Source: Fusobacterium ulcerans | GTDB lineage: Bacteria; Fusobacteriota; Fusobacteriia; Fusobacteriales; Fusobacteriaceae | Direction of reading: 5' to 3' | Assembly (NCBI RefSeq): GCF_003019675.1 | Contig: NZ_CP028105.1 | Location: 3,302,282 to 3,366,281 of the forward strand | DNA length: 64,000 bases | Shown: positions 1 through 64,000 of the stretch, in pieces | How the letters are laid out: the number at the start of each line of letters is the position of its first letter | Numbering within the stretch: position 1 is the stretch's first letter | Notes under the pieces: model-generated | Seen by the model: the letters and a program-made list of their open reading frames with translations, nothing else | Told to the model about the DNA's origin: nothing | Databases searched by the model: none | Position numbers and translations under genes: made by a program

Positions 1-2
1 AT

Positions 3-452
3 CTTGATAAATTTATAACTGAAAGCAGAAAAAATGATCTGAATCTTACAATTCTAAAAAAGAGCAAAAGAACAAGCAGAGAACTTATAGAAAGACTTAA
101 TAATAAAGGAATTATCGCTTTATTTAGCGACCATAGAGATAAAGGAGCTACTGTTACTTTCTTTGGTGAAACCACTAAAGCACCTACTGGAGCAGTTTCT
201 CTTGCACTGAAATATGATATTCCATTTGTCTGGGGATACAATGTTATGCATGAAGATAATTCTTCTACAGTAAAAGTTGTAGAGCAGGTAGAGTTTATTA
301 AAACAGATAATTTTAAAGAAGATGTACAGGTAAATACACAGCTTCTCATAAGTAAAATGGAAGAAGTAATAAGAGAATATCCAGAACAATGGATGTGGTT
401 CCATGATAGATGGAATTTATACAGCAAACTTCATAAAAAAAAGAAAAAATAA
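3..452 (+). CDS. Lipid A biosynthesis acyltransferase, C-terminal part (5' end outside window)
   Basis: The open frame runs in from the window edge and ends at a TAA at 450-452, giving about 149 residues. It reads through FSDHRDKGATVTFFGETTKAPTG and ends with EVIREYPEQWMWFHDRW, the C-terminal signature of the LpxL/HtrB/LpxM lysophospholipid acyltransferase family. Such enzymes transfer a secondary acyl chain from acyl-ACP to Kdo-lipid A at the inner membrane. The catalytic HX4D motif lies upstream of the window, so LpxL cannot be separated from LpxM. A Lys-rich tail closes the protein. It is convergent with the amidohydrolase at 602-1813, with a structured element between the two. Confidence 0.88.
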   Translation, partial: LDKFITESRKNDLNLTILKKSKRTSRELIERLNNKGIIALFSDHRDKGATVTFFGETTKAPTGAVSLALKYDIPFVWGYNVMHEDNSSTVKVVEQVEFIKTDNFKEDVQVNTQLLISKMEEVIREYPEQWMWFHDRWNLYSKLHKKKKK

Positions 453-459
453 AAACTAT

Positions 460-589
460 AAAAAATACAGGTGACCTGCAAGGAGTGCAACAATTTTAAT
501 GTTGTAACTCAGTAATTACAGAAGTTAGAATTACTACTTCTTAAGATTACTGGAAATTTAATTCCGCTTTTTAGTCACCTGTATTTTTT
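460..589. ncRNA. Structured intergenic element closed by a perfect 16-bp stem; bidirectional terminator or small RNA
   Basis: A perfect 16-nt inverted repeat (460-475 against 574-589) closes a 130-nt element. Inside are three further local helices: GAGT/ACTC plus CAACA/TGTTG (483-510), CAGTAAT/ATTACTG (510-516 with 546-552) enclosing AGAAGT/ACTTCT (520-525 with 536-541), and GGAA/TTCC (552-565). The outer stem ends in A6 and T6 runs on its two flanks, so it could terminate both convergent neighbours. The internal branching is more than a simple terminator needs. Confidence 0.5.
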
Positions 590-601
590 ATTTGCTAAAT
601 T

Positions 602-1813
602 CTAAAAATTATATATATAGTCCATAATTATATTTCCAGCTATATCTAAGTCTTTTTCTCTGACATCCTCCACTGCATTATGGCTTATTCCATCTACACA
701 TCTTACAAAAAGCATTCCCATTTCAGCAATATTTGCCATCTCCTGAGCATCATGCCCTGCACCGCTTGGAAGTTTAAAAACAGGAATATTCTGTCTTATA
801 AAACTTTTCTCCAAAGCTTCCATCACTGATGGACTGCAAGCTGTTTCCATTATTTTATTTGTCATTTCAATAGAGTATGACATTCCTCTTCTTTCAACTG
901 TTTCTTTTATAATATTTTCTATTTTTTCCATAGTATCTACTAAAATAGTGTTTTTCATAGCTCTTATATCAATAGTAAATTCTGCTTCTCCTGGTATTAC
1001 ATTTACTGCTCCTGGGAGAACAGATACTTTCCCAAATGTTAACACCATCTCTCCAAGCTCTTCTGCAAGTTTTGTACTTTTATATATTATTTCAGCCATT
1101 GCAGTTCCAGCATCTTTTCTCATTTTCATGGGTATAGTACCAGAATGTCCTGCCTGTCCCTTTATATTTACAAGATATCTGTTGCATGATTGAATAGCAG
1201 TTACTATCCCTACTACAAGATTTTCAAATTCAAGTACTGGCCCCTGCTCTATATGAATCTCTAAAAAAGTGTCTATCTCTTCTTTTTTCATTTTACATTC
1301 ATCCATTTTTTCAGGATCAAAACCACATTCCTTCATAGCATCTCTAAGTTTTTTACCTCTGTATTCCAATTCTAAAAGATATTCTTTAAAAGTCCCAGCC
1401 ACTGCTTTACTTGTTAAACAGGCTGCTCCATATGTAGTTCCTTCTTCATATGCAAATGATATTATTTTTACATTACAGTTTAATTCTCCATGTTCTTTAA
1501 GAAGATTTTTTATACATACTATTGGAAGTATTACCCCTAATATTCCATCAAATTTTCCACCATCTTCTACACTATCCTGATGTGATCCCAACACAAGAGT
1601 TTTTGCCTTTGGATTTTGGCTTTTATATTCTCCAATAAGATTTCCTACTCCATCTATTTTAGTTGCAAGCCCTGCTTCTTTCATCCAACCTTCTATAATA
1701 TCTCTAGCCTCTAAATATTCTTTTGTTAAATACAATCTTGTTACCCCTTTAGAAGGCTCACTTATCTTGCTCAATTCATTTAATTTATCCAGTATTTCTT
1801 TTCCTGTATTCAA
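602..1813 (-). CDS. Zn-dependent amidohydrolase of the M20 N-carbamoyl-amino-acid hydrolase / allantoate amidohydrolase family
   Basis: Hydrolase of about 403 residues in the carbamoylase/allantoate amidohydrolase branch of M20. It probably releases ammonia and CO2 or an amino acid from ureido compounds; the substrate is not decidable from sequence. With TTG as residue 1, metal ligands are visible at His78 and Asp89 (GSHQDSVEDGGKFDG) and the Glu pair at 123-124 (SFAYEEGTTYG); a LEIHIEQGPVLE segment is typical of the family. The longest frame starts at an ATG at 1873, but that start lies inside the lepA terminator hairpin. A strong GGGGGAG site 7 nt upstream of TTG 1813 fits much better, and the protein then begins at the family's usual N-terminus. 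Confidence 0.85.
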   Translation of the reverse strand: MNTGKEILDKLNELSKISEPSKGVTRLYLTKEYLEARDIIEGWMKEAGLATKIDGVGNLIGEYKSQNPKAKTLVLGSHQDSVEDGGKFDGILGVILPIVCIKNLLKEHGELNCNVKIISFAYEEGTTYGAACLTSKAVAGTFKEYLLELEYRGKKLRDAMKECGFDPEKMDECKMKKEEIDTFLEIHIEQGPVLEFENLVVGIVTAIQSCNRYLVNIKGQAGHSGTIPMKMRKDAGTAMAEIIYKSTKLAEELGEMVLTFGKVSVLPGAVNVIPGEAEFTIDIRAMKNTILVDTMEKIENIIKETVERRGMSYSIEMTNKIMETACSPSVMEALEKSFIRQNIPVFKLPSGAGHDAQEMANIAEMGMLFVRCVDGISHNAVEDVREKDLDIAGNIIMDYIYNF

Positions 1814-1834
1814 AGTATTCTCCCCCTTTATTTC

Positions 1835-1867
1835 AAAAAAGAGCCCAGCTGATGCCAGACTCTTTTT
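1835..1867 (-). terminator. Rho-independent terminator of lepA
   Basis: AAAAAGAG (1836-1843) pairs with CTCTTTTT (1860-1867) around a short loop with inner GCT/AGC pairing. Read leftward, the hairpin ends in a run of T just after the lepA stop codon. It lies upstream of the amidohydrolase RBS, so some read-through or a separate promoter must feed that gene. Confidence 0.75.
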
Positions 1868-1877
1868 ATTCAATTAA

Positions 1878-3680
1878 TTAATCATTTAATTTAAGAACTG
1901 AAACGAATGCTTCCTGAGGAATTTCAACATTTCCTATACTCTTCATTCTTTTCTTTCCTTCTTTTTGCTTTTCAAGAAGTTTTTTCTTTCTTGTGATATC
2001 TCCACCATAACATTTAGCTATAACGTTCTTTCTAAAAGCTTTTATAGTTTCTCTTGCTATAACTTTTGATCCCAATGCTGCCTGGATAGGTATTTCAAAC
2101 TGCTGTCTTGGAATAACTTCTCTAAGCTTTTCACAGATAGCTCTACCTCTTGAATAAGCTCCATCTCTGTGTGCTATAAATGAGAAGGCATCCACTGGTT
2201 TTCCAGATACAAGTATATCAACTTTTACAAGATCAGATTCCTTATATCCTACAAGTTCATATTCAAATGAAGCATAACCTTTAGTTCTTGATTTCAATTT
2301 ATCATAGAAGTCAATTACAATTTCAGCAAGTGGCAATTCATAAGTAAGAAGCGATCTAGTATCATCTATAAAGTCCATTCCTATAAATATACCCCTCTTC
2401 TCCTGACAAAGCTCCATTACATTTCCCACATATTCTTTTGGTACTATTACTTTTCCTCTTATGAAAGGCTCTTCTACAGATAGTCTTCCTTTTCCAGGAT
2501 CTGGAAATTCACAAGGGTTGTCTATAACAAGAACATTTCCCTTATCCATATTTACTTTATATTCAACTGATGGAGTAGTCGAGATAAGATCTATATCATA
2601 CTCTCTTCTCAATCTTTCAACAATTATTTCCATATGTAAAAGACCAAGGAATCCACATCTAAATCCAAACCCCAGTGCTAATGAAGTTTCTGGTACATAT
2701 GTAAGAGAAGCATCATTTAGTTGCAATTTCTCAAGAGCATCTCTCAAATCTTCATAATCATCTGTAAATAATGGATAAATCCCAGCAAAAACCATTGACT
2801 GAGCTGGTTTAAATCCTTCAAGTGGGAACATACAAGGCTCTTTAGCATTAGTTACAGTATCCCCTACTCTTGTATCATGAATAGTTTTTACCCCTGTAAT
2901 AATATATCCAACTGACCCTGAAGTAAGTCCATCTTTTGGTTTCATAGTTGGTGAAAATACTCCAACTTCTAATACATCAAATTCTTTTTCTGTAGACCAG
3001 ATTTTTATCTTGTCACCTTTTTTGATAGATCCATCTAAAACTTTTACATATGTAATAACTCCTCTATAATCATCAAATTTAGAGTCAAAAATCAAAGCTT
3101 TCAATGGAGCTTCTTCATCATATGCTGGAGCTGGTACTTTAGCTACTATTGCTTCAAGTAAGTCATCTATTCCTATTCCAGTTTTTCCAGAACACATTAC
3201 AGCGTCATCAGCTGGAAGACCTATTATATCTTCTATTTCATGTTTTACTTTTTCTGGATCAGCTGCTGGAAGGTCAATCTTATTAATTACAGGTACTACT
3301 TCCAGATTATTTTCTATAGCCAAGTATACATTGGCAAGTGTCTGTGCTTCTACTCCTTGAGCTGCGTCTACTACCAGAAGAGCTCCTTCACAAGCTGCCA
3401 GTGATCTAGATACCTCATAAATAAAGTCCACATGTCCCGGAGTATCTATAAGGTTTAATTCATATTCTATTCCATCTTTTGCTTTATAGTATAAAGTAAC
3501 TGCTTGAGCTTTTATTGTTATTCCCTTTTCTCTTTCCAAATCCATAGAGTCAAGAAGCTGCTCTTTCATTTCTCTTTTAGTTACAGTTCCTGTAAACTCT
3601 AACAATCTATCTGCTATTGTTGATTTACCATGATCTATATGAGCAATTATCGAAAAGTTTCTCTTATGCTTTTGCAACAT
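1878..3680 (-). CDS. lepA: Translation elongation factor 4 (back-translocating GTPase LepA)
   Basis: A 600-residue translational GTPase that binds ribosomes and is thought to reverse-translocate or remodel stalled complexes. G1 AHIDHGKST lies at residues 13-21, followed by DTPGHVDF (G3) and NKIDLP (G4). The LepA-specific C-terminal domain follows ([20 protein letters not shown] and the basic [19 protein letters not shown] segment). Length and domain order match the family. The start is supported by TTAGGAGG about 7 nt upstream. It is divergent from the metallopeptidase at 3806 across a 125-bp gap. Confidence 0.98.
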
Positions 3681-3764
3681 AAATTTCCTCCTAATTATTT
3701 TATCGCTTACACAACATTATAAAAGATTATCCAAAAAAAATCAACTAAAAACGAAGCCTCTTAT

Positions 3765-3773
3765 ATGGTATAA
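3765..3773 (+). promoter_or_regulatory. Extended -10 promoter for the YgjP-type gene
   Basis: TGGTATAAT matches an extended -10 element (TGnTATAAT) about 30 nt ahead of the start codon at 3806. No good -35 is visible, which is usual for extended -10 promoters. Confidence 0.5.
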
Positions 3774-3805
3774 TTAATGAAAACCTATTTTTAGAAAGGA
3801 ATTTT

Positions 3806-4474
3806 ATGGATTTTAAAGTAACTGTAACAAGAAAAAAGATAAAAAATATAATAATAAAAATAAATTCAAATGGTGAAGTATTGGTATCTGCACCTAAAAG
3901 AGTGCCTCAAAAATATATAGAACAGCTCATTATGCAGAAAGAAAAATGGATAATTGAAAAAATTAATTCTATCAGCCAATATTATTCTAATAGAAGACCT
4001 ATTTCTTATGTAAATGGTGATGAAATTTTCTATCTTGGAAAAAAATATATTTTAGAAATTATTCCTGCTGAGAAAAATTTTGTAGAACAGGATGAGGAAA
4101 AAATATATATTTATTGTAAAAAATCTGAATCAGCAGATGAAAAAAAGAAAGTTCTTGAGAAATGGTTTAGGGAAAAAATCTCTTCCATTTTAGAAAAACT
4201 TACTGTAGAAACAGGAGAAAAAGTTGGATATCTTCCTAAAGAAATAAAAGTAAGAAGCATGAAAAGCAGATGGGGTTCTTGTAATACTACAAGAAAAATA
4301 ATTACATACAATCTCCATCTTATAGAAAAGCCTCTTTCAGCTATTGAATATGTAGTTCTACATGAACTTTCACATCTTCCATACCCTCATCATCAAAAAG
4401 AGTTTTGGAATTTTGTAGAGAAATATATGCCTGACTGGAAATTAAGAAAAAAGATTCTAAATAATAAGGCGTAA
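3806..4474 (+). CDS. YgjP/M48-like metallopeptidase domain protein
   Basis: A 222-residue protein of the YgjP (DUF45) family, predicted cytoplasmic zinc metalloproteases related to wss-type peptidases. The zinc motif HELSH lies at about residues 186-190 and is followed by a His-His pair and FW, which supply the third ligand in this family. The family signature MKSRWGSCNTTRKI precedes it. An AGAAAGGAAT ribosome site precedes the ATG. It appears monocistronic. The biological substrate is unknown; confidence in the family is high. Confidence 0.9.
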   Translation: MDFKVTVTRKKIKNIIIKINSNGEVLVSAPKRVPQKYIEQLIMQKEKWIIEKINSISQYYSNRRPISYVNGDEIFYLGKKYILEIIPAEKNFVEQDEEKIYIYCKKSESADEKKKVLEKWFREKISSILEKLTVETGEKVGYLPKEIKVRSMKSRWGSCNTTRKIITYNLHLIEKPLSAIEYVVLHELSHLPYPHHQKEFWNFVEKYMPDWKLRKKILNNKA

Positions 4475-4601
4475 TACTTATAAAAGAATACTTTGAAAAA
4501 AAGAAAAAATAATGTATACTTAAATAGATATCTATACAGCTTTGCTTTATAAATATTATAATTTCTAATTTTAAAGATAAATTATAACATTCGGAGGATA
4601 T

Positions 4602-7600
4602 ATGCTATTAAAAAATAAAAGATTTTTACCTTTATTTATAACCCAATTTTTTGGAGCTTTCAATGACAATATGCTGAAAACAGCTATTATGGCTTTTATT
4701 ACTTATAATCTTACATTAAATAGAGATCATGAAGGAATGCTGCTGAATTTTATTTCTATTCTCTTTATTCTTCCTTTTTTCTTTTTATCTGCCACTGCTG
4801 GACAGTTAGCTGATAAATATCATAGAGATAAAATTGCTAAAATTTTAAAATGTGCAGAATTTATACTGATGGTCCTTACTGCTATTGCAGTTTTCTTTAA
4901 GTTTTATTCTGGACTTATCATTATATTATTTTTTATGAGCATACAGTCTGCTTTCTTTGGTCCTGTTAAATATTCTATTATTCCTCAGCATCTTGAAGAG
5001 TGCGAATTAATAGAAGGAAATGCCATAATAGATGGAGCTACATATTTTTCAATATTACTTGGAACTATTTTAGGAGCTCATATTACTTCCCCAGAGATAA
5101 CTGTTGGAATACTTGTATTTTGCTCTCTTCTTGGTATGCTCAGCAGTTTTAAGATTCCCTCTGCTCCAGCTCCAAGACCTGATTTAACTATGAGCTTTAA
5201 TATTTTTAAAACTATAAAATTAACATTAAAGAAAATATCTGAAATAAGAAGTATATACATAACTATTTTAGGACTTTCATGGTTCTGGGCACTTGGTGCA
5301 GTTATCCTTACACAGCTCTATCCTATGTGCAGTGATCTGTTAGGGCTTTCAAGAAATGCTGTTGCTGTATTTATGTTTATTTTTTCATTAGGTATGGCTG
5401 CTGGGACATTTATTTGTACAAAAGTAATGAGAGGAATTGTTCATCCTACATTTGTTCCCCTTAGTTCTATTGGAATAGGAATTGCCACTTTTTTCCTTTA
5501 TCTCTTTACTAAGGACTATATCACTCCTGAAAGTCAAATTAGGACAGTTGCATTTTTTAAATCTTTACCTGGAATAAAATTATCTTTTGTTCTATTTTTC
5601 CTTGCCTTTTTTGGTGGTATGTATATAGTTCCTTTAAATGCTTTTTTACAAAATAAAGCACCAAAAAAATATCTGGCTACTATCATAGCTGGAAACAATA
5701 TAATGAATGCTGTTGGAATAGTAATTTTCTCTGCTGTTGTTCTTGGACTGTTTAAAATAGGATTTATTTTATCAGATATATTTTTCCTTATATCAATTAT
5801 ATGTTTATGTGTTTCTCTATACATACTTACTATTATTCCTGACGCTCTTCCAAGATCTATGGCACAAAGCATTCTCTCTCTTATATTTAAGATGGAGGTT
5901 ACTGGTCTGGAAAACTATGAAAAAGCTGGAAAAAGAGTTCTTATAATAGCAAATCACACTTCTTTGCTGGATGGATTGCTTGTTGCTTCTTTCATGCCGG
6001 AAAAATTGATATTTGCAATTAATACAACAATTGTTAAAAAATGGTGGATCAGAATATTTAAGCCAGTAGTAAAGCTTTATCCTATTGATCCTACAAACCC
6101 TTTAGCATTAAAAAATCTTATTAATGAATTAAAAAATAATGAAAAATGTATCATATTCCCAGAGGGCAGAATAACTGTAACAGGTTCTCTGATGAAAGTA
6201 TATGAAGGAGCTGGAGTAGTGGCTTTAAAAGCCAATGCCAACATTCTCCCAATCAGAATAGATGGTGCTCAGTATTCAAAGTTTTCATATTTAAAAACTA
6301 AATTTAAAACTAAGTTTTTCCCTAGAATAAAAATTACAATACTTCCTCCTACTAAGATAAAATTATCTGAAGAAGATAAAGGAAGTGCAAAAAGAGAAAA
6401 AATAGGAGATCAGCTTTATGAAATTATGACTTCTATGATTTTTAAATCTTCTCCTGTAAAAGAAAATATTTTCAAATCATTGCTGAATGCAGTTAAAATA
6501 CATGGTAAAAAACATATGATTGCAGAAGATATTTCCAGACAGCCTATGAGTTATAAAAATTTCATATTAAAATCATATGTTATTGGAGAAGCTGTAAAAA
6601 GGAATTTTAAAGAAAAAAATATTGGTTTGATTCTTCCAAATTCTGTAATAAATGCTCTGGTATTCTTTGGACTGCAATGTGCTGCCAAGATTCCTGCTAT
6701 GATTAATTTTACTCAGGGAAAAAGTCAAATATTATCATGTATAAAAACTGCTGAAATATCAACAGTTCTTACAGCTAAAAGAATGATAGAGATGCTCCAA
6801 TTAGAAGATCTTATTGATACTTTAGAGAAAAATGGGGTAAAAATTATCTATCTTGAGGAATTTCAGTCAAAGATAAATATAGCTACAAAATTATCTGGTT
6901 TCTTTAATTATCTTTTAAAGAAAGTTCCTCAAACTAGCTCTAATGACCCTTGTACTATTCTTTTTACATCAGGATCAGAAGGAGTTCCAAAAGCTGTACT
7001 TTTAAGCCATGAAAATTTACAGGCTAACAGATTCCAAATGAGTTCATTATTCTCATTTACAAGTCAGGATATTATGTTTAATGCTCTTCCTATGTTCCAT
7101 TCATTTGGACTTGGAGTTGGAACTATCCTGCCATTGCTTTCAGGGATAAAGGTATTTTTCTATCCTTCTCCTGTACATTACAAAATAGTTCCAGAATTAG
7201 TCTATGATTCCAATGCTACAATTTTATGCGGAACAGATACATTCTTCAATGGATATGCTAAACAAGCTAATCCTTATGACTTCTATAATATAAAATATGC
7301 TATGGTAGGAGCAGAGAAATTAAAAGATTCTACTTACTATCAATGGATGGAAAGATTTGGTGTAAGAGTTTTAGAAGGATATGGAGTAACAGAAGCCAGT
7401 CCTGTTATCGCCGTAAATACTCCTATGTATCAAAAAAGAGGCAGTGTAGGAAGACTTTTACCTGATATAGAATATAAGCTGGAAGCTATTCCGGGAATAG
7501 AAAAAGGTGGAAGACTATGGATAAAAGGAAAAAATATCATGCTTGGTTACTTGAAAGATGGAAAAATAGTTCAGCCAGAAGGTGGATGGTATGATACTGG

Positions 7601-7958
7601 AGATATTGTAGATATTGATGAAAATAAATTTGTTACTATTTTGGGAAGAGCTAAAAGATTTGCTAAAATAGCTGGAGAGATGGTCTCTCTTACTGCTGTA
7701 GAAGATATAATAAATGGATATATCAAAGATTTTCCTAGTGCTGTTACTGCTATTCCTGATGAAAAGAAAGGGGAACAATTAGTTTTAGTCACAGAAAAAA
7801 ATGATATTAACTCAAAAGAAATGTTAAACTATTTTAAAGAAAAACTTTACAGCGAATTATGGGTTCCTAAAAAAATTGTTACAGTAGATAAGCTGCCTTT
7901 ACTCGGTACTGGAAAAGTAGATTATGTGAAAGTTAAAGAAATAGCTGAAAGTAAATAA
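4602..7958 (+). CDS. Fused lysophospholipid flippase (LplT-like MFS), PlsC acyltransferase and acyl-ACP synthetase
   Basis: An 1118-residue three-part protein. Residues about 1-410 form a 12-helix MFS module resembling LplT, which flips lysophosphatidylethanolamine across the inner membrane. About 430-620 is a PlsC acyltransferase with NHTSLLD (H and D catalytic, near 451) and FPEGRITVTG (near 520). About 650-1118 is an AMP-forming acyl-ACP/CoA ligase with TILFTSGSEGVPKAV near 785, GYGVTEASP near 925, GWYDTGD near 995 and a C-terminal catalytic-type GKVDYVK. Together they would import, activate and re-acylate lysophospholipid. In E. coli LplT and Aas are separate proteins. The start has GGAGG 4 nt upstream. 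Confidence 0.93.
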   Translation: MLLKNKRFLPLFITQFFGAFNDNMLKTAIMAFITYNLTLNRDHEGMLLNFISILFILPFFFLSATAGQLADKYHRDKIAKILKCAEFILMVLTAIAVFFKFYSGLIIILFFMSIQSAFFGPVKYSIIPQHLEECELIEGNAIIDGATYFSILLGTILGAHITSPEITVGILVFCSLLGMLSSFKIPSAPAPRPDLTMSFNIFKTIKLTLKKISEIRSIYITILGLSWFWALGAVILTQLYPMCSDLLGLSRNAVAVFMFIFSLGMAAGTFICTKVMRGIVHPTFVPLSSIGIGIATFFLYLFTKDYITPESQIRTVAFFKSLPGIKLSFVLFFLAFFGGMYIVPLNAFLQNKAPKKYLATIIAGNNIMNAVGIVIFSAVVLGLFKIGFILSDIFFLISIICLCVSLYILTIIPDALPRSMAQSILSLIFKMEVTGLENYEKAGKRVLIIANHTSLLDGLLVASFMPEKLIFAINTTIVKKWWIRIFKPVVKLYPIDPTNPLALKNLINELKNNEKCIIFPEGRITVTGSLMKVYEGAGVVALKANANILPIRIDGAQYSKFSYLKTKFKTKFFPRIKITILPPTKIKLSEEDKGSAKREKIGDQLYEIMTSMIFKSSPVKENIFKSLLNAVKIHGKKHMIAEDISRQPMSYKNFILKSYVIGEAVKRNFKEKNIGLILPNSVINALVFFGLQCAAKIPAMINFTQGKSQILSCIKTAEISTVLTAKRMIEMLQLEDLIDTLEKNGVKIIYLEEFQSKINIATKLSGFFNYLLKKVPQTSSNDPCTILFTSGSEGVPKAVLLSHENLQANRFQMSSLFSFTSQDIMFNALPMFHSFGLGVGTILPLLSGIKVFFYPSPVHYKIVPELVYDSNATILCGTDTFFNGYAKQANPYDFYNIKYAMVGAEKLKDSTYYQWMERFGVRVLEGYGVTEASPVIAVNTPMYQKRGSVGRLLPDIEYKLEAIPGIEKGGRLWIKGKNIMLGYLKDGKIVQPEGGWYDTGDIVDIDENKFVTILGRAKRFAKIAGEMVSLTAVEDIINGYIKDFPSAVTAIPDEKKGEQLVLVTEKNDINSKEMLNYFKEKLYSELWVPKKIVTVDKLPLLGTGKVDYVKVKEIAESK

Positions 7959-7978
7959 TTAAAATTTATAAAGCAAAA

Positions 7979-8026
7979 TAAAAATCTCTTTTAGAAATCG
8001 AATTAATTCTAAGAGAGATTTTTTAT
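7979..8026 (+). terminator. Rho-independent terminator of the LplT-Aas fusion gene
   Basis: AAAATCTCT pairs with AGAGAGATTTT around TTAG/CTAA inner pairing, followed by a T-rich run. It begins about 20 nt after the stop codon. Confidence 0.8.
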
Positions 8027-8093
8027 TTTAATATAGTTATTTATATAAAATCATAAATTTTAAAAATATGAATTAATGAAAGTATGAAAAAAT

Positions 8094-8498
8094 TTAAACT
8101 TTATTAAAATTCTTTAAGTCTTTTAGTTCTTCTAATATTTCTTCTAAAGAAGTTTTCCCATCATTTATAGCCATTGCTATAAGAGTCCCCTCTACTATAG
8201 GGGCATCAGCTATTTTTATTTTAGCTCTGTCATATTCTGCATCCAAAAATTCCATAGCCATTTCACTATTCAAAATTGAACTCCCTATATCACCAAATAT
8301 TAGAACTCCATCTTCTGAATAGGCATTTTCAATAGCTTCTTTTATAATCATAGGGTCTGATCCTAAATGATCTCCTGTTGTTCCACTTCCATTTATAACA
8401 GGAAAATCATATTTTTTCATTTCATTGCATAATTCAATTATTTCATGAGCAAGTTTTTTACTATGAGATACAATTACCATTCCTACCACAATAATCAC
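8094..8498 (-). CDS. dhaM: Phosphoenolpyruvate-dependent dihydroxyacetone kinase phosphotransferase subunit DhaM (EIIA-type domain only)
   Basis: A single mannose-type EIIA domain of about 130 residues. The active-site His is in IVSHSKKLA, and GSGTTGDHLGSDP and VLIFGDIGSSILN follow. DhaM passes phosphate from HPr to the ADP held in DhaL. E. coli DhaM carries extra HPr and EI-like domains; this one lacks them, as in Gram-positive bacteria. The start is uncertain: the longest frame begins at a GTG overlapping the dhaL stop, but a second GTG or the ATG just before VIVSHS (about 8480) fits the family better. It is the last gene of dhaK-dhaL-dhaM. Confidence 0.9.
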   Translation of the reverse strand: MIIVVGMVIVSHSKKLAHEIIELCNEMKKYDFPVINGSGTTGDHLGSDPMIIKEAIENAYSEDGVLIFGDIGSSILNSEMAMEFLDAEYDRAKIKIADAPIVEGTLIAMAINDGKTSLEEILEELKDLKNFNKV

Positions 8499-9115
8499 TA
8501 TCCTTTCAATTCATCATTTATAGTTTTTATAATTAAATATGATGAGACAGCTCCTGGATCAAGATGTCCTATACTTCTTTCTCCAAGATAGCTTGCTCTT
8601 CCTTTAGTAGCAGCTATATCTTTTGTAGATTCCATTCCAGATTTTGCTTTAAGCTCTGCAAATTCAAAACATTCTTTGACATTTGCTCCAGCATCAGCTT
8701 TTATTTTAAAAGCTTCATAAGCAGGAATTTGAGTATCAAGCATAGTCTTTTCTCCCAATACAGCCTTTCCTCTCATTTCTATTCCCTTTATCATTTCACT
8801 CCATGTTTCAGCTATTACTTCTGGAGTCATTTCTTCTTTAGTTTTAATATAAGCTGCTCCTTTCATTAAAGCGGTTCCATATAGTGCTCCTGATGCTCCT
8901 CCCACATTAGATACCAGTAGCATTGCCATTTTATTCAATATTTCAAAAGGCTTTAGAGTTTCCATAGTTGGAAGTTCTTTTTCTACCTTTTCAAATCCTC
9001 TGGCAAGATTTACACCATGATCCCCATCACCTATTTCTCTATCCAGCTCTGTAAGGTAATCTTTATTTTCAATTATTTTTTCACTTACTTTTTTTATTAT
9101 TTTTAATAGTTCCAT
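8498..9115 (-). CDS. dhaL: Dihydroxyacetone kinase ADP-binding subunit DhaL
   Basis: DhaL holds a permanently bound ADP that is rephosphorylated by DhaM, and transfers the phosphate to dihydroxyacetone bound on DhaK. The nucleotide/Mg motif REIGDGDHG and the NVGGASGALYG loop are present, and RASYLGERSIGHLDPGA closes the domain. I chose the ATG at 9115: AGGAG at the end of dhaK sits directly against the earlier ATG (9124) but 9 nt before this one. It follows dhaK with only a few bases between them, so the two are translationally coupled. Confidence 0.94.
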   Translation of the reverse strand: MELLKIIKKVSEKIIENKDYLTELDREIGDGDHGVNLARGFEKVEKELPTMETLKPFEILNKMAMLLVSNVGGASGALYGTALMKGAAYIKTKEEMTPEVIAETWSEMIKGIEMRGKAVLGEKTMLDTQIPAYEAFKIKADAGANVKECFEFAELKAKSGMESTKDIAATKGRASYLGERSIGHLDPGAVSSYLIIKTINDELKG

Positions 9116-9127
9116 ATTTTCCATCTC

Positions 9128-10123
9128 CTAAAATCTTTTAAATGCTGGAGTATCAGCTTTAGCTTTTAAAAGTTCTTTCATTTCATTATCTAATTTTGTT
9201 AAAGTGATTGAAAAGCCACCCATATCTAAAGATGTCATATAGTTCCCAACAATTGTATCAACTGCTTTAATGTTTTTTTCTTCTAATACTTGAGCTACTC
9301 TGTTGTTAATTATAAAAAGTTCCATTAAAGTAGTTTCTCCAAGTCCATTTATTAATACTGCAACTTCATCATTTTCTTTTAAATCAGATTCCTTAAATAT
9401 TTTCTCTAAAATATGATCTACATGAACATCTGCTGGCTGAATTTTTTCTCTGTGTGTTCCTGGCTCTCCATGAATTCCAAGTCCAATTTCTACCTCATCA
9501 TCTGCTAATTCAAAGCTTAATTTTCCAGTAGTTGGCACCATGCATGGTTCTAATGCCATTCCCAATGTTTTCGTTCTTCCAATAACCTTGTTCCCTAAAG
9601 CTTCCAGCTCTCCCAGAGAATATCCTTTTTCTGCTGCTGCTCCAACCATTTTATGTACTAAAACTGTTCCTGCTATTCCTCTTCTTCCCACAGTATATGT
9701 ACTATTTTCTACAGCGATATCATCATCAACTACTATTTTTTTTACTTCTATTTCTTCCATTGCAGCCATTTCAGCTGCCATTTCAAAATTCATTACATCT
9801 CCACTATAGTTTTTTATTATCAACAAAACTCCAGCTCCACTATTTACAGCTTTTATTGCTTCATAAACTTTGTCAGCACTAGGTGATGTAAATACTTCTC
9901 CAGCTACTGCTCCATCCAACATTCCATAACCAACAAATCCAGCATGTGAAGGCTCGTGTCCGCTTCCTCCTCCACTAATTAAAGCTGTTTTTCCCACTTT
10001 CTTATCTTTTCTCACTATTACTGGTAAATCTTCTACTCTTTCCAGATATTCTGGATAAGCTTTAAGCATTCCACTAACCATTTCTTCTACAATGTTCTCT
10101 GGTTTGTTAATCATTTTTTTCAT
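9128..10123 (-). CDS. dhaK: Dihydroxyacetone kinase substrate-binding subunit DhaK
   Basis: A 331-residue DhaK, which binds dihydroxyacetone as a hemiaminal on a histidine; that His is in GLGIHGEPGTHRE. The conserved SGGGSGHEPSHAGFVG loop near the N-terminus contacts substrate and the DhaL ADP. The start MKKMIN resembles other DhaK proteins and has AGGAGG 8 nt upstream. It heads the dhaKLM operon, which converts dihydroxyacetone (from glycerol oxidation) to dihydroxyacetone phosphate at the expense of PEP. The 5' leader carries a GlpP-type antitermination element (10149-10221), so control by glycerol 3-phosphate is likely. Confidence 0.97.
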   Translation of the reverse strand: MKKMINKPENIVEEMVSGMLKAYPEYLERVEDLPVIVRKDKKVGKTALISGGGSGHEPSHAGFVGYGMLDGAVAGEVFTSPSADKVYEAIKAVNSGAGVLLIIKNYSGDVMNFEMAAEMAAMEEIEVKKIVVDDDIAVENSTYTVGRRGIAGTVLVHKMVGAAAEKGYSLGELEALGNKVIGRTKTLGMALEPCMVPTTGKLSFELADDEVEIGLGIHGEPGTHREKIQPADVHVDHILEKIFKESDLKENDEVAVLINGLGETTLMELFIINNRVAQVLEEKNIKAVDTIVGNYMTSLDMGGFSITLTKLDNEMKELLKAKADTPAFKRF

Positions 10124-10148
10124 AAAATTTACCTCCTGAATTTTTATT

Positions 10149-10221
10149 AAAAAAAGCTCAAAATAATTCCCTCATATTTCTATAAGAAAATTACCCTAAG
10201 CCTCTCCATTCACATAGCTTT
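10149..10221 (-). promoter_or_regulatory. Predicted GlpP-responsive antiterminator/terminator leader of dhaKLM
   Basis: In the leftward transcript a 13-bp terminator stem (plus-strand arms 10189-10201 and 10156-10168, three G-U pairs) runs into seven U (10149-10155). An alternative helix joins AAGCT (10216-10220) to GGCTT (10198-10202), and its 3' half overlaps the terminator's 5' arm, so the two are mutually exclusive. The glpF leader at 31587-31660 has the same order of elements and compatible base changes: AAA pairing with TTT there becomes GGG pairing with TTT here. glpP lies in this window at 31735. Confidence 0.75.
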
Positions 10222-10234
10222 ATTCATTTATTAA

Positions 10235-10263
10235 ATTTTAATCTATTTTGAAATCTTTGTCAA
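10235..10263 (-). promoter_or_regulatory. Sigma-70-type promoter of dhaKLM
   Basis: Leftward TTGACA (10258-10263), a 17-nt spacer, then TAAAAT (10235-10240). Transcription would begin a few nucleotides before the antiterminator element, as at the glpF promoter. Confidence 0.7.
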
Positions 10264-10276
10264 CGTATTTAATATT

Positions 10277-11044
10277 TTAAAACATTTCTTTTAACATTTT
10301 TAAAGCAGTCACTGTAGTCACAGTAAGGAACACTGGCTTTATAAATCTGCTTCCTTTACTTATAGCACACCTTGAACCACATTGAGCTCCTAAAAGCATT
10401 ATTATTGAAATTGGTATCCCATAAAGAAAATATACTTTCCCACTGATTCCAAATACTAAAAGGCTTGTAAAATTTCCTATTAAATTTAAAATTTTAGAGT
10501 CTCCGTTAGCTTCTACAAAATCATATCCAAATATTTTCATCATAAAAAAAACTAAAAATGACCCTGTCCCTGGACCTAAAAACCCATTGTAGAATCCTAT
10601 GACAAAAGCCATTATCATTCCCTTTGTAACATTTGATTTAGTCAGACCTGTGAATGTACTTTCATGACCCATTTTTTTATTAGTCAATGTATAGGCAAGT
10701 ACCACTATTAAAGCTGTAAATACTATATAATTAATATATTGAGGTTTTGTTCCAATTATAATTTTTACTCCAATAAATGCTCCTACAAAAGAAAATGGAG
10801 CCAATTTTTTCATAAGATTCCAATTGACTTTTCCTGACCTTGCATAGTTCACACTGCTTCCTACCCCAGAAAAAAATCCAGATAACTTATTTGTTCCTAA
10901 AGCAATATGAGGCGGCAATCCTGATGCTAAGTAAGCTGGCAGTGAAATCAAGCCCCCTCCTCCTGCTACCGAATCAATAAATGCTCCTACAAAACATAAG
11001 CAGGCTAAAATAATAAATTGACTGGTTAAAAGCTCTTTTAACAT
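10277..11044 (-). CDS. TauE/SafE (TSUP) family membrane permease
   Basis: A 255-residue integral membrane protein with about eight hydrophobic segments. It has the TSUP half-signatures: an N-terminal FVGAFIDSVAGGGGLISLP with LGTNKLSGFFSGVGS, and the second half GFYNGFLGPGTGSFL with GDSKILNLIGNF. Family members export sulfite, sulfoacetate or other organosulfur anions; this substrate cannot be told. GGGGGAG sits 7 nt before the ATG. It lies between the ridA terminator and the dhaKLM promoter and is probably a single-gene unit, with no visible link to glycerol metabolism. Confidence 0.9.
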   Translation of the reverse strand: MLKELLTSQFIILACLCFVGAFIDSVAGGGGLISLPAYLASGLPPHIALGTNKLSGFFSGVGSSVNYARSGKVNWNLMKKLAPFSFVGAFIGVKIIIGTKPQYINYIVFTALIVVLAYTLTNKKMGHESTFTGLTKSNVTKGMIMAFVIGFYNGFLGPGTGSFLVFFMMKIFGYDFVEANGDSKILNLIGNFTSLLVFGISGKVYFLYGIPISIIMLLGAQCGSRCAISKGSRFIKPVFLTVTTVTALKMLKEMF

Positions 11045-11127
11045 TAAAAATCTCCCCCTTTATTGTATACACTTCATTTTAACACATTTGTATTTTTTAT
11101 TCTACATAAAACCAAGATTTTTAGACA

Positions 11128-11172
11128 TAAAAAAATGGAGGAAATCCAACTGTTGAATCTCTCCCCATTTTA
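11128..11172 (-). terminator. Rho-independent terminator after ridA
   Basis: Leftward AAAATGGGGAGA pairs with TTTCCTCCATTTT with one mismatch, followed by a run of seven T. It separates ridA from the TSUP permease gene. Confidence 0.85.
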
Positions 11173-11183
11173 ATTATGTATTA

Positions 11184-11561
11184 CTATTTTACAGCAATAA
11201 CTTCTATTTCAACTTTTACATCTTTTGGAAGTCTAGCAACTTCTACACATGCTCTTGCAGGTTTTACATCTCCAAGATATTCAGCATAAACTTCGTTTAC
11301 AGCTGCGAAATCGTTCATATCTTTAATGAACACTCCAGCTCTTACTACATCTTTAAAAGTATATCCAGCAGCTTCAAGTATAGCTTTGATATTTTCTAGA
11401 GATTGTTTAGTTTGAGCTTTTACGCAGTCAGAAACTACAGTCATTGTTTCAGGAACAAATGGAATTTGTCCAGATACATAAAGAGTTCCATTAACTTCAA
11501 TAGCTTGTGAGTATGGTCCTAAAGCAGCAGGTGCTTTTTCAGTGTGAATTATTTTTTTCAT
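11184..11561 (-). CDS. ridA: RidA family reactive intermediate (enamine/imine) deaminase
   Basis: A 125-residue YjgF/YER057c/UK114 protein. It hydrolyses 2-aminoacrylate and related enamine intermediates released by PLP enzymes. The family core is visible: [15 protein letters not shown] near the N-terminus, LYVSGQIPF, and the C-terminal block [16 protein letters not shown] whose Arg binds the substrate carboxylate. AGGAGG lies 8 nt before the ATG. It follows xdhC by 59 bp without a visible terminator, so it may be the last gene of yqeB-xdhC-ridA; that grouping hints at purine or heterocycle catabolism but proves nothing. Confidence 0.95.
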
Positions 11562-11620
11562 TGGTTTTTCCTCCTAAATATTTTTTATTTTAATATGATG
11601 ACATATTAATGCCCTTTAAT

Positions 11621-12388
11621 TTAAAAAAGTGACCTATGTACTAATTCTCCTCCATTTTTTACCTGCAATATCTCAGCAAGTATCTCAATTGCAATCTCTT
11701 CTGGTGTTCCGTTAGAGATTTTTAGTCCTATAGGCGCATATATATTATCTCTGATTTTAGAATTTTTTTCAAGGTTTTCTTTTAAATTTGTTATTTTTCT
11801 TTTACTCCCTATTATTCCTATATATTTAGCTCCTCTATTTTTTACTAAATCAAGCACTTTTTCATCAAGTACATGACCTCTTGTAGCTATAACTATATAA
11901 GTATTTTCAGTTATTTCTTCATTTGTAAGTATCTCATCAAAATTCCCTAAAGTAAGTTCAGGTACATCTATTTTCAGTTCTTCTCTGTCATCTATTATTT
12001 TTATATCAAATTCAAGATTTTTACCTATATTAAAAAGTTTTTGACCAATATGACCTGCCCCGCATATCAATAGTTTAGGAGAAGGGGAAAAAATTTTTAT
12101 AAATCCTTTCATACTTCCACCACAATTCATACGAAGCTCATCATCAGTTGTCAGATTATATGAAAATTCTTGACTTTCTCCACTCTTCATAAGCTCTCTA
12201 GCTGTTTGAATAACTTTATATTCTATACTTCCTCCACCTATAGTCCCTATGATATCCTCTTCAAATACCCCCATTATAGCTCCTGATTTACGAGGAGTCG
12301 AACCAATAGCTTCTGTTATCATAACCAATGCTGCTTTTTTCCCCTGAGATGTTCTTTTAGATATTTCATTTAATATTTTATCTTCCAT
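11621..12388 (-). CDS. XdhC/CoxI family molybdenum-hydroxylase maturation protein
   Basis: A 255-residue XdhC-type protein; family members bind molybdenum cofactor, promote its sulfuration and hand it to xanthine dehydrogenase-like enzymes. The N-terminal half has the XdhC block GSTPRKSGAIMGV...GTIGGGSIE and MNCGG. The C-terminal half is a Rossmann domain with LICGAGHIGQKL and GSKRKITN. Its start codon lies 4 bp after the stop codon of yqeB and its GGGAG ribosome site is inside yqeB, so the two are coupled. No molybdenum hydroxylase is encoded in the window. Confidence 0.9.
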   Translation of the reverse strand: MEDKILNEISKRTSQGKKAALVMITEAIGSTPRKSGAIMGVFEEDIIGTIGGGSIEYKVIQTARELMKSGESQEFSYNLTTDDELRMNCGGSMKGFIKIFSPSPKLLICGAGHIGQKLFNIGKNLEFDIKIIDDREELKIDVPELTLGNFDEILTNEEITENTYIVIATRGHVLDEKVLDLVKNRGAKYIGIIGSKRKITNLKENLEKNSKIRDNIYAPIGLKISNGTPEEIAIEILAEILQVKNGGELVHRSLF

Positions 12389-12391
12389 ATA

Positions 12392-13210
12392 TTATACTCC
12401 CTTTATCTTTCTTAAATAAAGAACAGCTTCTAATACAGCTCCACCTATATTTCTGGCTTTATCCGAAATTGTAAAACAATTTTCTTTTTCCTCTATTCTT
12501 GGATCTACATCTGCTATTTTCAAACCTTCTGTTACTTTATATCCATCTCTTATTATTCCTCTTAAAACTCCTGAAATTGGAGAATAAATATAATTTTCCT
12601 CTACTACAGCAATTATATCCCCTTTTTCTACAACACTTCCAATTTTTTCTATATTTTTGATGTAGCCATTAAATTCGCTGTAGATTACTCTTTCTTTTCC
12701 TATTCCAGCTATTATTCCAGGAATTCCAGTATTGGCACTTGCTGTTCCTTCCATAATAAGCCTCCCCAAATTATGCCCTCTCATAGTCTCTATAACTACA
12801 TCTACATCTTCTGGAGCAGAGAATCCCGGTCCTAAAGCTACAGTTATTGGTGCCATACTTCTTTTAGTTCCAAAATTTTTCTTGGCAAGTATTCCATCAA
12901 CAACTGCTATTGGTTTAAATATTTCTATACTTTTCCCTCTTGAATCAATCATTACTGGAATTATATCTTTTTCCCAGCAATTTCTTACCTCTTCCTCTGT
13001 TGCTGCACACTGAGCTCTTATACCTTCTATTTCAATATTTTTTTCATAAACAGCTTCACAAAAAGCTACTTTCCTTCTGATTGCTGATGGTTTTTCTATT
13101 TCTAAGACAAGAACTCTGAATCCGCTTCTGTGAAGTTTTTGGATAGCTCCACTGGCTATATCTCCTCCACCTCTTACTACAATGATGTCATTTACTTTTT
13201 CCATAGTCAT
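12392..13210 (-). CDS. yqeB: EF2563/YqeB family selenium-dependent molybdenum hydroxylase system protein
   Basis: A 272-residue protein of the EF2563 (YqeB) family, which co-occurs with selenium-dependent molybdenum hydroxylases; its exact step is unknown. It begins with the Rossmann-like IIVVRGGGDIASGAIQKLHRSG. The middle has VALGPGFSAPEDVDVVIETMRGH, and the tail holds a biotinyl/lipoyl-like segment (KIGSVVEKGDIIAVVEENYIYSPISG). AAGGA lies 5 nt before the ATG. With xdhC immediately downstream it forms a Mo-enzyme maturation pair. A TTGACA-N17-TATCCT promoter precedes it. Confidence 0.88.
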   Translation of the reverse strand: MTMEKVNDIIVVRGGGDIASGAIQKLHRSGFRVLVLEIEKPSAIRRKVAFCEAVYEKNIEIEGIRAQCAATEEEVRNCWEKDIIPVMIDSRGKSIEIFKPIAVVDGILAKKNFGTKRSMAPITVALGPGFSAPEDVDVVIETMRGHNLGRLIMEGTASANTGIPGIIAGIGKERVIYSEFNGYIKNIEKIGSVVEKGDIIAVVEENYIYSPISGVLRGIIRDGYKVTEGLKIADVDPRIEEKENCFTISDKARNIGGAVLEAVLYLRKIKGV

Positions 13211-13245
13211 TCTCTTCCTTATATTTTTTAAATTCTTTTATTTAA

Positions 13246-13274
13246 AGGATAATCCAGAATCCAGTTATTGTCAA
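13246..13274 (-). promoter_or_regulatory. Promoter of yqeB-xdhC(-ridA)
   Basis: Leftward TTGACA (13269-13274), a 17-nt spacer, TATCCT (13246-13251), about 35 nt upstream of the yqeB start. Confidence 0.6.
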
Positions 13275-13311
13275 TCAAAATTATTTTTATAAAATTCTCA
13301 AAAGTATGTTA

Positions 13312-13320
13312 TGATATAAT
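13312..13320 (+). promoter_or_regulatory. Extended -10 promoter of moaA
   Basis: TGATATAAT about 41 nt before the moaA start codon. The same nonamer recurs ahead of other rightward genes at 33448, 50348 and near 54974. Confidence 0.5.
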
Positions 13321-13361
13321 GAAAATATAACAGTTACTTTTTTAGAAAATGAGGGAATATT

Positions 13362-14336
13362 ATGATAGATAAAATAGGAAGAGAAATAGAATACTTGAGA
13401 CTTTCCATTACCGACAGATGTAATCTCAGATGCCAATACTGTATGAGTGAAAGAAATATGAACTTTCTTCCAAGAGAAGAACTTCTCACTTTTGAAGAGA
13501 TAAAAAGAGTAGTAAAGATTTTTAGTAAAATTGGAATAAAAAAAATCCGTCTTACTGGAGGAGAGCCTTTAGTCAGAAGAAATTTCTCTGACATACTAGA
13601 AAATATTAGTTCTGTTGAAGGAATTAAAGAAATAAATTTAACAACTAATGGCTTGCTTCTTGGAGAAAATTTTGAATCTCTTTTGAAAAATAAAGTAAAA
13701 AAAATAAATATAAGTTTGGATACTTTAAACCCAGTTCTATACAATGAAATTACAAGAGGAGGATCTCTTGATAAAGTTCTTAAAAATATTTTTAAAGCAA
13801 TAGAATTAGGGATAGAAAGAGTAAAAATAAACATAGTCCTTATAAAAGGTAAAAATGATAATGAAATTATGGATTTTGTCAAATTCAGTGAAACTTATCC
13901 AATAGACATTCGTTTTATTGAGCTTATGCCAATTGGAGAAGGGAAAAACTTCGCTCCTATATCTAATGATGAAGTTATTAAAATAATTCAAAAAGAGAGA
14001 GAATTATTTCCTGTTAATGAAAAAATTGGTTCTGGCCCTGCTAAATATTTTAAAAGTGGTTTTTCCAAAGGAAATATAGGATTCATTGCTCCATTATCCC
14101 ATAATTTTTGTGATAAATGCAATAGAATAAGGCTGACTCCTGATGGATTTTTAAAATTATGTCTCCATTGGAACAAAGGAATTGATTTGAAAAATATCAT
14201 AAGAAATGGTATAACTGATGAAGAATTAGAAAACATTATCTTTAATGCCATATACAGCAAACCTGAACATCATAGTATGGATGAAGATATTGAAGAAAAC
14301 ATAGATAAAAGAAAGATGAATCAAATAGGAGGGTAA
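13362..14336 (+). CDS. moaA: GTP 3',8-cyclase MoaA (radical SAM, molybdopterin synthesis)
   Basis: Converts GTP to 3',8-cyclo-GTP, the first step of molybdenum cofactor synthesis. At 324 residues it has the radical-SAM cluster motif CNLRCQYC (Cys20, Cys24, Cys27), the SAM-binding RLTGGEPLVRR, and a second, C-terminal cluster region around NFCDKCNRIRLTPDG with the later LCLH cysteine. Its C-terminus lacks the usual Gly-Gly end exactly at the terminus but finishes QIGG. GAGGG lies 6 nt before the ATG. It is followed 8 bp later by a MOSC-domain gene; other moa genes are not in the window. Confidence 0.96.
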   Translation: MIDKIGREIEYLRLSITDRCNLRCQYCMSERNMNFLPREELLTFEEIKRVVKIFSKIGIKKIRLTGGEPLVRRNFSDILENISSVEGIKEINLTTNGLLLGENFESLLKNKVKKINISLDTLNPVLYNEITRGGSLDKVLKNIFKAIELGIERVKINIVLIKGKNDNEIMDFVKFSETYPIDIRFIELMPIGEGKNFAPISNDEVIKIIQKERELFPVNEKIGSGPAKYFKSGFSKGNIGFIAPLSHNFCDKCNRIRLTPDGFLKLCLHWNKGIDLKNIIRNGITDEELENIIFNAIYSKPEHHSMDEDIEENIDKRKMNQIGG

Positions 14337-14344
14337 ATTTTTAA

Positions 14345-14779
14345 ATGGGAAAAATTCTAGCTGTATGTATCAGCGAAAAAAAAGGAACTCAGAAAATAAA
14401 TATAAAAGAGGGAATATTAATAGAAAATCATGGGCTTAAAAATGATGCTCATGCTGGCAACTGGCATAGACAAGTCAGTCTTCTTTCAAATGAAAAAATA
14501 TCTGATTTTATAAAAAAAGGTGGAAACGTTGATCAGGGAGATTTTGGTGAAAATCTTATAGTTGAAGGAATTGATTTAGCAAAACTTCCTATTGGAACAA
14601 AATTAAAAATCAATGAAGATATCTTACTCGAAGTAACTCAAATAGGTAAGGAATGTCATTCACACTGTGCTATATTCCATGCTGTAGGTGATTGCATCAT
14701 GCCTAGAGAAGGGATTTTCACTATTGTTTTAAAGGGTGGTACAGTAAAAGTCGGAGATGAAATATCTGTAGTAAAATAG
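14345..14779 (+). CDS. MOSC domain protein
   Basis: A 144-residue single MOSC domain, the fold shared by the C-terminal domain of Mo-cofactor sulfurases and by YiiM/YuaD. Visible blocks are IENHGLKNDAHAGNWHRQVSLL, DFGENLIVEGIDL and the near-invariant cysteine in QIGKECHSHC. Small MOSC proteins are thought to carry sulfur to, or bind, molybdenum cofactor. It sits 8 bp behind moaA, whose end carries GGAGGG as ribosome site, so it forms a Mo-cofactor pair with it. A role with the divergent xdhC/yqeB is inferred. Confidence 0.92.
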   Translation: MGKILAVCISEKKGTQKINIKEGILIENHGLKNDAHAGNWHRQVSLLSNEKISDFIKKGGNVDQGDFGENLIVEGIDLAKLPIGTKLKINEDILLEVTQIGKECHSHCAIFHAVGDCIMPREGIFTIVLKGGTVKVGDEISVVK

Positions 14780-14780
14780 T

Positions 14781-14808
14781 AACAGGGAGCTTAAGCTCCC
14801 TGTTTTTT
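14781..14808 (+). terminator. Rho-independent terminator after the moaA-MOSC pair
   Basis: A perfect 24-bp palindrome (14781-14804) with arms AACAGGGAGCTT and AAGCTCCCTGTT, followed by TTTT. It starts immediately after the MOSC stop and abuts the stop codon of the convergent autotransporter gene. Confidence 0.9.
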
Positions 14809-17800
14809 AGAATCTATACATTAGATTTACTCCATATCTAGTTGCATCTATGCTTCCTTCCTGTCTTGTTACTTCAAAGCCTATGCTGTGTCCTTCTCTT
14901 GTCTCATATTTAAGCTCTGCGCCTATTTTTATTATATCTTTTACTTTCTTTGGTTTTTCTAAGTCATAGTATCCTGCATCTGTATTTTTGATTTTCGCCT
15001 TGTTTGCTCCATCATATACTTTTCCCAGTTCATACTCTGCTGTTGCTTTTCCTATCAGACTATATTTTCCTGACTGTGCATATTTATTGAAAGCTATATC
15101 TGCTCCTACTCCTGGTCTTACTATGTACATATCTCTTGACTCTATATCCAGTTCTATTCCATCTCCACTTTCTTTGAAATCTTCAAACTTTCCATATCCT
15201 AAGTTGAATGTTCCAAATACTCCAAGATTTATTTTTTCACTATCCAATGGGATGTCATATCTTAATTTATTTTTCCATTCCACTGTTCCTGACCAGAATT
15301 TTCCTGTATTCTCATATGTTCCACTGCTCAAATGTATCTTTCTGTCTGTCTCATGATGATTTACACTTATCTCTCCTCTTGTGTAGTATTTCAAATTTTT
15401 ACTATCTTTTATATAGTCTTCAAATCCTACTCCTGCATTTAGTGAGTAAACTGTTTCTTTTGATCCAGGGTCAAAATCAAATTTAGTCTGTGTAAATCCT
15501 ACACTCCAGTTAGATATTCTTCCATATTTCATATGATCATACTCTTTTAATATCATTGTTCCAAGAGATTTAGATTCATAATCTTCCACTCCTGCTCTTT
15601 TGCTCTTTGTTTCTCCTCCAGTCATGATAGCTCCTATCTTCAGAGTTTCTCTTGAATAAAGTCTGTTATTTTTTAAATTTTCATATGATGTAGTGAATAC
15701 TTCGTTAATATCCAACATTCTAGTTTGGATGTTTGCATATACATTTCCTCTAAGTTCATTATCAAATGTTGCTCCAAGTTCATCTTTATCTGATATCATA
15801 TCCAGCGCATCAAACATTTCAAGTTCTTTATTTGCTGCTCCAGCATATATTTCATCCAATCCTTTTCCAAACTCTATAGCTTCTGTTCCTGAAAGAAGTT
15901 TCTTATATGGTATCTTTACCATTACTATTCTTATTAGATTAGGATCAGTATCATCTTTTTGTACATCTGCTATAAATGAAACTGAATGAGATATTGCTGT
16001 TATAGATCCATGATTTGGTACATTTGTAATTCCATTTAGATATTGTACTGTATACATATCATGATTGCTTCCTTGAGTTACATTTGGAAGAACTATGAAC
16101 TGCCCTTTATTAAATGATTCAGCATTTATTGTTCCTATATGTCCTGCTGTACTTCCTAAAGTTATAGTTCCAAAATCAAGCGCTCCATTTACTGTTATTG
16201 TTCCTGTATTTGTAATAGTTACTCCATCTATTGAAGCTGTTGGTCCATTGATAGTTATATCTCCAACATTTGTCAGACTTCCACTACCTTCTACTACTCC
16301 TTCTCCTCCTGATATGTTTATAGTTCCTTTATTAAGAAGAACTCCATCAGTACCTAAATATATTCCTGTTCTTCCTGCTCCATTTACATTTATTGTTCCA
16401 TAGTTTTCAACTGTTGCTTTATAGTCTGCATAGATTCCTTCACTGTCTGCTCCATTTACTGTAATAGTTCCTGTAGTATGGTTTCTTACTATTGAATTAT
16501 CAGTAGCTGCCATTCCTCTTGAATTTGCCCCATCTACTGTAATTAATCCATAGTTTTCCAATGTTGAATACTTAGTTGCCTGCATTCCATAAGCAAGTTT
16601 TCCATCTACCTTGATATTTCCTCTATTTATTCCATGGCCTCCATCATTTGCTACCATTCCTACTCCATGGTCATTAGGTACATATATATATCCCAAAGAA
16701 GAATTTTCTACAATTCCTGATTCAGCTGCCATTCCTACAGAAATTTTTGGAGGCAGTCCTGATACTACAGTTGATTTTCCTACTGTTATATTAGCATTAT
16801 TTATCATAGTTCCTGATTTTGTATACATCCCTATACTATGATCGCTTAATGACAGATTAGTATTATTTGTTCCTGTTCCTGAAGCAGAATAGATATATGA
16901 TGAATCTGTTCCTACATTGATAACAGCCCCATTTGCTACTGTTATATTTCCATTTTCTGTAGCTATTCCAACAGATTCTTTTCCAGCAGTTATTGTTCCG
17001 CTGTTATGATCTACTGAAGTAGTTCCTGCTCCATAGATTCCAGCTGAATTAGTATTTCCCACTGTTATATTTCCTGTATTTGTTATCATAGTTCCATTTT
17101 TTACAAATATACCATTAGAACTATCTCCTAATCCTATATTTCCAGCATTTGATGCACTTCCCTGAAGTCCATAGATTCCCGTACTCTTTGCTCCTGTACT
17201 TTGAATAAAATTGCTGTTTGTTACAACAGTATTTTCTCCAAATATCCCTACTGCATCTTTTCCTATTTCTATATTTCCAGTGTTTGATACAGAAGTTACA
17301 TTTTTACCATACATAGCCACTGCTGAATTAAGTATCAGTCCTGTATAAGCTCCATTTCCTACTTCTATTGATGAGTTGTTTATCATAGTTCCATTTTCGC
17401 TATACATACCTATACTTGAATCTCCCATAAGCTTCATAGTTCCACTATTTACAGTAGTTCCTGTACCTGTATTAATTATTCCTTTATTTTTTACAGTTGA
17501 TGAGTCTATATTTCCAGAATAGTTTATATTTCCATTATTTGTAGTAAATACTCCTATAGCTTCTGTTCCTGTAAGGTCTATCTTTATTCCTGTATTCAAT
17601 GCTACATTATTGTCCATAAATATTCCAGTTGATTTATTTGATACATTTAATTTATCAAGGTTTGTCACTTTAGAAATATCTCCTGTTCCTGTAAGAAATA
17701 TTCCTGTTCCCTCTGTCCCAGTTGTCACTTCTCTGTTGTTGAAATCTACCAAAGAAGCTGAATCTGAAAGTGTAAGAGCTATACTTTTATTGCTCATAAC

Positions 17801-20800
17801 TATATCAGCACCTGTGTAGTTGATTGTTCCTCCAGCGCCAAATAGTAAAGTTGAGTCTTCTCCAACTGAAGCTGTTCCGCTTATATTCATAGTTCCATCA
17901 GTTCCAACATAGTATGCTGCTGATTTATCTCCTACTGATACATGTCCTGTTGATGTTCCAACAGCAAAATTTTCAGTATACATTCCTATTGATGTATTCC
18001 CAGTAAGATTTATTGTTCCAGCATTTGTAAGAGTAGTTCCCACTCCTGTTCCTACCATAGCTTTTGCATTTATTACATTTCCATTGATAGTTCCAAGGTT
18101 AGAGTTAGTTATTGTTGCTCCACTGTCTCCTTGCAGTCCACTTGTTCCTACAGTTATAGCTGTATCATTAAGTATATTTCCTAGTGCCCCTGATACTATT
18201 ACATTGGCAAAATTAATATTTACAGGAGTTCCAGATGTAAAATGAAGATTTCCATTATCCAAATACGCAAAGATACCTGCTGCTGTATTTGTTACTGTTC
18301 CTCCTGATACATTAAGATTAGCTCCATTTTTAACATAGAATCCCATGTTATTTGTTCCGCCTATATCTACTTTTCCTCCAGCACCTAAAGTAAATGTGCT
18401 TCCCTGTTCAAGTAAAGCTCCTATTCCTTTGTTTGCTGTACTTGAAGATGTAATGTTAAGTTCTCCATTGTATGTTATATTTGCTGCTACTCCTAAGTTT
18501 TCAGCAAGATATATACCTAATGCATCTTCTCCTGTTACATTTATTTTTGCTCCAAGAGTTCCAGTAATAGATGGATCTACATATATACCTATTGTTCTGT
18601 TTGCTACTGTAGAATCTCCTGTTACTGACATAGTTCCTGTATAGCTTACAGCATTATTTTTCAGATAGATTCCTATTCCTCCATCAATATCAAAGTTATA
18701 TGCTGTATTTCCTGTTATATCTCCACTATTTACATAAACTCCTATCTTATTTCCTACAATTGATGGAGTTCCTGTTATAGTTCCCATATTTGTTACTGTA
18801 GAACTTGCTCCATCTAAATAGATACCTATTGTATCATCTCCTGATAAAGCCAGTGTTCCCTGATTAGAAACTGCTGCTCCATTGTCTCCATATATTCCTA
18901 TTCCATCAGTATTGATAGTTTGAGCTGCTGTATTTGTAAGAAATATTCCATCAGCAAATATACTTACAAGATTATCTCCTGTATGGTTTACTGTTATATT
19001 ATTTGTTACTGGATTTGTTCCCGCGTAATAAATTCCTACTCCCTTGGCAGTATTAGTATAGTTTACATTTAATGTTCCAGAAGACAGCGCTGAATCCTTA
19101 GAATACATAGCTATTCCCTGATTTCCCATAGCAATAGTTCCACTGTATCCTGCTAGATTTACTGAACTGTTTTCTGCATATACACCTGTTCCACCTGTTC
19201 CTACAGATATATTTCCACTTGTTAATGTTGAACTTCCACTATCTAATACTATACCTACTGTTCCAGAACCAGTCTGAGATATATTTGCTCCATTTAGATT
19301 TACTATACCAGTATTTTTTCCAACTACTGATGTAGTATTATTAGCAGTTCCTGTTATAGTTCCTCCATTAAGATTAACTACTGAACTTCCTCCATCAGCA
19401 AGTATTCCTACACCACTATTGACAGTCAGTGTTCCAGATGTATAGTTGATAGTTGAAGCATCTTTTCCATATAGTCCAAGATAATGAGAACCTATTGTTC
19501 CTGTATTTTCTATTGTAGATCCTTTAGCAAAGGCTCCTATACTTCCTCCTGCAAGAGTAGAATTCAGAGTTCCTGCATTTGTAAATGTAGCTCCATTTTC
19601 TGCATACACCCCAATTGATGATGAACCTCCAGAATTTATTATTCCTCCTGTACTATTTGTAAATGAAGAACCTGCCTTAGTTACAATAACCCCTACAGAA
19701 TTATTTCCTGTTGATGTTATAGTACCTGTTGATGAAGAGTCTCCTCCTTTGAAGTACATTCCATATCCATCAGCTATATTTACTGTTACATTTCCACTAT
19801 TTGCTACATCTGTATCTATGAAGTACGCTCCTATTCCTTTAGCATTTAATGTTATATTTCCGCTGTTAGTAAACGGCGCCAAAGTTGAACCATACATTCC
19901 TATGATTTCATCACTTCCTGATACAATTTCTATATCAGTTTTATTTTGTGCAGAACCTGTTCCATAGTATAGCCCAATAGGTCTTACTGGATCTGATCCA
20001 CTTAGCGCTGTAGACGTGCTGCTTAGTTTCATTGTTCCTGTATCTGCAAAAGCGCCGCCTTTATAGTAAGCTCCTATCCCCATTTTACCACCTGTATCAG
20101 ATGAAAGAGAAAGATTCATAAGCCCACTTGTTTTTGAAGTATTATCTCCATCCATATATATTCCAACAGCATTAGGAGCTGCTGTTATATTGCTTGGAGC
20201 TATTGAAGATACTGTTATATTATTTCCTGATGCATATATTCCTAATGGAATATTTCCATCAGCAAGACTTGCTGCTGTTACAACTATAGTTCCTCCATTT
20301 AATTCAATCATCCCCTGATGAGCTCCTGTTGTTTTAGCAGAGATACCTATATTTGATACTCCATTTACATTTATCGTTCCAGAGTTACTAAATGTAAAGT
20401 TTCCATTATCTGTTACATTGTGAACTCCTATATTTTCTGTTCCAGCTTCATTATGTACAACATTTATTGTTCCACTGTTTTTAAGTATAGAATCTTTACT
20501 GTAAATACCTATATTATTTTTCCCTACATTTACTATTCCACTTGTTTCATTCAATGTATTTTTAGTATTTGTCATAAATATTCCAAATCTTCTGTCTGCT
20601 GTTGATAAAGAATCTCCCAAAGTTATATTTGATGAGTTATTCAATCTTAAAGCTGTTCCAATAGTATCCTCTACATATATTCCTATTCCAGCTTTTCCTG
20701 CAACACTCATTGGAGCAGACCCATTAGTAACTTTTATCTCTCTATTTCCTGCAATACTGCTCTTTGCATATATTCCAATAGGATGTACACTTGTTGAACT

Positions 20801-23800
20801 GTCTCCATTTCCCTCTATTACAATATCTTTTCCAACAGTATCTACAGATGCATCCTTAGCATAAATACCTATTGCTCCACTTACTGGGGCTAAGCTGTCT
20901 CCTACTGTTACAACTCCAGTATTTACTACATTTACACCTTCAGAAATTATTCCATAAGATCCTGTAGATTTGGCTGTTATATCTCCAGAGTTTGTAAGTG
21001 TTCCTGCTCCTGTTCCGTAGATACCTACTATTGTTTCTGCACCACTAGTATTTAATACTTCCATATTCATATTATTATTAAAAGTATTTCCTGTTGTTCC
21101 TTTGAAAGCTATTCCTATAGCTGTATTCCCTGCTCCTGAAGTTCCAGCATAGTCCACTGTAAGTTTATCTGCTGCATTAGTATGAGATATGATTGTATTC
21201 CCTTCTGATTGAAGAGCTACTCCTCCCTCTTGGATTTCTATTCCATAATTTCCATTCATTTTTACATCAGAACCTTGAGCATATATTCCAACACCATTTT
21301 TACCTACTTTGATATCTCTTCCACTTCCAGAATCTTTAAGAGTAAGAGTTCCTCCAGCTCCAGTGGTATTAGTGCTTCTTATTACAATACCTTTTCCATC
21401 ATCTCCAAGTGTAATAGGAGCTTCATTATGCATAGTCATCTGACTTTTAGCAGCACTATTATGATTATTTTCCATATAGATACCTATTCCATGAGTTCCA
21501 GTTATACCAATAGTTCCCTTATTGATAACCTCTCCCCATAGTCCAGCTTTTCCTGCATTTTTTCCATAAGTATCTGGTGTTCCAGAAGCATTTGTTGCAA
21601 GTACAGCTATTCCTATTCCAGAATTTGTACTACTTGAATTTGCAACTTTTATTATTCCATTGTTTATCACTTTACTTCCATTAACTCCATAAGCTCCAAT
21701 TCCCTCTGAAACTTTAAGTTTTCCTAATGAATCAACATTTATATATCCAAAACTTGTGTATGCTGCTGTTGTTGAACTTCCTGGTGTGTTACTGATATCA
21801 ACAATTCCTTCAATAGTATATCCAGATTCAGTATTTAATGCTGCTGTTGAATTTGATCCTAAAAGCAGACTGTTTCCATTAGCAGAAGTTATGTTATATC
21901 CGGATTTTAAAGTAACTTCTTTTCTTTCCATAATTATATCGTTAAAACCATCCCCAGAAGTTACTCCAGTTGATATATTATCTCTATTTACATTAGTTTG
22001 AATTGAAATTTTTCCTCCATCCAAACTGCTTTTATACCAATATGCTCCTGTATTTATAGCTGCAACTTTAGGGATAGTTTTTAATCCATTTACATATGTT
22101 GCTGATCCATCCCATGTTACATCAATATTTCTAAATACTCCAAGATTTACTCCATGACCAGCTAAATTTACTATCAGATTTCCCATTCCTGTATATCTTC
22201 CTGTTTCTGTTCCAATCTTTCCTGCTGCGGAATAATCATTTGAATCTCCATAGAAAGCTACACCTTTTTTTATATTTAAAATTGTATTATTTGTAAAGTT
22301 TATATTGGAAACTTGAGAACCTATTTTCTCAGAGAAAAAAGCAAGTTTATTTTCTACTTCATGCTCTATAGTTCCTCCTCCAAAATTTATTTTCCCACCT
22401 TCTTTTGCAACCAAAGCTCCATTATCTCCACTAATAATATTACTTCCTGATCCTGATATAGTAACAGTTGCTTTATCTCCTCTGGCAAAAGCACCTAAAC
22501 CTGCAACATCTATTTTTCCATTGACTATAACAGAGGTATTTCCTAATCCTTTTGAAGCTCCCTCTCCAGAGATAGCGGCTGCTCCTATATTATTATTTTG
22601 ATCAGCAGGCAGTGCCCCATTTGCTTTAGCAGTAATATTATCTATTATAATTGTTGTGTCAGGCTGAATGTTTGCACTTGCTCCATTTGAATCTACTATA
22701 CTTCCAGCAGTATAATTATATACTCCATGTACAAAAGCACCTTTAGAGCTATACCCATCCATAATAATGTCTTTACCTGTTATTTTAGCTCCACTTTTTG
22801 CAAATAAAGCTGTACTTTTTATACTATTCATAGTAATATTTTTACCAACTTTTACCTCTGTATTAAAATCAGAAATATATTTTTGCCCTGTTACGCTCTC
22901 TCCTCTACCATATGCTTCTTTATCATATGTTCCTCCACTGAAGACCTTTCTTGGATTGAACCATACTCCTTCAGCATAAACCATAATATTGCTTTCAGCT
23001 CCACTTACAGCATTATCTGTTATTATTCCTGAAGGATTCAATTCTATAACTGAACCATTTTTTGCAACAAGTCCGATTGAATCTTTTGAATATTTCCCAA
23101 AAGTAACTTGAAATTCTGATAAATCAAAGTTTTTTATAGGATCATTGATTGAAGCATTAGTTCCTAATTGAAATGCCCCAATATCATCACCATTTTTAAG
23201 CCCCACAATTTTATCTCCATAAGCATTCACATTATCAATAGTAAAAGACAGTGTTGCTGGAAAATATTGTGCAAACCCATTTTTTAAAGTATTCATATCT
23301 GTTCTTTGTCCAGACGCTATATATAGAGCAACATTCTTATCAGATTTTACATTAGAGTTTGAACCATCATTTCCAGTTCCTTTTTGAGTTGTTCCTCCAG
23401 AAGTTCCATCTAATGTTATTCCTAAATTAGCTTTCACTACAACTTTACCTTGAAAAACAGCATTACCTGCTGGATTAGTTTTATTATCAGTAAAATAATA
23501 TCCTACATTATTATCTCCTGAAAGATTTATAGTTCCTAAATCAACTATCTGACTTCCAGATGCACCAGTGACTCCACTCAATTTAGTTCTATCAGGAACA
23601 TAACTAGCAAGCCATGCTCCAGCATTTCCACTTCCAACAAATTCTACAGTTCCTGCATTTTGGAACTTGATATTTCCTGGTGAAGGATAATACATCTGAT
23701 ATCTTCCAGGATTTGTATGATATGTAGCTGCTGGAAGTGAAGGTGGTGTCGAAACAACAGAATCACTTCCAGTCCATCTGTGTACTGACGCTGGCAAAAG

Positions 23801-25609
23801 ATAAAAAATTGCATTGTTGCTCGTTTCAGCTTTAATATTTGTAACCCCCAAATTTATTCCTGTATTATTGCTTGATTTATCTCCACGATAAACTCCCCAT
23901 TCTAATGTATCTGGTCTGCAATCAATACTGCTTGTATATCTATGCTGATTTGGAGTTACTGAACCCAACGCTAAAATAGTATTATAATTTCCAGCTATAT
24001 CAATATTAACATTATTAAAATTTACAATATAATCATATTGTGATTCAACATCTGCAATTATAGTCTTTCCTTTTAAATTAATATTTACATTTTGCATTCT
24101 TACACCTGTTGTTTGTGCAAAAATTGCTGTTCCATGTTTAGATTTTTCTCCTCCTACAGTTATGTTCATATCTCTGACTAAAGCTGGAGCTCCTTGAAAT
24201 ATCCAAATTTGTTGAAATTTATTTAAATAAAGATTATTTGTATCTCCTGCTGCTGGCACACCTAAAGAACCATTATCAACATATGAGTAATATTGATTAG
24301 CATTAATAACTGGAAATCCATATGGGCTTACAGAAACTGTTCCTGGAGAAAACCAAGCATTTGTAGGAACAGCACTTCCTATACCAACATTTGTAGCAAT
24401 ATTTCTATATTCATTAGTCACAGTTCCATCTGGAGCAGTTGTAGCTACAATCTCACTTGTACTTCCATTTCCATAAATTGTATTGCTTATATTAAAAAAT
24501 GGTGCATCATTTATACTTGTATTTGTATTATTTATTCCTACCCATCTTTTTATTCTTCTATCAAAATTGTTAAACCCTGATGTAGTTCCATTAGCACTAA
24601 CTCCATACAGCCAATTTCCTCTTTTTCTTACATATACTTCAAAATTTGGTGCTGCTGGAGAATCTGGTGTAGTAACCACTGGATTAGGATCTTCTACTCT
24701 AGGAGGAAGATTTATTGGTACTGATATATTTAAAACAGGAGTTGATAAAGTTGGTATGTTTAGTACTCCTGGTCCAGCTACATTTATTGCCCCTATATTT
24801 ACATTTATATTTGGTTCATTTACTGTTACTCTTATATCTCCTGGTGCTGTTGGTGTTGTTGGCAGTGACACAGTTGGAGTTACAACTGTTGGAGCTGTTA
24901 CATTTACTGCTCCTACTGTTATTGAAGCTATTGCTGGTGATGTCACTGGTATCACTGTTGGAGCTGTTGGCACTGTAAACGCTACATTTGGAACTGTTGG
25001 TTCTATTACTACTGGTGCTTTCACCACTGGCAGAATGAATAACTTTGCCTCTGCATCATATACATTTGTATTTGAATGATAATTTCCATTCATATTTATC
25101 CAACCGCTTGAAGCATATCCACTTGTTTTATTGTTATGTGTATATTGGGCTGCTCCTAAAAGTGTTCCTTTTTCTCCTGCTACTGAGGAATTTCCATGCA
25201 CCTCATTAAATCTTTTTCTTAATTTATCCATAGAAGTGTCTCCTCTTACACTTCCTTTCCAGTCTTTACTTACACTGTCAGCTTTTTTAAAGCCTCCTAT
25301 CATTGAAAATCCATATGCTGGTGCTGTGGGTTTAGAATAAAAATCAGCTTCTTTCAAAAGGATTCTTGAATCCAAATTTAGTGTTTTCATCTTACTTTGA
25401 TTTTCTAATAATTTCTGCTTTATAGCTTCTCTTTCTTCTTGAATCTTAATTAATAAATCCCCTTTTGTTTCATGAATCTCTTCTGCTGTTATTCCTGCTC
25501 CCAAGGCTATTCCACCTGTTATCATAAAAGCTATTAAAAGTGAAAAAGAATAACTGACTCTTCTCTTCAAAAATCTCTTTAGAGATTTTTCAATATCATT
25601 TTTTCTCAT
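14807..25609 (-). CDS. Giant fusobacterial autotransporter (type Va-like secreted beta-helix adhesin)
   Basis: About 3,600 residues. An N-terminal signal region (FLKRRVSYSFSLLIAFMITG, then ALGA) is followed by a short charged helical segment (KGDLLIKIQEEREAIKQK), a Pro/Thr/Val-rich stretch, then roughly 3,000 residues of glycine-, asparagine- and threonine-rich repeats with very frequent GIGIY/GIYA and NxGxI units, as expected of a beta-helix passenger. The last about 270 residues are an autotransporter beta-barrel ending in YRF with the C-terminal Phe needed for BAM recognition. Members include fusobacterial adhesins such as Fap2 and RadD; the ligand here is unknown. The longest frame starts at a TTG within GGGGAGG; the ATG at 25609, 7 nt after that site, is the real start. 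Confidence 0.93.
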   Translation of the reverse strand: MRKNDIEKSLKRFLKRRVSYSFSLLIAFMITGGIALGAGITAEEIHETKGDLLIKIQEEREAIKQKLLENQSKMKTLNLDSRILLKEADFYSKPTAPAYGFSMIGGFKKADSVSKDWKGSVRGDTSMDKLRKRFNEVHGNSSVAGEKGTLLGAAQYTHNNKTSGYASSGWINMNGNYHSNTNVYDAEAKLFILPVVKAPVVIEPTVPNVAFTVPTAPTVIPVTSPAIASITVGAVNVTAPTVVTPTVSLPTTPTAPGDIRVTVNEPNINVNIGAINVAGPGVLNIPTLSTPVLNISVPINLPPRVEDPNPVVTTPDSPAAPNFEVYVRKRGNWLYGVSANGTTSGFNNFDRRIKRWVGINNTNTSINDAPFFNISNTIYGNGSTSEIVATTAPDGTVTNEYRNIATNVGIGSAVPTNAWFSPGTVSVSPYGFPVINANQYYSYVDNGSLGVPAAGDTNNLYLNKFQQIWIFQGAPALVRDMNITVGGEKSKHGTAIFAQTTGVRMQNVNINLKGKTIIADVESQYDYIVNFNNVNIDIAGNYNTILALGSVTPNQHRYTSSIDCRPDTLEWGVYRGDKSSNNTGINLGVTNIKAETSNNAIFYLLPASVHRWTGSDSVVSTPPSLPAATYHTNPGRYQMYYPSPGNIKFQNAGTVEFVGSGNAGAWLASYVPDRTKLSGVTGASGSQIVDLGTINLSGDNNVGYYFTDNKTNPAGNAVFQGKVVVKANLGITLDGTSGGTTQKGTGNDGSNSNVKSDKNVALYIASGQRTDMNTLKNGFAQYFPATLSFTIDNVNAYGDKIVGLKNGDDIGAFQLGTNASINDPIKNFDLSEFQVTFGKYSKDSIGLVAKNGSVIELNPSGIITDNAVSGAESNIMVYAEGVWFNPRKVFSGGTYDKEAYGRGESVTGQKYISDFNTEVKVGKNITMNSIKSTALFAKSGAKITGKDIIMDGYSSKGAFVHGVYNYTAGSIVDSNGASANIQPDTTIIIDNITAKANGALPADQNNNIGAAAISGEGASKGLGNTSVIVNGKIDVAGLGAFARGDKATVTISGSGSNIISGDNGALVAKEGGKINFGGGTIEHEVENKLAFFSEKIGSQVSNINFTNNTILNIKKGVAFYGDSNDYSAAGKIGTETGRYTGMGNLIVNLAGHGVNLGVFRNIDVTWDGSATYVNGLKTIPKVAAINTGAYWYKSSLDGGKISIQTNVNRDNISTGVTSGDGFNDIIMERKEVTLKSGYNITSANGNSLLLGSNSTAALNTESGYTIEGIVDISNTPGSSTTAAYTSFGYINVDSLGKLKVSEGIGAYGVNGSKVINNGIIKVANSSSTNSGIGIAVLATNASGTPDTYGKNAGKAGLWGEVINKGTIGITGTHGIGIYMENNHNSAAKSQMTMHNEAPITLGDDGKGIVIRSTNTTGAGGTLTLKDSGSGRDIKVGKNGVGIYAQGSDVKMNGNYGIEIQEGGVALQSEGNTIISHTNAADKLTVDYAGTSGAGNTAIGIAFKGTTGNTFNNNMNMEVLNTSGAETIVGIYGTGAGTLTNSGDITAKSTGSYGIISEGVNVVNTGVVTVGDSLAPVSGAIGIYAKDASVDTVGKDIVIEGNGDSSTSVHPIGIYAKSSIAGNREIKVTNGSAPMSVAGKAGIGIYVEDTIGTALRLNNSSNITLGDSLSTADRRFGIFMTNTKNTLNETSGIVNVGKNNIGIYSKDSILKNSGTINVVHNEAGTENIGVHNVTDNGNFTFSNSGTINVNGVSNIGISAKTTGAHQGMIELNGGTIVVTAASLADGNIPLGIYASGNNITVSSIAPSNITAAPNAVGIYMDGDNTSKTSGLMNLSLSSDTGGKMGIGAYYKGGAFADTGTMKLSSTSTALSGSDPVRPIGLYYGTGSAQNKTDIEIVSGSDEIIGMYGSTLAPFTNSGNITLNAKGIGAYFIDTDVANSGNVTVNIADGYGMYFKGGDSSSTGTITSTGNNSVGVIVTKAGSSFTNSTGGIINSGGSSSIGVYAENGATFTNAGTLNSTLAGGSIGAFAKGSTIENTGTIGSHYLGLYGKDASTINYTSGTLTVNSGVGILADGGSSVVNLNGGTITGTANNTTSVVGKNTGIVNLNGANISQTGSGTVGIVLDSGSSTLTSGNISVGTGGTGVYAENSSVNLAGYSGTIAMGNQGIAMYSKDSALSSGTLNVNYTNTAKGVGIYYAGTNPVTNNITVNHTGDNLVSIFADGIFLTNTAAQTINTDGIGIYGDNGAAVSNQGTLALSGDDTIGIYLDGASSTVTNMGTITGTPSIVGNKIGVYVNSGDITGNTAYNFDIDGGIGIYLKNNAVSYTGTMSVTGDSTVANRTIGIYVDPSITGTLGAKINVTGEDALGIYLAENLGVAANITYNGELNITSSSTANKGIGALLEQGSTFTLGAGGKVDIGGTNNMGFYVKNGANLNVSGGTVTNTAAGIFAYLDNGNLHFTSGTPVNINFANVIVSGALGNILNDTAITVGTSGLQGDSGATITNSNLGTINGNVINAKAMVGTGVGTTLTNAGTINLTGNTSIGMYTENFAVGTSTGHVSVGDKSAAYYVGTDGTMNISGTASVGEDSTLLFGAGGTINYTGADIVMSNKSIALTLSDSASLVDFNNREVTTGTEGTGIFLTGTGDISKVTNLDKLNVSNKSTGIFMDNNVALNTGIKIDLTGTEAIGVFTTNNGNINYSGNIDSSTVKNKGIINTGTGTTVNSGTMKLMGDSSIGMYSENGTMINNSSIEVGNGAYTGLILNSAVAMYGKNVTSVSNTGNIEIGKDAVGIFGENTVVTNSNFIQSTGAKSTGIYGLQGSASNAGNIGLGDSSNGIFVKNGTMITNTGNITVGNTNSAGIYGAGTTSVDHNSGTITAGKESVGIATENGNITVANGAVINVGTDSSYIYSASGTGTNNTNLSLSDHSIGMYTKSGTMINNANITVGKSTVVSGLPPKISVGMAAESGIVENSSLGYIYVPNDHGVGMVANDGGHGINRGNIKVDGKLAYGMQATKYSTLENYGLITVDGANSRGMAATDNSIVRNHTTGTITVNGADSEGIYADYKATVENYGTINVNGAGRTGIYLGTDGVLLNKGTINISGGEGVVEGSGSLTNVGDITINGPTASIDGVTITNTGTITVNGALDFGTITLGSTAGHIGTINAESFNKGQFIVLPNVTQGSNHDMYTVQYLNGITNVPNHGSITAISHSVSFIADVQKDDTDPNLIRIVMVKIPYKKLLSGTEAIEFGKGLDEIYAGAANKELEMFDALDMISDKDELGATFDNELRGNVYANIQTRMLDINEVFTTSYENLKNNRLYSRETLKIGAIMTGGETKSKRAGVEDYESKSLGTMILKEYDHMKYGRISNWSVGFTQTKFDFDPGSKETVYSLNAGVGFEDYIKDSKNLKYYTRGEISVNHHETDRKIHLSSGTYENTGKFWSGTVEWKNKLRYDIPLDSEKINLGVFGTFNLGYGKFEDFKESGDGIELDIESRDMYIVRPGVGADIAFNKYAQSGKYSLIGKATAEYELGKVYDGANKAKIKNTDAGYYDLEKPKKVKDIIKIGAELKYETREGHSIGFEVTRQEGSIDATRYGVNLMYRF

Positions 25610-25994
25610 AGGTATCCTCCCCAAATTAAATTTCAGTAATTTTTTTCTAGTATTATCAGGGATATATTTGTACTTTAGTTCCTAGATATTACTTATTATA
25701 ATTTTTTATTTAAATATATTCTTTAATTAAAAATTATATTTATAACAGTATTCTTTTCTCCTTTCTATTAAGATTAATCATAAAATTTAAGACATACGAA
25801 AAATCTTTTATATTCTATATTACGAAATTATAACTTCTTTAATCGACAATATAATTCGTTTGATAAAAGAACAAAACGATATTTTTTAAGAAAATTATAA
25901 CATATAAACACTTTATTTTAAATATACATTTTTTATCAAGTATCCATTTAATACATTTAAAGATATTAAAATGATGTTAATTTTTTATAAATAT
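25610..25994 (-). other. Long AT-rich upstream region of the autotransporter gene
   Basis: About 385 bp without a credible ORF, bounded by the glp operon terminator and the autotransporter RBS (GGGGAGG). It must hold the autotransporter promoter. A TATAAT on the leftward strand lies near 25829, but no convincing -35 is correctly spaced, so I do not mark a promoter. Nothing else is recognisable. Confidence 0.4.
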
Positions 25995-26032
25995 AAAAAG
26001 ATCAGCTTATCATTCCATAAACTGATCTTTAA
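25995..26032 (-). terminator. Terminator of the glycerol operon
   Basis: AAAGATCAG (from 25997) pairs with CTGATCTTT (26022-26030); the leftward strand ends in a T-rich run. It lies 20 bp after the DUF1667 gene. Confidence 0.85.
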
Positions 26033-26051
26033 TCACCTAATATTATTAATT

Positions 26052-26396
26052 TTACATATCTCTTGTTACAACTACATCTACACCTGTATCAAATATATTT
26101 TTTATAACTACATCTCCTTTTTTTACTGGAGATTTCAATTCAACATCTTTTAAAAATTCCATACATTTAAAATTTAATTCTTTAGGAATAGAGTCATTAG
26201 TTTTTACAGGAACTCTGTTATGTATTCCACCTGTTATTTTTACTGTGGAAGTTATTACTCTTTTAGGGGCTGTAAGTTCTTCTTTTCCATATTTTTCTCC
26301 CCTTGGGCAGCTGTTTCCAGTTACTTCAAGAGTATCTGTGTTCACTGTAAGATGACATCCCAAAGGACAAACTATACATATCATATTTCTTTCCAT
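26052..26396 (-). CDS. DUF1667 cysteine-containing small protein of the glycerol operon
   Basis: A 114-residue DUF1667 protein. The N-terminus has a cysteine arrangement CIVCPLGCHLTV followed by GNSCPRGEKYG, which looks like a metal or Fe-S ligand set. The rest is a small basic/beta domain ending DVVVTRDM. Genes of this family typically sit behind glpA- and glpB-like FAD genes in anaerobes; here its ATG overlaps the last base of the preceding stop codon. A role as an electron-carrier or assembly partner of the glycerol-3-phosphate dehydrogenase is inferred from context. Confidence 0.88.
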   Translation of the reverse strand: MERNMICIVCPLGCHLTVNTDTLEVTGNSCPRGEKYGKEELTAPKRVITSTVKITGGIHNRVPVKTNDSIPKELNFKCMEFLKDVELKSPVKKGDVVIKNIFDTGVDVVVTRDM

Positions 26397-27655
26397 TATT
26401 GTTCACCACCTGTTATTTCTACAGTCAATATCTTTCCTTCAGCTGTATCAAGTATCTTCTTAGGTATCATTATTTTTTCCATTTCTCCTGGAGCCAGATG
26501 CTGTTTTTTCAAGCTCACAAGAGTTTTATTTTCATCCTTTACTTCAAGTTTTACATTTTTATATATATTATTTACTCTCATAAAAAGTTCAAGAGCTTTA
26601 TCTACATTTTCAGCTCTGAATTTTTGTGGAACTGTATATACTATTCCCTTTCCATTTGTTATCTCTCTATATTCTCCAGTTTTAGCTTCATTTTTTATAT
26701 ATTTTGCTGCTGCTGTTCCAGCTCTTCTAGCTTCTGCACTTACAAAATCCACTAGGTCATGTACATGAACAACATTTCCACAGGCAAATATTCCATCAGC
26801 ACTTGTTTCCATCATTTCATTTACTACAAGTCCATTTGTTCTTCTGTCAATTTCCAACCCAGTTTTTCTTGAAATATCATTTTCTGGAATAAGTCCTACT
26901 GAAAGAAGAAGTGTGTCACATTCATATTCCATTTCAGTTCCAGGTATTGGCCTTCTGTTTTCATCTACTTTTGCTATAATTATCTTTTCTAATCTTTCTT
27001 TTCCTATAATATCCACAACTGTATGACTTAAATATAATGGAATATTGTAATCATCCAAGCACTGAACTATATTTCTAGTCAACCCTCCAGAGAAAGGCAT
27101 AAGTTCAACAACTGCTTTGACCTCTGCTCCTTCCAGTGTAAGTCTTCTAGCCATAATAAGTCCAATATCTCCTGATCCTAAGATAAGTACTTTTTTCCCT
27201 ACCATATATCCTTCCATATTGATAAATCTTTGAGCTGCTCCTGCTGTAAATATTCCTGATGGTCTGTCTCCTGGTATAGATATAGCTCCTCTTGTTCTCT
27301 CTCTGCATCCCATAGCAAGTATCACAGCTTTAGCTTCTATTATCATATATCCATCTTTAGTATTTATAGCATGTATCGTTTTATCTTCTGTAAGATCCAG
27401 TACCATTGTATCTAATTTATATTCTATATTCATCTCATAAAGCTTTTCTATAAATCTTTGAGCATATTCAGGTCCTGTAAGTTCTTCTTTAAATTCATGA
27501 AGTCCAAATCCATTATGAATACATTGCTGAAGTATTCCTCCAAGCTCTTTGTCTCTCTCTATAACTAATATGCTATCTATTCCATTTTTTCTAGCTTCTA
27601 CCGCAGCAGCAAGACCTCCTGGTCCTCCACCTATCACAACTAAATCATATTTCAT
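26396..27655 (-). CDS. GlpB-like NAD/FAD-dependent oxidoreductase subunit
   Basis: A 419-residue pyridine-nucleotide-disulfide-reductase-like flavoprotein. The FAD-binding GGGPGGLAAAVEARKNG is at the N-terminus, a second Rossmann motif VLILGSGDIGLIMARRL binds NAD(P), and GIFACGNVVHVHDLVDFV is the C-terminal FAD-ribityl motif. A CIHNGFG cysteine follows the first domain. It lies 15 bp behind the GlpA-like gene and overlaps the DUF1667 gene, so it is probably the electron-transfer partner of the anaerobic glycerol-3-phosphate dehydrogenase. It is not the E. coli GlpB by sequence class, hence no symbol. Confidence 0.87.
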   Translation of the reverse strand: MKYDLVVIGGGPGGLAAAVEARKNGIDSILVIERDKELGGILQQCIHNGFGLHEFKEELTGPEYAQRFIEKLYEMNIEYKLDTMVLDLTEDKTIHAINTKDGYMIIEAKAVILAMGCRERTRGAISIPGDRPSGIFTAGAAQRFINMEGYMVGKKVLILGSGDIGLIMARRLTLEGAEVKAVVELMPFSGGLTRNIVQCLDDYNIPLYLSHTVVDIIGKERLEKIIIAKVDENRRPIPGTEMEYECDTLLLSVGLIPENDISRKTGLEIDRRTNGLVVNEMMETSADGIFACGNVVHVHDLVDFVSAEARRAGTAAAKYIKNEAKTGEYREITNGKGIVYTVPQKFRAENVDKALELFMRVNNIYKNVKLEVKDENKTLVSLKKQHLAPGEMEKIMIPKKILDTAEGKILTVEITGGEQ

Positions 27656-27670
27656 ATCTGCATTTCCTCC

Positions 27671-29098
27671 CTATTTTGTCTTTCCTGTCAGAATATATGC
27701 ACCTTTTTTATCTAATACTATCTCATCTAATTTTTTTCCAAGTTCTCTAGCCAGTATTTCCTGTACTCTAGGACCGCAGAATCCACCTTGGCATCTTCCT
27801 GATCCAGGTCTGCATCTCTTTTTAATACCATCTACTGTCTTAGCTCCTACCATTCTGTGAATTACATCTACTATTTCTCCTTCAGTAATATTTTCACATC
27901 TGCATATTATTCTTCCATATCTATGATCTTCAGCTATAATCTTAGCTTTTTCTTCAGGAGCAAGTTCCATAAAATGTATTTGAGGTCTGATTTGTTTGAA
28001 TATTTCTTTCTTTGTCACATTTCCTAATCTATTTAATACCTGTGAAGCTATTTCTAATGCTATTGCTGGTGCTGATGACAATCCAGGAGATTTTGTTCCT
28101 GCTATATTGAAAAATCCCTCTGCATCAGAAGCCTCTCCTATTATAAAATCTCCTCTGTCACTCTCTGCTCTAAGTCCAGCAAAGTTTCTTATATTATCTC
28201 TGAAATTTATTTCTGGTATACTCTTTACAGATTGTTTTTTTATAGCGTCCATTTCGATTACGGTATTTGCTACATCTTCCTTATCATCTATATCTAAAGC
28301 TGTAGGTCCAGTTATGAGGTTTCCATGAATAGTCTGTGCTACCAGTACACCTTTTCCTAGGGCAGTTGGACACTGAAATATTACACTGTTTGTAAGAGTT
28401 CCCTGAACTTTATCCAAAAGGAAATATTCTCCTTTTCTTGGTATTATTTTAAATTGATCTTTACTTACCATTGCATTCAATTCATCAGCAAATACCCCTG
28501 ATGCATTAATAACAGTTTTAGTAAGAATTTCTCTGTCTTCAAGTTTTACAAGATATCCATTTTCTAATTTTTTTATATCTAAAACTTTGCTGTCTGTCTG
28601 TACATCTACACCATTTTCAGCAGCATTTTCCAATAATTTTATAGTAAATTCCCATGGACCTATCACACCTGCTGTTGGAGCATAAAGAGCTGCAACTACT
28701 TCTTTATTTATATTAGGTTCTCTTTTTAATACCTCTGCTCCTTCTAATATTTCGATTCCAGGAATCCCATTTTTGATCCCTCTATTATATAGAACTTTCA
28801 AATGTTCTCTTTCTTCTTCTGAGAAAGCAAGAACAAATGATCCACATCTTTTAAAAGGTGCATCTATTTCTTTACAAAGGTCATCAAACATAGCATTCCC
28901 TAATGCATTATATTTTGCCATAAGTGTTCCATTTTGTGCGTCATATCCAGCATGGATTATGGCTGAGTTTGCCTTTGTTGTTCCATTAGATATGTCATGC
29001 TCTTTTTCTAAAACTATTATATCTAAATTATATTTAGATAATTCACGAGCCACTGCTGCTCCCATTATTCCACTTCCTATTACAACAACATCTACCAT
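27671..29098 (-). CDS. GlpA-like FAD-dependent glycerol-3-phosphate dehydrogenase with C-terminal [2Fe-2S] domain
   Basis: Oxidises glycerol 3-phosphate to dihydroxyacetone phosphate. About 475 residues: a DAO-type FAD domain starting DVVVIGSGIMGAAVARELS, with GLRAESDRGDFIIGE and the AGTKSPGLSSAPAIA segment, then a BFD-like [2Fe-2S] domain with RCEN and KKRCRPGSGRCQGGFCG cysteines. The longest frame begins at 29158 but its first 20 codons are terminator-hairpin sequence; GGGAGG 7 nt before the ATG at 29098 marks the start. L-2-hydroxyglutarate oxidase-like proteins share the fold, but the glpF/glpK context favours glycerol 3-phosphate. Confidence 0.9.
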   Translation of the reverse strand: MVDVVVIGSGIMGAAVARELSKYNLDIIVLEKEHDISNGTTKANSAIIHAGYDAQNGTLMAKYNALGNAMFDDLCKEIDAPFKRCGSFVLAFSEEEREHLKVLYNRGIKNGIPGIEILEGAEVLKREPNINKEVVAALYAPTAGVIGPWEFTIKLLENAAENGVDVQTDSKVLDIKKLENGYLVKLEDREILTKTVINASGVFADELNAMVSKDQFKIIPRKGEYFLLDKVQGTLTNSVIFQCPTALGKGVLVAQTIHGNLITGPTALDIDDKEDVANTVIEMDAIKKQSVKSIPEINFRDNIRNFAGLRAESDRGDFIIGEASDAEGFFNIAGTKSPGLSSAPAIALEIASQVLNRLGNVTKKEIFKQIRPQIHFMELAPEEKAKIIAEDHRYGRIICRCENITEGEIVDVIHRMVGAKTVDGIKKRCRPGSGRCQGGFCGPRVQEILARELGKKLDEIVLDKKGAYILTGKTK

Positions 29099-29120
29099 TG
29101 TACCCTCCCGTTCTTTTAAG

Positions 29121-29173
29121 AAAAAAGGGTCAAGCAAATAAGCAGGAATGATTCCCACTATATGCTTGACCCA
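29121..29173 (-). terminator. Intergenic terminator/attenuator between glpK and the glpA-like gene
   Basis: A 10-bp stem (TGCTTGACCC 29163-29172 with GGGTCAAGCA 29127-29136), an inner GGAAT/ATTCC helix and six T leftward. It lies just ahead of the glpA-like RBS, so it must be read through or bypassed. An upstream GCTTGAC (29231-29237) can compete for the same GTCAAGC strand. Confidence 0.75.
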
Positions 29174-29206
29174 CTATGATCTCTAGTCAATATTTTCTTT
29201 TTTCTT

Positions 29207-29235
29207 ATTATCTCTTATTTTTAGAATTTTGTCAA
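29207..29235 (-). promoter_or_regulatory. Possible internal promoter for the glpA-like operon
   Basis: Leftward TTGACA (29230-29235), a 17-nt spacer and GATAAT (29207-29212), between the glpK stop and the attenuator. Confidence 0.5.
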
Positions 29236-29243
29236 GCTTTTTG

Positions 29244-30764
<1,521 letters not shown>

Positions 30765-30797
30765 TTATATACCTGAATCAAATTATCTACATCTTTA

Positions 30798-31541
30798 TTA
30801 TATTATACAAGTTATACATTTGCCAACAAAAGCATCAAAGAATAATACTCCTAAAACTGCTCCTATGATTGGTCCTATAATAGGAACCCAGGCATATTGC
30901 CAGTTTGATCCACCTTTTCCTTTTATAGGAAGAAGTGCATGAGCTATTCTAGGTCCAAGATCTCTAGCTGGATTGATAGCAAATCCTGTTGCTCCTCCAG
31001 TTGCCATTCCAATTACACAAATAAGCATTCCCACAAGGAAAGGTCCCATTCCTGATCCAACTTCATTGCTACCATATCCTATTGCAAGGATACCTACTAC
31101 CAGAATAGTTGTCCCAACTATTTCTGTTACTAAATTCCAAGGTTTGTTCTCAATTGCTGGCCCAGTTGCAAATACTCCTAATTTAGTTCCTGCATCTGGT
31201 TCATCATCCATCAGGTCTTTATTAGTAAGATAAGCCAATGTAGCTCCTGCCATCGCTCCTAATAATTGAGCTATTATATATCCTGGTAAAAGATTAAGAG
31301 CTAATCTTCCACTAAGTGCAAGAGATATAGACAATGCTGGATTTAGATGTGCTCCACTTACCCATCCAGTAAGATATGCTGACATAGATACAGCAAGTCC
31401 CCATCCAAAACAAGTTACCATCCAACCTCCGCCTTTTCCAAAACTTTTTCTTAAACTAAGAGTCATATTGATTCCATTCCCTAAAAGCAGTAACGAAGCT
31501 GTTCCTATAAATTCTGCCAGATACATTGAACTTGGTGTCAT
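30798..31541 (-). CDS. glpF: Glycerol uptake facilitator (aquaglyceroporin)
   Basis: A 247-residue MIP-family channel with six transmembrane segments and the two half-helix pore motifs HLNPALSISLALSG and AINPARDLGPR; the Asp after the second NPA-Arg marks the glycerol-conducting subgroup. It lets glycerol diffuse across the inner membrane for trapping by GlpK. AAGGAGG lies 6 nt before the ATG. The 190-bp upstream gap to glpP holds a promoter and the GlpP-type leader. Confidence 0.96.
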   Translation of the reverse strand: MTPSSMYLAEFIGTASLLLLGNGINMTLSLRKSFGKGGGWMVTCFGWGLAVSMSAYLTGWVSGAHLNPALSISLALSGRLALNLLPGYIIAQLLGAMAGATLAYLTNKDLMDDEPDAGTKLGVFATGPAIENKPWNLVTEIVGTTILVVGILAIGYGSNEVGSGMGPFLVGMLICVIGMATGGATGFAINPARDLGPRIAHALLPIKGKGGSNWQYAWVPIIGPIIGAVLGVLFFDAFVGKCITCII

Positions 31542-31586
31542 AAAATCCTCCTTGTTATAACTTTATTGTTAATTTAAACCTGTAAT

Positions 31587-31660
31587 AAAAAAAGCTTAAA
31601 ATACTTACCCTTCTTTTTCAGAAAGATAATTATTTTAAGCTTCTCATTTCTCCAAGCTTT
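31587..31660 (-). promoter_or_regulatory. Predicted GlpP-responsive antiterminator/terminator leader of glpFK
   Basis: Terminator: a perfect 10-bp stem (TATTTTAAGC 31631-31640 with GCTTAAAATA 31594-31603), inner pairing, then seven U in the leftward transcript (31587-31593). Antiterminator: AAGCTT at 31654-31659 pairs with AAGCTT at 31637-31642, which overlaps the terminator's 5' arm. GlpP stabilises the antiterminator of glpD and glpFK leaders in Bacillus, and glpP is the next gene upstream. Confidence 0.8.
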
Positions 31661-31674
31661 ATTAACTTAATATA

Positions 31675-31703
31675 ATGTTACTTCACTTTTAAAACTTTGT
31701 CAA
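31675..31703 (-). promoter_or_regulatory. Sigma-70-type promoter of glpFK
   Basis: Leftward TTGACA (31698-31703), 17-nt spacer, TAACAT (31675-31680), about 15 nt before the antiterminator. Confidence 0.65.
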
Positions 31704-31734
31704 CTATTTTTTTTCATTAAGTACTATTTCAGCA

Positions 31735-32295
31735 CTAACTTTCCCATAAATTCTTATCTGTAGTAGATATCCCTTCTGCTCCAGCTTTTAAGGCATTAAT
31801 CACATCTTCTTTTTCATCTATGAGGCCTCCGGCTATTATTGGAACATTTAATATATTTTTTATTTTTTTTATTATTTTTGGCATTATTCCTGGCAGAATT
31901 TCTACAGCACTTGGCTTATTTTCACGAATATGAGCTATTGTATTTTTAAATGAAAAAGAATCCAGTATAAAAAATCTTTGTATCACAGGAATCTCATTTT
32001 TATTTGCAAGACTCACAACATTATGTTTAGTTGTAATTATTCCATCTAGTCCTGTATTCTTTATTATATATTCTACACCATATGCTGAACTTGATAATCC
32101 TTCTATCATATCTACATGAACGAAAACTATTTTTCCTGCCTTTTTCAGCTCTGCAACTATATCTGTTACATTAAGAAGATTGGATATTATAACAAAAACT
32201 ATTTCACTGCTGCTATTTTTAGCCTCTTCCAAATATGTATCATTTTTAACTGCTGGAATAACAGGATTTCTTTCTAAAACTTCTCTAATTTTCAT
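31735..32295 (-). CDS. glpP: Glycerol-3-phosphate-responsive antiterminator GlpP
   Basis: An RNA-binding antiterminator of 186 residues in the GlpP family. With glycerol 3-phosphate bound it stabilises an antiterminator hairpin in target leaders. Family sequence is visible throughout: KIREVLERNPVIPAVKND at the N-terminus, FVHVDMIEGLSSSAYGVEYI, DGIITTKHNVV, and the phosphate-binding C-terminus VEILPGIMPKI and PIIAGGLIDEKEDV of a TIM-like barrel. The longest frame starts at a GTG inside the AGGTGG ribosome site; the ATG at 32295, 5 nt after it, is preferred. It lies immediately upstream of its probable target glpF, with its own promoter. Confidence 0.94.
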   Translation of the reverse strand: MKIREVLERNPVIPAVKNDTYLEEAKNSSSEIVFVIISNLLNVTDIVAELKKAGKIVFVHVDMIEGLSSSAYGVEYIIKNTGLDGIITTKHNVVSLANKNEIPVIQRFFILDSFSFKNTIAHIRENKPSAVEILPGIMPKIIKKIKNILNVPIIAGGLIDEKEDVINALKAGAEGISTTDKNLWES

Positions 32296-32332
32296 ATCAA
32301 CCACCTATCTTGTAATTTCTCTCTTATTTAAA

Positions 32333-32361
32333 ATAATACTATATTAACAAGAAATTGACAA
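32333..32361 (-). promoter_or_regulatory. Promoter of glpP
   Basis: Leftward TTGTCA (32356-32361), a 17-nt spacer and TATTAT (32333-32338), 37 nt before the glpP start. Confidence 0.6.
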
Positions 32362-32448
32362 TAAAAAATATCAAATTTTAATATTTAGAATAAAAAATAT
32401 TATTTTAATACATTTTTTTACTAAAAATTATTATATTTGCATACAAAT

Positions 32449-32486
32449 AAAAAAGGTATACCATATTTTATTCAATGGCATACCTT
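32449..32486 (-). terminator. Terminator of the HU-like gene pair
   Basis: AAGGTATGCCA pairs leftward with TGGTATACCTT (one mismatch) and runs into six T. Confidence 0.85.
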
Positions 32487-32495
32487 GCTTTCTAT

Positions 32496-32780
32496 TTATT
32501 TTTTATTATTCATTCCTTCTTTTGTACCTTTAGACATTCTGAACCTTACTGTCTTCTTAGGATAGATTGTTATTAATTCTCTTGTAGAAGGATTAGAAAT
32601 TACTTTAGGCTTTCTAACTAAAATTTCAAATATTCCATTATCATGAAACTTTACTGTCCCATCTTTTAAAATAGCTTTCTTTAAAGTTTCTATAAAATCA
32701 TTAATATCTGCCAGGGCATCCCTTGCATTTTCCATTTTTGATTTATCTTTATATATTTTTACAAGATCTTTTTTATTCAT
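32496..32780 (-). CDS. HU/IHF-like DNA-binding protein (second of an overlapping pair)
   Basis: About 94 residues resembling the HU/IHF fold: an N-terminal helical part (MNKKDLVKIYKDKSK, ALADINDFIETLKKAIL), then the beta-arm core DGTVKFHDNGIFEILVRKPK with NPSTRELITIYPKKTVRFR, corresponding to the HU arm. It is divergent from canonical HU, for instance in the GFGxF position (DNGIFEI). The ATG at 32780 is preferred because the earlier ATG codes only upstream-gene sequence. It overlaps the end of the preceding HU-like gene by 8 bp, which suggests coupled synthesis and possibly a heterodimer. Confidence 0.82.
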   Translation of the reverse strand: MNKKDLVKIYKDKSKMENARDALADINDFIETLKKAILKDGTVKFHDNGIFEILVRKPKVISNPSTRELITIYPKKTVRFRMSKGTKEGMNNKK

Positions 32781-33069
32781 TATTTTCACCACTCTCATTT
32801 ACCATTTTTACCCATCCTTTTCCTGCTCTAAACTTTACTACAGTTTTAGGTTTTGATACTGACATTTTTCCATTTACTGGAATATATATTTTTCTTGGTC
32901 TTAATTCCTTTTTTTCAAACATTCCCATATTTAAAAGTGTTAAGCTCCCCTCAGTATCTATAGCTTCATAGATAGATTCCCATATTAATCTTACTTTTTT
33001 CTTAGCTACTTTCAGGTTTTTTGATTTGTTCTTTTTTGAATAAAGTCTAATAAACTCTATTTCTTTCAT
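32773..33069 (-). CDS. HU/IHF-like DNA-binding protein (first of an overlapping pair)
   Basis: About 98 residues with an HU-like layout: a basic helical N-terminus (KEIEFIRLYSKKNKSK, VAKKKVRLIWESIYEAI), then LTLLNMGMFEKKELRPRKIYIP and KPKTVVKFRAGKGW in the positions of the beta-arms. Basic residues dominate the N-terminal helices. The longest frame starts 6 nt earlier at an ATG butting against GGAGG; the ATG at 33069, 6 nt behind GGAGG, is preferred. The gene overlaps its downstream paralogue. Its target DNA and role (nucleoid or specific architecture) are unknown. Confidence 0.8.
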   Translation of the reverse strand: MKEIEFIRLYSKKNKSKNLKVAKKKVRLIWESIYEAIDTEGSLTLLNMGMFEKKELRPRKIYIPVNGKMSVSKPKTVVKFRAGKGWVKMVNESGENNE

Positions 33070-33487
33070 ACCCATCCTCCAAAATTTATATTTTGTTTAT
33101 ATTTTCAACAAAGTGTATACAATATTCTATTGTCATTCCCACTTTGTAATATACTAAGATAAAATAAATTATAACACTTCTTAAATTCAAAAAATTTCTT
33201 TCATACCTACTAATTAAGGATACCTTTTTTTTTATAAAATGTCAATAGGGATATTGCTTTCTATAGCCTTAAAATCTAAATAATTTAAAAATGCTAAAAA
33301 AGAAGGAACAATGTACTAAAAAAACTTTATTTTTTATCTTTATATAAAGAACTTTTGCTATTTTTTAAATACTTTAATAATTTTTCTTTAAATATATTTT
33401 TTTATTAATTATTCATTTAACCATAATATATTTTTTATTAAGATTCATGATATAATAAAAACAAAAAATTCTTTGAAGGAGATAAAA
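33070..33487. other. AT-rich divergent intergenic region
   Basis: About 418 bp between the HU-like pair and the Cys-rich small gene, extremely AT-rich with long T and A runs. It must carry both promoters. The rightward strand has an extended -10 TGATATAAT at 33448-33456. No ORF with a ribosome site, RNA gene or repeat is evident. Confidence 0.4.
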
Positions 33488-33682
33488 GTGGAAAATCTGG
33501 AATTTTATATAAAGAAATTAGAAAAATTAGAAGAAAATTGTTGTATATGTAAGGCTAAAATGTGTATGATGTGTCCTAACAACAAAAATAAAAAATATTT
33601 AAAAAATGAAATAGCAAAAAGAAGTGAAACTAAAAAAAAGAAAAATTTTATTGAAAAAATTTTAGGGTATATCAAGAACTAA
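33488..33682 (+). CDS. Small cysteine-rich protein of unknown function
   Basis: 64 residues from a GTG start. GAAGGAG lies 6 nt upstream, and the apparent earlier TTG start falls before that site. The sequence has an N-terminal amphipathic Glu/Lys helix, then a compact cysteine cluster CCICKAKMCMMCP (five Cys within 12 residues), then a strongly basic tail (KRSETKKKKNFIEKI). The cluster could bind zinc or an Fe-S centre. An extended -10 precedes it and a terminator follows, so it is an independent unit. I recognise no family. Confidence 0.7.
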   Translation: MENLEFYIKKLEKLEENCCICKAKMCMMCPNNKNKKYLKNEIAKRSETKKKKNFIEKILGYIKN

Positions 33683-33717
33683 AAAAGACTCCCTTATGCA
33701 GAGAGTCTTTAATTTTT
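33681..33717. terminator. Bidirectional terminator between the Cys-rich gene and fumarase
   Basis: AAAGACTC pairs with GAGTCTTT around a short loop, with A-rich sequence before and T-rich sequence after, serving both convergent genes. Confidence 0.8.
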
Positions 33718-33730
33718 AACTTATTTAGAA

Positions 33731-34288
33731 CTATTTATCTAGTTCATTCCATTGTTTTTGTCCTTCTTGGTAAAGATCTCCTCCGTAGATATCATTGATA
33801 ACTATAGCTGGGAAGTCTACAACTTCTAATCTTCTTAATGCTTCAGCTCCTAAATCTTCATAAGTGATGATTTCAGCTTTTTTGATAGATTTTGCTATAA
33901 GAGCTGCTGCTCCTCCTACTGCTGCAAAATATACAGCTTTTTCAGAAACAATAGCATCTTTAACTTCTTTAGATCTAGCTCCTTTACCTACCATTCCTTT
34001 TAATCCTTCTTTTATAAGTCTAGGTGCATAGGCATCCATTCTGTAACTTGTAGTTGGCCCAGCACTTCCAATTGGTTTTCCTGGTTTAGCTGGTGTAGGT
34101 CCTACATAATATATTATTTGCCCTCTTACATCTATAGGAAGCTCTTTTCCTTCTTCTAGTAATTTTACAAGTCTAGCATGAGCTGCATCTCTTGCTGTAT
34201 ATATAACTCCAGTAATTTTTACTGTATCTCCTGCATTTAATTTTACTATATCTTCTTCTTTTAATGGTGTTGTGATTTTATATTCCAT
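33731..34288 (-). CDS. Fe-S-dependent fumarate hydratase, beta subunit
   Basis: 185 residues matching the C-terminal (beta) part of class I fumarases and tartrate dehydratase. Visible family blocks: GDTVKITGVIYTARDAAHARL, YVGPTPAKPGKPIGSAGPTTS and MVGKGARSKEV, with the active-site region AVYFAAVGGAAALIAKSI. With the alpha subunit it hydrates fumarate to malate in the cytoplasm. GGAGGG precedes the ATG. It lies 52 bp behind the alpha gene in the same operon. The tartrate dehydratase alternative is not excluded. Confidence 0.93.
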   Translation of the reverse strand: MEYKITTPLKEEDIVKLNAGDTVKITGVIYTARDAAHARLVKLLEEGKELPIDVRGQIIYYVGPTPAKPGKPIGSAGPTTSYRMDAYAPRLIKEGLKGMVGKGARSKEVKDAIVSEKAVYFAAVGGAAALIAKSIKKAEIITYEDLGAEALRRLEVVDFPAIVINDIYGGDLYQEGQKQWNELDK

Positions 34289-34340
34289 TATTGATCCCTC
34301 CTAAAACTTATATTTATTATTGTTCAGCTTAAACTCAAAA

Positions 34341-35183
34341 TTATAGTTCTACTTCTTTATGTCTAGCTGCATGGCAGTTAAGATTAATAGCAACTGGAAG
34401 AGCTGCTATGTGACATGGATAAGTTTCAACTTTAACTGCTAAAGCTGTAGTTCTTCCTCCTAGTCCTAGTGGTCCAACTCCAGTTTTATTTATAAGTTCT
34501 AGTAATTCTTCTTCTAATTTAGCATTGATAGGACTGCTGCTCTTATCATTGATATCTCTCATTAGTGCTTCTTTAGCAAGAATTGCACATTTTTCGAAGT
34601 TTCCTCCTATACCTATTCCTACTATAATAGGTGGGCATGGATTTCCTCCAGCATTTTTTATAGTTTCAATAACTAATTTTTTGATTCCTTCTATTCCATC
34701 AGATGGTTTTAGCATTCTTAGAACACTCATGTTTTCAGAACCTCCACCTTTAGGAGCTACTATTATTTTAACTTTATCTGATCCAGGCACAAGAGTAGTA
34801 TGAATAACAGCAGGTGAGTTGTCTTTAGTATTTACTCTGTCTAAAGGATCTTTTACAACTGATTTTCTCAAATATCCTTTTTCATATCCTCTTCTGATTC
34901 CTTCATTAACAGCTTCGTATATATCTCCAGAAATTTTTACTTCCGTTCCTATTTCTAAGAACACTACTACGATTCCTGTATCTTGACACATAGGAACTTG
35001 CTCATTTGCTGCTATTTCATCATTTTCAATAATTTGTCCAAGAATATTTTTACCTACTTCTGATTCTTCTTTAGCATAAGCTTCTTTAATTTTGTCTAAA
35101 ACTTCTTTTCCGATAAAGTAGTTTCCTTCTATACACATTCTTTCTACTTCGTCAGTTACTTTTCTTAAATCTAATTCTTTCAT
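34341..35183 (-). CDS. Fe-S-dependent fumarate hydratase, alpha subunit
   Basis: 280 residues of the class I fumarase alpha family. The three cluster cysteines are in [26 protein letters not shown] and [34 protein letters not shown] is a conserved substrate-site block. It forms the oxygen-sensitive [4Fe-4S] active site with the beta subunit encoded downstream. AAGGAAGGG lies upstream of the ATG. A TTGGAT-N17-TATTAT promoter is visible at 35234-35262. Confidence 0.94.
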
Positions 35184-35233
35184 TATCTATCACCCTTCCT
35201 TGAGTATTTTAAAAGGTACAAATTTATGTTTCT

Positions 35234-35262
35234 ATAATAAGATAATACCACATATTATCCAA
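35234..35262 (-). promoter_or_regulatory. Promoter of the fumarase operon
   Basis: Leftward TTGGAT (35257-35262), a 17-nt spacer and TATTAT (35234-35239), about 50 nt before the alpha-subunit start. Confidence 0.55.
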
Positions 35263-35351
35263 TTATTGAATAGTCTTTGTGATAGAAATTTAAAATGTTA
35301 ACTTCTCTTTAAATATATTTTATAAATACTCCATATAACTTTTATTTAATA

Positions 35352-36602
35352 TTATTTAGAAACCTCGTCTATAGCTCTTTTTATTCTTCCAGCTAAACCA
35401 GTTATTTTTTTCTTTGTTACACTACATACTGCAATTCTTATTCCTTCATCCAGTACCACTGTATATATATTTTCTCTTTCTAATACCTCAGCAACTTTAT
35501 CTGTCAATTTTCCTGTAGGAATTGTTAAGAAGAATCCAGTTTTGTAAGGTAAAAGTTTTAAGTTACATTCTTTTGCTTCTTTAATAAAGATATCTGCTCT
35601 TTCTTTTATAAGCAGTCTGTACATTTCTCTTTCTTCTTTCAACAACTTATATTTTTCCTCATTAAGCACAATGTCACTGAACATTTTCATACCTCCTCTA
35701 GAGATATTTGACCATGTTGAACGACAAGAATATGAGTTAGCCTTTTCAAACTCTTCTATGACCTTCTTATCACTTGAAAGAGCTAATTGAGCTCCTACTC
35801 TCAGTCCATAGCTAGTTAATGATTTTGAAAGACTGAAAGCAAATATAACAAGAATTTTTGATGAAAGATTTTTAAATAGATTTCTGTATTCTTTCTTTTC
35901 CTCTTCATTTCTATCATCAAAATCTATATATGCTATATCATTTATTAAAATTATATTAGCTTTTTCTGTTGCTTTTTCAAATATATTCAAAACACTTTTC
36001 CATTCATCGATAGTTAATTTATATCCAGTAGGATTTTGACATGGATCATTTATAATAACTACTACATTTTCTTGTTTCTCTGCCAGTTTAAATATTTTTT
36101 CTGAAAAATCATTGAGATCAAATTTCCCATTCTCGTCAAATATTGTGTAATATTCACAATCTCCTTTTCTTTCAGAAGCCATAAGAATATATGGACTCCA
36201 CAGCCATTTTGGAAGAAGAAGTGTGTCTCCTTCATTCAAATAATTTTTTACACTGTTGCTTACTGCTCCAGTCCCTCCAGGAGTTCCTATTACTTCCATG
36301 TAATGATTTTTAAACTCTTCTTTATAGTTATCTCCAAGAACAGATCTTTTCACGCTTTCCTTATACTCAGAGCTTCCTGTAAATGCTGATGCATACCCTG
36401 CTATTTCTTCAGGTGGCAGTTCTTTATATGTTTCTGTTACCGATTTTAAAACTACTAGTTTTCCATTTTCATCATAAAGAGATCCTATTGTTGCATTTAC
36501 TACTTTTTCATCTCCATATTTTTCAGCAGCTTCTTTAGCTTTTTTAGCTATACTGAATACCTTGTCTACTAAATTTCTACTCTCCATTCCTTTTGCTAAC
36601 AT
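35352..36602 (-). CDS. PLP-dependent class I/II aminotransferase
   Basis: 416 residues of the aspartate-aminotransferase fold. The PLP lysine lies in SLSKSLTSYGLRVGAQL, with INDPCQNPTGYKLT (Asn/Asp contacts), INDIAYIDFD and the C-terminal Arg region GIRIAVCSV. The early motif PPEEIAGYASAFTGSSEYKESV and the TPGGTGAVSN segment suggest the aromatic/aspartate branch, but the substrate is not decidable. GGGGAGG lies 7 nt before the ATG. It stands 42 bp behind the lipoprotein gene and 168 bp ahead of the fumarase genes. Confidence 0.9.
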   Translation of the reverse strand: MLAKGMESRNLVDKVFSIAKKAKEAAEKYGDEKVVNATIGSLYDENGKLVVLKSVTETYKELPPEEIAGYASAFTGSSEYKESVKRSVLGDNYKEEFKNHYMEVIGTPGGTGAVSNSVKNYLNEGDTLLLPKWLWSPYILMASERKGDCEYYTIFDENGKFDLNDFSEKIFKLAEKQENVVVIINDPCQNPTGYKLTIDEWKSVLNIFEKATEKANIILINDIAYIDFDDRNEEEKKEYRNLFKNLSSKILVIFAFSLSKSLTSYGLRVGAQLALSSDKKVIEEFEKANSYSCRSTWSNISRGGMKMFSDIVLNEEKYKLLKEEREMYRLLIKERADIFIKEAKECNLKLLPYKTGFFLTIPTGKLTDKVAEVLERENIYTVVLDEGIRIAVCSVTKKKITGLAGRIKRAIDEVSK

Positions 36603-36644
36603 AAATTTTCCTCCCCTGTTACATTATTATATTCTTTAAAATTA

Positions 36645-37817
36645 TTACCATCCTATTATTCTATTAGAATCAAGTGCTTTCAATTCTGAATTTATTTGAT
36701 CTGTTCCTTTTAACATTGCTCTTCTTACAATAGTAGCCTCGTCTAACACATATTTTTCATTTTCACTTATAGGAAATCTACGATATCCACCTTTGATATG
36801 TGTTATTGGATAGAATCTCATCCATGCTGCTTCATCAGTATATCTTACTTTATTACTGTTTCTGGCTATTATTCTGCCATCTTTTCTATCCTTTAAAGTA
36901 TATGCTAATTCATATTCTGCATATGTTGTTTTTATATATTTTTCATATTTATAGAATATTTCAACTTCATATTCTTCATCTACTGGAACATATTTTACTC
37001 TTTCTACAACTTTTCCATTTACCATTTCACTAGTAACTACTTTTTTCATTACTCTTCTTACTCTAGTTTCAAAATAACTATCTATCCCACTTATCACCTG
37101 TACTGAAGGAGGTGAATAATAAAAATTACTAAGGGATATATCTAAATCAGCATTAACTTTACTTCTGTCATTTACTGTAAATAGAGGATAAGTTCCTATA
37201 TTACTTATAGTATATCTTTTAAAATCATCACTGAAACTCTTTCTTCCAGATAATACATTCATTACTAGATTAAATCTTACTCTTGCATTTTCCATACTTT
37301 CTGAATATTTTTTAGCTATATCTTTTCTATTATCAATGTCATATTTTTTAGCCTCTGAATAGAATCCAAATTTTCTAAGCTTATCTTCTATAGTTTCAGC
37401 CTGAAATCCATTTCCCAACTTAAAAAAGCTTTCTGCACTTTCTTGTTTTACTTTATTTCTCTCTTCAGGAGGTGGAGTTATAATAGCTATTGAATTTCTG
37501 CTTTCTTCTGGTAAAGAATAATATATTTCCTGTACTCTCAAAAGATTTAAAAGAGCTTTTGTATATCCTACAAGATCTCTATTTCTCGTCATATCAAGCT
37601 TATCATAATATTCTTTTTCTCCCATTGGATATATAAGTTCAAACGCATCCAGTGTTCTTCTATCTTCACTATTACTCTTTAATATATCTGCCAGATTATA
37701 TAAAGATTTTGTATATTCACCCTTATCTGCCTCTTTAAATGCTTCTCTTACTTTGAAGTATGTACATCCTGTGAAAAGAGCCATAATTACAAACAGGTAT
37801 ATAAGTTTTTTCTTCAT
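36645..37817 (-). CDS. Predicted lipoprotein of unknown function
   Basis: 390 residues with a clear lipoprotein signal peptide (KKKLIYLFVIMALFTGC, lipobox LFTGC). The mature part has a helical, TPR-like beginning (EAFKEADKGEYTKSLYNLADIL) and later beta-rich sequence with YEVEIFYKYEKYIKTTYAEYEL. No catalytic motif is recognisable; a role at the periplasmic face or in the outer membrane is likely. GGGGG lies 6 nt before the ATG. Function unknown. Confidence 0.8.
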   Translation of the reverse strand: MKKKLIYLFVIMALFTGCTYFKVREAFKEADKGEYTKSLYNLADILKSNSEDRRTLDAFELIYPMGEKEYYDKLDMTRNRDLVGYTKALLNLLRVQEIYYSLPEESRNSIAIITPPPEERNKVKQESAESFFKLGNGFQAETIEDKLRKFGFYSEAKKYDIDNRKDIAKKYSESMENARVRFNLVMNVLSGRKSFSDDFKRYTISNIGTYPLFTVNDRSKVNADLDISLSNFYYSPPSVQVISGIDSYFETRVRRVMKKVVTSEMVNGKVVERVKYVPVDEEYEVEIFYKYEKYIKTTYAEYELAYTLKDRKDGRIIARNSNKVRYTDEAAWMRFYPITHIKGGYRRFPISENEKYVLDEATIVRRAMLKGTDQINSELKALDSNRIIGW

Positions 37818-37870
37818 TCGTATCCCCCTTGTGATAAAAATTATTATACCATTTTTCTACAAAAATGAAA

Positions 37871-38611
37871 CTATTTTTTTATTTTTTTCTCTTGAATTTT
37901 TTTTATCGTCTTTAATTGAGACATAATAGGCATCATTTTATTAAAAAAATACAATAATTTATTTATTTTTCCTGGAATTGAAACTCTCTTTCCTTTTAAG
38001 TAGTCAGAATAACATTTTTCTGCTACCTCTTCTGGAGTTGTAGTATAAAATTTTGCTGATCCTTTAAGTTTTTTATTTACTCCTTTAAAATTTGTAAGGG
38101 TAGGCCCTGGACATAATAACATCATTCTTGTTTTTCCCTTTTCTCCTATCAATCCAAATGTAAAGCTATTTACAAAAGCCTTTGTTGCATAATATCCACT
38201 CATTAAAGGACCTCCATATTGAAATCCAGCAGTGGAAGATATATTTATTATCCCTTCTGCCTTTCCATAAAAATATTTTGTAAATTTAAGAAGTGCAGTA
38301 ATATTTATATCTATCATATTTTTTTCATCTTCATAAGAGATCTCTTCAAAATATCCTAATTCTCCAATTCCAGCTCCATTTATTAAAAGCTCTATACACA
38401 TTCCATCTAACTCTTTAAATAAAATATCTATATTTTCTTCATTTCCCATATCTGTAGGATATATACTTAATTTTTCTTTATATTTTTCTTTTAACTCTTT
38501 AAGAATATTTTCATTTCTTCCTACAGCTAATATTTCCCAGCCGTTTCTATAAAATACTTCTATTAAAGTCCTTCCTATTCCTCCTGTTGCACCAGTTATT
38601 AATACTTTCAT
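37871..38611 (-). CDS. Short-chain dehydrogenase/reductase (SDR) family protein
   Basis: 246 residues, classical SDR. It has the cofactor motif ITGATGGIGRTLIEVF, NGAGIGELG, the catalytic Ser in INISSTAG and the Tyr-x3-Lys in SGYYATKAFVNSF. The C-terminal part (LLCPGPTLTNF) follows the usual pattern. It ends with a basic tail (KTIKKIQEKKIKK). It resembles the DltE/YqjQ-type uncharacterised SDRs. Substrate unknown. It is a stand-alone leftward gene behind the OmpA-like lipoprotein terminator. Confidence 0.92.
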   Translation of the reverse strand: MKVLITGATGGIGRTLIEVFYRNGWEILAVGRNENILKELKEKYKEKLSIYPTDMGNEENIDILFKELDGMCIELLINGAGIGELGYFEEISYEDEKNMIDINITALLKFTKYFYGKAEGIINISSTAGFQYGGPLMSGYYATKAFVNSFTFGLIGEKGKTRMMLLCPGPTLTNFKGVNKKLKGSAKFYTTTPEEVAEKCYSDYLKGKRVSIPGKINKLLYFFNKMMPIMSQLKTIKKIQEKKIKK

Positions 38612-38742
38612 ATTTTTTCCCCTTTTTATGATAGCTTTTCTACAATAATTATACCTTAATTTCTTTTCAAATTATATATCAAAATTTACATATTTGGTAT
38701 ATCAGAAATAATGATATATAATCTTAAATATCTCCCAAGTAA

Positions 38743-38805
38743 TAAAAAAAAGAAAGGATAACAAAAATAAAAAGTTTTTTAACCTTATTTTTGCTATCCT
38801 CTCTT
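38743..38805 (-). terminator. Strong terminator of the OmpA-like lipoprotein gene
   Basis: A long stem (AGAGAGGATAGCAAAAATAA against TTATTTTTGTTATCCTTTCT with few mismatches) runs into eight T leftward. Confidence 0.9.
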
Positions 38806-38837
38806 ATATTTATATAATGTGCAATAATTTTTAATAA

Positions 38838-39398
38838 TTAAAATTTATCTCTTGAAATTATAAATTCAACTCTTCTATTTTTAGCTCTTCCAGTTTCTGT
38901 TTGATTAGAAGCAATAGGGTTTTGTTTTCCATATCCTTCAATAGAAATATTAGATGCTTTTACTCCTTTGTTAGTTAGATAGTCTTTTATTGCGTCTGCT
39001 CTTTTTACAGAAAGTTCAAGATTATATCCTTCACTTCCTATGAAGTCAGTATATCCGTCTATTTTGATTCTAATATCTGGATTTTCTTCCAATGCTTTTG
39101 CCAGTGCATTTAAGCTTCCTTTAATTTTATTTTTTACTTCATATTTATTAAAGTCAAAAAGCACAAGTTCAGGCATAGATAGTACTAAGTTGTTTCCTTC
39201 TCTTCTGATTGTAACACCTTTTTCATTAAATACTATGATTTCTTCAAGAGTTTTTTTAGAAACATCTATATCTTCCATTACAAATTGATTTTCAGTTTCT
39301 TCAATAACAAGTTCTTTTAGAGGCTGGTTGTCTACTGAAGAACATCCAGTCAGGATAACAAGAAGCGAAGCAGATAATACAAGTAATACTTTTTTCAT
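38838..39398 (-). CDS. OmpA-family peptidoglycan-associated lipoprotein
   Basis: 186 residues with a signal peptide and lipobox (VILTGC), a short linker, and a C-terminal OmpA/Pal domain: LFDFNKYEVK, then DGYTDFIGSEGYNLELSVKRAD, and NRRVEFIISRD. These domains bind diaminopimelate- or lanthionine-type peptidoglycan; fusobacteria use meso-lanthionine. It likely tethers the outer membrane to peptidoglycan. GAGGAAAA precedes the ATG. Its gene follows the SH3/L,D-transpeptidase-like gene by about 20 bp, so the two probably form one cell-envelope operon. Confidence 0.94.
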   Translation of the reverse strand: MKKVLLVLSASLLVILTGCSSVDNQPLKELVIEETENQFVMEDIDVSKKTLEEIIVFNEKGVTIRREGNNLVLSMPELVLFDFNKYEVKNKIKGSLNALAKALEENPDIRIKIDGYTDFIGSEGYNLELSVKRADAIKDYLTNKGVKASNISIEGYGKQNPIASNQTETGRAKNRRVEFIISRDKF

Positions 39399-39418
39399 TT
39401 TTCCTCCTCAAAACTATT

Positions 39419-40582
39419 TTAGAAAATAACAAACATTACATTTTCACTTGGAACCTGTTCATTTCTGCTTTTATTTGGAGCTTTAACCATCCATTCAAAA
39501 AGATATTTTGCATGAGGTTCTGTCGTTCTTACACATTTTCTAGTTCCTGTAAATGTCCCTAACGTTTTTTCCTTTTGTCTCATAAAGAACTCTCTATTAG
39601 CATCTTCTTCATAGTTTATAGGTGTTCCGTGAAGATATCCTCCACCAGAAAATCTGATAGCATATCTTGCATATCCTTGTTTTTCTCCTACTTCACTATT
39701 ATATGGCATTATATATTTTGCCATTGGAGCTATAAAAAATCCTTTTGGTGTTTCAAATCCTACTTCACTTTCTATTCCAGTTTTACTATACACATATGAT
39801 ACTACTTCCCACTTATCATCTTCATTCTTTTCAAAGATAATAAGGTTTTGGTTTTCTATATCTATAGCTACAACCTTTCTAAAATCTTTATCTATTTTAG
39901 GATTTCTAGATATTCTCTTATTTTCAATAACAAGAGGTTCTTTTATTGAAGCTACATGTACTTTTGAAGTTTTATCACCACGCTCTACAATAGAAAGTAC
40001 TGATCTGTCTGGAACATATATTTTTTCTTTTCCATACCATCCAACTATGTTTTGATCAAGAGAAGTTCCATATTTATCCTTTTCTCTTTTAAAATCCACA
40101 TTATTAGGATTAGGTACATATGAATTTGTACTTACTACTTCTCTTCCTTCTTCCATCTCCTTTGTGATGAAATTTTCAAGCTCATTTATCTTATCCAGAG
40201 CTTTTTCAAATCTAAACATTCTCTTTCTTACCACCATAGAAGAAATATATCCCGTTTCACCTTTATCTGTTTCTACTTTATACCAGTAGTTTCCGTAGTC
40301 ATATATTTTTTCTAAAGCTTTTAACTTTGCATCATAATTGAATTTTTTTATGATTTTCCCTTTTGTACTTGGTAAATCTCTTAAATTTGCTGTTCTTGTT
40401 CTTACAAAAACATAATCAAGTACTTTTGGATGACCGCCATTGTATTTTTCATTTAAAATAACATTCTCTGGCATCTCATTGTCATATATTGCAACTGTAG
40501 TCCAACTTGTATCTCCATCGAAAGAAAAAGCTGCTGTTCCAATCATAAATAATGAAATTAACGCTGTTTTTAAAAGTCTCAT
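39419..40582 (-). CDS. Secreted SH3-domain and L,D-transpeptidase-like (YkuD) protein
   Basis: About 387 residues. A signal peptide (MRLLKTALISLFMIGTAAFS) is followed by an SH3b domain (VFVRTRTANLRDLPSTKGKI ... ETGYISSMVV), a helical linker, and a C-terminal YkuD-like catalytic domain with VVAIDIENQNLIIFEK and YLHGTP. The catalytic cysteine region reads TGTRKCVRTTEP, instead of the usual S-H-G-C-x-R. It would cross-link or attach proteins to peptidoglycan. I start at ATG 40582 behind GAGGGAG; in-frame starts at 40606 or 40648 are possible. It leads into the OmpA-like gene. Confidence 0.82.
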   Translation of the reverse strand: MRLLKTALISLFMIGTAAFSFDGDTSWTTVAIYDNEMPENVILNEKYNGGHPKVLDYVFVRTRTANLRDLPSTKGKIIKKFNYDAKLKALEKIYDYGNYWYKVETDKGETGYISSMVVRKRMFRFEKALDKINELENFITKEMEEGREVVSTNSYVPNPNNVDFKREKDKYGTSLDQNIVGWYGKEKIYVPDRSVLSIVERGDKTSKVHVASIKEPLVIENKRISRNPKIDKDFRKVVAIDIENQNLIIFEKNEDDKWEVVSYVYSKTGIESEVGFETPKGFFIAPMAKYIMPYNSEVGEKQGYARYAIRFSGGGYLHGTPINYEEDANREFFMRQKEKTLGTFTGTRKCVRTTEPHAKYLFEWMVKAPNKSRNEQVPSENVMFVIF

Positions 40583-40620
40583 TTTCTCCCTCACCCTTTT
40601 CATTATTCTCTCATAAATTA

Positions 40621-40692
40621 AAGAGAGCCCTGAATGATATTTTAGCATTAAATCACTAGTGATTCAAGCAAATTTTCATTCAGAGCTTCTTA
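40621..40692 (-). terminator. Long imperfect palindrome after kamE, probable terminator
   Basis: Arms GCCCTGAATGA (40627-40637) and TCATTCAGAGC (40676-40686), centred on a perfect AATCACTAGTGATT (40651-40664) with imperfect pairing between. The leftward strand continues CTCTCTTTAATTT, a weak T tract. It lies between the last kam gene and the SH3/L,D-transpeptidase gene. Confidence 0.5.
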
Positions 40693-40711
40693 AATCTCAA
40701 AACTGTTTATT

Positions 40712-41506
40712 TTATTTCTTAACCATTCCTCTTTGAACCATTTCTTTTACAATGTAAGTTGCAACATCATCAGCATATTTTCCTGGACCAAATCCTGCAT
40801 CATATCCTAACTCTTTTGCTAATTCATTAGTAATTCTAGCTCCTCCAGCTATTAAGATAACTTTATCTCTCAACCCTTCAGCTTCTAATAATTCAACTAA
40901 GTTAGTTAAATTTTGAATGTGAACATCTTTTTGAGTTACAGTTTGTGAAACTATTAAAGCATCAGCTTTTAATTCAATAGCTTTCTGGATAAACTCTTCA
41001 TTTGTAACCTGACTTCCAAGGTTGTATGCTTCTACTCCCTTATATCTTTCAAGTCCATAATGTCCTGCATATCCTTTCATATTCATGATAGCGTCGATTC
41101 CAACTGTATGAGCATCTGTTCCTGTACTAGCTCCTATCATTACTACATTTCTTCCTATATTTTCAGCAATGTATTCTTCACATTCATGCATATCCATTGT
41201 ATCTATTTCTAAAGCTTGTACTTTTATGTTAGTATAATCTACATTATGAGATGTAATTCCATACACTACATAGAATGAGAATTCTTTATCTAATGCTTCA
41301 GAAAAAGCAACAGCTGGATCTATAAATCCCATTTTTTTAGCTAATTGTATAGCAGCTTCCACACCTTTTTCATTATTAGGTACTGGAAGAGTAAAGCTCA
41401 TTTGAACTTTACCATCATTCATTGTATCTCCATATGGTCTTAATTGTGTAAGATCAAGTGTTTTATCAAATTCTTTTTTATCAGTAGAATATAAACCTCC
41501 AGACAT
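40712..41506 (-). CDS. kamE: Lysine 5,6-aminomutase beta subunit (B12-binding)
   Basis: 264 residues carrying the adenosylcobalamin-binding domain with the DxHxxG motif in GTDAHTVGID; the surrounding VVMIGAST and LIAGGARITNELAKELGYDAGFG form the Rossmann-like B12 fold, and a PLP lysine is expected in the N-terminal part. With KamD it moves the terminal amino group of D-lysine or L-beta-lysine from C6 to C5. The gene is the last of the kam operon; its ATG overlaps the kamD stop by one base. Confidence 0.96.
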   Translation of the reverse strand: MSGGLYSTDKKEFDKTLDLTQLRPYGDTMNDGKVQMSFTLPVPNNEKGVEAAIQLAKKMGFIDPAVAFSEALDKEFSFYVVYGITSHNVDYTNIKVQALEIDTMDMHECEEYIAENIGRNVVMIGASTGTDAHTVGIDAIMNMKGYAGHYGLERYKGVEAYNLGSQVTNEEFIQKAIELKADALIVSQTVTQKDVHIQNLTNLVELLEAEGLRDKVILIAGGARITNELAKELGYDAGFGPGKYADDVATYIVKEMVQRGMVKK

Positions 41507-43062
41507 TATCTATTACCTCCAAGCATTAATTCTATAAATGGATTAAAGTAACTAGAATCTTTTTCAAATACTCCAGCTAGACCTTTTCCTCCATCTAATG
41601 GTCTTTTTATACCAGCAAAAATTCCACCTTCAAGAGTCTTGAATATTCCTATTCCTTCTATAGTTTTTAATAGTTCAGCAGCTTTTTCAAGAACCTCTTT
41701 AGCTCTATTTACCATTATACCATCTTTTTTAAATTCAATATCATTTCCAAAATCTTCCATATTATTAAAGATATATTTAGCATTTTCTATAGAAAGTGCT
41801 CTATCTGACATAAATGGAGTATGGATAGCTTCTGTAAGCATTCCTAGCAAGTGTACTTTTTGATTAGTCATTATAGTAACCATGTTGAATAAAGCATCTT
41901 GTACATGCCCTTTGAAGATATTTCCTGTCATAAATTTTGTAGGCGGCATGTATTTCAATGGTGCCTTAGGGAATATCTCTCTAGCCATTTGAGCTTGAGC
42001 TAATTCAAGTAAGAATCCGTTTTTAGTATCTGGATGTATTTCAAATGCATGTCCTAGTCCCATTTGTTCCTCTGGTAATCCAGCAACTAATGCAAACTGT
42101 TCATTGATAAATTGAGAAGCTAAAACTGTATGAGCTTCTTCAATAGCATCAGCTGTAGTCAAATAGTTATCTTCTCCTGTATTGATAATAACTCCTGCAA
42201 ATCCGTTGATAACTCTTGAGAAGAATTGGTCAACTAAAGTTCTCTTCATGTTGATATCTCTGAATAATATTCCATATAATGCATCATTCAGCATCATATC
42301 TAGTCTTTCAAGAGCTCCCATTGCAGCTATCTCAGGCATACAAAGTCCTGAACAGTAGTTACAAAGTCTTATGTATCTTTTTAATTCTACTCCAACTTCA
42401 TCAAGAGCTTTTCTCATGATTCTGAAGTTTTCCTGAGTAGCCATTGTCCCACCAAATCCTTCAGTTGTAGCTCCATATGGAACATAGTCCAATAAAGATT
42501 GTCCTGTAGTTCTGATAACAGCTATTACATCTGCACCTTGTCTAGCAGCAGCTACAGCTTGTGTAACGTCTTCATAGATATTTCCAGTAGCAACAATTAC
42601 ATAAATGTAAGGACCTTTTTTATCTCCATATACATTTAAATACTCTTCTCTTTTTGCTCTGTTAGATTTGATTCTTTCTACATTAGCTTCTGCAATTCCT
42701 TTAAGAGCTAATTTAATTTCAAAATCATCATGCCATTTCATTTTTGTAACATCTAATTCTTTTCTAGCAATTCTTTCAGCTATTTCTTGTGGCTGCAATC
42801 CAGTTTCTAACATTGCATTTCCTAAATACTTAGCAACTCCTAGAGAAATATTTCCATTTTCTTTAATAAAGTCTACTACCACATTTGGTAATGGTACTTC
42901 AAATTCATCAATACCATCTATACCTAATAATCTACATATTGTTCTTTCTACAGTAACAGTACTGTGGGCATCAACAAACACTTGTGCATCCGCAGCAATT
43001 TTTTTAGCTGACTCACGAGCTTCATCTACTAAATTCCAGTTAAGATTTAGTTTGCTATTCAT
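41506..43062 (-). CDS. kamD: Lysine 5,6-aminomutase alpha subunit
   Basis: 518 residues of the KamD family, the catalytic TIM-barrel alpha subunit of the AdoCbl- and PLP-dependent 5,6-aminomutase. Blocks typical of the family include DVIAVIRTTGQSLLDYVP, GATTEGFGGTMATQENF and YCSGLCMPEIAAMGALERLD. It binds the lysine substrate and, together with KamE, the cofactors. GGAGG precedes the ATG, lying inside the end of kamC. It is convertible to 3,5-diaminohexanoate production in the lysine fermentation path encoded by this operon. Confidence 0.97.
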   Translation of the reverse strand: MNSKLNLNWNLVDEARESAKKIAADAQVFVDAHSTVTVERTICRLLGIDGIDEFEVPLPNVVVDFIKENGNISLGVAKYLGNAMLETGLQPQEIAERIARKELDVTKMKWHDDFEIKLALKGIAEANVERIKSNRAKREEYLNVYGDKKGPYIYVIVATGNIYEDVTQAVAAARQGADVIAVIRTTGQSLLDYVPYGATTEGFGGTMATQENFRIMRKALDEVGVELKRYIRLCNYCSGLCMPEIAAMGALERLDMMLNDALYGILFRDINMKRTLVDQFFSRVINGFAGVIINTGEDNYLTTADAIEEAHTVLASQFINEQFALVAGLPEEQMGLGHAFEIHPDTKNGFLLELAQAQMAREIFPKAPLKYMPPTKFMTGNIFKGHVQDALFNMVTIMTNQKVHLLGMLTEAIHTPFMSDRALSIENAKYIFNNMEDFGNDIEFKKDGIMVNRAKEVLEKAAELLKTIEGIGIFKTLEGGIFAGIKRPLDGGKGLAGVFEKDSSYFNPFIELMLGGNR

Positions 43063-43067
43063 CTCTT

Positions 43068-44531
43068 TTAATCCTCCTTAATATACTCTTCAAGTATTAT
43101 TTCCGTAAATCTTTTATCTATTCCTATTAATTTTGCTATATTCAAAGCATCTTTTGGTACTTCTGCCTTGTCCGCCTTTTCAAGTCTGAAGTCCATGTAT
43201 TCCTGAATAAGTTCCATAGAATTTTTACTTAGTTCTATTTTTCTTCTCAAGTTTTCAAAATCCACATTTTTTAACCCTACTACTTGATAATGATTCATGT
43301 TATCTCCAACTATTCCATCAAAATGTGTAGTCATAAGAGATATTGTAGGTCTATCATTTAGATATTTAGCTAAAGCTTCTACGAACTTTTGTCCCTCTTT
43401 TGGATTAGTTCCTCTAGCAAACTCATCAAAAACCACAAAGCCTGTTCCTAAATCTAAAAATATATTTACTTCTTTAAGCTTCATTATTTCAGCTCCAAAA
43501 GTACTTAAACCTTTAGAGATATCCTGCATGTCATCTGATATAAAAAATACGAAATCTACAAGCGGGAATTTTGCTTTTTCAGCTATAACAAAGAATCCCA
43601 TATGGAAAAGTAAAAGGTTTTCTGTTATAGTTTTTAACGCAACACTTTTTCCTCCCATATTTGCTCCTGTTATTATGGTAACTCCTGATCCTAATTTCAC
43701 ATCAATTGGAGTAAAAGCTTTGCTTTTAGCTTCTAACATTTCTCTTACTTCTATATTTACCAGTCCAGCAACATCTATTTCATTATTTATAGATATCTCA
43801 GGTCTGATACCTCCATAAGTTTTTGCAAATCTGACCTTAGCCATTAAAAAATCTAGATTCCCTATTTTATCTATATTTTTCAAAAATCCCTCTGCTTTTT
43901 TTAATAAGATAGATGTAAGCTGTTTTCTCACTTCCAGCTCTTCTCTCTCTTCTTCTACAAGTATCTCCAATCTCTCTTCTTTTAATTGTGATACTTCTTC
44001 AAAGCTTTTCGCAGCGAATATTCTTTTTTCTACATCTTTTTTCTTATCTCTCACCATTTTAAGTCCAAGTGAGTAACTGTCATAAACATAAAAGGTAGGT
44101 AATCTGTCTTTATCTGGATCTAGAGCGTCAATCATCTCTTCCATGCTTTCCAGATCAAAATCTTTCAGTTCCTCTGGCAGTTTTTTTAACAAAAGATTTA
44201 ATTCCTCCATTAAAAGTGCCTGTGCCTTTATTTCAAAAAGGTCTACATCATCTAATATATTTTCCTTTAAGCAATTATTTACAACTGTTTTTATATCTTT
44301 TAATCTGTGAATTATCCCTTCGATATCTCTAATCAGATTTTTATTTTCTTCAGAAAAATTCATAAAAACTTCCATTTTTACAAATTCTTCTTCAAGAAGC
44401 TGTTCCTCTCCTCTTAAATAGTTCTTCAGCTTTTTCAGCTTAGCTTTCCCATAAGGAGAGAGAGTTTCAACTCTTGTCAAAAGCTTTCTAAATCCTAATC
44501 TCTCTAGACTTTTATCATCTATAAATCTCAT
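43068..44531 (-). CDS. kamC: Lysine 5,6-aminomutase reactivase ATPase KamC (MutS-like)
   Basis: About 487 residues. The C-terminal half is an ABC/MutS-type ATPase: Walker A GANMGGKSVALKT, Walker B FVVFDEFARGTNPKEGQK, and MTTHFDG as the H-loop. The N-terminal half is helical and coiled-coil rich, not a mismatch-binding domain. In fusobacteria KamB and KamC are regarded as a chaperone pair that restores inactivated lysine 5,6-aminomutase by exchanging damaged B12. The gene overlaps kamB by several bases. I prefer the ATG at 44531; a GTG at 44540 is the alternative. The reactivase role is from family knowledge. Confidence 0.88.
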   Translation of the reverse strand: MRFIDDKSLERLGFRKLLTRVETLSPYGKAKLKKLKNYLRGEEQLLEEEFVKMEVFMNFSEENKNLIRDIEGIIHRLKDIKTVVNNCLKENILDDVDLFEIKAQALLMEELNLLLKKLPEELKDFDLESMEEMIDALDPDKDRLPTFYVYDSYSLGLKMVRDKKKDVEKRIFAAKSFEEVSQLKEERLEILVEEEREELEVRKQLTSILLKKAEGFLKNIDKIGNLDFLMAKVRFAKTYGGIRPEISINNEIDVAGLVNIEVREMLEAKSKAFTPIDVKLGSGVTIITGANMGGKSVALKTITENLLLFHMGFFVIAEKAKFPLVDFVFFISDDMQDISKGLSTFGAEIMKLKEVNIFLDLGTGFVVFDEFARGTNPKEGQKFVEALAKYLNDRPTISLMTTHFDGIVGDNMNHYQVVGLKNVDFENLRRKIELSKNSMELIQEYMDFRLEKADKAEVPKDALNIAKLIGIDKRFTEIILEEYIKED

Positions 44532-45555
44532 TCCGCTCACCTACCACATCTACAACTTTATATTTTATTTTTTCTTCTAAAAACTTTTTAAATTTATCCT
44601 TTGGAAATTCATATCCAAGAGGAGAACGTGGATTGCATGTTACAAAAAGAAGATTTATAGTATTCATAACCCTTAGCTCTACACTACTGGCTTCTAATTT
44701 CTTTTGAGTTAGAAAATCTACGAAAACCTTTGTACCATCTTTTGCTATCAATTTTATATTTTTAAAATTACCTCTATTTTTGATCAGAATCTCAATGAAT
44801 TTCTTCGTAATAGCTCCCCTAACAGCTATTGCTTGTATTCTGTCATTAAGGTAATTTTTTATTTCATCATTTGACTCAAGAGGTCCCATGCCTTCCAGAG
44901 TCTTTACTTCACCGTCATTATATATTATTCCAACTCTAGCATCTTGGAAAATTTTATTAATTTTATCTTTCAGCTCTTTATCTTCAAGACTAGGCAAAGT
45001 AAGAAGCGATACAGTATTAGCTGTTTCTTCAATAACTTTTCCCATATCTAAAGATAATGCTGCACCAGTTGCCAATATAGTAGCTTCTGTTACATCACCT
45101 ACTGCACTTCCTTTTCTGCTTAAAGCTCCATCTACTAAAGATAATTCACTTCCAAAACTTTCCATTATATCTAAAATTTTCTTTATTTGAGCATTATAAG
45201 AAGGACCTGCTATGTCTACATAACCTGCTGAAATTGCTCTCATTATTATGATATTCCCCATAGGGGTTGAGAAATCTGTGGTATACAAAATTTCTTTTGT
45301 AATATCACAGTTTCTCAAACAATCTCTGGCAGTAGCTACTAATGTTCCTGGAAAAACATATATTCTAGGTTTATGAGTATTAGTCACAACATCTGTATCT
45401 TCTCCATCTCTTCCAATAGAAGTAAGTCCAACTATTTTCTTTGTACCTATATCTTCTATCAATTGATTAAGAACAGTTGTTTTTCCTACATTTTTTTCCA
45501 TTCCTATTATTGACACTCTTTTATAATCTTTCAGTAGATCATAAGTATCCATCAT
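44515..45555 (-). CDS. kamB: Lysine 5,6-aminomutase reactivase subunit KamB
   Basis: 346 residues with a P-loop near the N-terminus (IGMEKNVGKTTVLNQ) and GLTSIGRDGEDTDV, a nucleotide-binding domain related to the dethiobiotin-synthase-like NTPases. The mid-part SLVDGALSRKGSAVGDVTEATI resembles that fold's second strand-helix region. In the lysine-fermentation operons of fusobacteria it pairs with KamC and is annotated as the other reactivase subunit. GAGG precedes the ATG and the 3' end overlaps kamC. The mechanism is not visible from sequence. Confidence 0.87.
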   Translation of the reverse strand: MMDTYDLLKDYKRVSIIGMEKNVGKTTVLNQLIEDIGTKKIVGLTSIGRDGEDTDVVTNTHKPRIYVFPGTLVATARDCLRNCDITKEILYTTDFSTPMGNIIIMRAISAGYVDIAGPSYNAQIKKILDIMESFGSELSLVDGALSRKGSAVGDVTEATILATGAALSLDMGKVIEETANTVSLLTLPSLEDKELKDKINKIFQDARVGIIYNDGEVKTLEGMGPLESNDEIKNYLNDRIQAIAVRGAITKKFIEILIKNRGNFKNIKLIAKDGTKVFVDFLTQKKLEASSVELRVMNTINLLFVTCNPRSPLGYEFPKDKFKKFLEEKIKYKVVDVVGERNEIYR

Positions 45556-45576
45556 ATCGCTACCTCATATAGTCAA

Positions 45577-46824
45577 TTATTTTTCGTTTCTTTTATGTCT
45601 GTCAAGTTCTTTTGGTTCTATTGCCATAGCTCCACCACTTAGAAGTTTAGATACTCCAGTGTTTGTTTTGTGAGCTTTACAATCTTCACATTGACACTCT
45701 TCATGATATTCTTCAGGCTCAGTATAAGTAGTGATAACTCCTTCGAAGTTTCTCAATACAACTTTATGTGGAGCTTGAGAGATTACATATTGAGGCATTA
45801 CAGGAGTTTTTCCTCCTCCACCAGGTGCGTCAACTACGAATGTAGGTACAGCATATCCTGATGTATGTCCTCTTAATCCTTCAATAATTTCGATTCCTTT
45901 AGAAACAGGAGTTCTGAAATGCTCTAATCCCATTGAAAGGTCACATTGATAAATGTAGTAAGGTCTTACTCTCATTTTTACTAACTCATGAACTAATTTT
46001 TTCATTACATGTACACAGTCATTGATTCCTCTTAAAAGAACTGATTGGTTTCCTAGAGGAATTCCTGCGTTAGCTAGTAATTCACAAGCTTTTTTAGATT
46101 CTGGTGTTACTTCTTTTGGATGGTTGAAGTGTGTATTTAACCAGATTGGGTGGTATTTTTTCAACATTTCAACTAACTCTGGAGTTATTCTTTGAGGAAG
46201 AACAACTGGAGTTCTTGATCCGATTCTTACTATTTCAACGTGAGGAATAGCTCTTAATTTGCTGATGATATATTCTAAAGTTTCATCAGAAACTAATAAA
46301 GCGTCTCCTCCTGATAATAATACGTCTCTTACTTGTGGAGTTTTAGCTATATATTCAATAGCTTTGTCTATTCTGTCCATAGGCATTGCATCGTCACTTG
46401 CTCCAGCAAATCTTCTACGAGTACAGTGTCTGCAATACATTGAACACATATCAGTTATTAATAGAAGTACTCTGTCTGGATATCTGTGAGTCAATCCAGG
46501 AACTGGAGAATCTTCATCTTCATGTAATGGGTCTAAAAGATCTGCTTCTGCTTGATGAATTTCTTTTATTGAAGGAATAGCTTGTTTTCTAACTGGACAG
46601 TTAGGGTCATTATTATCCATCAATGAGAAATAGTATGGAGTAACAGCCATTCTTAAAGTCTCAAGAGTTTTCTTAACTCCTTCCTCTTCCTCTGCACTCA
46701 AAGTGATATATTTTTTAAGGTCTTCTAAACTTTCTATTCTATTTTTTACTTGCCAATGCCAATCGTTCCATTGCTCATCTGTTACATTTGGGAAAAACTT
46801 TGCTCTAGTGTTAACTGTGTTCAT
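45577..46824 (-). CDS. kamA: L-lysine 2,3-aminomutase
   Basis: Radical-SAM, PLP-dependent enzyme that converts L-lysine to L-beta-lysine, the first step of fermentation. 415 residues. The cluster motif is CSMYCRHC, and LLSGGDALLV is the SAM-binding region; PTFVVDAPGGGGKTPVMP holds the PLP lysine, and the C-terminal CQCEDCKAHK cysteines bind zinc at the dimer interface, as in the clostridial enzyme. AGGAG precedes the ATG. It sits between kdd and kamB in the operon. Confidence 0.98.
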   Translation of the reverse strand: MNTVNTRAKFFPNVTDEQWNDWHWQVKNRIESLEDLKKYITLSAEEEEGVKKTLETLRMAVTPYYFSLMDNNDPNCPVRKQAIPSIKEIHQAEADLLDPLHEDEDSPVPGLTHRYPDRVLLLITDMCSMYCRHCTRRRFAGASDDAMPMDRIDKAIEYIAKTPQVRDVLLSGGDALLVSDETLEYIISKLRAIPHVEIVRIGSRTPVVLPQRITPELVEMLKKYHPIWLNTHFNHPKEVTPESKKACELLANAGIPLGNQSVLLRGINDCVHVMKKLVHELVKMRVRPYYIYQCDLSMGLEHFRTPVSKGIEIIEGLRGHTSGYAVPTFVVDAPGGGGKTPVMPQYVISQAPHKVVLRNFEGVITTYTEPEEYHEECQCEDCKAHKTNTGVSKLLSGGAMAIEPKELDRHKRNEK

Positions 46825-46887
46825 TTTATCATCTCCTCTAATTTTAATTTCATGTCTTAGTTTTTAAGTTATTTTTAAGGCAAAAGA

Positions 46888-47925
46888 TTAAACATATAAT
46901 TCGTTGAATATTTCTCTTAATACAGCACTTTCTCTCAATTCTTCTAAAGTGATTGCAGCATGGTCTTTAGTGTATCCATTTCCTACGATCATAGTAACGT
47001 CTTTTCCTACACCTTCAGCACCTAAAGCAGCTTTAGTGAATGAAGTTGCCATAGAGAAGAAGTAAGCTATTCCTAAATCTTTAACTGGTAAAATTGTTGA
47101 CATTTCTGTATTTTGTACATTTACACAGTTGATAGCGATATCTACTTCTTTACCATCGTTAGCAGCTAATACAGCATTTAATACTTCGATTGGTTTTGTA
47201 GCATCAGCAATAACTACTTTTATTTTGTCGCTTACTCTAGCTAATAGAGCAGCTTCTTTTTCATTTCTTACTAATCCAATTACAGTTCCAGTAGGTCCTA
47301 CTCTTTTTACTGCTTCATAAGCACAAAGCATTCCTGATTTTCCAGCTGATCCAAGGATAACAACTGATTGACAAGGTCTAGCTAATTTAGCAACTTGTGC
47401 AGGTGCTCCAGCTACATCTAGAGCTGCAAGAGCTAAAGTTTCAGGCATATCTTTTGGTAATACAGCATAGATTCCACTTTCGAAAAGTATTGCTTTACCT
47501 TTGATTTCTACTCTGTCGATATCTGGTTTTACATCAACAATTTCATCTATTTTTAATGGAGTAAGAGATAGAGAAACTAGAGTAGCTATTTTATCTCCAA
47601 CTTTAAGATCAGTTTTTCCAACTAAATCGTCTCCAATTTTTTCGATAGTTCCAATAAGCATTCCACCTGATCCAGTTACAGGGTTTTGCATTTTTCCTCT
47701 TTCACCAACAATTTCTTTTATTTTAGCTTTGATTTTTTCTACATCGTGTCCTGCTTCTTCTTCGATTTGAGTGAATGAAGCTGAGTCAACGTTTAATGCC
47801 ATTACATCTATTAATATCTCATTTGAGTATATGTTCATGTCGTTATTTATTTTTAAAGCTGGTTGTGGTAAAACTCCTTGTGGTTCTATAACTCTGTGTG
47901 TTCCGTATTTACATCCTTTTATCAT
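46888..47925 (-). CDS. kdd: L-erythro-3,5-diaminohexanoate dehydrogenase
   Basis: 345 residues; oxidatively deaminates 3,5-diaminohexanoate to 3-keto-5-aminohexanoate using NAD(P). It resembles medium-chain dehydrogenases, with a nucleotide-binding Rossmann region VVILGSAGKSGMLCAYEA. The N-terminal block KYGTHRVIEPQGVLPQPALK is a hallmark of Kdd. Ribosome site AAGGAGGAG lies upstream of the ATG. The order kal-kce-kdd-kamA matches the fusobacterial lysine cluster. No homologue confusion is likely given the flanking genes. Confidence 0.96.
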   Translation of the reverse strand: MIKGCKYGTHRVIEPQGVLPQPALKINNDMNIYSNEILIDVMALNVDSASFTQIEEEAGHDVEKIKAKIKEIVGERGKMQNPVTGSGGMLIGTIEKIGDDLVGKTDLKVGDKIATLVSLSLTPLKIDEIVDVKPDIDRVEIKGKAILFESGIYAVLPKDMPETLALAALDVAGAPAQVAKLARPCQSVVILGSAGKSGMLCAYEAVKRVGPTGTVIGLVRNEKEAALLARVSDKIKVVIADATKPIEVLNAVLAANDGKEVDIAINCVNVQNTEMSTILPVKDLGIAYFFSMATSFTKAALGAEGVGKDVTMIVGNGYTKDHAAITLEELRESAVLREIFNELYV

Positions 47926-47975
47926 TTAAAATCTCCTCCTTAAATTATATTTTAGTTTCTATCATTCAAGTTAAA

Positions 47976-48791
47976 TTATTTTTTTAATCCTAAGATTTCT
48001 CTAGCTTCATCAGGAGTAGCAACTTCTCTTCCTAATTCTTTAGCTAATCTTACAACTTTTTCTACAAGTTCTCCATTTGATTTAGCAAGTACACCTTTTT
48101 CAATGTATACATTGTCTTCAAATCCAACTCTTACATGTCCACCCATAGTGATAGCCATTGCTGCCATTGGGAATTCATGTCTTCCTATTCCAGCTACTGT
48201 CCATGTAGAACCTTCTGGGATACTTTCACTGATAAACACAAGGTCTCTTGCACTTGCTGCCATTTGTACTCCTAAAACGAAGTCAAAATGCATAGGTTTT
48301 TTGATGAATCCTTGTTTTGCATATCTTATAGCATAATCTACCATTCCTTTGTCGAATACTTCGATTTCAGGTTTTACTCCTCTTTCGATCATTATTTTTC
48401 CAAAGTTTTTAATAGTATTTTCTGTATTAGTGAAAACTTCATCTCCACCAAAATTGCAAGTTCCACAATCTAGAGTTGCCATTTCTGGTCCTAATTCAGT
48501 AGGTTGTAATCTTTCAAGATCTGTCATTCCAACTGCTCCACCAGTAGATGGCTGGATTATTGCATCTGGACATTTTTCTCTTATTGCATCCATGCATTGT
48601 TTAAATCTCTCTTTAGATTGAGTAGGAGTCCCATCATCTTCTCTTACATGTAAGTGAATTATTGAAGCTCCAGCTTTGTATGCTCCATATGCTTCTCTTA
48701 CTATCTCTTCTACAGTATAAGGAACTGCTGGATTTTGTTCTTTAGTTACTTCAGCTCCGCATATAGCAGCTGTAATTATTAATTTTTCCAT
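47976..48791 (-). CDS. kce: 3-keto-5-aminohexanoate cleavage enzyme (BKACE family)
   Basis: About 271 residues of the DUF849/BKACE family. It condenses 3-keto-5-aminohexanoate with acetyl-CoA and splits it into L-3-aminobutyryl-CoA and acetoacetate. The zinc ligands are in IIHLHVREDDGTPTQ and in GIGRHEFPMA; TGGAVGMTDLERLQP and TLDCGTCNFGG line the active site. Start: AAGGAG with the ATG at 48791 behind it; an earlier in-frame ATG (48797) directly abuts the site. It is the second gene of the operon. Confidence 0.96.
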   Translation of the reverse strand: MEKLIITAAICGAEVTKEQNPAVPYTVEEIVREAYGAYKAGASIIHLHVREDDGTPTQSKERFKQCMDAIREKCPDAIIQPSTGGAVGMTDLERLQPTELGPEMATLDCGTCNFGGDEVFTNTENTIKNFGKIMIERGVKPEIEVFDKGMVDYAIRYAKQGFIKKPMHFDFVLGVQMAASARDLVFISESIPEGSTWTVAGIGRHEFPMAAMAITMGGHVRVGFEDNVYIEKGVLAKSNGELVEKVVRLAKELGREVATPDEAREILGLKK

Positions 48792-48823
48792 TTCCATCTC
48801 CTTTCAATTAGATTAAATTATCT

Positions 48824-49207
48824 TTATTTTTTTCTTTGTTTGTCTTTAGGAGTTACGCAAGTTCCGCTAGCTCTACATACAACTATTGGTTCAGTTAAAA
48901 CATCTGCTGCTGAATCATTGATATCAGGTCTAGGAACAATAACCTTTCTAGCTTCAAAAACCATTTTTCTTGAGCTGTTTCCAGAACTTACTATTTCACC
49001 AACAGCTTCTATAAAATCTCCAGCAAATACAGGAGCCATAAATTCTACACTGTCATAAGCTTTAAATAATCCCTCGTCTCCATCCATTTGGATTAAAAGT
49101 TCAGTAGCAACGTCACCAAATAATTGTAACATTCTAGCTCCATCAACTAAATTTCCTCCATAGTGCGCATCATGAGAACTCATTCTTAATCTGATCATTG
49201 ATTTCAT
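48824..49207 (-). CDS. kal: 3-aminobutyryl-CoA ammonia lyase
   Basis: 127 residues, a hotdog-fold enzyme that removes ammonia from L-3-aminobutyryl-CoA to yield crotonyl-CoA. The N-terminal [27 protein letters not shown] is typical of Kal, and [20 protein letters not shown] is the hotdog core. GGAGG is 8 nt before the ATG. It is the first gene behind the lysine riboswitch and opens the eight-gene lysine-fermentation operon. Crotonyl-CoA goes on to butyryl-CoA through genes not in this window. Confidence 0.95.
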
Positions 49208-49249
49208 AATTTTTTCCTCCTAATTCCTTAAATTTAAATTTTCAAAAAA

Positions 49250-49290
49250 TTAAAAAAGATGCATGTGATAATAGACATAGTTAAACTGTA
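49250..49290 (-). terminator. Putative expression-platform terminator of the lysine riboswitch
   Basis: Downstream of the aptamer the leftward transcript has ATGC and GCAT (plus CATG repeats) enclosing a roughly 30-nt region, immediately followed by CTTTTTT and a second T run. The stem is weak by eye, so the exact terminator/antiterminator pairing is unresolved. Confidence 0.4.
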
Positions 49291-49320
49291 AGCATGATTT
49301 GATCTTGATTTTACTCAACC

Positions 49321-49492
49321 CAAAATAGCTCTCCACAATAAATGTGACAGTTGTTGCATATTCCTGCAACCCCCAAGAAAAAAAACCATAAGCAATCTTT
49401 TTTCTTTCGGCAACTACGTCCTTCGCATGAAGCATTGAGAGCTTTTTCTCTTAGCATCTCCATACTACCTCCATAAATGCACCTCTATTTTA
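49321..49492 (-). ncRNA. Lysine riboswitch aptamer (L box)
   Basis: Read leftward, all conserved blocks are in order: AGAGGTGC (49479-49486), GAAGG, GCCGAA (49406-49411), GGGGGTTGC...GCAAC, ACTGTCAC (49344-49351) and GTGGAGAGCTA (49326-49336). P1 forms between CTATTTT (plus 49485-49491) and its complement at 49321-49328. It stands ahead of a lysine catabolic operon, so lysine should switch expression on, the reverse of the usual biosynthesis control. Confidence 0.95.
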
Positions 49493-49608
49493 TATATAAA
49501 TATTCAATTGTCTTATACGCTCGCTATGTCATAGAATTCTTAGATAAGCAACATTTATGATATATATGTATGCTTTTTCTAAAAATATAACACACTTCTT
49601 TCAATATA

Positions 49609-49637
49609 AGTATACTTTGACTTTTTTTAAAAGTCAA
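49609..49637 (-). promoter_or_regulatory. Promoter of the lysine-fermentation operon
   Basis: Leftward TTGACT (49632-49637), a 17-nt spacer and TATACT (49609-49614), about 120 nt upstream of the aptamer. A closer promoter cannot be excluded. Confidence 0.5.
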
Positions 49638-49817
49638 TAGAAATTCTAATTTTTTTTTAAAAGTTATTGTAATCTCTTTAAGACTTCCCAAAATAATTAC
49701 CCTTTCACTTACTTTTCTTTTTTTGAAGGATTTTTAAATTTCATTTGGTATATTATAATAATACAATAATATTTTATTGGAAGGTTACCTGAATAAAAAA
49801 TAAGGAGGGAAATTTTT

Positions 49818-50318
49818 ATGAAAGATCAATTTATGGATGAATACTCTACTATCTTTAAAGTAATTGAAAAGACCCCTCTATTTAGTGCTCTCAGCAAAGA
49901 GGAAACCAAAGAAATGCTTTCATTGATGACATTAAAAAATTACAAAAAAGGTGAAATTATATTTGAGCAAGATAGCTCTCCTAACAATATTTATATAATC
50001 GAAAATGGGATAGTTAAACTTTTTCATAAAAAAGATGAAGTTGATTTTGATATAGGAACTTTCACTACTGGAAATTGTTTTGGAGAAGTTGCTCTTATTG
50101 GTATACTTCCATATGTTGGAACTGCTGTTGCCATGAGTGAACTGTCAGTGTTACAGTTTTCAAAAATGTCATTGCACAAATTATCTAAAACTAATATAGT
50201 GCTCTTTAATAAATTTATTCTGAATATATCTCGTGAAGTATGTAGAAGACTTTATCTTATTGACAAGCATCTTGTTAAAGCTTTAGAAGAAAATTCAAAA
50301 CTCAGCAACTCAATTTAA
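49818..50318 (+). CDS. Cyclic-nucleotide-binding-domain (Crp/Fnr-like) protein lacking a DNA-binding domain
   Basis: 166 residues, essentially one cNMP-type beta-barrel: KTPLFSALSKEETKEML, then KGEIIFEQDSSPNNIYIIENGIVKLF, and GNCFGEVALIGILPYVGTAVAMSELSVLQF. The usual phosphate-binding Arg after GE-A-L is replaced (ILPYVGTA), so cAMP binding is unlikely. After the C helix (NKFILNISREVCRRL) it ends without a helix-turn-helix. It could be a sensor or signalling protein rather than a classical regulator. AGGAGGG precedes the ATG. Divergent from the kam operon. Confidence 0.85.
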   Translation: MKDQFMDEYSTIFKVIEKTPLFSALSKEETKEMLSLMTLKNYKKGEIIFEQDSSPNNIYIIENGIVKLFHKKDEVDFDIGTFTTGNCFGEVALIGILPYVGTAVAMSELSVLQFSKMSLHKLSKTNIVLFNKFILNISREVCRRLYLIDKHLVKALEENSKLSNSI

Positions 50319-50347
50319 TAATTCATATTTACCCTTTATAAAAATCG

Positions 50348-50356
50348 TGATATAAT
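50348..50356 (+). promoter_or_regulatory. Extended -10 promoter of the rubredoxin gene
   Basis: TGATATAAT, 41 nt upstream of the start codon, identical to the nonamer at moaA. Confidence 0.5.
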
Positions 50357-50396
50357 TCTTATAGATTATTCTGAAAAATTTATTGGAGGTTTACCT

Positions 50397-50738
50397 ATGA
50401 AAAAATATATATGTGAAGTTTGTGGATATGTTTATGATCCTGCTGTTGGTGATGTAGACCATGGTATTAAAGCTGGAACTTCTTTTAATGACTTACCAGA
50501 AGATTGGACTTGTCCTCCTTGTGGTGCTGACAAGCATGCTTTTGCTGAAGTAAAGGAACATGATACTAACGAAACTGAAAAATTTATGTGTGAAGTGTGT
50601 GGATATGTTTATGATCCTGCTGTTGGTGATGCTGAGCATGGCATTAAAGCTGGAACTTCTTTCAATGATCTGCCAGAAGATTGGACTTGTCCTCCTTGTG
50701 GTGCTGATAAGCATGCATTTAGAAAATTCAAATATTAA
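50397..50738 (+). CDS. Two-domain (tandem) rubredoxin
   Basis: 113 residues made of two nearly identical rubredoxin domains joined by an acidic linker ([14 protein letters not shown]). Each has [14 protein letters not shown] and [14 protein letters not shown], giving the four Cys ligands of a mononuclear iron. Rubredoxins shuttle single electrons, commonly to oxygen- or peroxide-detoxifying reductases. The two units at 50412 and 50589 are very similar in DNA, so the duplication is recent or kept homogeneous. GGAGG precedes the ATG; a terminator follows. Confidence 0.96.
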
Positions 50739-50751
50739 TTAAAATATCTAT

Positions 50752-50780
50752 GGCACAGAATATTTCTGTGCCCTTTTTTT
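50752..50780 (+). terminator. Terminator of the rubredoxin gene
   Basis: GGCACAGAA pairs with TTTCTGTGCC across a two-base loop, followed by CTTTTTTT. Confidence 0.92.
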
Positions 50781-50858
50781 ATTTTGCTTTTAATTTGATA
50801 GGAAATACTATATAATAGCAGAATAAATGATTGCTATTGAATGTTTTGGAGGATTTTT

Positions 50859-52238
50859 ATGTTGTTGGATTTTATAAATAATCTCAAAAGAAAATATCCC
50901 AGTTCCTTTTGGCTTATGTGTTTCACTATTACTTGGGAAAGGTTTTCATATCATGGAATATCCACATTGCTTGTTCTCTACTTTACCACGTCTGTTATTA
51001 AAGGCGGCATTGGCCTTTCACCAAAAGAAGCCACTTCACTTTATGGGTTCTATGTAGGAATATTACATCTTACTCCATTGATTGGTGGATGGTTGTCAGA
51101 TAGGTATCTAGGACAGCAAAAATCTATAATTTTAGGTGGAGCTTTTATATCTCTTGGAAATTTTCTTTTATTTACAAGTTCTAATATTTATCAACTATAT
51201 TTTGGACTTCTTTCCATCATTATTGGAAATGGATTCTTCAAAGCTAATGGAACTAATCTTGTAGGAAATATTTATTCACATAAAAGTACTCTTGAAAGAG
51301 AAGTTGCTTACAGTCTTTTTTATATGTTTATAAATCTAGGTTCTTTCCTTGCTCCTTTTACAGCTGGTCTAGTAGCTGATAAATTCTTTGCTGTAAGAAC
51401 TATCACTGGAGAAATTACACATTTTGGGTATAAACCTATGTTTCTTATTTGCAGTATTATTGGTATCATTTGGACTGTTTCTTTTTTATGTCTTGCTCCT
51501 AAATATCTGAAAGATACTGGAAAATCACCATGTTACACATGCAAAACTGAAAAAAAATCAATTTTCTCTTTTGACTTTACTGAAAATGAAAAGAAAAGAA
51601 TAAAAGCCATGGGGATAATATCAATATTTGTTATTCTGTTCTGGACATCTTTTTATCAATCATTTAGCTCTATAACTTTGTATGCAAGAGATCATGTTGA
51701 TAGAAATTTACTTGGATTTATCATTCCTGTTCCTTGGTTTGCTGCTTTAAATGCTATACTTGGAATACTTTTTTCTCCAATACTGGCAATGTTATGGAGC
51801 CAGCTTAGAAAAAGAAATATAACTATTCCTGTAAAAATTTCTATCGGTATATTTTCAATGGGAATAGCTTTTGCCTTTATGACTATTTCAGTTCTTACTT
51901 CTGGAGGAATGAAAGCAAATATAATTTTCATTATTCTTGCATATGTATTTAATACTCTGTCTGAACTTTGTGTAGCTCCTATTGGTATTGCCATGTTTAA
52001 CTGCCTCTCTCCTAAAAGATATTCTACATTTTTTATGGGATTATGGTACATGACTATGTTCTTTGCAAGTATTATTTCTGGAAAAGTTGCTGGTTTTACA
52101 CAAGATATGGGATTTCTTACTATCTTTCTTTCTCTCGCTGTAATACTTTTTACAATGGGAAGCATTTTATATTTTTCCAGAAAACATCTTGATAATCTTA
52201 TGGTTGTAGAAGATGACTGTGATTGCAGGATAATATAA
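50859..52238 (+). CDS. Proton-dependent oligopeptide transporter (POT/PTR family)
   Basis: About 459 residues with roughly 12-14 hydrophobic segments. The N-terminal family motif ITWERFSYHGIS corresponds to ExxERFxYYG (Tyr to His at one place). Later blocks NGFFKANGTNLVGNIY and FYMFINLGSFLAPF are the PTR2 signatures. It imports di- and tripeptides with protons, which suits an amino-acid-fermenting organism. GGAGG lies 6-7 nt before the ATG at 50859; the frame's earlier ATG at 50841 precedes that site. Ends with acidic DDCDCRII. Confidence 0.94.
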   Translation: MLLDFINNLKRKYPSSFWLMCFTITWERFSYHGISTLLVLYFTTSVIKGGIGLSPKEATSLYGFYVGILHLTPLIGGWLSDRYLGQQKSIILGGAFISLGNFLLFTSSNIYQLYFGLLSIIIGNGFFKANGTNLVGNIYSHKSTLEREVAYSLFYMFINLGSFLAPFTAGLVADKFFAVRTITGEITHFGYKPMFLICSIIGIIWTVSFLCLAPKYLKDTGKSPCYTCKTEKKSIFSFDFTENEKKRIKAMGIISIFVILFWTSFYQSFSSITLYARDHVDRNLLGFIIPVPWFAALNAILGILFSPILAMLWSQLRKRNITIPVKISIGIFSMGIAFAFMTISVLTSGGMKANIIFIILAYVFNTLSELCVAPIGIAMFNCLSPKRYSTFFMGLWYMTMFFASIISGKVAGFTQDMGFLTIFLSLAVILFTMGSILYFSRKHLDNLMVVEDDCDCRII

Positions 52239-52289
52239 ATTAAAAAATACCATTAAAAAATTTATTATAAAATCTAAATAAAAAAATCT

Positions 52290-52349
52290 ACTGCTATGTT
52301 TTCAGAAAAGTTTTAAAAAATTTTTCTTTAATTTTATTCTAGTAGCAGT
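52290..52349 (+). terminator. Weak hairpin after the POT gene
   Basis: ACTGCTA (52290-52296) pairs with TAGCAGT (52343-52349), enclosing AGAAAA/TTTTTCT. No strong T run follows, so function is doubtful. Confidence 0.35.
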
Positions 52350-52422
52350 TTAATTGTTAATCTTAATAGACTTGACATTTTTGAGAGCTATTTTTGCTGA
52401 ACCAAATTGAAATAGAAAAATA

Positions 52423-52482
52423 AAAAACAAGAGGCTGTAGAAATTAGTTAATCATCACTAATTTTCAACAACCTCATTTTTT
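52423..52482 (-). terminator. Terminator of the PhzF operon
   Basis: Leftward GAGGTTGTTGAAAATTAGT pairs with ACTAATTTCTACAGCCTC (two mismatches), then a T-rich run. Confidence 0.85.
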
Positions 52483-52489
52483 AATTTAA

Positions 52490-53383
52490 TTATATTTCTA
52501 TTTTTCCCTCTACAAATTTTACTGCTGTTCCTCCAATAAGTACATCTAATTTTTCATCTTTAATTTGAATTTTTCCCATAATTTCACTTTTTCTACCTAA
52601 TTTTTCTCCTTGAGTAACTACAACAGTTTTTCCAGCTTCTATCTTTTCTATTGTATATAGATAATATATCAATGCTCCATTAGATGTTCCTGTTGCTGCT
52701 TCTTCATCTATATCAACTATTGGAGCAAAATTTCTAGCATAAAGCCTTGTTTCATTTTCAGTTTTTTCCATATAAAACGGATGAAGAGATATTATATCTA
52801 ACTCCTCACTGATTTTTCTAATTTTCTCCATATTTCCTACTATTTCATTTAATATTTCTTTTCTTTTCAAAGGTATCATCAAATCCCAAACACCTGTATA
52901 CGCCTTTACTATTTCTATACTCTCTTCAAAACTATCAGAAGAGATATTTAATGCTTCTGCTAGTTCAGTTTTATTTACAGTAAAGTTTTTATCTATTTTA
53001 GGCGAAGCTTGATACATCATTACATTCTCTATTCTGTTGTTTTTTATTTTTATAACTATAGGAAGAATCCCTAAATTAGTTTCTATATCTATTTTATTTT
53101 CTCCCTCAGCAGCTTTTATTATTCCACATTCTACCAAGGCTGTTCCATAAGCTATAGTTGCATGTCCACATAAATCTATCTCTTCTTTTGGAGTAAAAAA
53201 TCTTACCTTTATTTTTTCAGGGTCATTCAAAAACAAGAACACAGTTTCAGGATACCCAAGTTCTCTAGCTATATTCTGCATTTCTTCATCTTTTAATCCA
53301 TCTGCCCCTATTAAGACTCCAGCAGGATTTCCTTTAAAAACTTCTGTTGTAAATGAATCATATACCAATAATTTTCTTTCCAT
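52490..53383 (-). CDS. PhzF family (isomerase/epimerase-like) protein
   Basis: About 297 residues with the PhzF/diaminopimelate-epimerase-like fold. The motif VFKGNPAGVLI and the catalytic-region ELGYPETVFLF with GHATIAYGTAL are characteristic, and DEEAATGTSNGALIYYL closes the second half. The conserved Glu is in YPETVF. The substrate of this group is unknown. The longest frame starts with a TTG inside AAAGGA; the ATG at 53383, 6 nt behind it, is chosen. It is the last gene after the M19 dipeptidase, 7-21 bp away. Confidence 0.9.
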   Translation of the reverse strand: MERKLLVYDSFTTEVFKGNPAGVLIGADGLKDEEMQNIARELGYPETVFLFLNDPEKIKVRFFTPKEEIDLCGHATIAYGTALVECGIIKAAEGENKIDIETNLGILPIVIKIKNNRIENVMMYQASPKIDKNFTVNKTELAEALNISSDSFEESIEIVKAYTGVWDLMIPLKRKEILNEIVGNMEKIRKISEELDIISLHPFYMEKTENETRLYARNFAPIVDIDEEAATGTSNGALIYYLYTIEKIEAGKTVVVTQGEKLGRKSEIMGKIQIKDEKLDVLIGGTAVKFVEGKIEI

Positions 53384-53404
53384 ATTCCATCCTTTCAATT
53401 AAAA

Positions 53405-54367
53405 TTATTTTTCAAAAGTCATTTCTATTACTCTCATAAAGTTTTCATACGCTATTTTTCTTATATCCTCTTCTGAATACTCTCTTTTTCTTAATTCCTC
53501 TATGACATTTTGTGCATAGGAAGCATCTTCTAATCCTTTTGGATTCATATCTTTTCCTGTTCTGTCAACATGAAGATATTCACAGAAATCAAAACCTATT
53601 CCCACATGTTTAACTCCCACTAGGGATACCATGTGGTCTATATGATCAACATATCTTTCTATTGTTTGTTTTTCTTTGTCTAAATCTACAAATCCTTTAT
53701 AAGCAACTGCTCCTACTAACCCTCCAGTTTCTGCTATTGCTTTAATCTGTTCATCAGTTAAATTTCTTACATGATCACAAAGACTTCTGGCATTTGAATG
53801 AGAAGCAATTATAGGTTTTGTACTTGTCTCATAAATTCCCCAGAAAGTTTTTTCATTGGCATGAGATACATCTACTACCATGCCTAATTCATTCATCTTT
53901 CTTATGGCTGCTTTTCCTATTTCTGTTATGCCTCTATTTTCATCCCCCTTTGCTCCTGTTCCAAGATCATTTTCCTCATTCCAAGTAAGTGATGCATGTC
54001 TAAAGCCCAACTGATAGAAAGTATCCAGCCAGTCCAGATTTTTCTTTATTGCTCTAAGCCCTTCTATCCCCATAAGAACATTTAACTTTCCACTTACTAT
54101 CCCTTTGTTAAAATCTCCTGATTTTTTTATTATATTATATAAATCCTCATTCTTTTTAATTTCATGAATAGTTGAATTTACCATCCACATCATTTCTTTT
54201 TCTTCATCTGCTACATTTTCATCAAGATAAGCTATAAATATACCACCCATAATATTTCCATCTTTAAATCTGTCAAGATGATGATCTCTTACAATATGTT
54301 CTTCTCCATTTTTTCTTTTTGCAGAAACATCAAACCAGATATCTGCATGTCCATCAAATATTTTCAT
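53405..54367 (-). CDS. Membrane dipeptidase / renal dipeptidase (M19) family
   Basis: 320 residues. Zn ligands: His and Asp in FDGHADIWFD at the N-terminus, the Glu in MGIEGLRAI, and the His in VDVSHANEKTF and ASHSNARSL, followed by GIGFDFCEYL. M19 enzymes cleave dipeptides, including D-amino-acid-containing ones. No signal peptide is visible, so it is probably cytoplasmic. GGGGG lies 8 nt before the ATG. It is between a 94-aa gene and the PhzF gene; the pairing suggests processing of peptide or D-amino-acid compounds, unproven. Confidence 0.94.
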   Translation of the reverse strand: MKIFDGHADIWFDVSAKRKNGEEHIVRDHHLDRFKDGNIMGGIFIAYLDENVADEEKEMMWMVNSTIHEIKKNEDLYNIIKKSGDFNKGIVSGKLNVLMGIEGLRAIKKNLDWLDTFYQLGFRHASLTWNEENDLGTGAKGDENRGITEIGKAAIRKMNELGMVVDVSHANEKTFWGIYETSTKPIIASHSNARSLCDHVRNLTDEQIKAIAETGGLVGAVAYKGFVDLDKEKQTIERYVDHIDHMVSLVGVKHVGIGFDFCEYLHVDRTGKDMNPKGLEDASYAQNVIEELRKREYSEEDIRKIAYENFMRVIEMTFEK

Positions 54368-54397
54368 CTCTTGTTCCCCCTTATTCCTTAATTTATT

Positions 54398-54682
54398 TTA
54401 AAAGAATATTATTTCAGCTTCAGCTTCATACCAAGGTCCCTCTTCATCTTCTCCCTCAGTTATAAAAAATTCTATTTGAACATCTTCCAATGTCATTCCT
54501 ACAGAATGCAGTTCTTTATCTTCATAAAATTCTATTTTTTTATATTTAGTATTCTCTAATCTTTCAGCAATATCTTCTCTCATTTCTGCTAATTCTAATA
54601 AATCTTCTTCTAAATTATATCCTAACTTTTCAAATTCTCTTGATATTGTTCCTATTCTTTTTACTAATTTTTCTGATATCAT
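54398..54682 (-). CDS. Hypothetical acidic protein, 94 residues
   Basis: Helical N-terminal part (SEKLVKRIGTISREFEKLGYNLEEDLLEL) and a beta-rich C-terminal end (KIEFYEDKELHSVGMTLEDVQIEFF... EAEAEIIFF), strongly acidic. No family recognised. GGGGG lies a few nt before the ATG. It follows a 48-residue ORF by 8 bp and precedes the M19 dipeptidase gene by 30 bp, so these three and the PhzF gene form an operon. Confidence 0.75.
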   Translation of the reverse strand: MISEKLVKRIGTISREFEKLGYNLEEDLLELAEMREDIAERLENTKYKKIEFYEDKELHSVGMTLEDVQIEFFITEGEDEEGPWYEAEAEIIFF

Positions 54683-54690
54683 TATTCCCC

Positions 54691-54837
54691 CTACTTAAAT
54701 TTAAAAATCATTTTTACTTTCTTTATTCTTTTTATTACTCCAAGAGCAAACTTTATCTTTTTTATCTCAAATGGAATTTTATCTAAAGCTTTTTCCATTT
54801 GTAATTCTATTTCTTTTTCATTTAAGACTTTCTTCAA
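54691..54837 (-). CDS. Small basic/hydrophobic protein, 48 residues, TTG start
   Basis: An open frame of 48 residues from TTG: MKKVLNEKEIELQMEKALDK then PFEIKKIKFALGVIKRI and a lysine-rich tail. GGGAG lies 6 nt upstream of the TTG. Length and composition suggest one amphipathic helix pair. It is too short to classify. The 94-aa gene begins 8 bp after its stop codon, so it would lead the dipeptidase/PhzF operon. Coding status is moderately supported by the RBS and context only. Confidence 0.5.
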   Translation of the reverse strand: MKKVLNEKEIELQMEKALDKIPFEIKKIKFALGVIKRIKKVKMIFKFK

Positions 54838-54973
54838 TAGTTTCTCCCTTCATTATCAGCTAGTTTTTTCCTTGCTTACAGTATATTATATATTATACCC
54901 CATATTGTGCAACTTTGAAATATTTAATACATAAAATTATTTTGTTTTATAAATAGAAATTCAATGTAATATA

Positions 54974-54982
54974 TGATATAAT
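54974..54982 (+). promoter_or_regulatory. Extended -10 promoter upstream of the zinc-ribbon gene
   Basis: TGATATAAT, the same nonamer as at moaA, the Cys-rich gene and the rubredoxin gene. It lies about 110 nt before the start codon, so a long leader would result. Confidence 0.4.
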
Positions 54983-55091
54983 CAATAAGGAAAAGTTGTA
55001 TATCTGTGAAAACTTTTTCAAAAATAAAAAAGATTTTTTCCTTAGTATTACGAATTACTAAAATATGATCAATCAATGTAAAGGAGCTGCA

Positions 55092-55445
55092 ATGAGTTTT
55101 TTTAAAAATTTTGGAGTCAAAAATGCTGACTACAAATTAGGGGAAATAATATTTGAATGTACAGGGTGTACCAGTAAAAAAGTCAACCTTCACAGACTTC
55201 AAAATATCTTTGTCCTTTTTTCTTTTCCTATTTACAAATATAAAGTAGATCACGTGATACATTGCCAAAAATGTAATAGTGTTTACGAAATAAAAGCTGA
55301 TTCTACAATAAAAGTTTATAGAAAAAAAGCTGCTACTTACAATGATATTGAATCTATTTTAATAGAAAGGGGAATATGTCCATATTGTGACACACCTTAC
55401 AGGCAGACCCCTTCTTGCTGCCCAAACTGCGGCAAAGAACTTTAA
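55092..55445 (+). CDS. Zinc-ribbon protein of unknown function
   Basis: About 117 residues. Cys pairs are visible as CTGC and CQKC in the first half and CPYC...CPNC near the C-terminus (ICPYCDTPYRQTPSCCPNCGKEL), so one or two zinc ribbons form. A hydrophobic stretch (IFVLFSFPIYKY) lies between. AAAGGAG sits 5 nt before the ATG at 55092; the earlier ATG at 55065 precedes this site. It is followed 24 bp later by a LysE-type exporter gene. Confidence 0.72.
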   Translation: MSFFKNFGVKNADYKLGEIIFECTGCTSKKVNLHRLQNIFVLFSFPIYKYKVDHVIHCQKCNSVYEIKADSTIKVYRKKAATYNDIESILIERGICPYCDTPYRQTPSCCPNCGKEL

Positions 55446-55469
55446 TATTGACTTATTGGAGGTACTATT

Positions 55470-56093
55470 TTGGATTTAACATTTTTCAAAGGAATGATTA
55501 CTGGGCTTATCTTATCACTTCCTTTTGGTCCTGTAGGGATTTATTGTATGGAAAAAACTTTAGTAGAAGGCCAAAAAGAAGGCTATGTTTCTTCTCTTGG
55601 AATGGTCACTGTAGATGTTATCTATGGATTGACAGCTCTTCTTTTTATCAATAAAATAGATGATTTCATTATAAAATATGAGTGTTTTCTTGAAATTGGT
55701 ATAAGTATTTTCCTACTTGTTGTTGGTTTGAAAAAAATGAGCAGAAAAATGAAAGTAAAAAAAATAGAGCTTGATCCTGTTGGAATTATCCAAAATTATT
55801 TCACTACATTTGCTGTGGCTTTGGCAAATGTTTCAAGTATCTTCACTATAATGGTTATCTTTACTACTTTGAGGATATTTGAATCTGAAGGACATGCTGT
55901 TCCTTTTCAAGTAGCTTGCGGTATATTTTTAGGAGGAGCTGCTGAATGGTTTTTTACTACTTTTCTCCTTTCTCACTGGAGAAGAACTATTACTGAAGAA
56001 AATCTGATTAAGATATCAAGAATATCAGGTGGTCTTATATTTATATTTGGAATAATTACTTTATTCCATTCTTTTAACAAAATTTTCTTTTAA
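55470..56093 (+). CDS. LysE-type amino acid exporter family protein
   Basis: 207 residues, TTG start with GGAGG 7 nt upstream. About six transmembrane helices, with the LysE/RhtB-like N-terminus GLILSLPFGPVGIYCMEKTL followed by GYVSSLGMVTVDVIYGL. The family exports lysine, arginine, homoserine or other amino acids. Substrate not readable. The zinc-ribbon gene lies immediately upstream and mnmA follows after 31 bp; functional links are not evident. Confidence 0.86.
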   Translation: MDLTFFKGMITGLILSLPFGPVGIYCMEKTLVEGQKEGYVSSLGMVTVDVIYGLTALLFINKIDDFIIKYECFLEIGISIFLLVVGLKKMSRKMKVKKIELDPVGIIQNYFTTFAVALANVSSIFTIMVIFTTLRIFESEGHAVPFQVACGIFLGGAAEWFFTTFLLSHWRRTITEENLIKISRISGGLIFIFGIITLFHSFNKIFF

Positions 56094-56124
56094 ACATTAA
56101 TTTTACAAAATAAAGGTGGTTTTT

Positions 56125-57204
56125 ATGAATACAATAAACAATGAGTTTTCAAAATACCTTCAATATGATGAAAACAACAAAAGTACAACAATAGCAGTAG
56201 CTATGAGTGGAGGAGTTGACAGTTCTACTGTTGCTTATCTATTAAAAAAACAAGGTTATAATGTCTTTGGAGTTACAATGAAAACTTGTAAACCTGAAGA
56301 TTCTGATGCTAAAAAAGTATGTGATGATTTAGGAATTCCATACTATCTTTTAGATGTAACTAAGGAATTTAAAGAAAAGGTAATGGACTATTTTGTAGAT
56401 GAATATCTTAAAGGTAAAACTCCAAATCCTTGTATGGTATGTAACAAATATATAAAATTAGGATTGCTTATAGATTTTGCTCGTTCAAAAGGTGCTGATT
56501 TTATGGCTACTGGTCATTATACTCAAATGAAGGATGGAGTTCTGTCTATGGGTGATGATGCTGGTAAAGATCAAGTATATTTCCTTTCTCAAATGAAAAA
56601 AGATAATCTAAAATATCTAAAATTTCCTATTGGAAATCTTGAAAAACCAAAAGTTAGAGAATTGGCTCAGCTTTTAGGAGTGAGAGTTTATGCAAAAAAA
56701 GATTCTCAGGAAATATGTTTTGTTGAAGATGGCAAACTTAAAGAATTCCTTATGGAAATGAGTAATGGAAAAGCTGGAAAACCTGGAAATATAATTGATG
56801 TAAATGGAAAAGTGCTTGGAAAACATAAAGGTCTTTCGTTTTATACAATTGGACAGAGAAAAGGATTGGGAATAGCTCTGGAAAGTCCTCTTTACGTCAT
56901 TGAATTAGACAGTAAAAGAAATTGTGTAATAGTAGGTCCAAATGAAATGCTTTTCAAAAACAGCCTTATTGCTGAAAGTGTTAATTTAATATCTGTTGAT
57001 AATATAGAAGATTTAAATGGAATAGAGTGTTGGGCAAAAACACGTTCAAGAGATCAGCTTCACAAATGTAAACTTGAAGTACTTTCTAGTGGAAATATTA
57101 AAGTTAATTTTATAGAAAATCAGGTTAGAGCTGTAACTCCTGGACAGGGAGTGGTTTTTTATGATGAAGATCACAAAGTCCTTGGAAGCGGATTTATAAT
57201 ATAA
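56125..57204 (+). CDS. mnmA: tRNA-specific 2-thiouridylase MnmA
   Basis: Makes the 2-thio group of (m)nm5s2U34 in tRNA Lys, Glu and Gln. About 359 residues, with the PP-loop AMSGGVDSSTVAYLL, the catalytic Cys in NPCMVCNKYIKL and the partner Cys in SQEICFVED. FYTIGQRKGLGIAL marks the central domain. AAAGGTGG lies 5 nt before the ATG at 56125, and the earlier GTG at 56116 is inside that site. A roughly 25-residue N-terminal extension (NTINNEFSKYLQYDENN) precedes the PP-loop. Confidence 0.95.
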   Translation: MNTINNEFSKYLQYDENNKSTTIAVAMSGGVDSSTVAYLLKKQGYNVFGVTMKTCKPEDSDAKKVCDDLGIPYYLLDVTKEFKEKVMDYFVDEYLKGKTPNPCMVCNKYIKLGLLIDFARSKGADFMATGHYTQMKDGVLSMGDDAGKDQVYFLSQMKKDNLKYLKFPIGNLEKPKVRELAQLLGVRVYAKKDSQEICFVEDGKLKEFLMEMSNGKAGKPGNIIDVNGKVLGKHKGLSFYTIGQRKGLGIALESPLYVIELDSKRNCVIVGPNEMLFKNSLIAESVNLISVDNIEDLNGIECWAKTRSRDQLHKCKLEVLSSGNIKVNFIENQVRAVTPGQGVVFYDEDHKVLGSGFII

Positions 57205-57228
57205 TACATAACTTAGGAGGAAATGCTT

Positions 57229-58005
57229 ATGGTTATCAAAAATGTTCATCTATTTTATTTCAGCCCTACTTATACTACAAAAAAAACTGTAAAAGCTATT
57301 GCTGAAGGTTTAGGGGCTGGTTTTGTGGAACATGATCTTACTTTTTCATTTGAGAGTGAAGAAGAATTTTATCTTCAAAAAGATGAGATCGCTATTGTAG
57401 GAGTTCCTGTATATGGTGGAAGAACTCCTGTTATTACAAGAAATATGCTGAATAAAATACATGGAGATAACAGTTTAGCAGTAGCTGTAGCTGTTTATGG
57501 AAACAGAGATTATGATGATGCTTTGCTGGAATTAAAAGATATCCTTTCAGAAAATGGATTTTCAGTAATTGCAGGTGGAGCATTTATTGGAGAACATTCT
57601 TATACTAGAAAAGTAGGTACAAGAAGACCTGATGATGAGGATATTGCAAAGGCTGTAGCTTTTGGTAAAGATATTCGAGCTAAAGTAGATTCTGATACCT
57701 ATACAAAAAATATAGATGTTAAAGGTAATTTTCCTTATAAAGCTGATATGCCTGTAAGAGTATTTTCTCCTATGGCGAATAAAAATTGCATCTATTGCAG
57801 AAAATGCCATATAGTATGCCCTGTAGGAGCTATTGATAAAAAAGATCCTGAAATAGTTGATGTAGAAAAATGTATTCATTGTTATGCATGTGTTAAAATA
57901 TGTACTTTCAATGGAAGAGAGATTCCTGGCAATCCTCTTAAAGATATTGTTGCTTTCCTTGAAACAAAATGCAGCGAAAGAAAAGAGCCAGAAATATTTA
58001 TTTAA
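57229..58005 (+). CDS. Flavodoxin-ferredoxin fusion (EFR1-type)
   Basis: About 258 residues. The N-terminal flavodoxin-like part has FYFSPTYTTKKTVKAIAEG (FMN phosphate loop region) and VPVYGGRTPVITRNML. The C-terminal part has two [4Fe-4S] motifs, CIYCRKCHIVCPVGAI and CIHCYACVKICTFNGR. These proteins shuttle low-potential electrons in anaerobes. AGGAGG lies 8 nt before the ATG at 57229. It follows mnmA by 24 bp and is followed by a terminator. Confidence 0.9.
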   Translation: MVIKNVHLFYFSPTYTTKKTVKAIAEGLGAGFVEHDLTFSFESEEEFYLQKDEIAIVGVPVYGGRTPVITRNMLNKIHGDNSLAVAVAVYGNRDYDDALLELKDILSENGFSVIAGGAFIGEHSYTRKVGTRRPDDEDIAKAVAFGKDIRAKVDSDTYTKNIDVKGNFPYKADMPVRVFSPMANKNCIYCRKCHIVCPVGAIDKKDPEIVDVEKCIHCYACVKICTFNGREIPGNPLKDIVAFLETKCSERKEPEIFI

Positions 58006-58018
58006 TTTAAAATTCAAA

Positions 58019-58048
58019 ACTGATCTGTTTATCAGGTCAGTTTTTTTT
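58019..58048 (+). terminator. Terminator of the mnmA-EFR1 unit
   Basis: AACTGATCTG pairs with CAGGTCAGTT over a short loop (one G-T pair), followed by a run of T. Confidence 0.9.
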
Positions 58049-58125
58049 ATTAAAAATTTCCTTTTAAAGAAAAAAGGAAATCTGCTTTCTTCTCGTAAAA
58101 TCATATAAGAGAAATTTTTAAAAAT

Positions 58126-58139
58126 GTAACATATGTTAC
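58126..58139 (+). promoter_or_regulatory. Palindromic operator upstream of hcp
   Basis: GTAACATATGTTAC is a perfect 14-bp palindrome, about 75 nt before the hcp start. It has the half-site spacing of a Crp/Fnr-family regulator, and HcpR-type regulators of this family often control hcp. No such regulator with a DNA-binding domain is in the window. Confidence 0.5.
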
Positions 58140-58213
58140 TGTTTCTCTATGAAAAATATTGTATCATTGACCTATGACAAGAAGTGATTTACTTTAAAAA
58201 AGGAGGAATTAAT

Positions 58214-59893
58214 ATGTGTAATGAAATGTTTTGTTTTCAATGCCAGGAAACAATGAAAGGAACTGGATGTACAATAGCTGGGGTATGTGGTAAAAAACCT
58301 GCCACTGCATCTCTTCAAGATTTATTGGTTTATACTTTAAAAGGTGTTGCAGCTTATAGTTCTCAGCTGAGAAAAGTTTCTAATACAGATCAACTATTAA
58401 AAACTACAGATAAATATCTTATAAACTCTTTATTTATAACTATTACAAATGCAAATTTTGATAATGAAGCTATCATCAATGAAATTAAACATGGATTAAA
58501 ATTAAGAAGTGAAGTAAAAGATGCTCTTATAAAAAAAGGTGCTGCTTTAGATCCAAAATTTGAAAATATTCAGCTTACTACATGGTCTTATACATCAGAT
58601 AACGAATTAATGGAATTTTCTAAACATCATGATATTGGAGTACTTAGAACAGAAAATGAAGATGTGAGATCTTTAAGAGAATTATTAACTTATGGATTAA
58701 AAGGTATGGCTGCTTATGCAGAACATGCAATGAATCTTAATAAGACTAATGAAGAAATATTTATCTTCATGGAAAAAGCTCTTTTAGCAACTTTAGATGA
58801 TTCTCTTTCTGGAGATGAATTAACATCTCTTGTTCTTGAATGTGGAGCATTTGGAGTAAAAACAATGGCTCTTCTTGATGAAGCTAATACTTCAGCATTT
58901 GGAAACCCTGAAATAACAAAAGTAAATATTGGGGTAGGTACTAGACCTGGTATATTAATCAGTGGACATGACCTTAACGATTTGGAACAACTTCTTGAGC
59001 AAAGTAAGGACAGTGGAGTAGATATTTATTCTCACTCTGAAATGCTTCCAGGACATTATTATCCAAAATTAAAAAAATATTCTCATTTCTTTGGTAACTA
59101 TGGAAATGCATGGTGGAAACAAAAAGAGGAATTTGAAACTTTCAATGGACCAGTTGTATTTACAACTAACTGTATAGTTCCTCCATTAGAAAAAGCAACA
59201 TATAATGATAGAATATTTACTACAAATGCCGCTGGATTCCCAGGTTGGAAAAGAATTCCTGTTGGAACAGATGGAAAGAAAGATTTCTCTGAAGTTATAG
59301 CACTTGCTAAAACTTGCAAAGCTCCTACTGAAATAGAAAAAGGTGAAATTGTTGGTGGATTTGCACATAATCAAGTATTTGCTCTAGCTGATAAAGTAGT
59401 TGAAGCTGTAAAATCTGGAGCTATCAAAAGATTTATAGTTATGGGTGGATGTGATGGAAGAATGCCTAACAGAAACTACTATACTGATTTTGCAAAAGCT
59501 CTTCCTAAAGATACAGTTATCCTAACTGCCGGATGTGCAAAATATAAATATAATAAACTTCCTTTAGGTGATATAAATGGTATTCCTAGAGTACTTGACG
59601 CTGGACAATGTAATGACTCTTATTCATTAGCTGTTATAGCTTTGAAATTAAAAGAAATATTTGGACTTGATGATATCAACAAACTTCCAATAGTATATAA
59701 TATTGCATGGTATGAACAAAAAGCTGTAATTGTACTTCTTGCTCTATTATCTCTTGGAGTAAAAAATATCCATATTGGTCCTACTCTTCCAGCATTCCTT
59801 TCTCCTAATGTATTGAATGTATTAGTAAATACTTTTGGACTTGCAGGAATATCTGATGTAGAAAATGATTTAGTAAAATTTGGTCTTAAATAA
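58214..59893 (+). CDS. hcp: Hydroxylamine reductase / hybrid-cluster protein
   Basis: About 559 residues; reduces hydroxylamine and NO, a nitrosative-stress function. N-terminal cluster cysteines [19 protein letters not shown] bind a [4Fe-4S] cluster as in the Desulfovibrio class. The hybrid-cluster ligands later include [20 protein letters not shown] and [16 protein letters not shown] lies 7 nt before the ATG at 58214, so 10 residues of the longest frame ([10 protein letters not shown]) are dropped. The gene is alone, with a terminator behind it. A palindrome upstream suggests Crp/Fnr-type control. Confidence 0.97.
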
Positions 59894-59913
59894 AATTAAA
59901 TTATAATTTTTAT

Positions 59914-59954
59914 AAAGAGATTGTGCAAAAGATTCATGCCAATCTCTTTTTTTT
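59914..59954 (+). terminator. Terminator of hcp
   Basis: AAAGAGATTG pairs with CAATCTCTTT around a 14-nt loop, then a long T run. Confidence 0.85.
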
Positions 59955-59976
59955 ATTTCAGATTTTTAGAAAACAA

Positions 59977-60006
59977 TTGACTTCTTTTCTCCTAATAAGA
60001 TATAAT
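59977..60006 (+). promoter_or_regulatory. Promoter of the first flavin reductase gene
   Basis: TTGACT (59977-59982), an 18-nt spacer and TATAAT (60001-60006). Confidence 0.7.
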
Positions 60007-60024
60007 AGATTTGTTAATTTATAC

Positions 60025-60037
60025 GTTCATATTGAAC
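60025..60037 (+). promoter_or_regulatory. Inverted repeat downstream of the promoter, candidate operator
   Basis: GTTCA-TAT-TGAAC, a perfect 5-bp arm repeat, 19 nt beyond the -10 element and therefore inside the transcribed leader. The position would suit a repressor. Confidence 0.4.
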
Positions 60038-60077
60038 ATAAAATAACCAATATATATTAATTTATGAGGGGTGTAGA

Positions 60078-61484
60078 ATGAAGAAAAAACTGTTATGTTT
60101 ACTTGGTGCTGCTGTTATGAGCTTTACTGCTTATGGTGCTGATGTTACTACTGATGTTGTTGTAGTTGGAGGAGGAGGTGCTGGTCTTTCTGCTGCTATT
60201 GCTGCAAAAGAAAAGGGAGCTAATGTTATCCTTCTTGAAAAAATGCTTATGTTAGGTGGAAATACTAACTATGCAACTGCTGGTATCAATGCTGCAAATA
60301 CTGATCTTCAAAAAAAATTAGGAATAGAAGATTCTGCTGAACTTTTCTATAATGATACTATGAAAGGTGGAAAAAATAAAAATAATCCTGAATTAGTAAA
60401 AAAATTAACTGTTGATTCTAGTAATATTATCAACTGGCTTACTGAAAGAGGTGCTGATCTTTCTGAGGTAGTATTCACAGGAGGACAAAGTGCAAAAAGA
60501 ACTCACAGACCTACTGGTGGGCAAGCTGTAGGACCTGTTATTGTTGATGCTCTTGCTAATACTGCTGAAAAAGATGGTATTGATGTAAGAACTGAAAGTG
60601 AAGTTGTAGGAATCATCAAAACTGGAAACAAAATTACTGGTGTTGAAGTTAAACACAAAGGTGAAACATATAAAATAAATGCTAAAGCTGTAGTTATGGC
60701 TACTGGTGGATTTGGTGCAAATGCTGCTATGGTAGCTGAATACAGTCCTGCTCTTAAAGGATTTGGTTCTACTAACAGTCCTGCTATCACTGGAGAAGGT
60801 ATCAAGATGGTAAATTCTGTTGGGGGAGCTCTTGTGGACATGACTGAAATTCAAACTCACCCTACTGTTGTTCATAACAATACTACTATGATTACTGAAG
60901 CTGTAAGAGGAGAGGGAGCTATTCTTGTAAACAGAGAAGGTAAAAGATTTATCAGTGAACTTGAAACTAGAGATGTTGTTTCTAAAGCTGAATTAGATCA
61001 AACTGGTAAAAGTGCTTTCTTAATATTTGACCAGTCTGTCAGAGAAAATCTTGGAGCTATCAATGGATATGTAAGAAGAAAACTAGCTGTAGAAGGGGCT
61101 ACTCTTGAAGAATTAGCTCAAAAAGTAGGAATAGATGGAAAAACATTAGTAAAAACTATGGAAACTTATAATGGATATGTAAAAGCTGGAGCAGATAAAG
61201 ACTTTGGAAAAACTGTTCTTCCTAGAGAACTTGCAAAAGCTCCTTTCTATGCTATTGAAGTTTCTCCTGCTGTTCATCATACTATGGGAGGAGTTCGTAT
61301 CAATACTGAAGCTCAAGTATTAACTGCTGATGGAAAAGTTATCCCAGGATTATATGCTGCTGGAGAAATTACTGGTGGAGTGCATGGAGCTAACAGAATT
61401 GGTGGAAATGCTGTAACTGATATCACAGTTTATGGTAAAACTGCTGGAGAAAATGCTGCTGATTTCGCTAAAAACTCAAAATAA
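60078..61484 (+). CDS. Secreted FAD-dependent fumarate/urocanate-reductase-like flavoprotein without FMN domain
   Basis: 468 residues with a signal peptide (KKKLLCLLGAAVMSFTAYGA) and then a single flavocytochrome-c-type FAD domain: VVVVGGGGAGLSAAIAAKEKG, GGNTNYATAGINAANT, EGAILVNREGKRFISE, HHTMGGVRINTEAQVL and GGVHGANRIGGNAV. These are the fumarate-reductase active-site and FAD segments. The natural acceptor (fumarate, urocanate, other enoates) is unknown. Unlike its neighbour at 61677 it lacks an FMN-binding domain, so the electron donor must be another protein. GAGGGG precedes the ATG. Confidence 0.92.
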   Translation: MKKKLLCLLGAAVMSFTAYGADVTTDVVVVGGGGAGLSAAIAAKEKGANVILLEKMLMLGGNTNYATAGINAANTDLQKKLGIEDSAELFYNDTMKGGKNKNNPELVKKLTVDSSNIINWLTERGADLSEVVFTGGQSAKRTHRPTGGQAVGPVIVDALANTAEKDGIDVRTESEVVGIIKTGNKITGVEVKHKGETYKINAKAVVMATGGFGANAAMVAEYSPALKGFGSTNSPAITGEGIKMVNSVGGALVDMTEIQTHPTVVHNNTTMITEAVRGEGAILVNREGKRFISELETRDVVSKAELDQTGKSAFLIFDQSVRENLGAINGYVRRKLAVEGATLEELAQKVGIDGKTLVKTMETYNGYVKAGADKDFGKTVLPRELAKAPFYAIEVSPAVHHTMGGVRINTEAQVLTADGKVIPGLYAAGEITGGVHGANRIGGNAVTDITVYGKTAGENAADFAKNSK

Positions 61485-61509
61485 TTTTAAATAACTGATA
61501 ATTAAACCT

Positions 61510-61538
61510 AAGAGTGACTCTTTCAGTCACTCTTTTTT
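61510..61538 (+). terminator. Terminator of the first flavin reductase gene
   Basis: AGAGTGACT pairs with AGTCACTCT across CTTTC, then seven T. Confidence 0.92.
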
Positions 61539-61578
61539 TATCTTAAAAGCTGAGAAAATATTTCTTAAAAATAAATAT

Positions 61579-61608
61579 TTGACATTCTTTTTATATATAA
61601 TATATAAT
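61579..61608 (+). promoter_or_regulatory. Promoter of the second flavin reductase gene
   Basis: TTGACA (61579-61584), an 18-nt spacer and TATAAT (61603-61608), within an AT-rich run that offers overlapping -10 elements. Confidence 0.65.
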
Positions 61609-61621
61609 ATAATGGTAATGG

Positions 61622-61641
61622 TATGCATCATTTCATGCATA
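61622..61641 (+). promoter_or_regulatory. Inverted repeat downstream of the promoter, candidate operator
   Basis: TATGCAT-CATTTC-ATGCATA, perfect 7-bp arms with a 6-nt spacer, just downstream of the -10 elements. Different from the repeat ahead of the paralogous gene. Confidence 0.45.
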
Positions 61642-61676
61642 AAAAATACACTATATATTCTAATAAGGGGTGAAAT

Positions 61677-63386
61677 ATGAGGAAAAAACTGTTATGTTTA
61701 TTGTCTGCCTTAACTATCATGATATCTTCTGTAGCTAGTGCAAAAACTATTGAAGGTGTTGGAGCAGGTTATAAGGGAGATATCAAAGTTAATGTTACTT
61801 ATGAGGGAAATGAAATCAAAGGGGTAGAGATACTTAAACATGAGGAAACTGCTTTCACTAAAAAAGCTATGGAGCAGGTTACTAAAGAAATCGTAGAAAA
61901 TCAAAGTGTAGAAGTTGATAATGTAGCTGGAGCTACTTACACTTCTGAAGGAATAAAGAAAGCTGTTGGAGCTGCTGTAGCTCAAGCTGGCATCAAATTA
62001 GTAAGTAAAGCACCTGCTAAAAAAGCTGATGCAGTTCTTACTGACATCTCTACCGACATTGTTGTAGTTGGAGGAGGAGGAGCTGGACTTACTGCTGCTA
62101 TTGCTGCAAAAGAAAAGGGAGCTAATGTTATCCTTCTTGAAAAAATGGCTATGTTAGGTGGAAACACTAACTATGCAACTGGTGGTATTAATGCTGCTAA
62201 TACTTCTCTTCAAAAGAAATTAGGTATTGAAGATTCAGAAGAACTTTTCTATAACGATACTATGAAAGGTGGAAAAAACAAAAATAATCCTGAACTTCTT
62301 AAAAAAATGACTGATGAATCTAAACATATTATTGACTGGCTTATTTCAAAAGGAACTGATCTTACAGAAGTTTCTTTCTCTGGTGGTCAAAGTGTAAAAA
62401 GAATTCACAGACCTACTGGTGGAAAAGCTGTTGGTCCTGTTGTTGTAGCTGCTCTTAGTGATACTGCTGATAAATTAGGAATTGAAATCAGAACTGAAAG
62501 TGAAGTTACTAAATTAATAAAAACTGGTGATAAAGTTACTGGTGTAGAAGTTAAACATAAAGGACAAACTTATGTTATTTCTGCTAAAGCTGTGGTTATG
62601 GCTACTGGTGGATTTGGTGCCAACCCTGCTATGATAGAAGAATACAATCCTGCTCTTAAAGGATTTGGTTCTACTAACAGCCCTGCTATTACTGGTGAAG
62701 GTATCAAAATGGTTAAAGCTGCTGGTGCTGATCTTGTAGATATGCCTGAAATTCAAACTCACCCTACAGTAGTTCATAATAATACTGCTATGATTACTGA
62801 AAGTGTAAGAGGAGAAGGGGCTATCTTAATCAACAGAGATGGTAAGAGATTTATCAACGAACTTGAAACTAGAGATGTTGTTTCTAAAGCTGAACTTGCT
62901 CAAAAAGGCGCAAGTGCTTTCCTAGTATTTGATCAAGGTACAAGAGAAAATCTTTCTGCAATAAATGGATATGTTAAACAGGGATTTGCAGTTGAAGCTT
63001 CTACTTTAGAAGAGTTAGCTGGAAAAGTAGGAATCGAACCTAAAACTTTTGTTGAAACTATTACAACTTATAATGGATATGTAAAAGCTGGTGAAGATAA
63101 AGATTTTGGTAAGAAAGGACTTCCTAGAGAATTAGTGAAAGCTCCATTCTATGCTATTGAAGTATCTCCTGCTATCCATCACACTATGGGAGGAGTTCGT
63201 ATCAATACTGATACTCAAGTTCTTACTCCTGAAGGAAAAGTTATTCCTGGACTATATGCTGCTGGTGAAATCACTGGTGGAGTACATGGAGGTAACAGAA
63301 TTGGTGGAAATGCTGTAACTGATATTACTGTTTTTGGTAAAATAGCTGGAGAAAATGCAGCTGATTTTGTTAAAAATTCTAAATAA
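61677..63386 (+). CDS. Secreted FMN- and FAD-binding reductase (flavocytochrome-c family)
   Basis: 569 residues: a signal peptide (RKKLLCLLSALTIMISSVAS), an FMN-binding domain at about residues 25-105 with the flavinylation motif VAGATYTSEG (the second Thr is the likely FMN-linked residue, attached by ApbE), then an FAD domain (VVVVGGGGAGLTAAIAAK to GGVHGGNRIGGNAVTDITVFG). The domain order is that of extracellular urocanate/fumarate-type reductases. The FAD domain is about as similar to the gene at 60078 as recent paralogues. AAGGGG precedes the ATG. ApbE is not in the window. Confidence 0.94.
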   Translation: MRKKLLCLLSALTIMISSVASAKTIEGVGAGYKGDIKVNVTYEGNEIKGVEILKHEETAFTKKAMEQVTKEIVENQSVEVDNVAGATYTSEGIKKAVGAAVAQAGIKLVSKAPAKKADAVLTDISTDIVVVGGGGAGLTAAIAAKEKGANVILLEKMAMLGGNTNYATGGINAANTSLQKKLGIEDSEELFYNDTMKGGKNKNNPELLKKMTDESKHIIDWLISKGTDLTEVSFSGGQSVKRIHRPTGGKAVGPVVVAALSDTADKLGIEIRTESEVTKLIKTGDKVTGVEVKHKGQTYVISAKAVVMATGGFGANPAMIEEYNPALKGFGSTNSPAITGEGIKMVKAAGADLVDMPEIQTHPTVVHNNTAMITESVRGEGAILINRDGKRFINELETRDVVSKAELAQKGASAFLVFDQGTRENLSAINGYVKQGFAVEASTLEELAGKVGIEPKTFVETITTYNGYVKAGEDKDFGKKGLPRELVKAPFYAIEVSPAIHHTMGGVRINTDTQVLTPEGKVIPGLYAAGEITGGVHGGNRIGGNAVTDITVFGKIAGENAADFVKNSK

Positions 63387-63404
63387 TAAATTTTTATAAA
63401 TATT

Positions 63405-63458
63405 AAAAAGAGATTGACCTAAAACTTATTTTAGTTTTTAGTCAATCTCTTTATTTTT
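63405..63458. terminator. Bidirectional terminator between the reductase and clpB
   Basis: AAAGAGATTGAC pairs with GTCAATCTCTTT around a loop, with T- and A-rich flanks. It serves both convergent genes. Confidence 0.85.
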
Positions 63459-63460
63459 TA

Positions 63461-64000
63461 TTATTTCTCTCTTACTTTAAATTCTATCTGTCCATTTACA
63501 AGTTCTACATCCACTTTATCTCTTTCTTTAATTCTATTAGAAAGTATCATCTTAGCAAGAGATGTTTCAAGTTGTTTTTGAATATATCTTCTAAGTGGTC
63601 TAGCACCATATTGAGGATCATACGCATTAGTTGCCAGATATTCAACAACTGGCTCTGTAAAATGCAGCTCAATATATCTATCTTTTACTTTTTCTTGTAC
63701 AGACTCAAGTGATAATCTTACAATGTCTTTTATAGAAGCTAAATCTAAAGCTTTAAATATAATAATTTCATCTACCCTGTTTAAGAACTCAGGTCTGAAA
63801 TTAGCTTTTAATTGATCAAGTACTCTCTCTTTTGTTTCTTCTTTTAAATTGATATCTTCAAGTATTAAGTGACTTCCTATATTAGATGTCATAATTATCA
63901 ATGTATTTTTAAAGTCTATCATTCTACCTTGTCCATCAGTAAGTCTACCATCATCAAGCACTTGAAGAAGAATATTAAATACATCTGGATGGGCTTTTTC
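63461..64000 (-). CDS. clpB: ATP-dependent chaperone ClpB, C-terminal end (start outside window)
   Basis: The frame is open to the right edge of the window. It contains the second AAA+ domain after its Walker B side: [28 protein letters not shown] (sensor 1), [15 protein letters not shown] (Arg finger region), and the C-terminal small domain [17 protein letters not shown]. ClpB refolds aggregated proteins with DnaK. About 179 residues are in the window. ClpC or ClpA share these motifs, but the [15 protein letters not shown] sequence and the long end favour ClpB. Confidence 0.92.

Follow-up and report, generated by a model that had tools for sequence, protein, structure and literature searches.

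Here we report that the dhaKLM operon of Fusobacterium ulcerans is preceded by what is, judged from its sequence, highly likely to be a GlpP-type antitermination leader, and that this operon is very probably a second GlpP target beside glpFK, induced by glycerol 3-phosphate via antitermination. Both operons lie in the 64,000-nucleotide stretch of the genome analysed here (the window). In B. subtilis, the glpD, glpFK and glpTQ leaders carry a promoter, a GlpP site and an intrinsic terminator in the 5' UTR, and are read through in the presence of GlpP and glycerol 3-phosphate (PMC9604022). The GlpP encoded beside glpF here belongs to the same family (PF04309), whereas that paper does not name the predicted target, dhaKLM, among those of B. 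subtilis. The kind of leader is already known and its attachment to dhaKLM appears to be new. The placement of dhaKLM in the GlpP regulon, as put forward in the original prediction, is supported by a match to a covariance model trained without any dhaK leader (E 9e-7), by covariation and by the presence of GlpP beside glpF. The literature searched, which was largely without subscription journals, contained neither an earlier report of a GlpP-dhaK link, as the prediction had supposed, nor any paper joining GlpP with glycerol regulation in Fusobacterium. Such a link would connect the glycerol-3-phosphate sensor GlpP with a PEP-dependent dihydroxyacetone kinase, in bacteria whose control of glycerol use seems to have received little study.

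The DhaK, DhaL and DhaM proteins all scored above the curated NCBIfam equivalog cut-offs (Table 1), and the PTS-type, PEP-dependent dihydroxyacetone kinase assumed in the prediction is therefore well supported. The glpP gene is located directly upstream of glpF, with glpK and a glpO-like gene behind the latter, and the glpP product resembles the solved GlpP structure 3kts (E 8e-31). No clear glycerol dehydrogenase was found in the genome, where three related proteins fell below the cut-off, and the source of dihydroxyacetone could therefore be extracellular or an unrecognised enzyme.

Table 1. Features of the dha and glp loci, in window coordinates
Feature	Position	Strand	Remarks
dhaKLM leader, whole	10124-10263	minus	
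dhaKLM promoter, -35 TTGACA	10258-10263	minus	sequence match
dhaKLM promoter, -10 TAAAAT	10235-10240	minus	sequence match; 17-nt spacer from -35
dhaK antiterminator helix, 5' strand AAGCU	10216-10220	minus	
dhaK antiterminator loop AUGUGAAUGGAGA	10203-10215	minus	boxes GUGA 10213-10210 and GGAGA 10207-10203
dhaK antiterminator helix, 3' strand GGCUU	10198-10202	minus	doubles as base of terminator 5' arm
dhaK intrinsic terminator	10149-10202	minus	stem-loop 10202-10156, seven U 10155-10149
dhaK ribosome binding site AGGAGG	10132-10137	minus	
dhaK	9128-10123	minus	TIGR02363, above cut-off
dhaL	8498-9124	minus	TIGR02365, above cut-off
dhaM, single-domain phosphoryl donor	8094-8498	minus	TIGR02364, above cut-off
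glpP	31735-32304	minus	PF04309 G3P_antiterm, E 4e-64 to 7e-64; only match in genome
glpFK promoter, -35 TTGACA	31698-31703	minus	
glpFK promoter, -10 TAACAT	31675-31680	minus	
glpF antiterminator helix, 5' strand AAGCUU	31654-31659	minus	
glpF antiterminator loop GGAGAAAUGAG	31643-31653	minus	boxes GGAGA 31653-31649 and GAG-A 31645-31642
glpF antiterminator helix, 3' strand AAGCUU	31637-31642	minus	common to terminator
glpF intrinsic terminator	31587-31642	minus	stem-loop 31642-31594, seven U 31593-31587
glpF, glycerol facilitator (MIP family)	30798-31541	minus	
glpK, glycerol kinase	29244-30746	minus	
glpO-like glycerol-3-phosphate oxidase/dehydrogenase	27671-29158	minus	below the family's equivalog cut-off

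All the leader elements described in the original prediction were located, for dhaKLM as well as glpFK, on the minus strand. The two leaders have an identical layout. A TTGACA-N17 promoter is followed by a short antiterminator hairpin, whose loop is conserved, and then by a strong terminator with seven U (about -27 kcal/mol), into which the 3' strand of the antiterminator is built. The overlap claimed between antiterminator and terminator was thus present in both, the 3' strand being the base of the 5' arm of the terminator. Since the GGCUU strand of dhaK (10202-10198) is common to the two hairpins, these exclude each other. The dhaKLM promoter agrees with the consensus at 11 of 12 positions and is the top promoter match within 8000-11200, with the transcript expected to start near 10228. 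Gap-free alignment of the two loops, AUGUGAAUGGAGA (dhaK) and UGGAGAAAUGAGA (glpF), revealed a two-box loop in each with boxes of the form GnGA, namely GUGA...GGAGA in dhaK and GGAGA...GAGA in glpF. The GGAGA-like loop predicted for both leaders needs correcting as to position, as GGAGA does occur in each, but as the 3' box in dhaK and as the 5' box in glpF. The dhaK loop is proposed to be the site recognised by GlpP.

The core leaders fold far more stably than chance (z -6.3 and -5.7), none of 200 shuffles being as good. The 5 bp antiterminator helix of dhaK, taken alone in the single sequence, was not above chance, being equalled by 11% of mononucleotide shuffles; its significance therefore comes from comparison with relatives and not from single-sequence statistics. 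The antiterminator alone was calculated at -1.7 kcal/mol for dhaK and -3.8 kcal/mol for glpF, against -27.1 kcal/mol for the whole dhaK leader, and so weak a dhaK hairpin fits, as expected, a need for stabilisation by a protein. Forcing the antiterminator cost about 11 kcal/mol in both leaders and left a gap of about 12 nt between the remaining upper stem and the U run, which indicates that the switch would have to be decided during transcription and that the weak hairpin would need help.

Conservation in related genomes and covariation, which the prediction had proposed as a check, were both present. Eight further species, belonging to two genera, have the leader in front of dhaK, in degenerate form in one of them; it was seen in G000 and G025-G029 of the same genus and in G033 and G036 of another, with G024 carrying the degenerate form. 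The antiterminator helix is weak or lost in G024 (dhaK) and G023 (glpF). Across genera, the helix takes the forms AAGCU/AGCUU, GACUU/AAGUU, AAGCA/UGCUU, AAUCUU/AAGAUU and AUGUAUUUU/AAAAUACAU, with AUGGC/GCCAU in Firmicutes; the helix sequence is thus wholly different between genera and still complementary. Within the genus, the helix varies by G-U changes only, and covariation there is uninformative. In a strand-exchange test on 20 leaders, with equal register freedom for the exchanged pairs, the mean best-register score was 12.25 as compared to 5.2 ± 1.0 when 3' strands were exchanged, and none of 20,000 exchanges scored as high, either overall or in Fusobacteria alone; as the leaders and their boundaries were hand-picked and the two weak cases (G024 dhaK and G023 glpF) left out, this figure is indicative and not a strict probability. 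The terminator was also conserved, with 96.6% of cells paired over 12 dhaK and glpF leaders, 8 pairs changed on both sides and a covariation score reached by none of 500 shuffles.

These comparisons bear on the possibility that the AAGCTT repeats form the DNA operator of a repressor, the terminator being a constitutive attenuator or part of an upstream transcript. AAGCTT is palindromic and could serve as a DNA site, and a TauE-like gene upstream ends 14 bp before the -35 hexamer. However, outside this group both strands change wholly, remain complementary and keep the loop, which fits an RNA hairpin rather than a DNA operator, and the promoter sits downstream of that gene and ahead of the terminator. 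We regard this possibility as very unlikely, and as the least probable of the alternatives considered.

The positions of GlpP and DhaK were determined in 98 Fusobacteriota genomes, and a covariance model built on mixed leaders (R1) recovered the leaders as expected. A second model, with no dhaK leader in its training set, was run on the genome of F. ulcerans and 18 relatives. In the 3.54-Mb F. ulcerans genome, this model ranked the glpF site first (E 1.2e-7) and the dhaK site second (E 9.2e-7), the third-ranked site (E 0.014) being within a coding sequence. Weaker sites in the same genome (141264, 1754312, 2537275 and 2393306) lay in or across long open frames and were taken as chance. The dhaK leaders of G025-G029 and G036 were detected by the same model at E 6e-8 to 3e-6, while second dhaK paralogues of G026, G027 and G028 had no match nearby among the matches listed and thus served as an internal negative. 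With R1, 17 genomes had matches at E 1e-3 or better; GlpP was found in 16 of these, and the match in the remaining genome (G046) is within a coding sequence. Most GlpP loci of Firmicutes were not reached by R1 because their helix sequences differ. A search against Rfam, at the gathering score as well as at a loose E-value, gave no relevant match, and the two-box GlpP-type leader is apparently a family absent from Rfam.

A conserved loop, mutually exclusive hairpins and logic contained in the leader alone would also suit a riboswitch, in which the terminator is switched by the RNA itself in response to glycerol 3-phosphate, dihydroxyacetone or some other small molecule, a protein being unnecessary in principle. 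The conserved part is, however, a single hairpin of 5-6 bp with a loop of 11-15 nt, which is below the size of a typical aptamer and, in dhaK, hardly stable by itself. This size, the co-occurrence of R1 matches with GlpP and the lack of an Rfam family match make a protein-free switch highly improbable, and antitermination by GlpP is preferred.

Related loops were observed before glpF, glpK, GDPD and DctP genes of other fusobacteria. Two-box loops were also present before glpF, glpK or glpO in Clostridium bovifaecis, C. homopropionicum, C. rectalis, C. thermopalmarium, C. mobile, Anoxynatronum and Caldanaerobacter, and before glpF in one genome of the Heyndrickxia family. A regular-expression scan for hairpins at 110 GlpP loci was noisy (91 matches as compared to 44 in shuffled sequence), and therefore only sites immediately before glp genes and followed by a terminator were used; in C. 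rectalis, C. thermopalmarium and C. mobile, the loops were identified independently of the pattern, by reading the sequence that immediately follows glpP. The dhaK helix of F. ulcerans, AAGCU/GGCUU, differs from the AUGGC/GCCAU of the Firmicutes leaders examined. The leader was found before none of 14 dhaK genes in 11 of the 12 GlpP-bearing Firmicutes genomes searched, which counts against the proposed link. Several of the Firmicutes dhaK genes carry TTGGCA...TTGC elements, which we take to be sigma-54-like. At the level of sequence, the two-box loops of Firmicutes appear to connect the fusobacterial leaders to the kind of leader whose control by GlpP has been demonstrated in B. subtilis (PMC9604022).

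A candidate RNA element for recognition by GlpP, which can be tested, thus emerges from the comparison; it has two short repeats in the loop and a free stem sequence and is apparently common to Fusobacteria and Firmicutes. On balance, we favour the view that a two-box loop (GnGA, 1-7 nt, GnGA/GGAG) on a helix whose sequence is free serves as the general GlpP recognition element of both phyla, perhaps with one box per subunit, that the leader family lies outside Rfam, and that fusobacteria have thereby brought dhaKLM, GDPD and a DctP TRAP transporter under GlpP. A GlpP-type leader precedes the gene of a DctP TRAP solute-binding protein at five loci (L072, L073, L075, L077 and L087, in G031, G034, G052, G051 and G050, respectively); the DctP identity (PF03480) was confirmed by Pfam for L072 and L075, and glpP adjoins in several of these genomes. 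This suggests glycerol or a glycerol phosphate compound as the substrate of the transporter. In G050, the GlpP match (C21:21019-21537) lies within a 620-residue open frame, a possible fusion or missed stop.

In G020, a GlpP-type leader (L079, 1501-1529) precedes a GDPD gene, and no GlpP was found in the 99% complete assembly. Possible reasons are recent loss of the regulator, an assembly gap or another regulator, and the presence of the leader is therefore not perfectly tied to GlpP. This case would favour an antiterminator of another kind, such as one of the BglG/LicT family, or a different RNA-binding protein acting on the dhaK leader, its likeness to the glpF leader being due to chance or descent. 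In the BglG/LicT/SacY systems, a protein stabilises a small RAT hairpin overlapping a terminator, and the arrangement predicted here is similar in that respect. Unlike those regulators, GlpP belongs to another protein family and has no PTS-regulation domain, and both loop and helix are unlike RAT by inspection. Further, the loop is that found at glp genes across two phyla, and the F. ulcerans genome has it at dhaK and glpF only and does encode GlpP. Control by such a regulator, although the least improbable of the alternatives, is itself very unlikely, and GlpP remains the preferred regulator of dhaKLM.

GlpP binding, the glycerol 3-phosphate ligand, read-through and the physiology at the dhaK leader are inferred, and the following course of events would be consistent with the leader. 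Without inducer, polymerase starting from the TTGACA/TAAAAT promoter would make the terminator hairpin and halt at the seven U. Glycerol would enter via GlpF and be converted by GlpK to glycerol 3-phosphate, the ligand for GlpP. Ligand-bound GlpP may then grip the emerging two-box loop (GUGA...GGAGA) and stabilise the weak AAGCU/GGCUU hairpin; the GGCUU strand would be taken from the base of the terminator, a gap of about 12 nt would lie between the leftover stem and the U run, and polymerase would continue into the dhaKLM genes. GlpF should also admit dihydroxyacetone, which would then be phosphorylated at the expense of PEP and enter the pathway at DHAP. Elsewhere, the same PTS-linked dihydroxyacetone kinase is controlled at the promoter by DhaR/DhaQ/DhaS-type activators, whereas control here is predicted to act after initiation, through a glycerol-3-phosphate sensor.

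A dhaK gene without its own leader often adjoins glpP, divergently in G009 and G014 and on the same strand in G037 and G038, or stands directly behind glpK or glpF, as in G016, G031, G034, G087 and Clostridium mobile; a leader is present at the glpF that precedes dhaK in G031 and G034. This genetic linkage of dhaK with glp genes adds to the case for GlpP control of dhaKLM. In G027 (L063, dhaK C1:1108282-1109362), dhaK is seemingly split into two overlapping frames and the leader is intact. In G019 (L027/L080), the glpF leader lies behind glpP about 800 bases from glpF, as if by insertion.

Elsewhere in the window, a lysine riboswitch (Rfam RF00168, 83 bits) is present on the minus strand at 49318-49495; a switch in this position should activate genes when lysine is present. 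The minus-strand cluster just downstream (45577-49207) reads as lysine fermentation, the names being assigned solely by sequence inspection. The region 14807-25624 is a single open frame of 3605 amino acids, rich in short repeats and without a Pfam match, which reads like a giant autotransporter-type surface protein.
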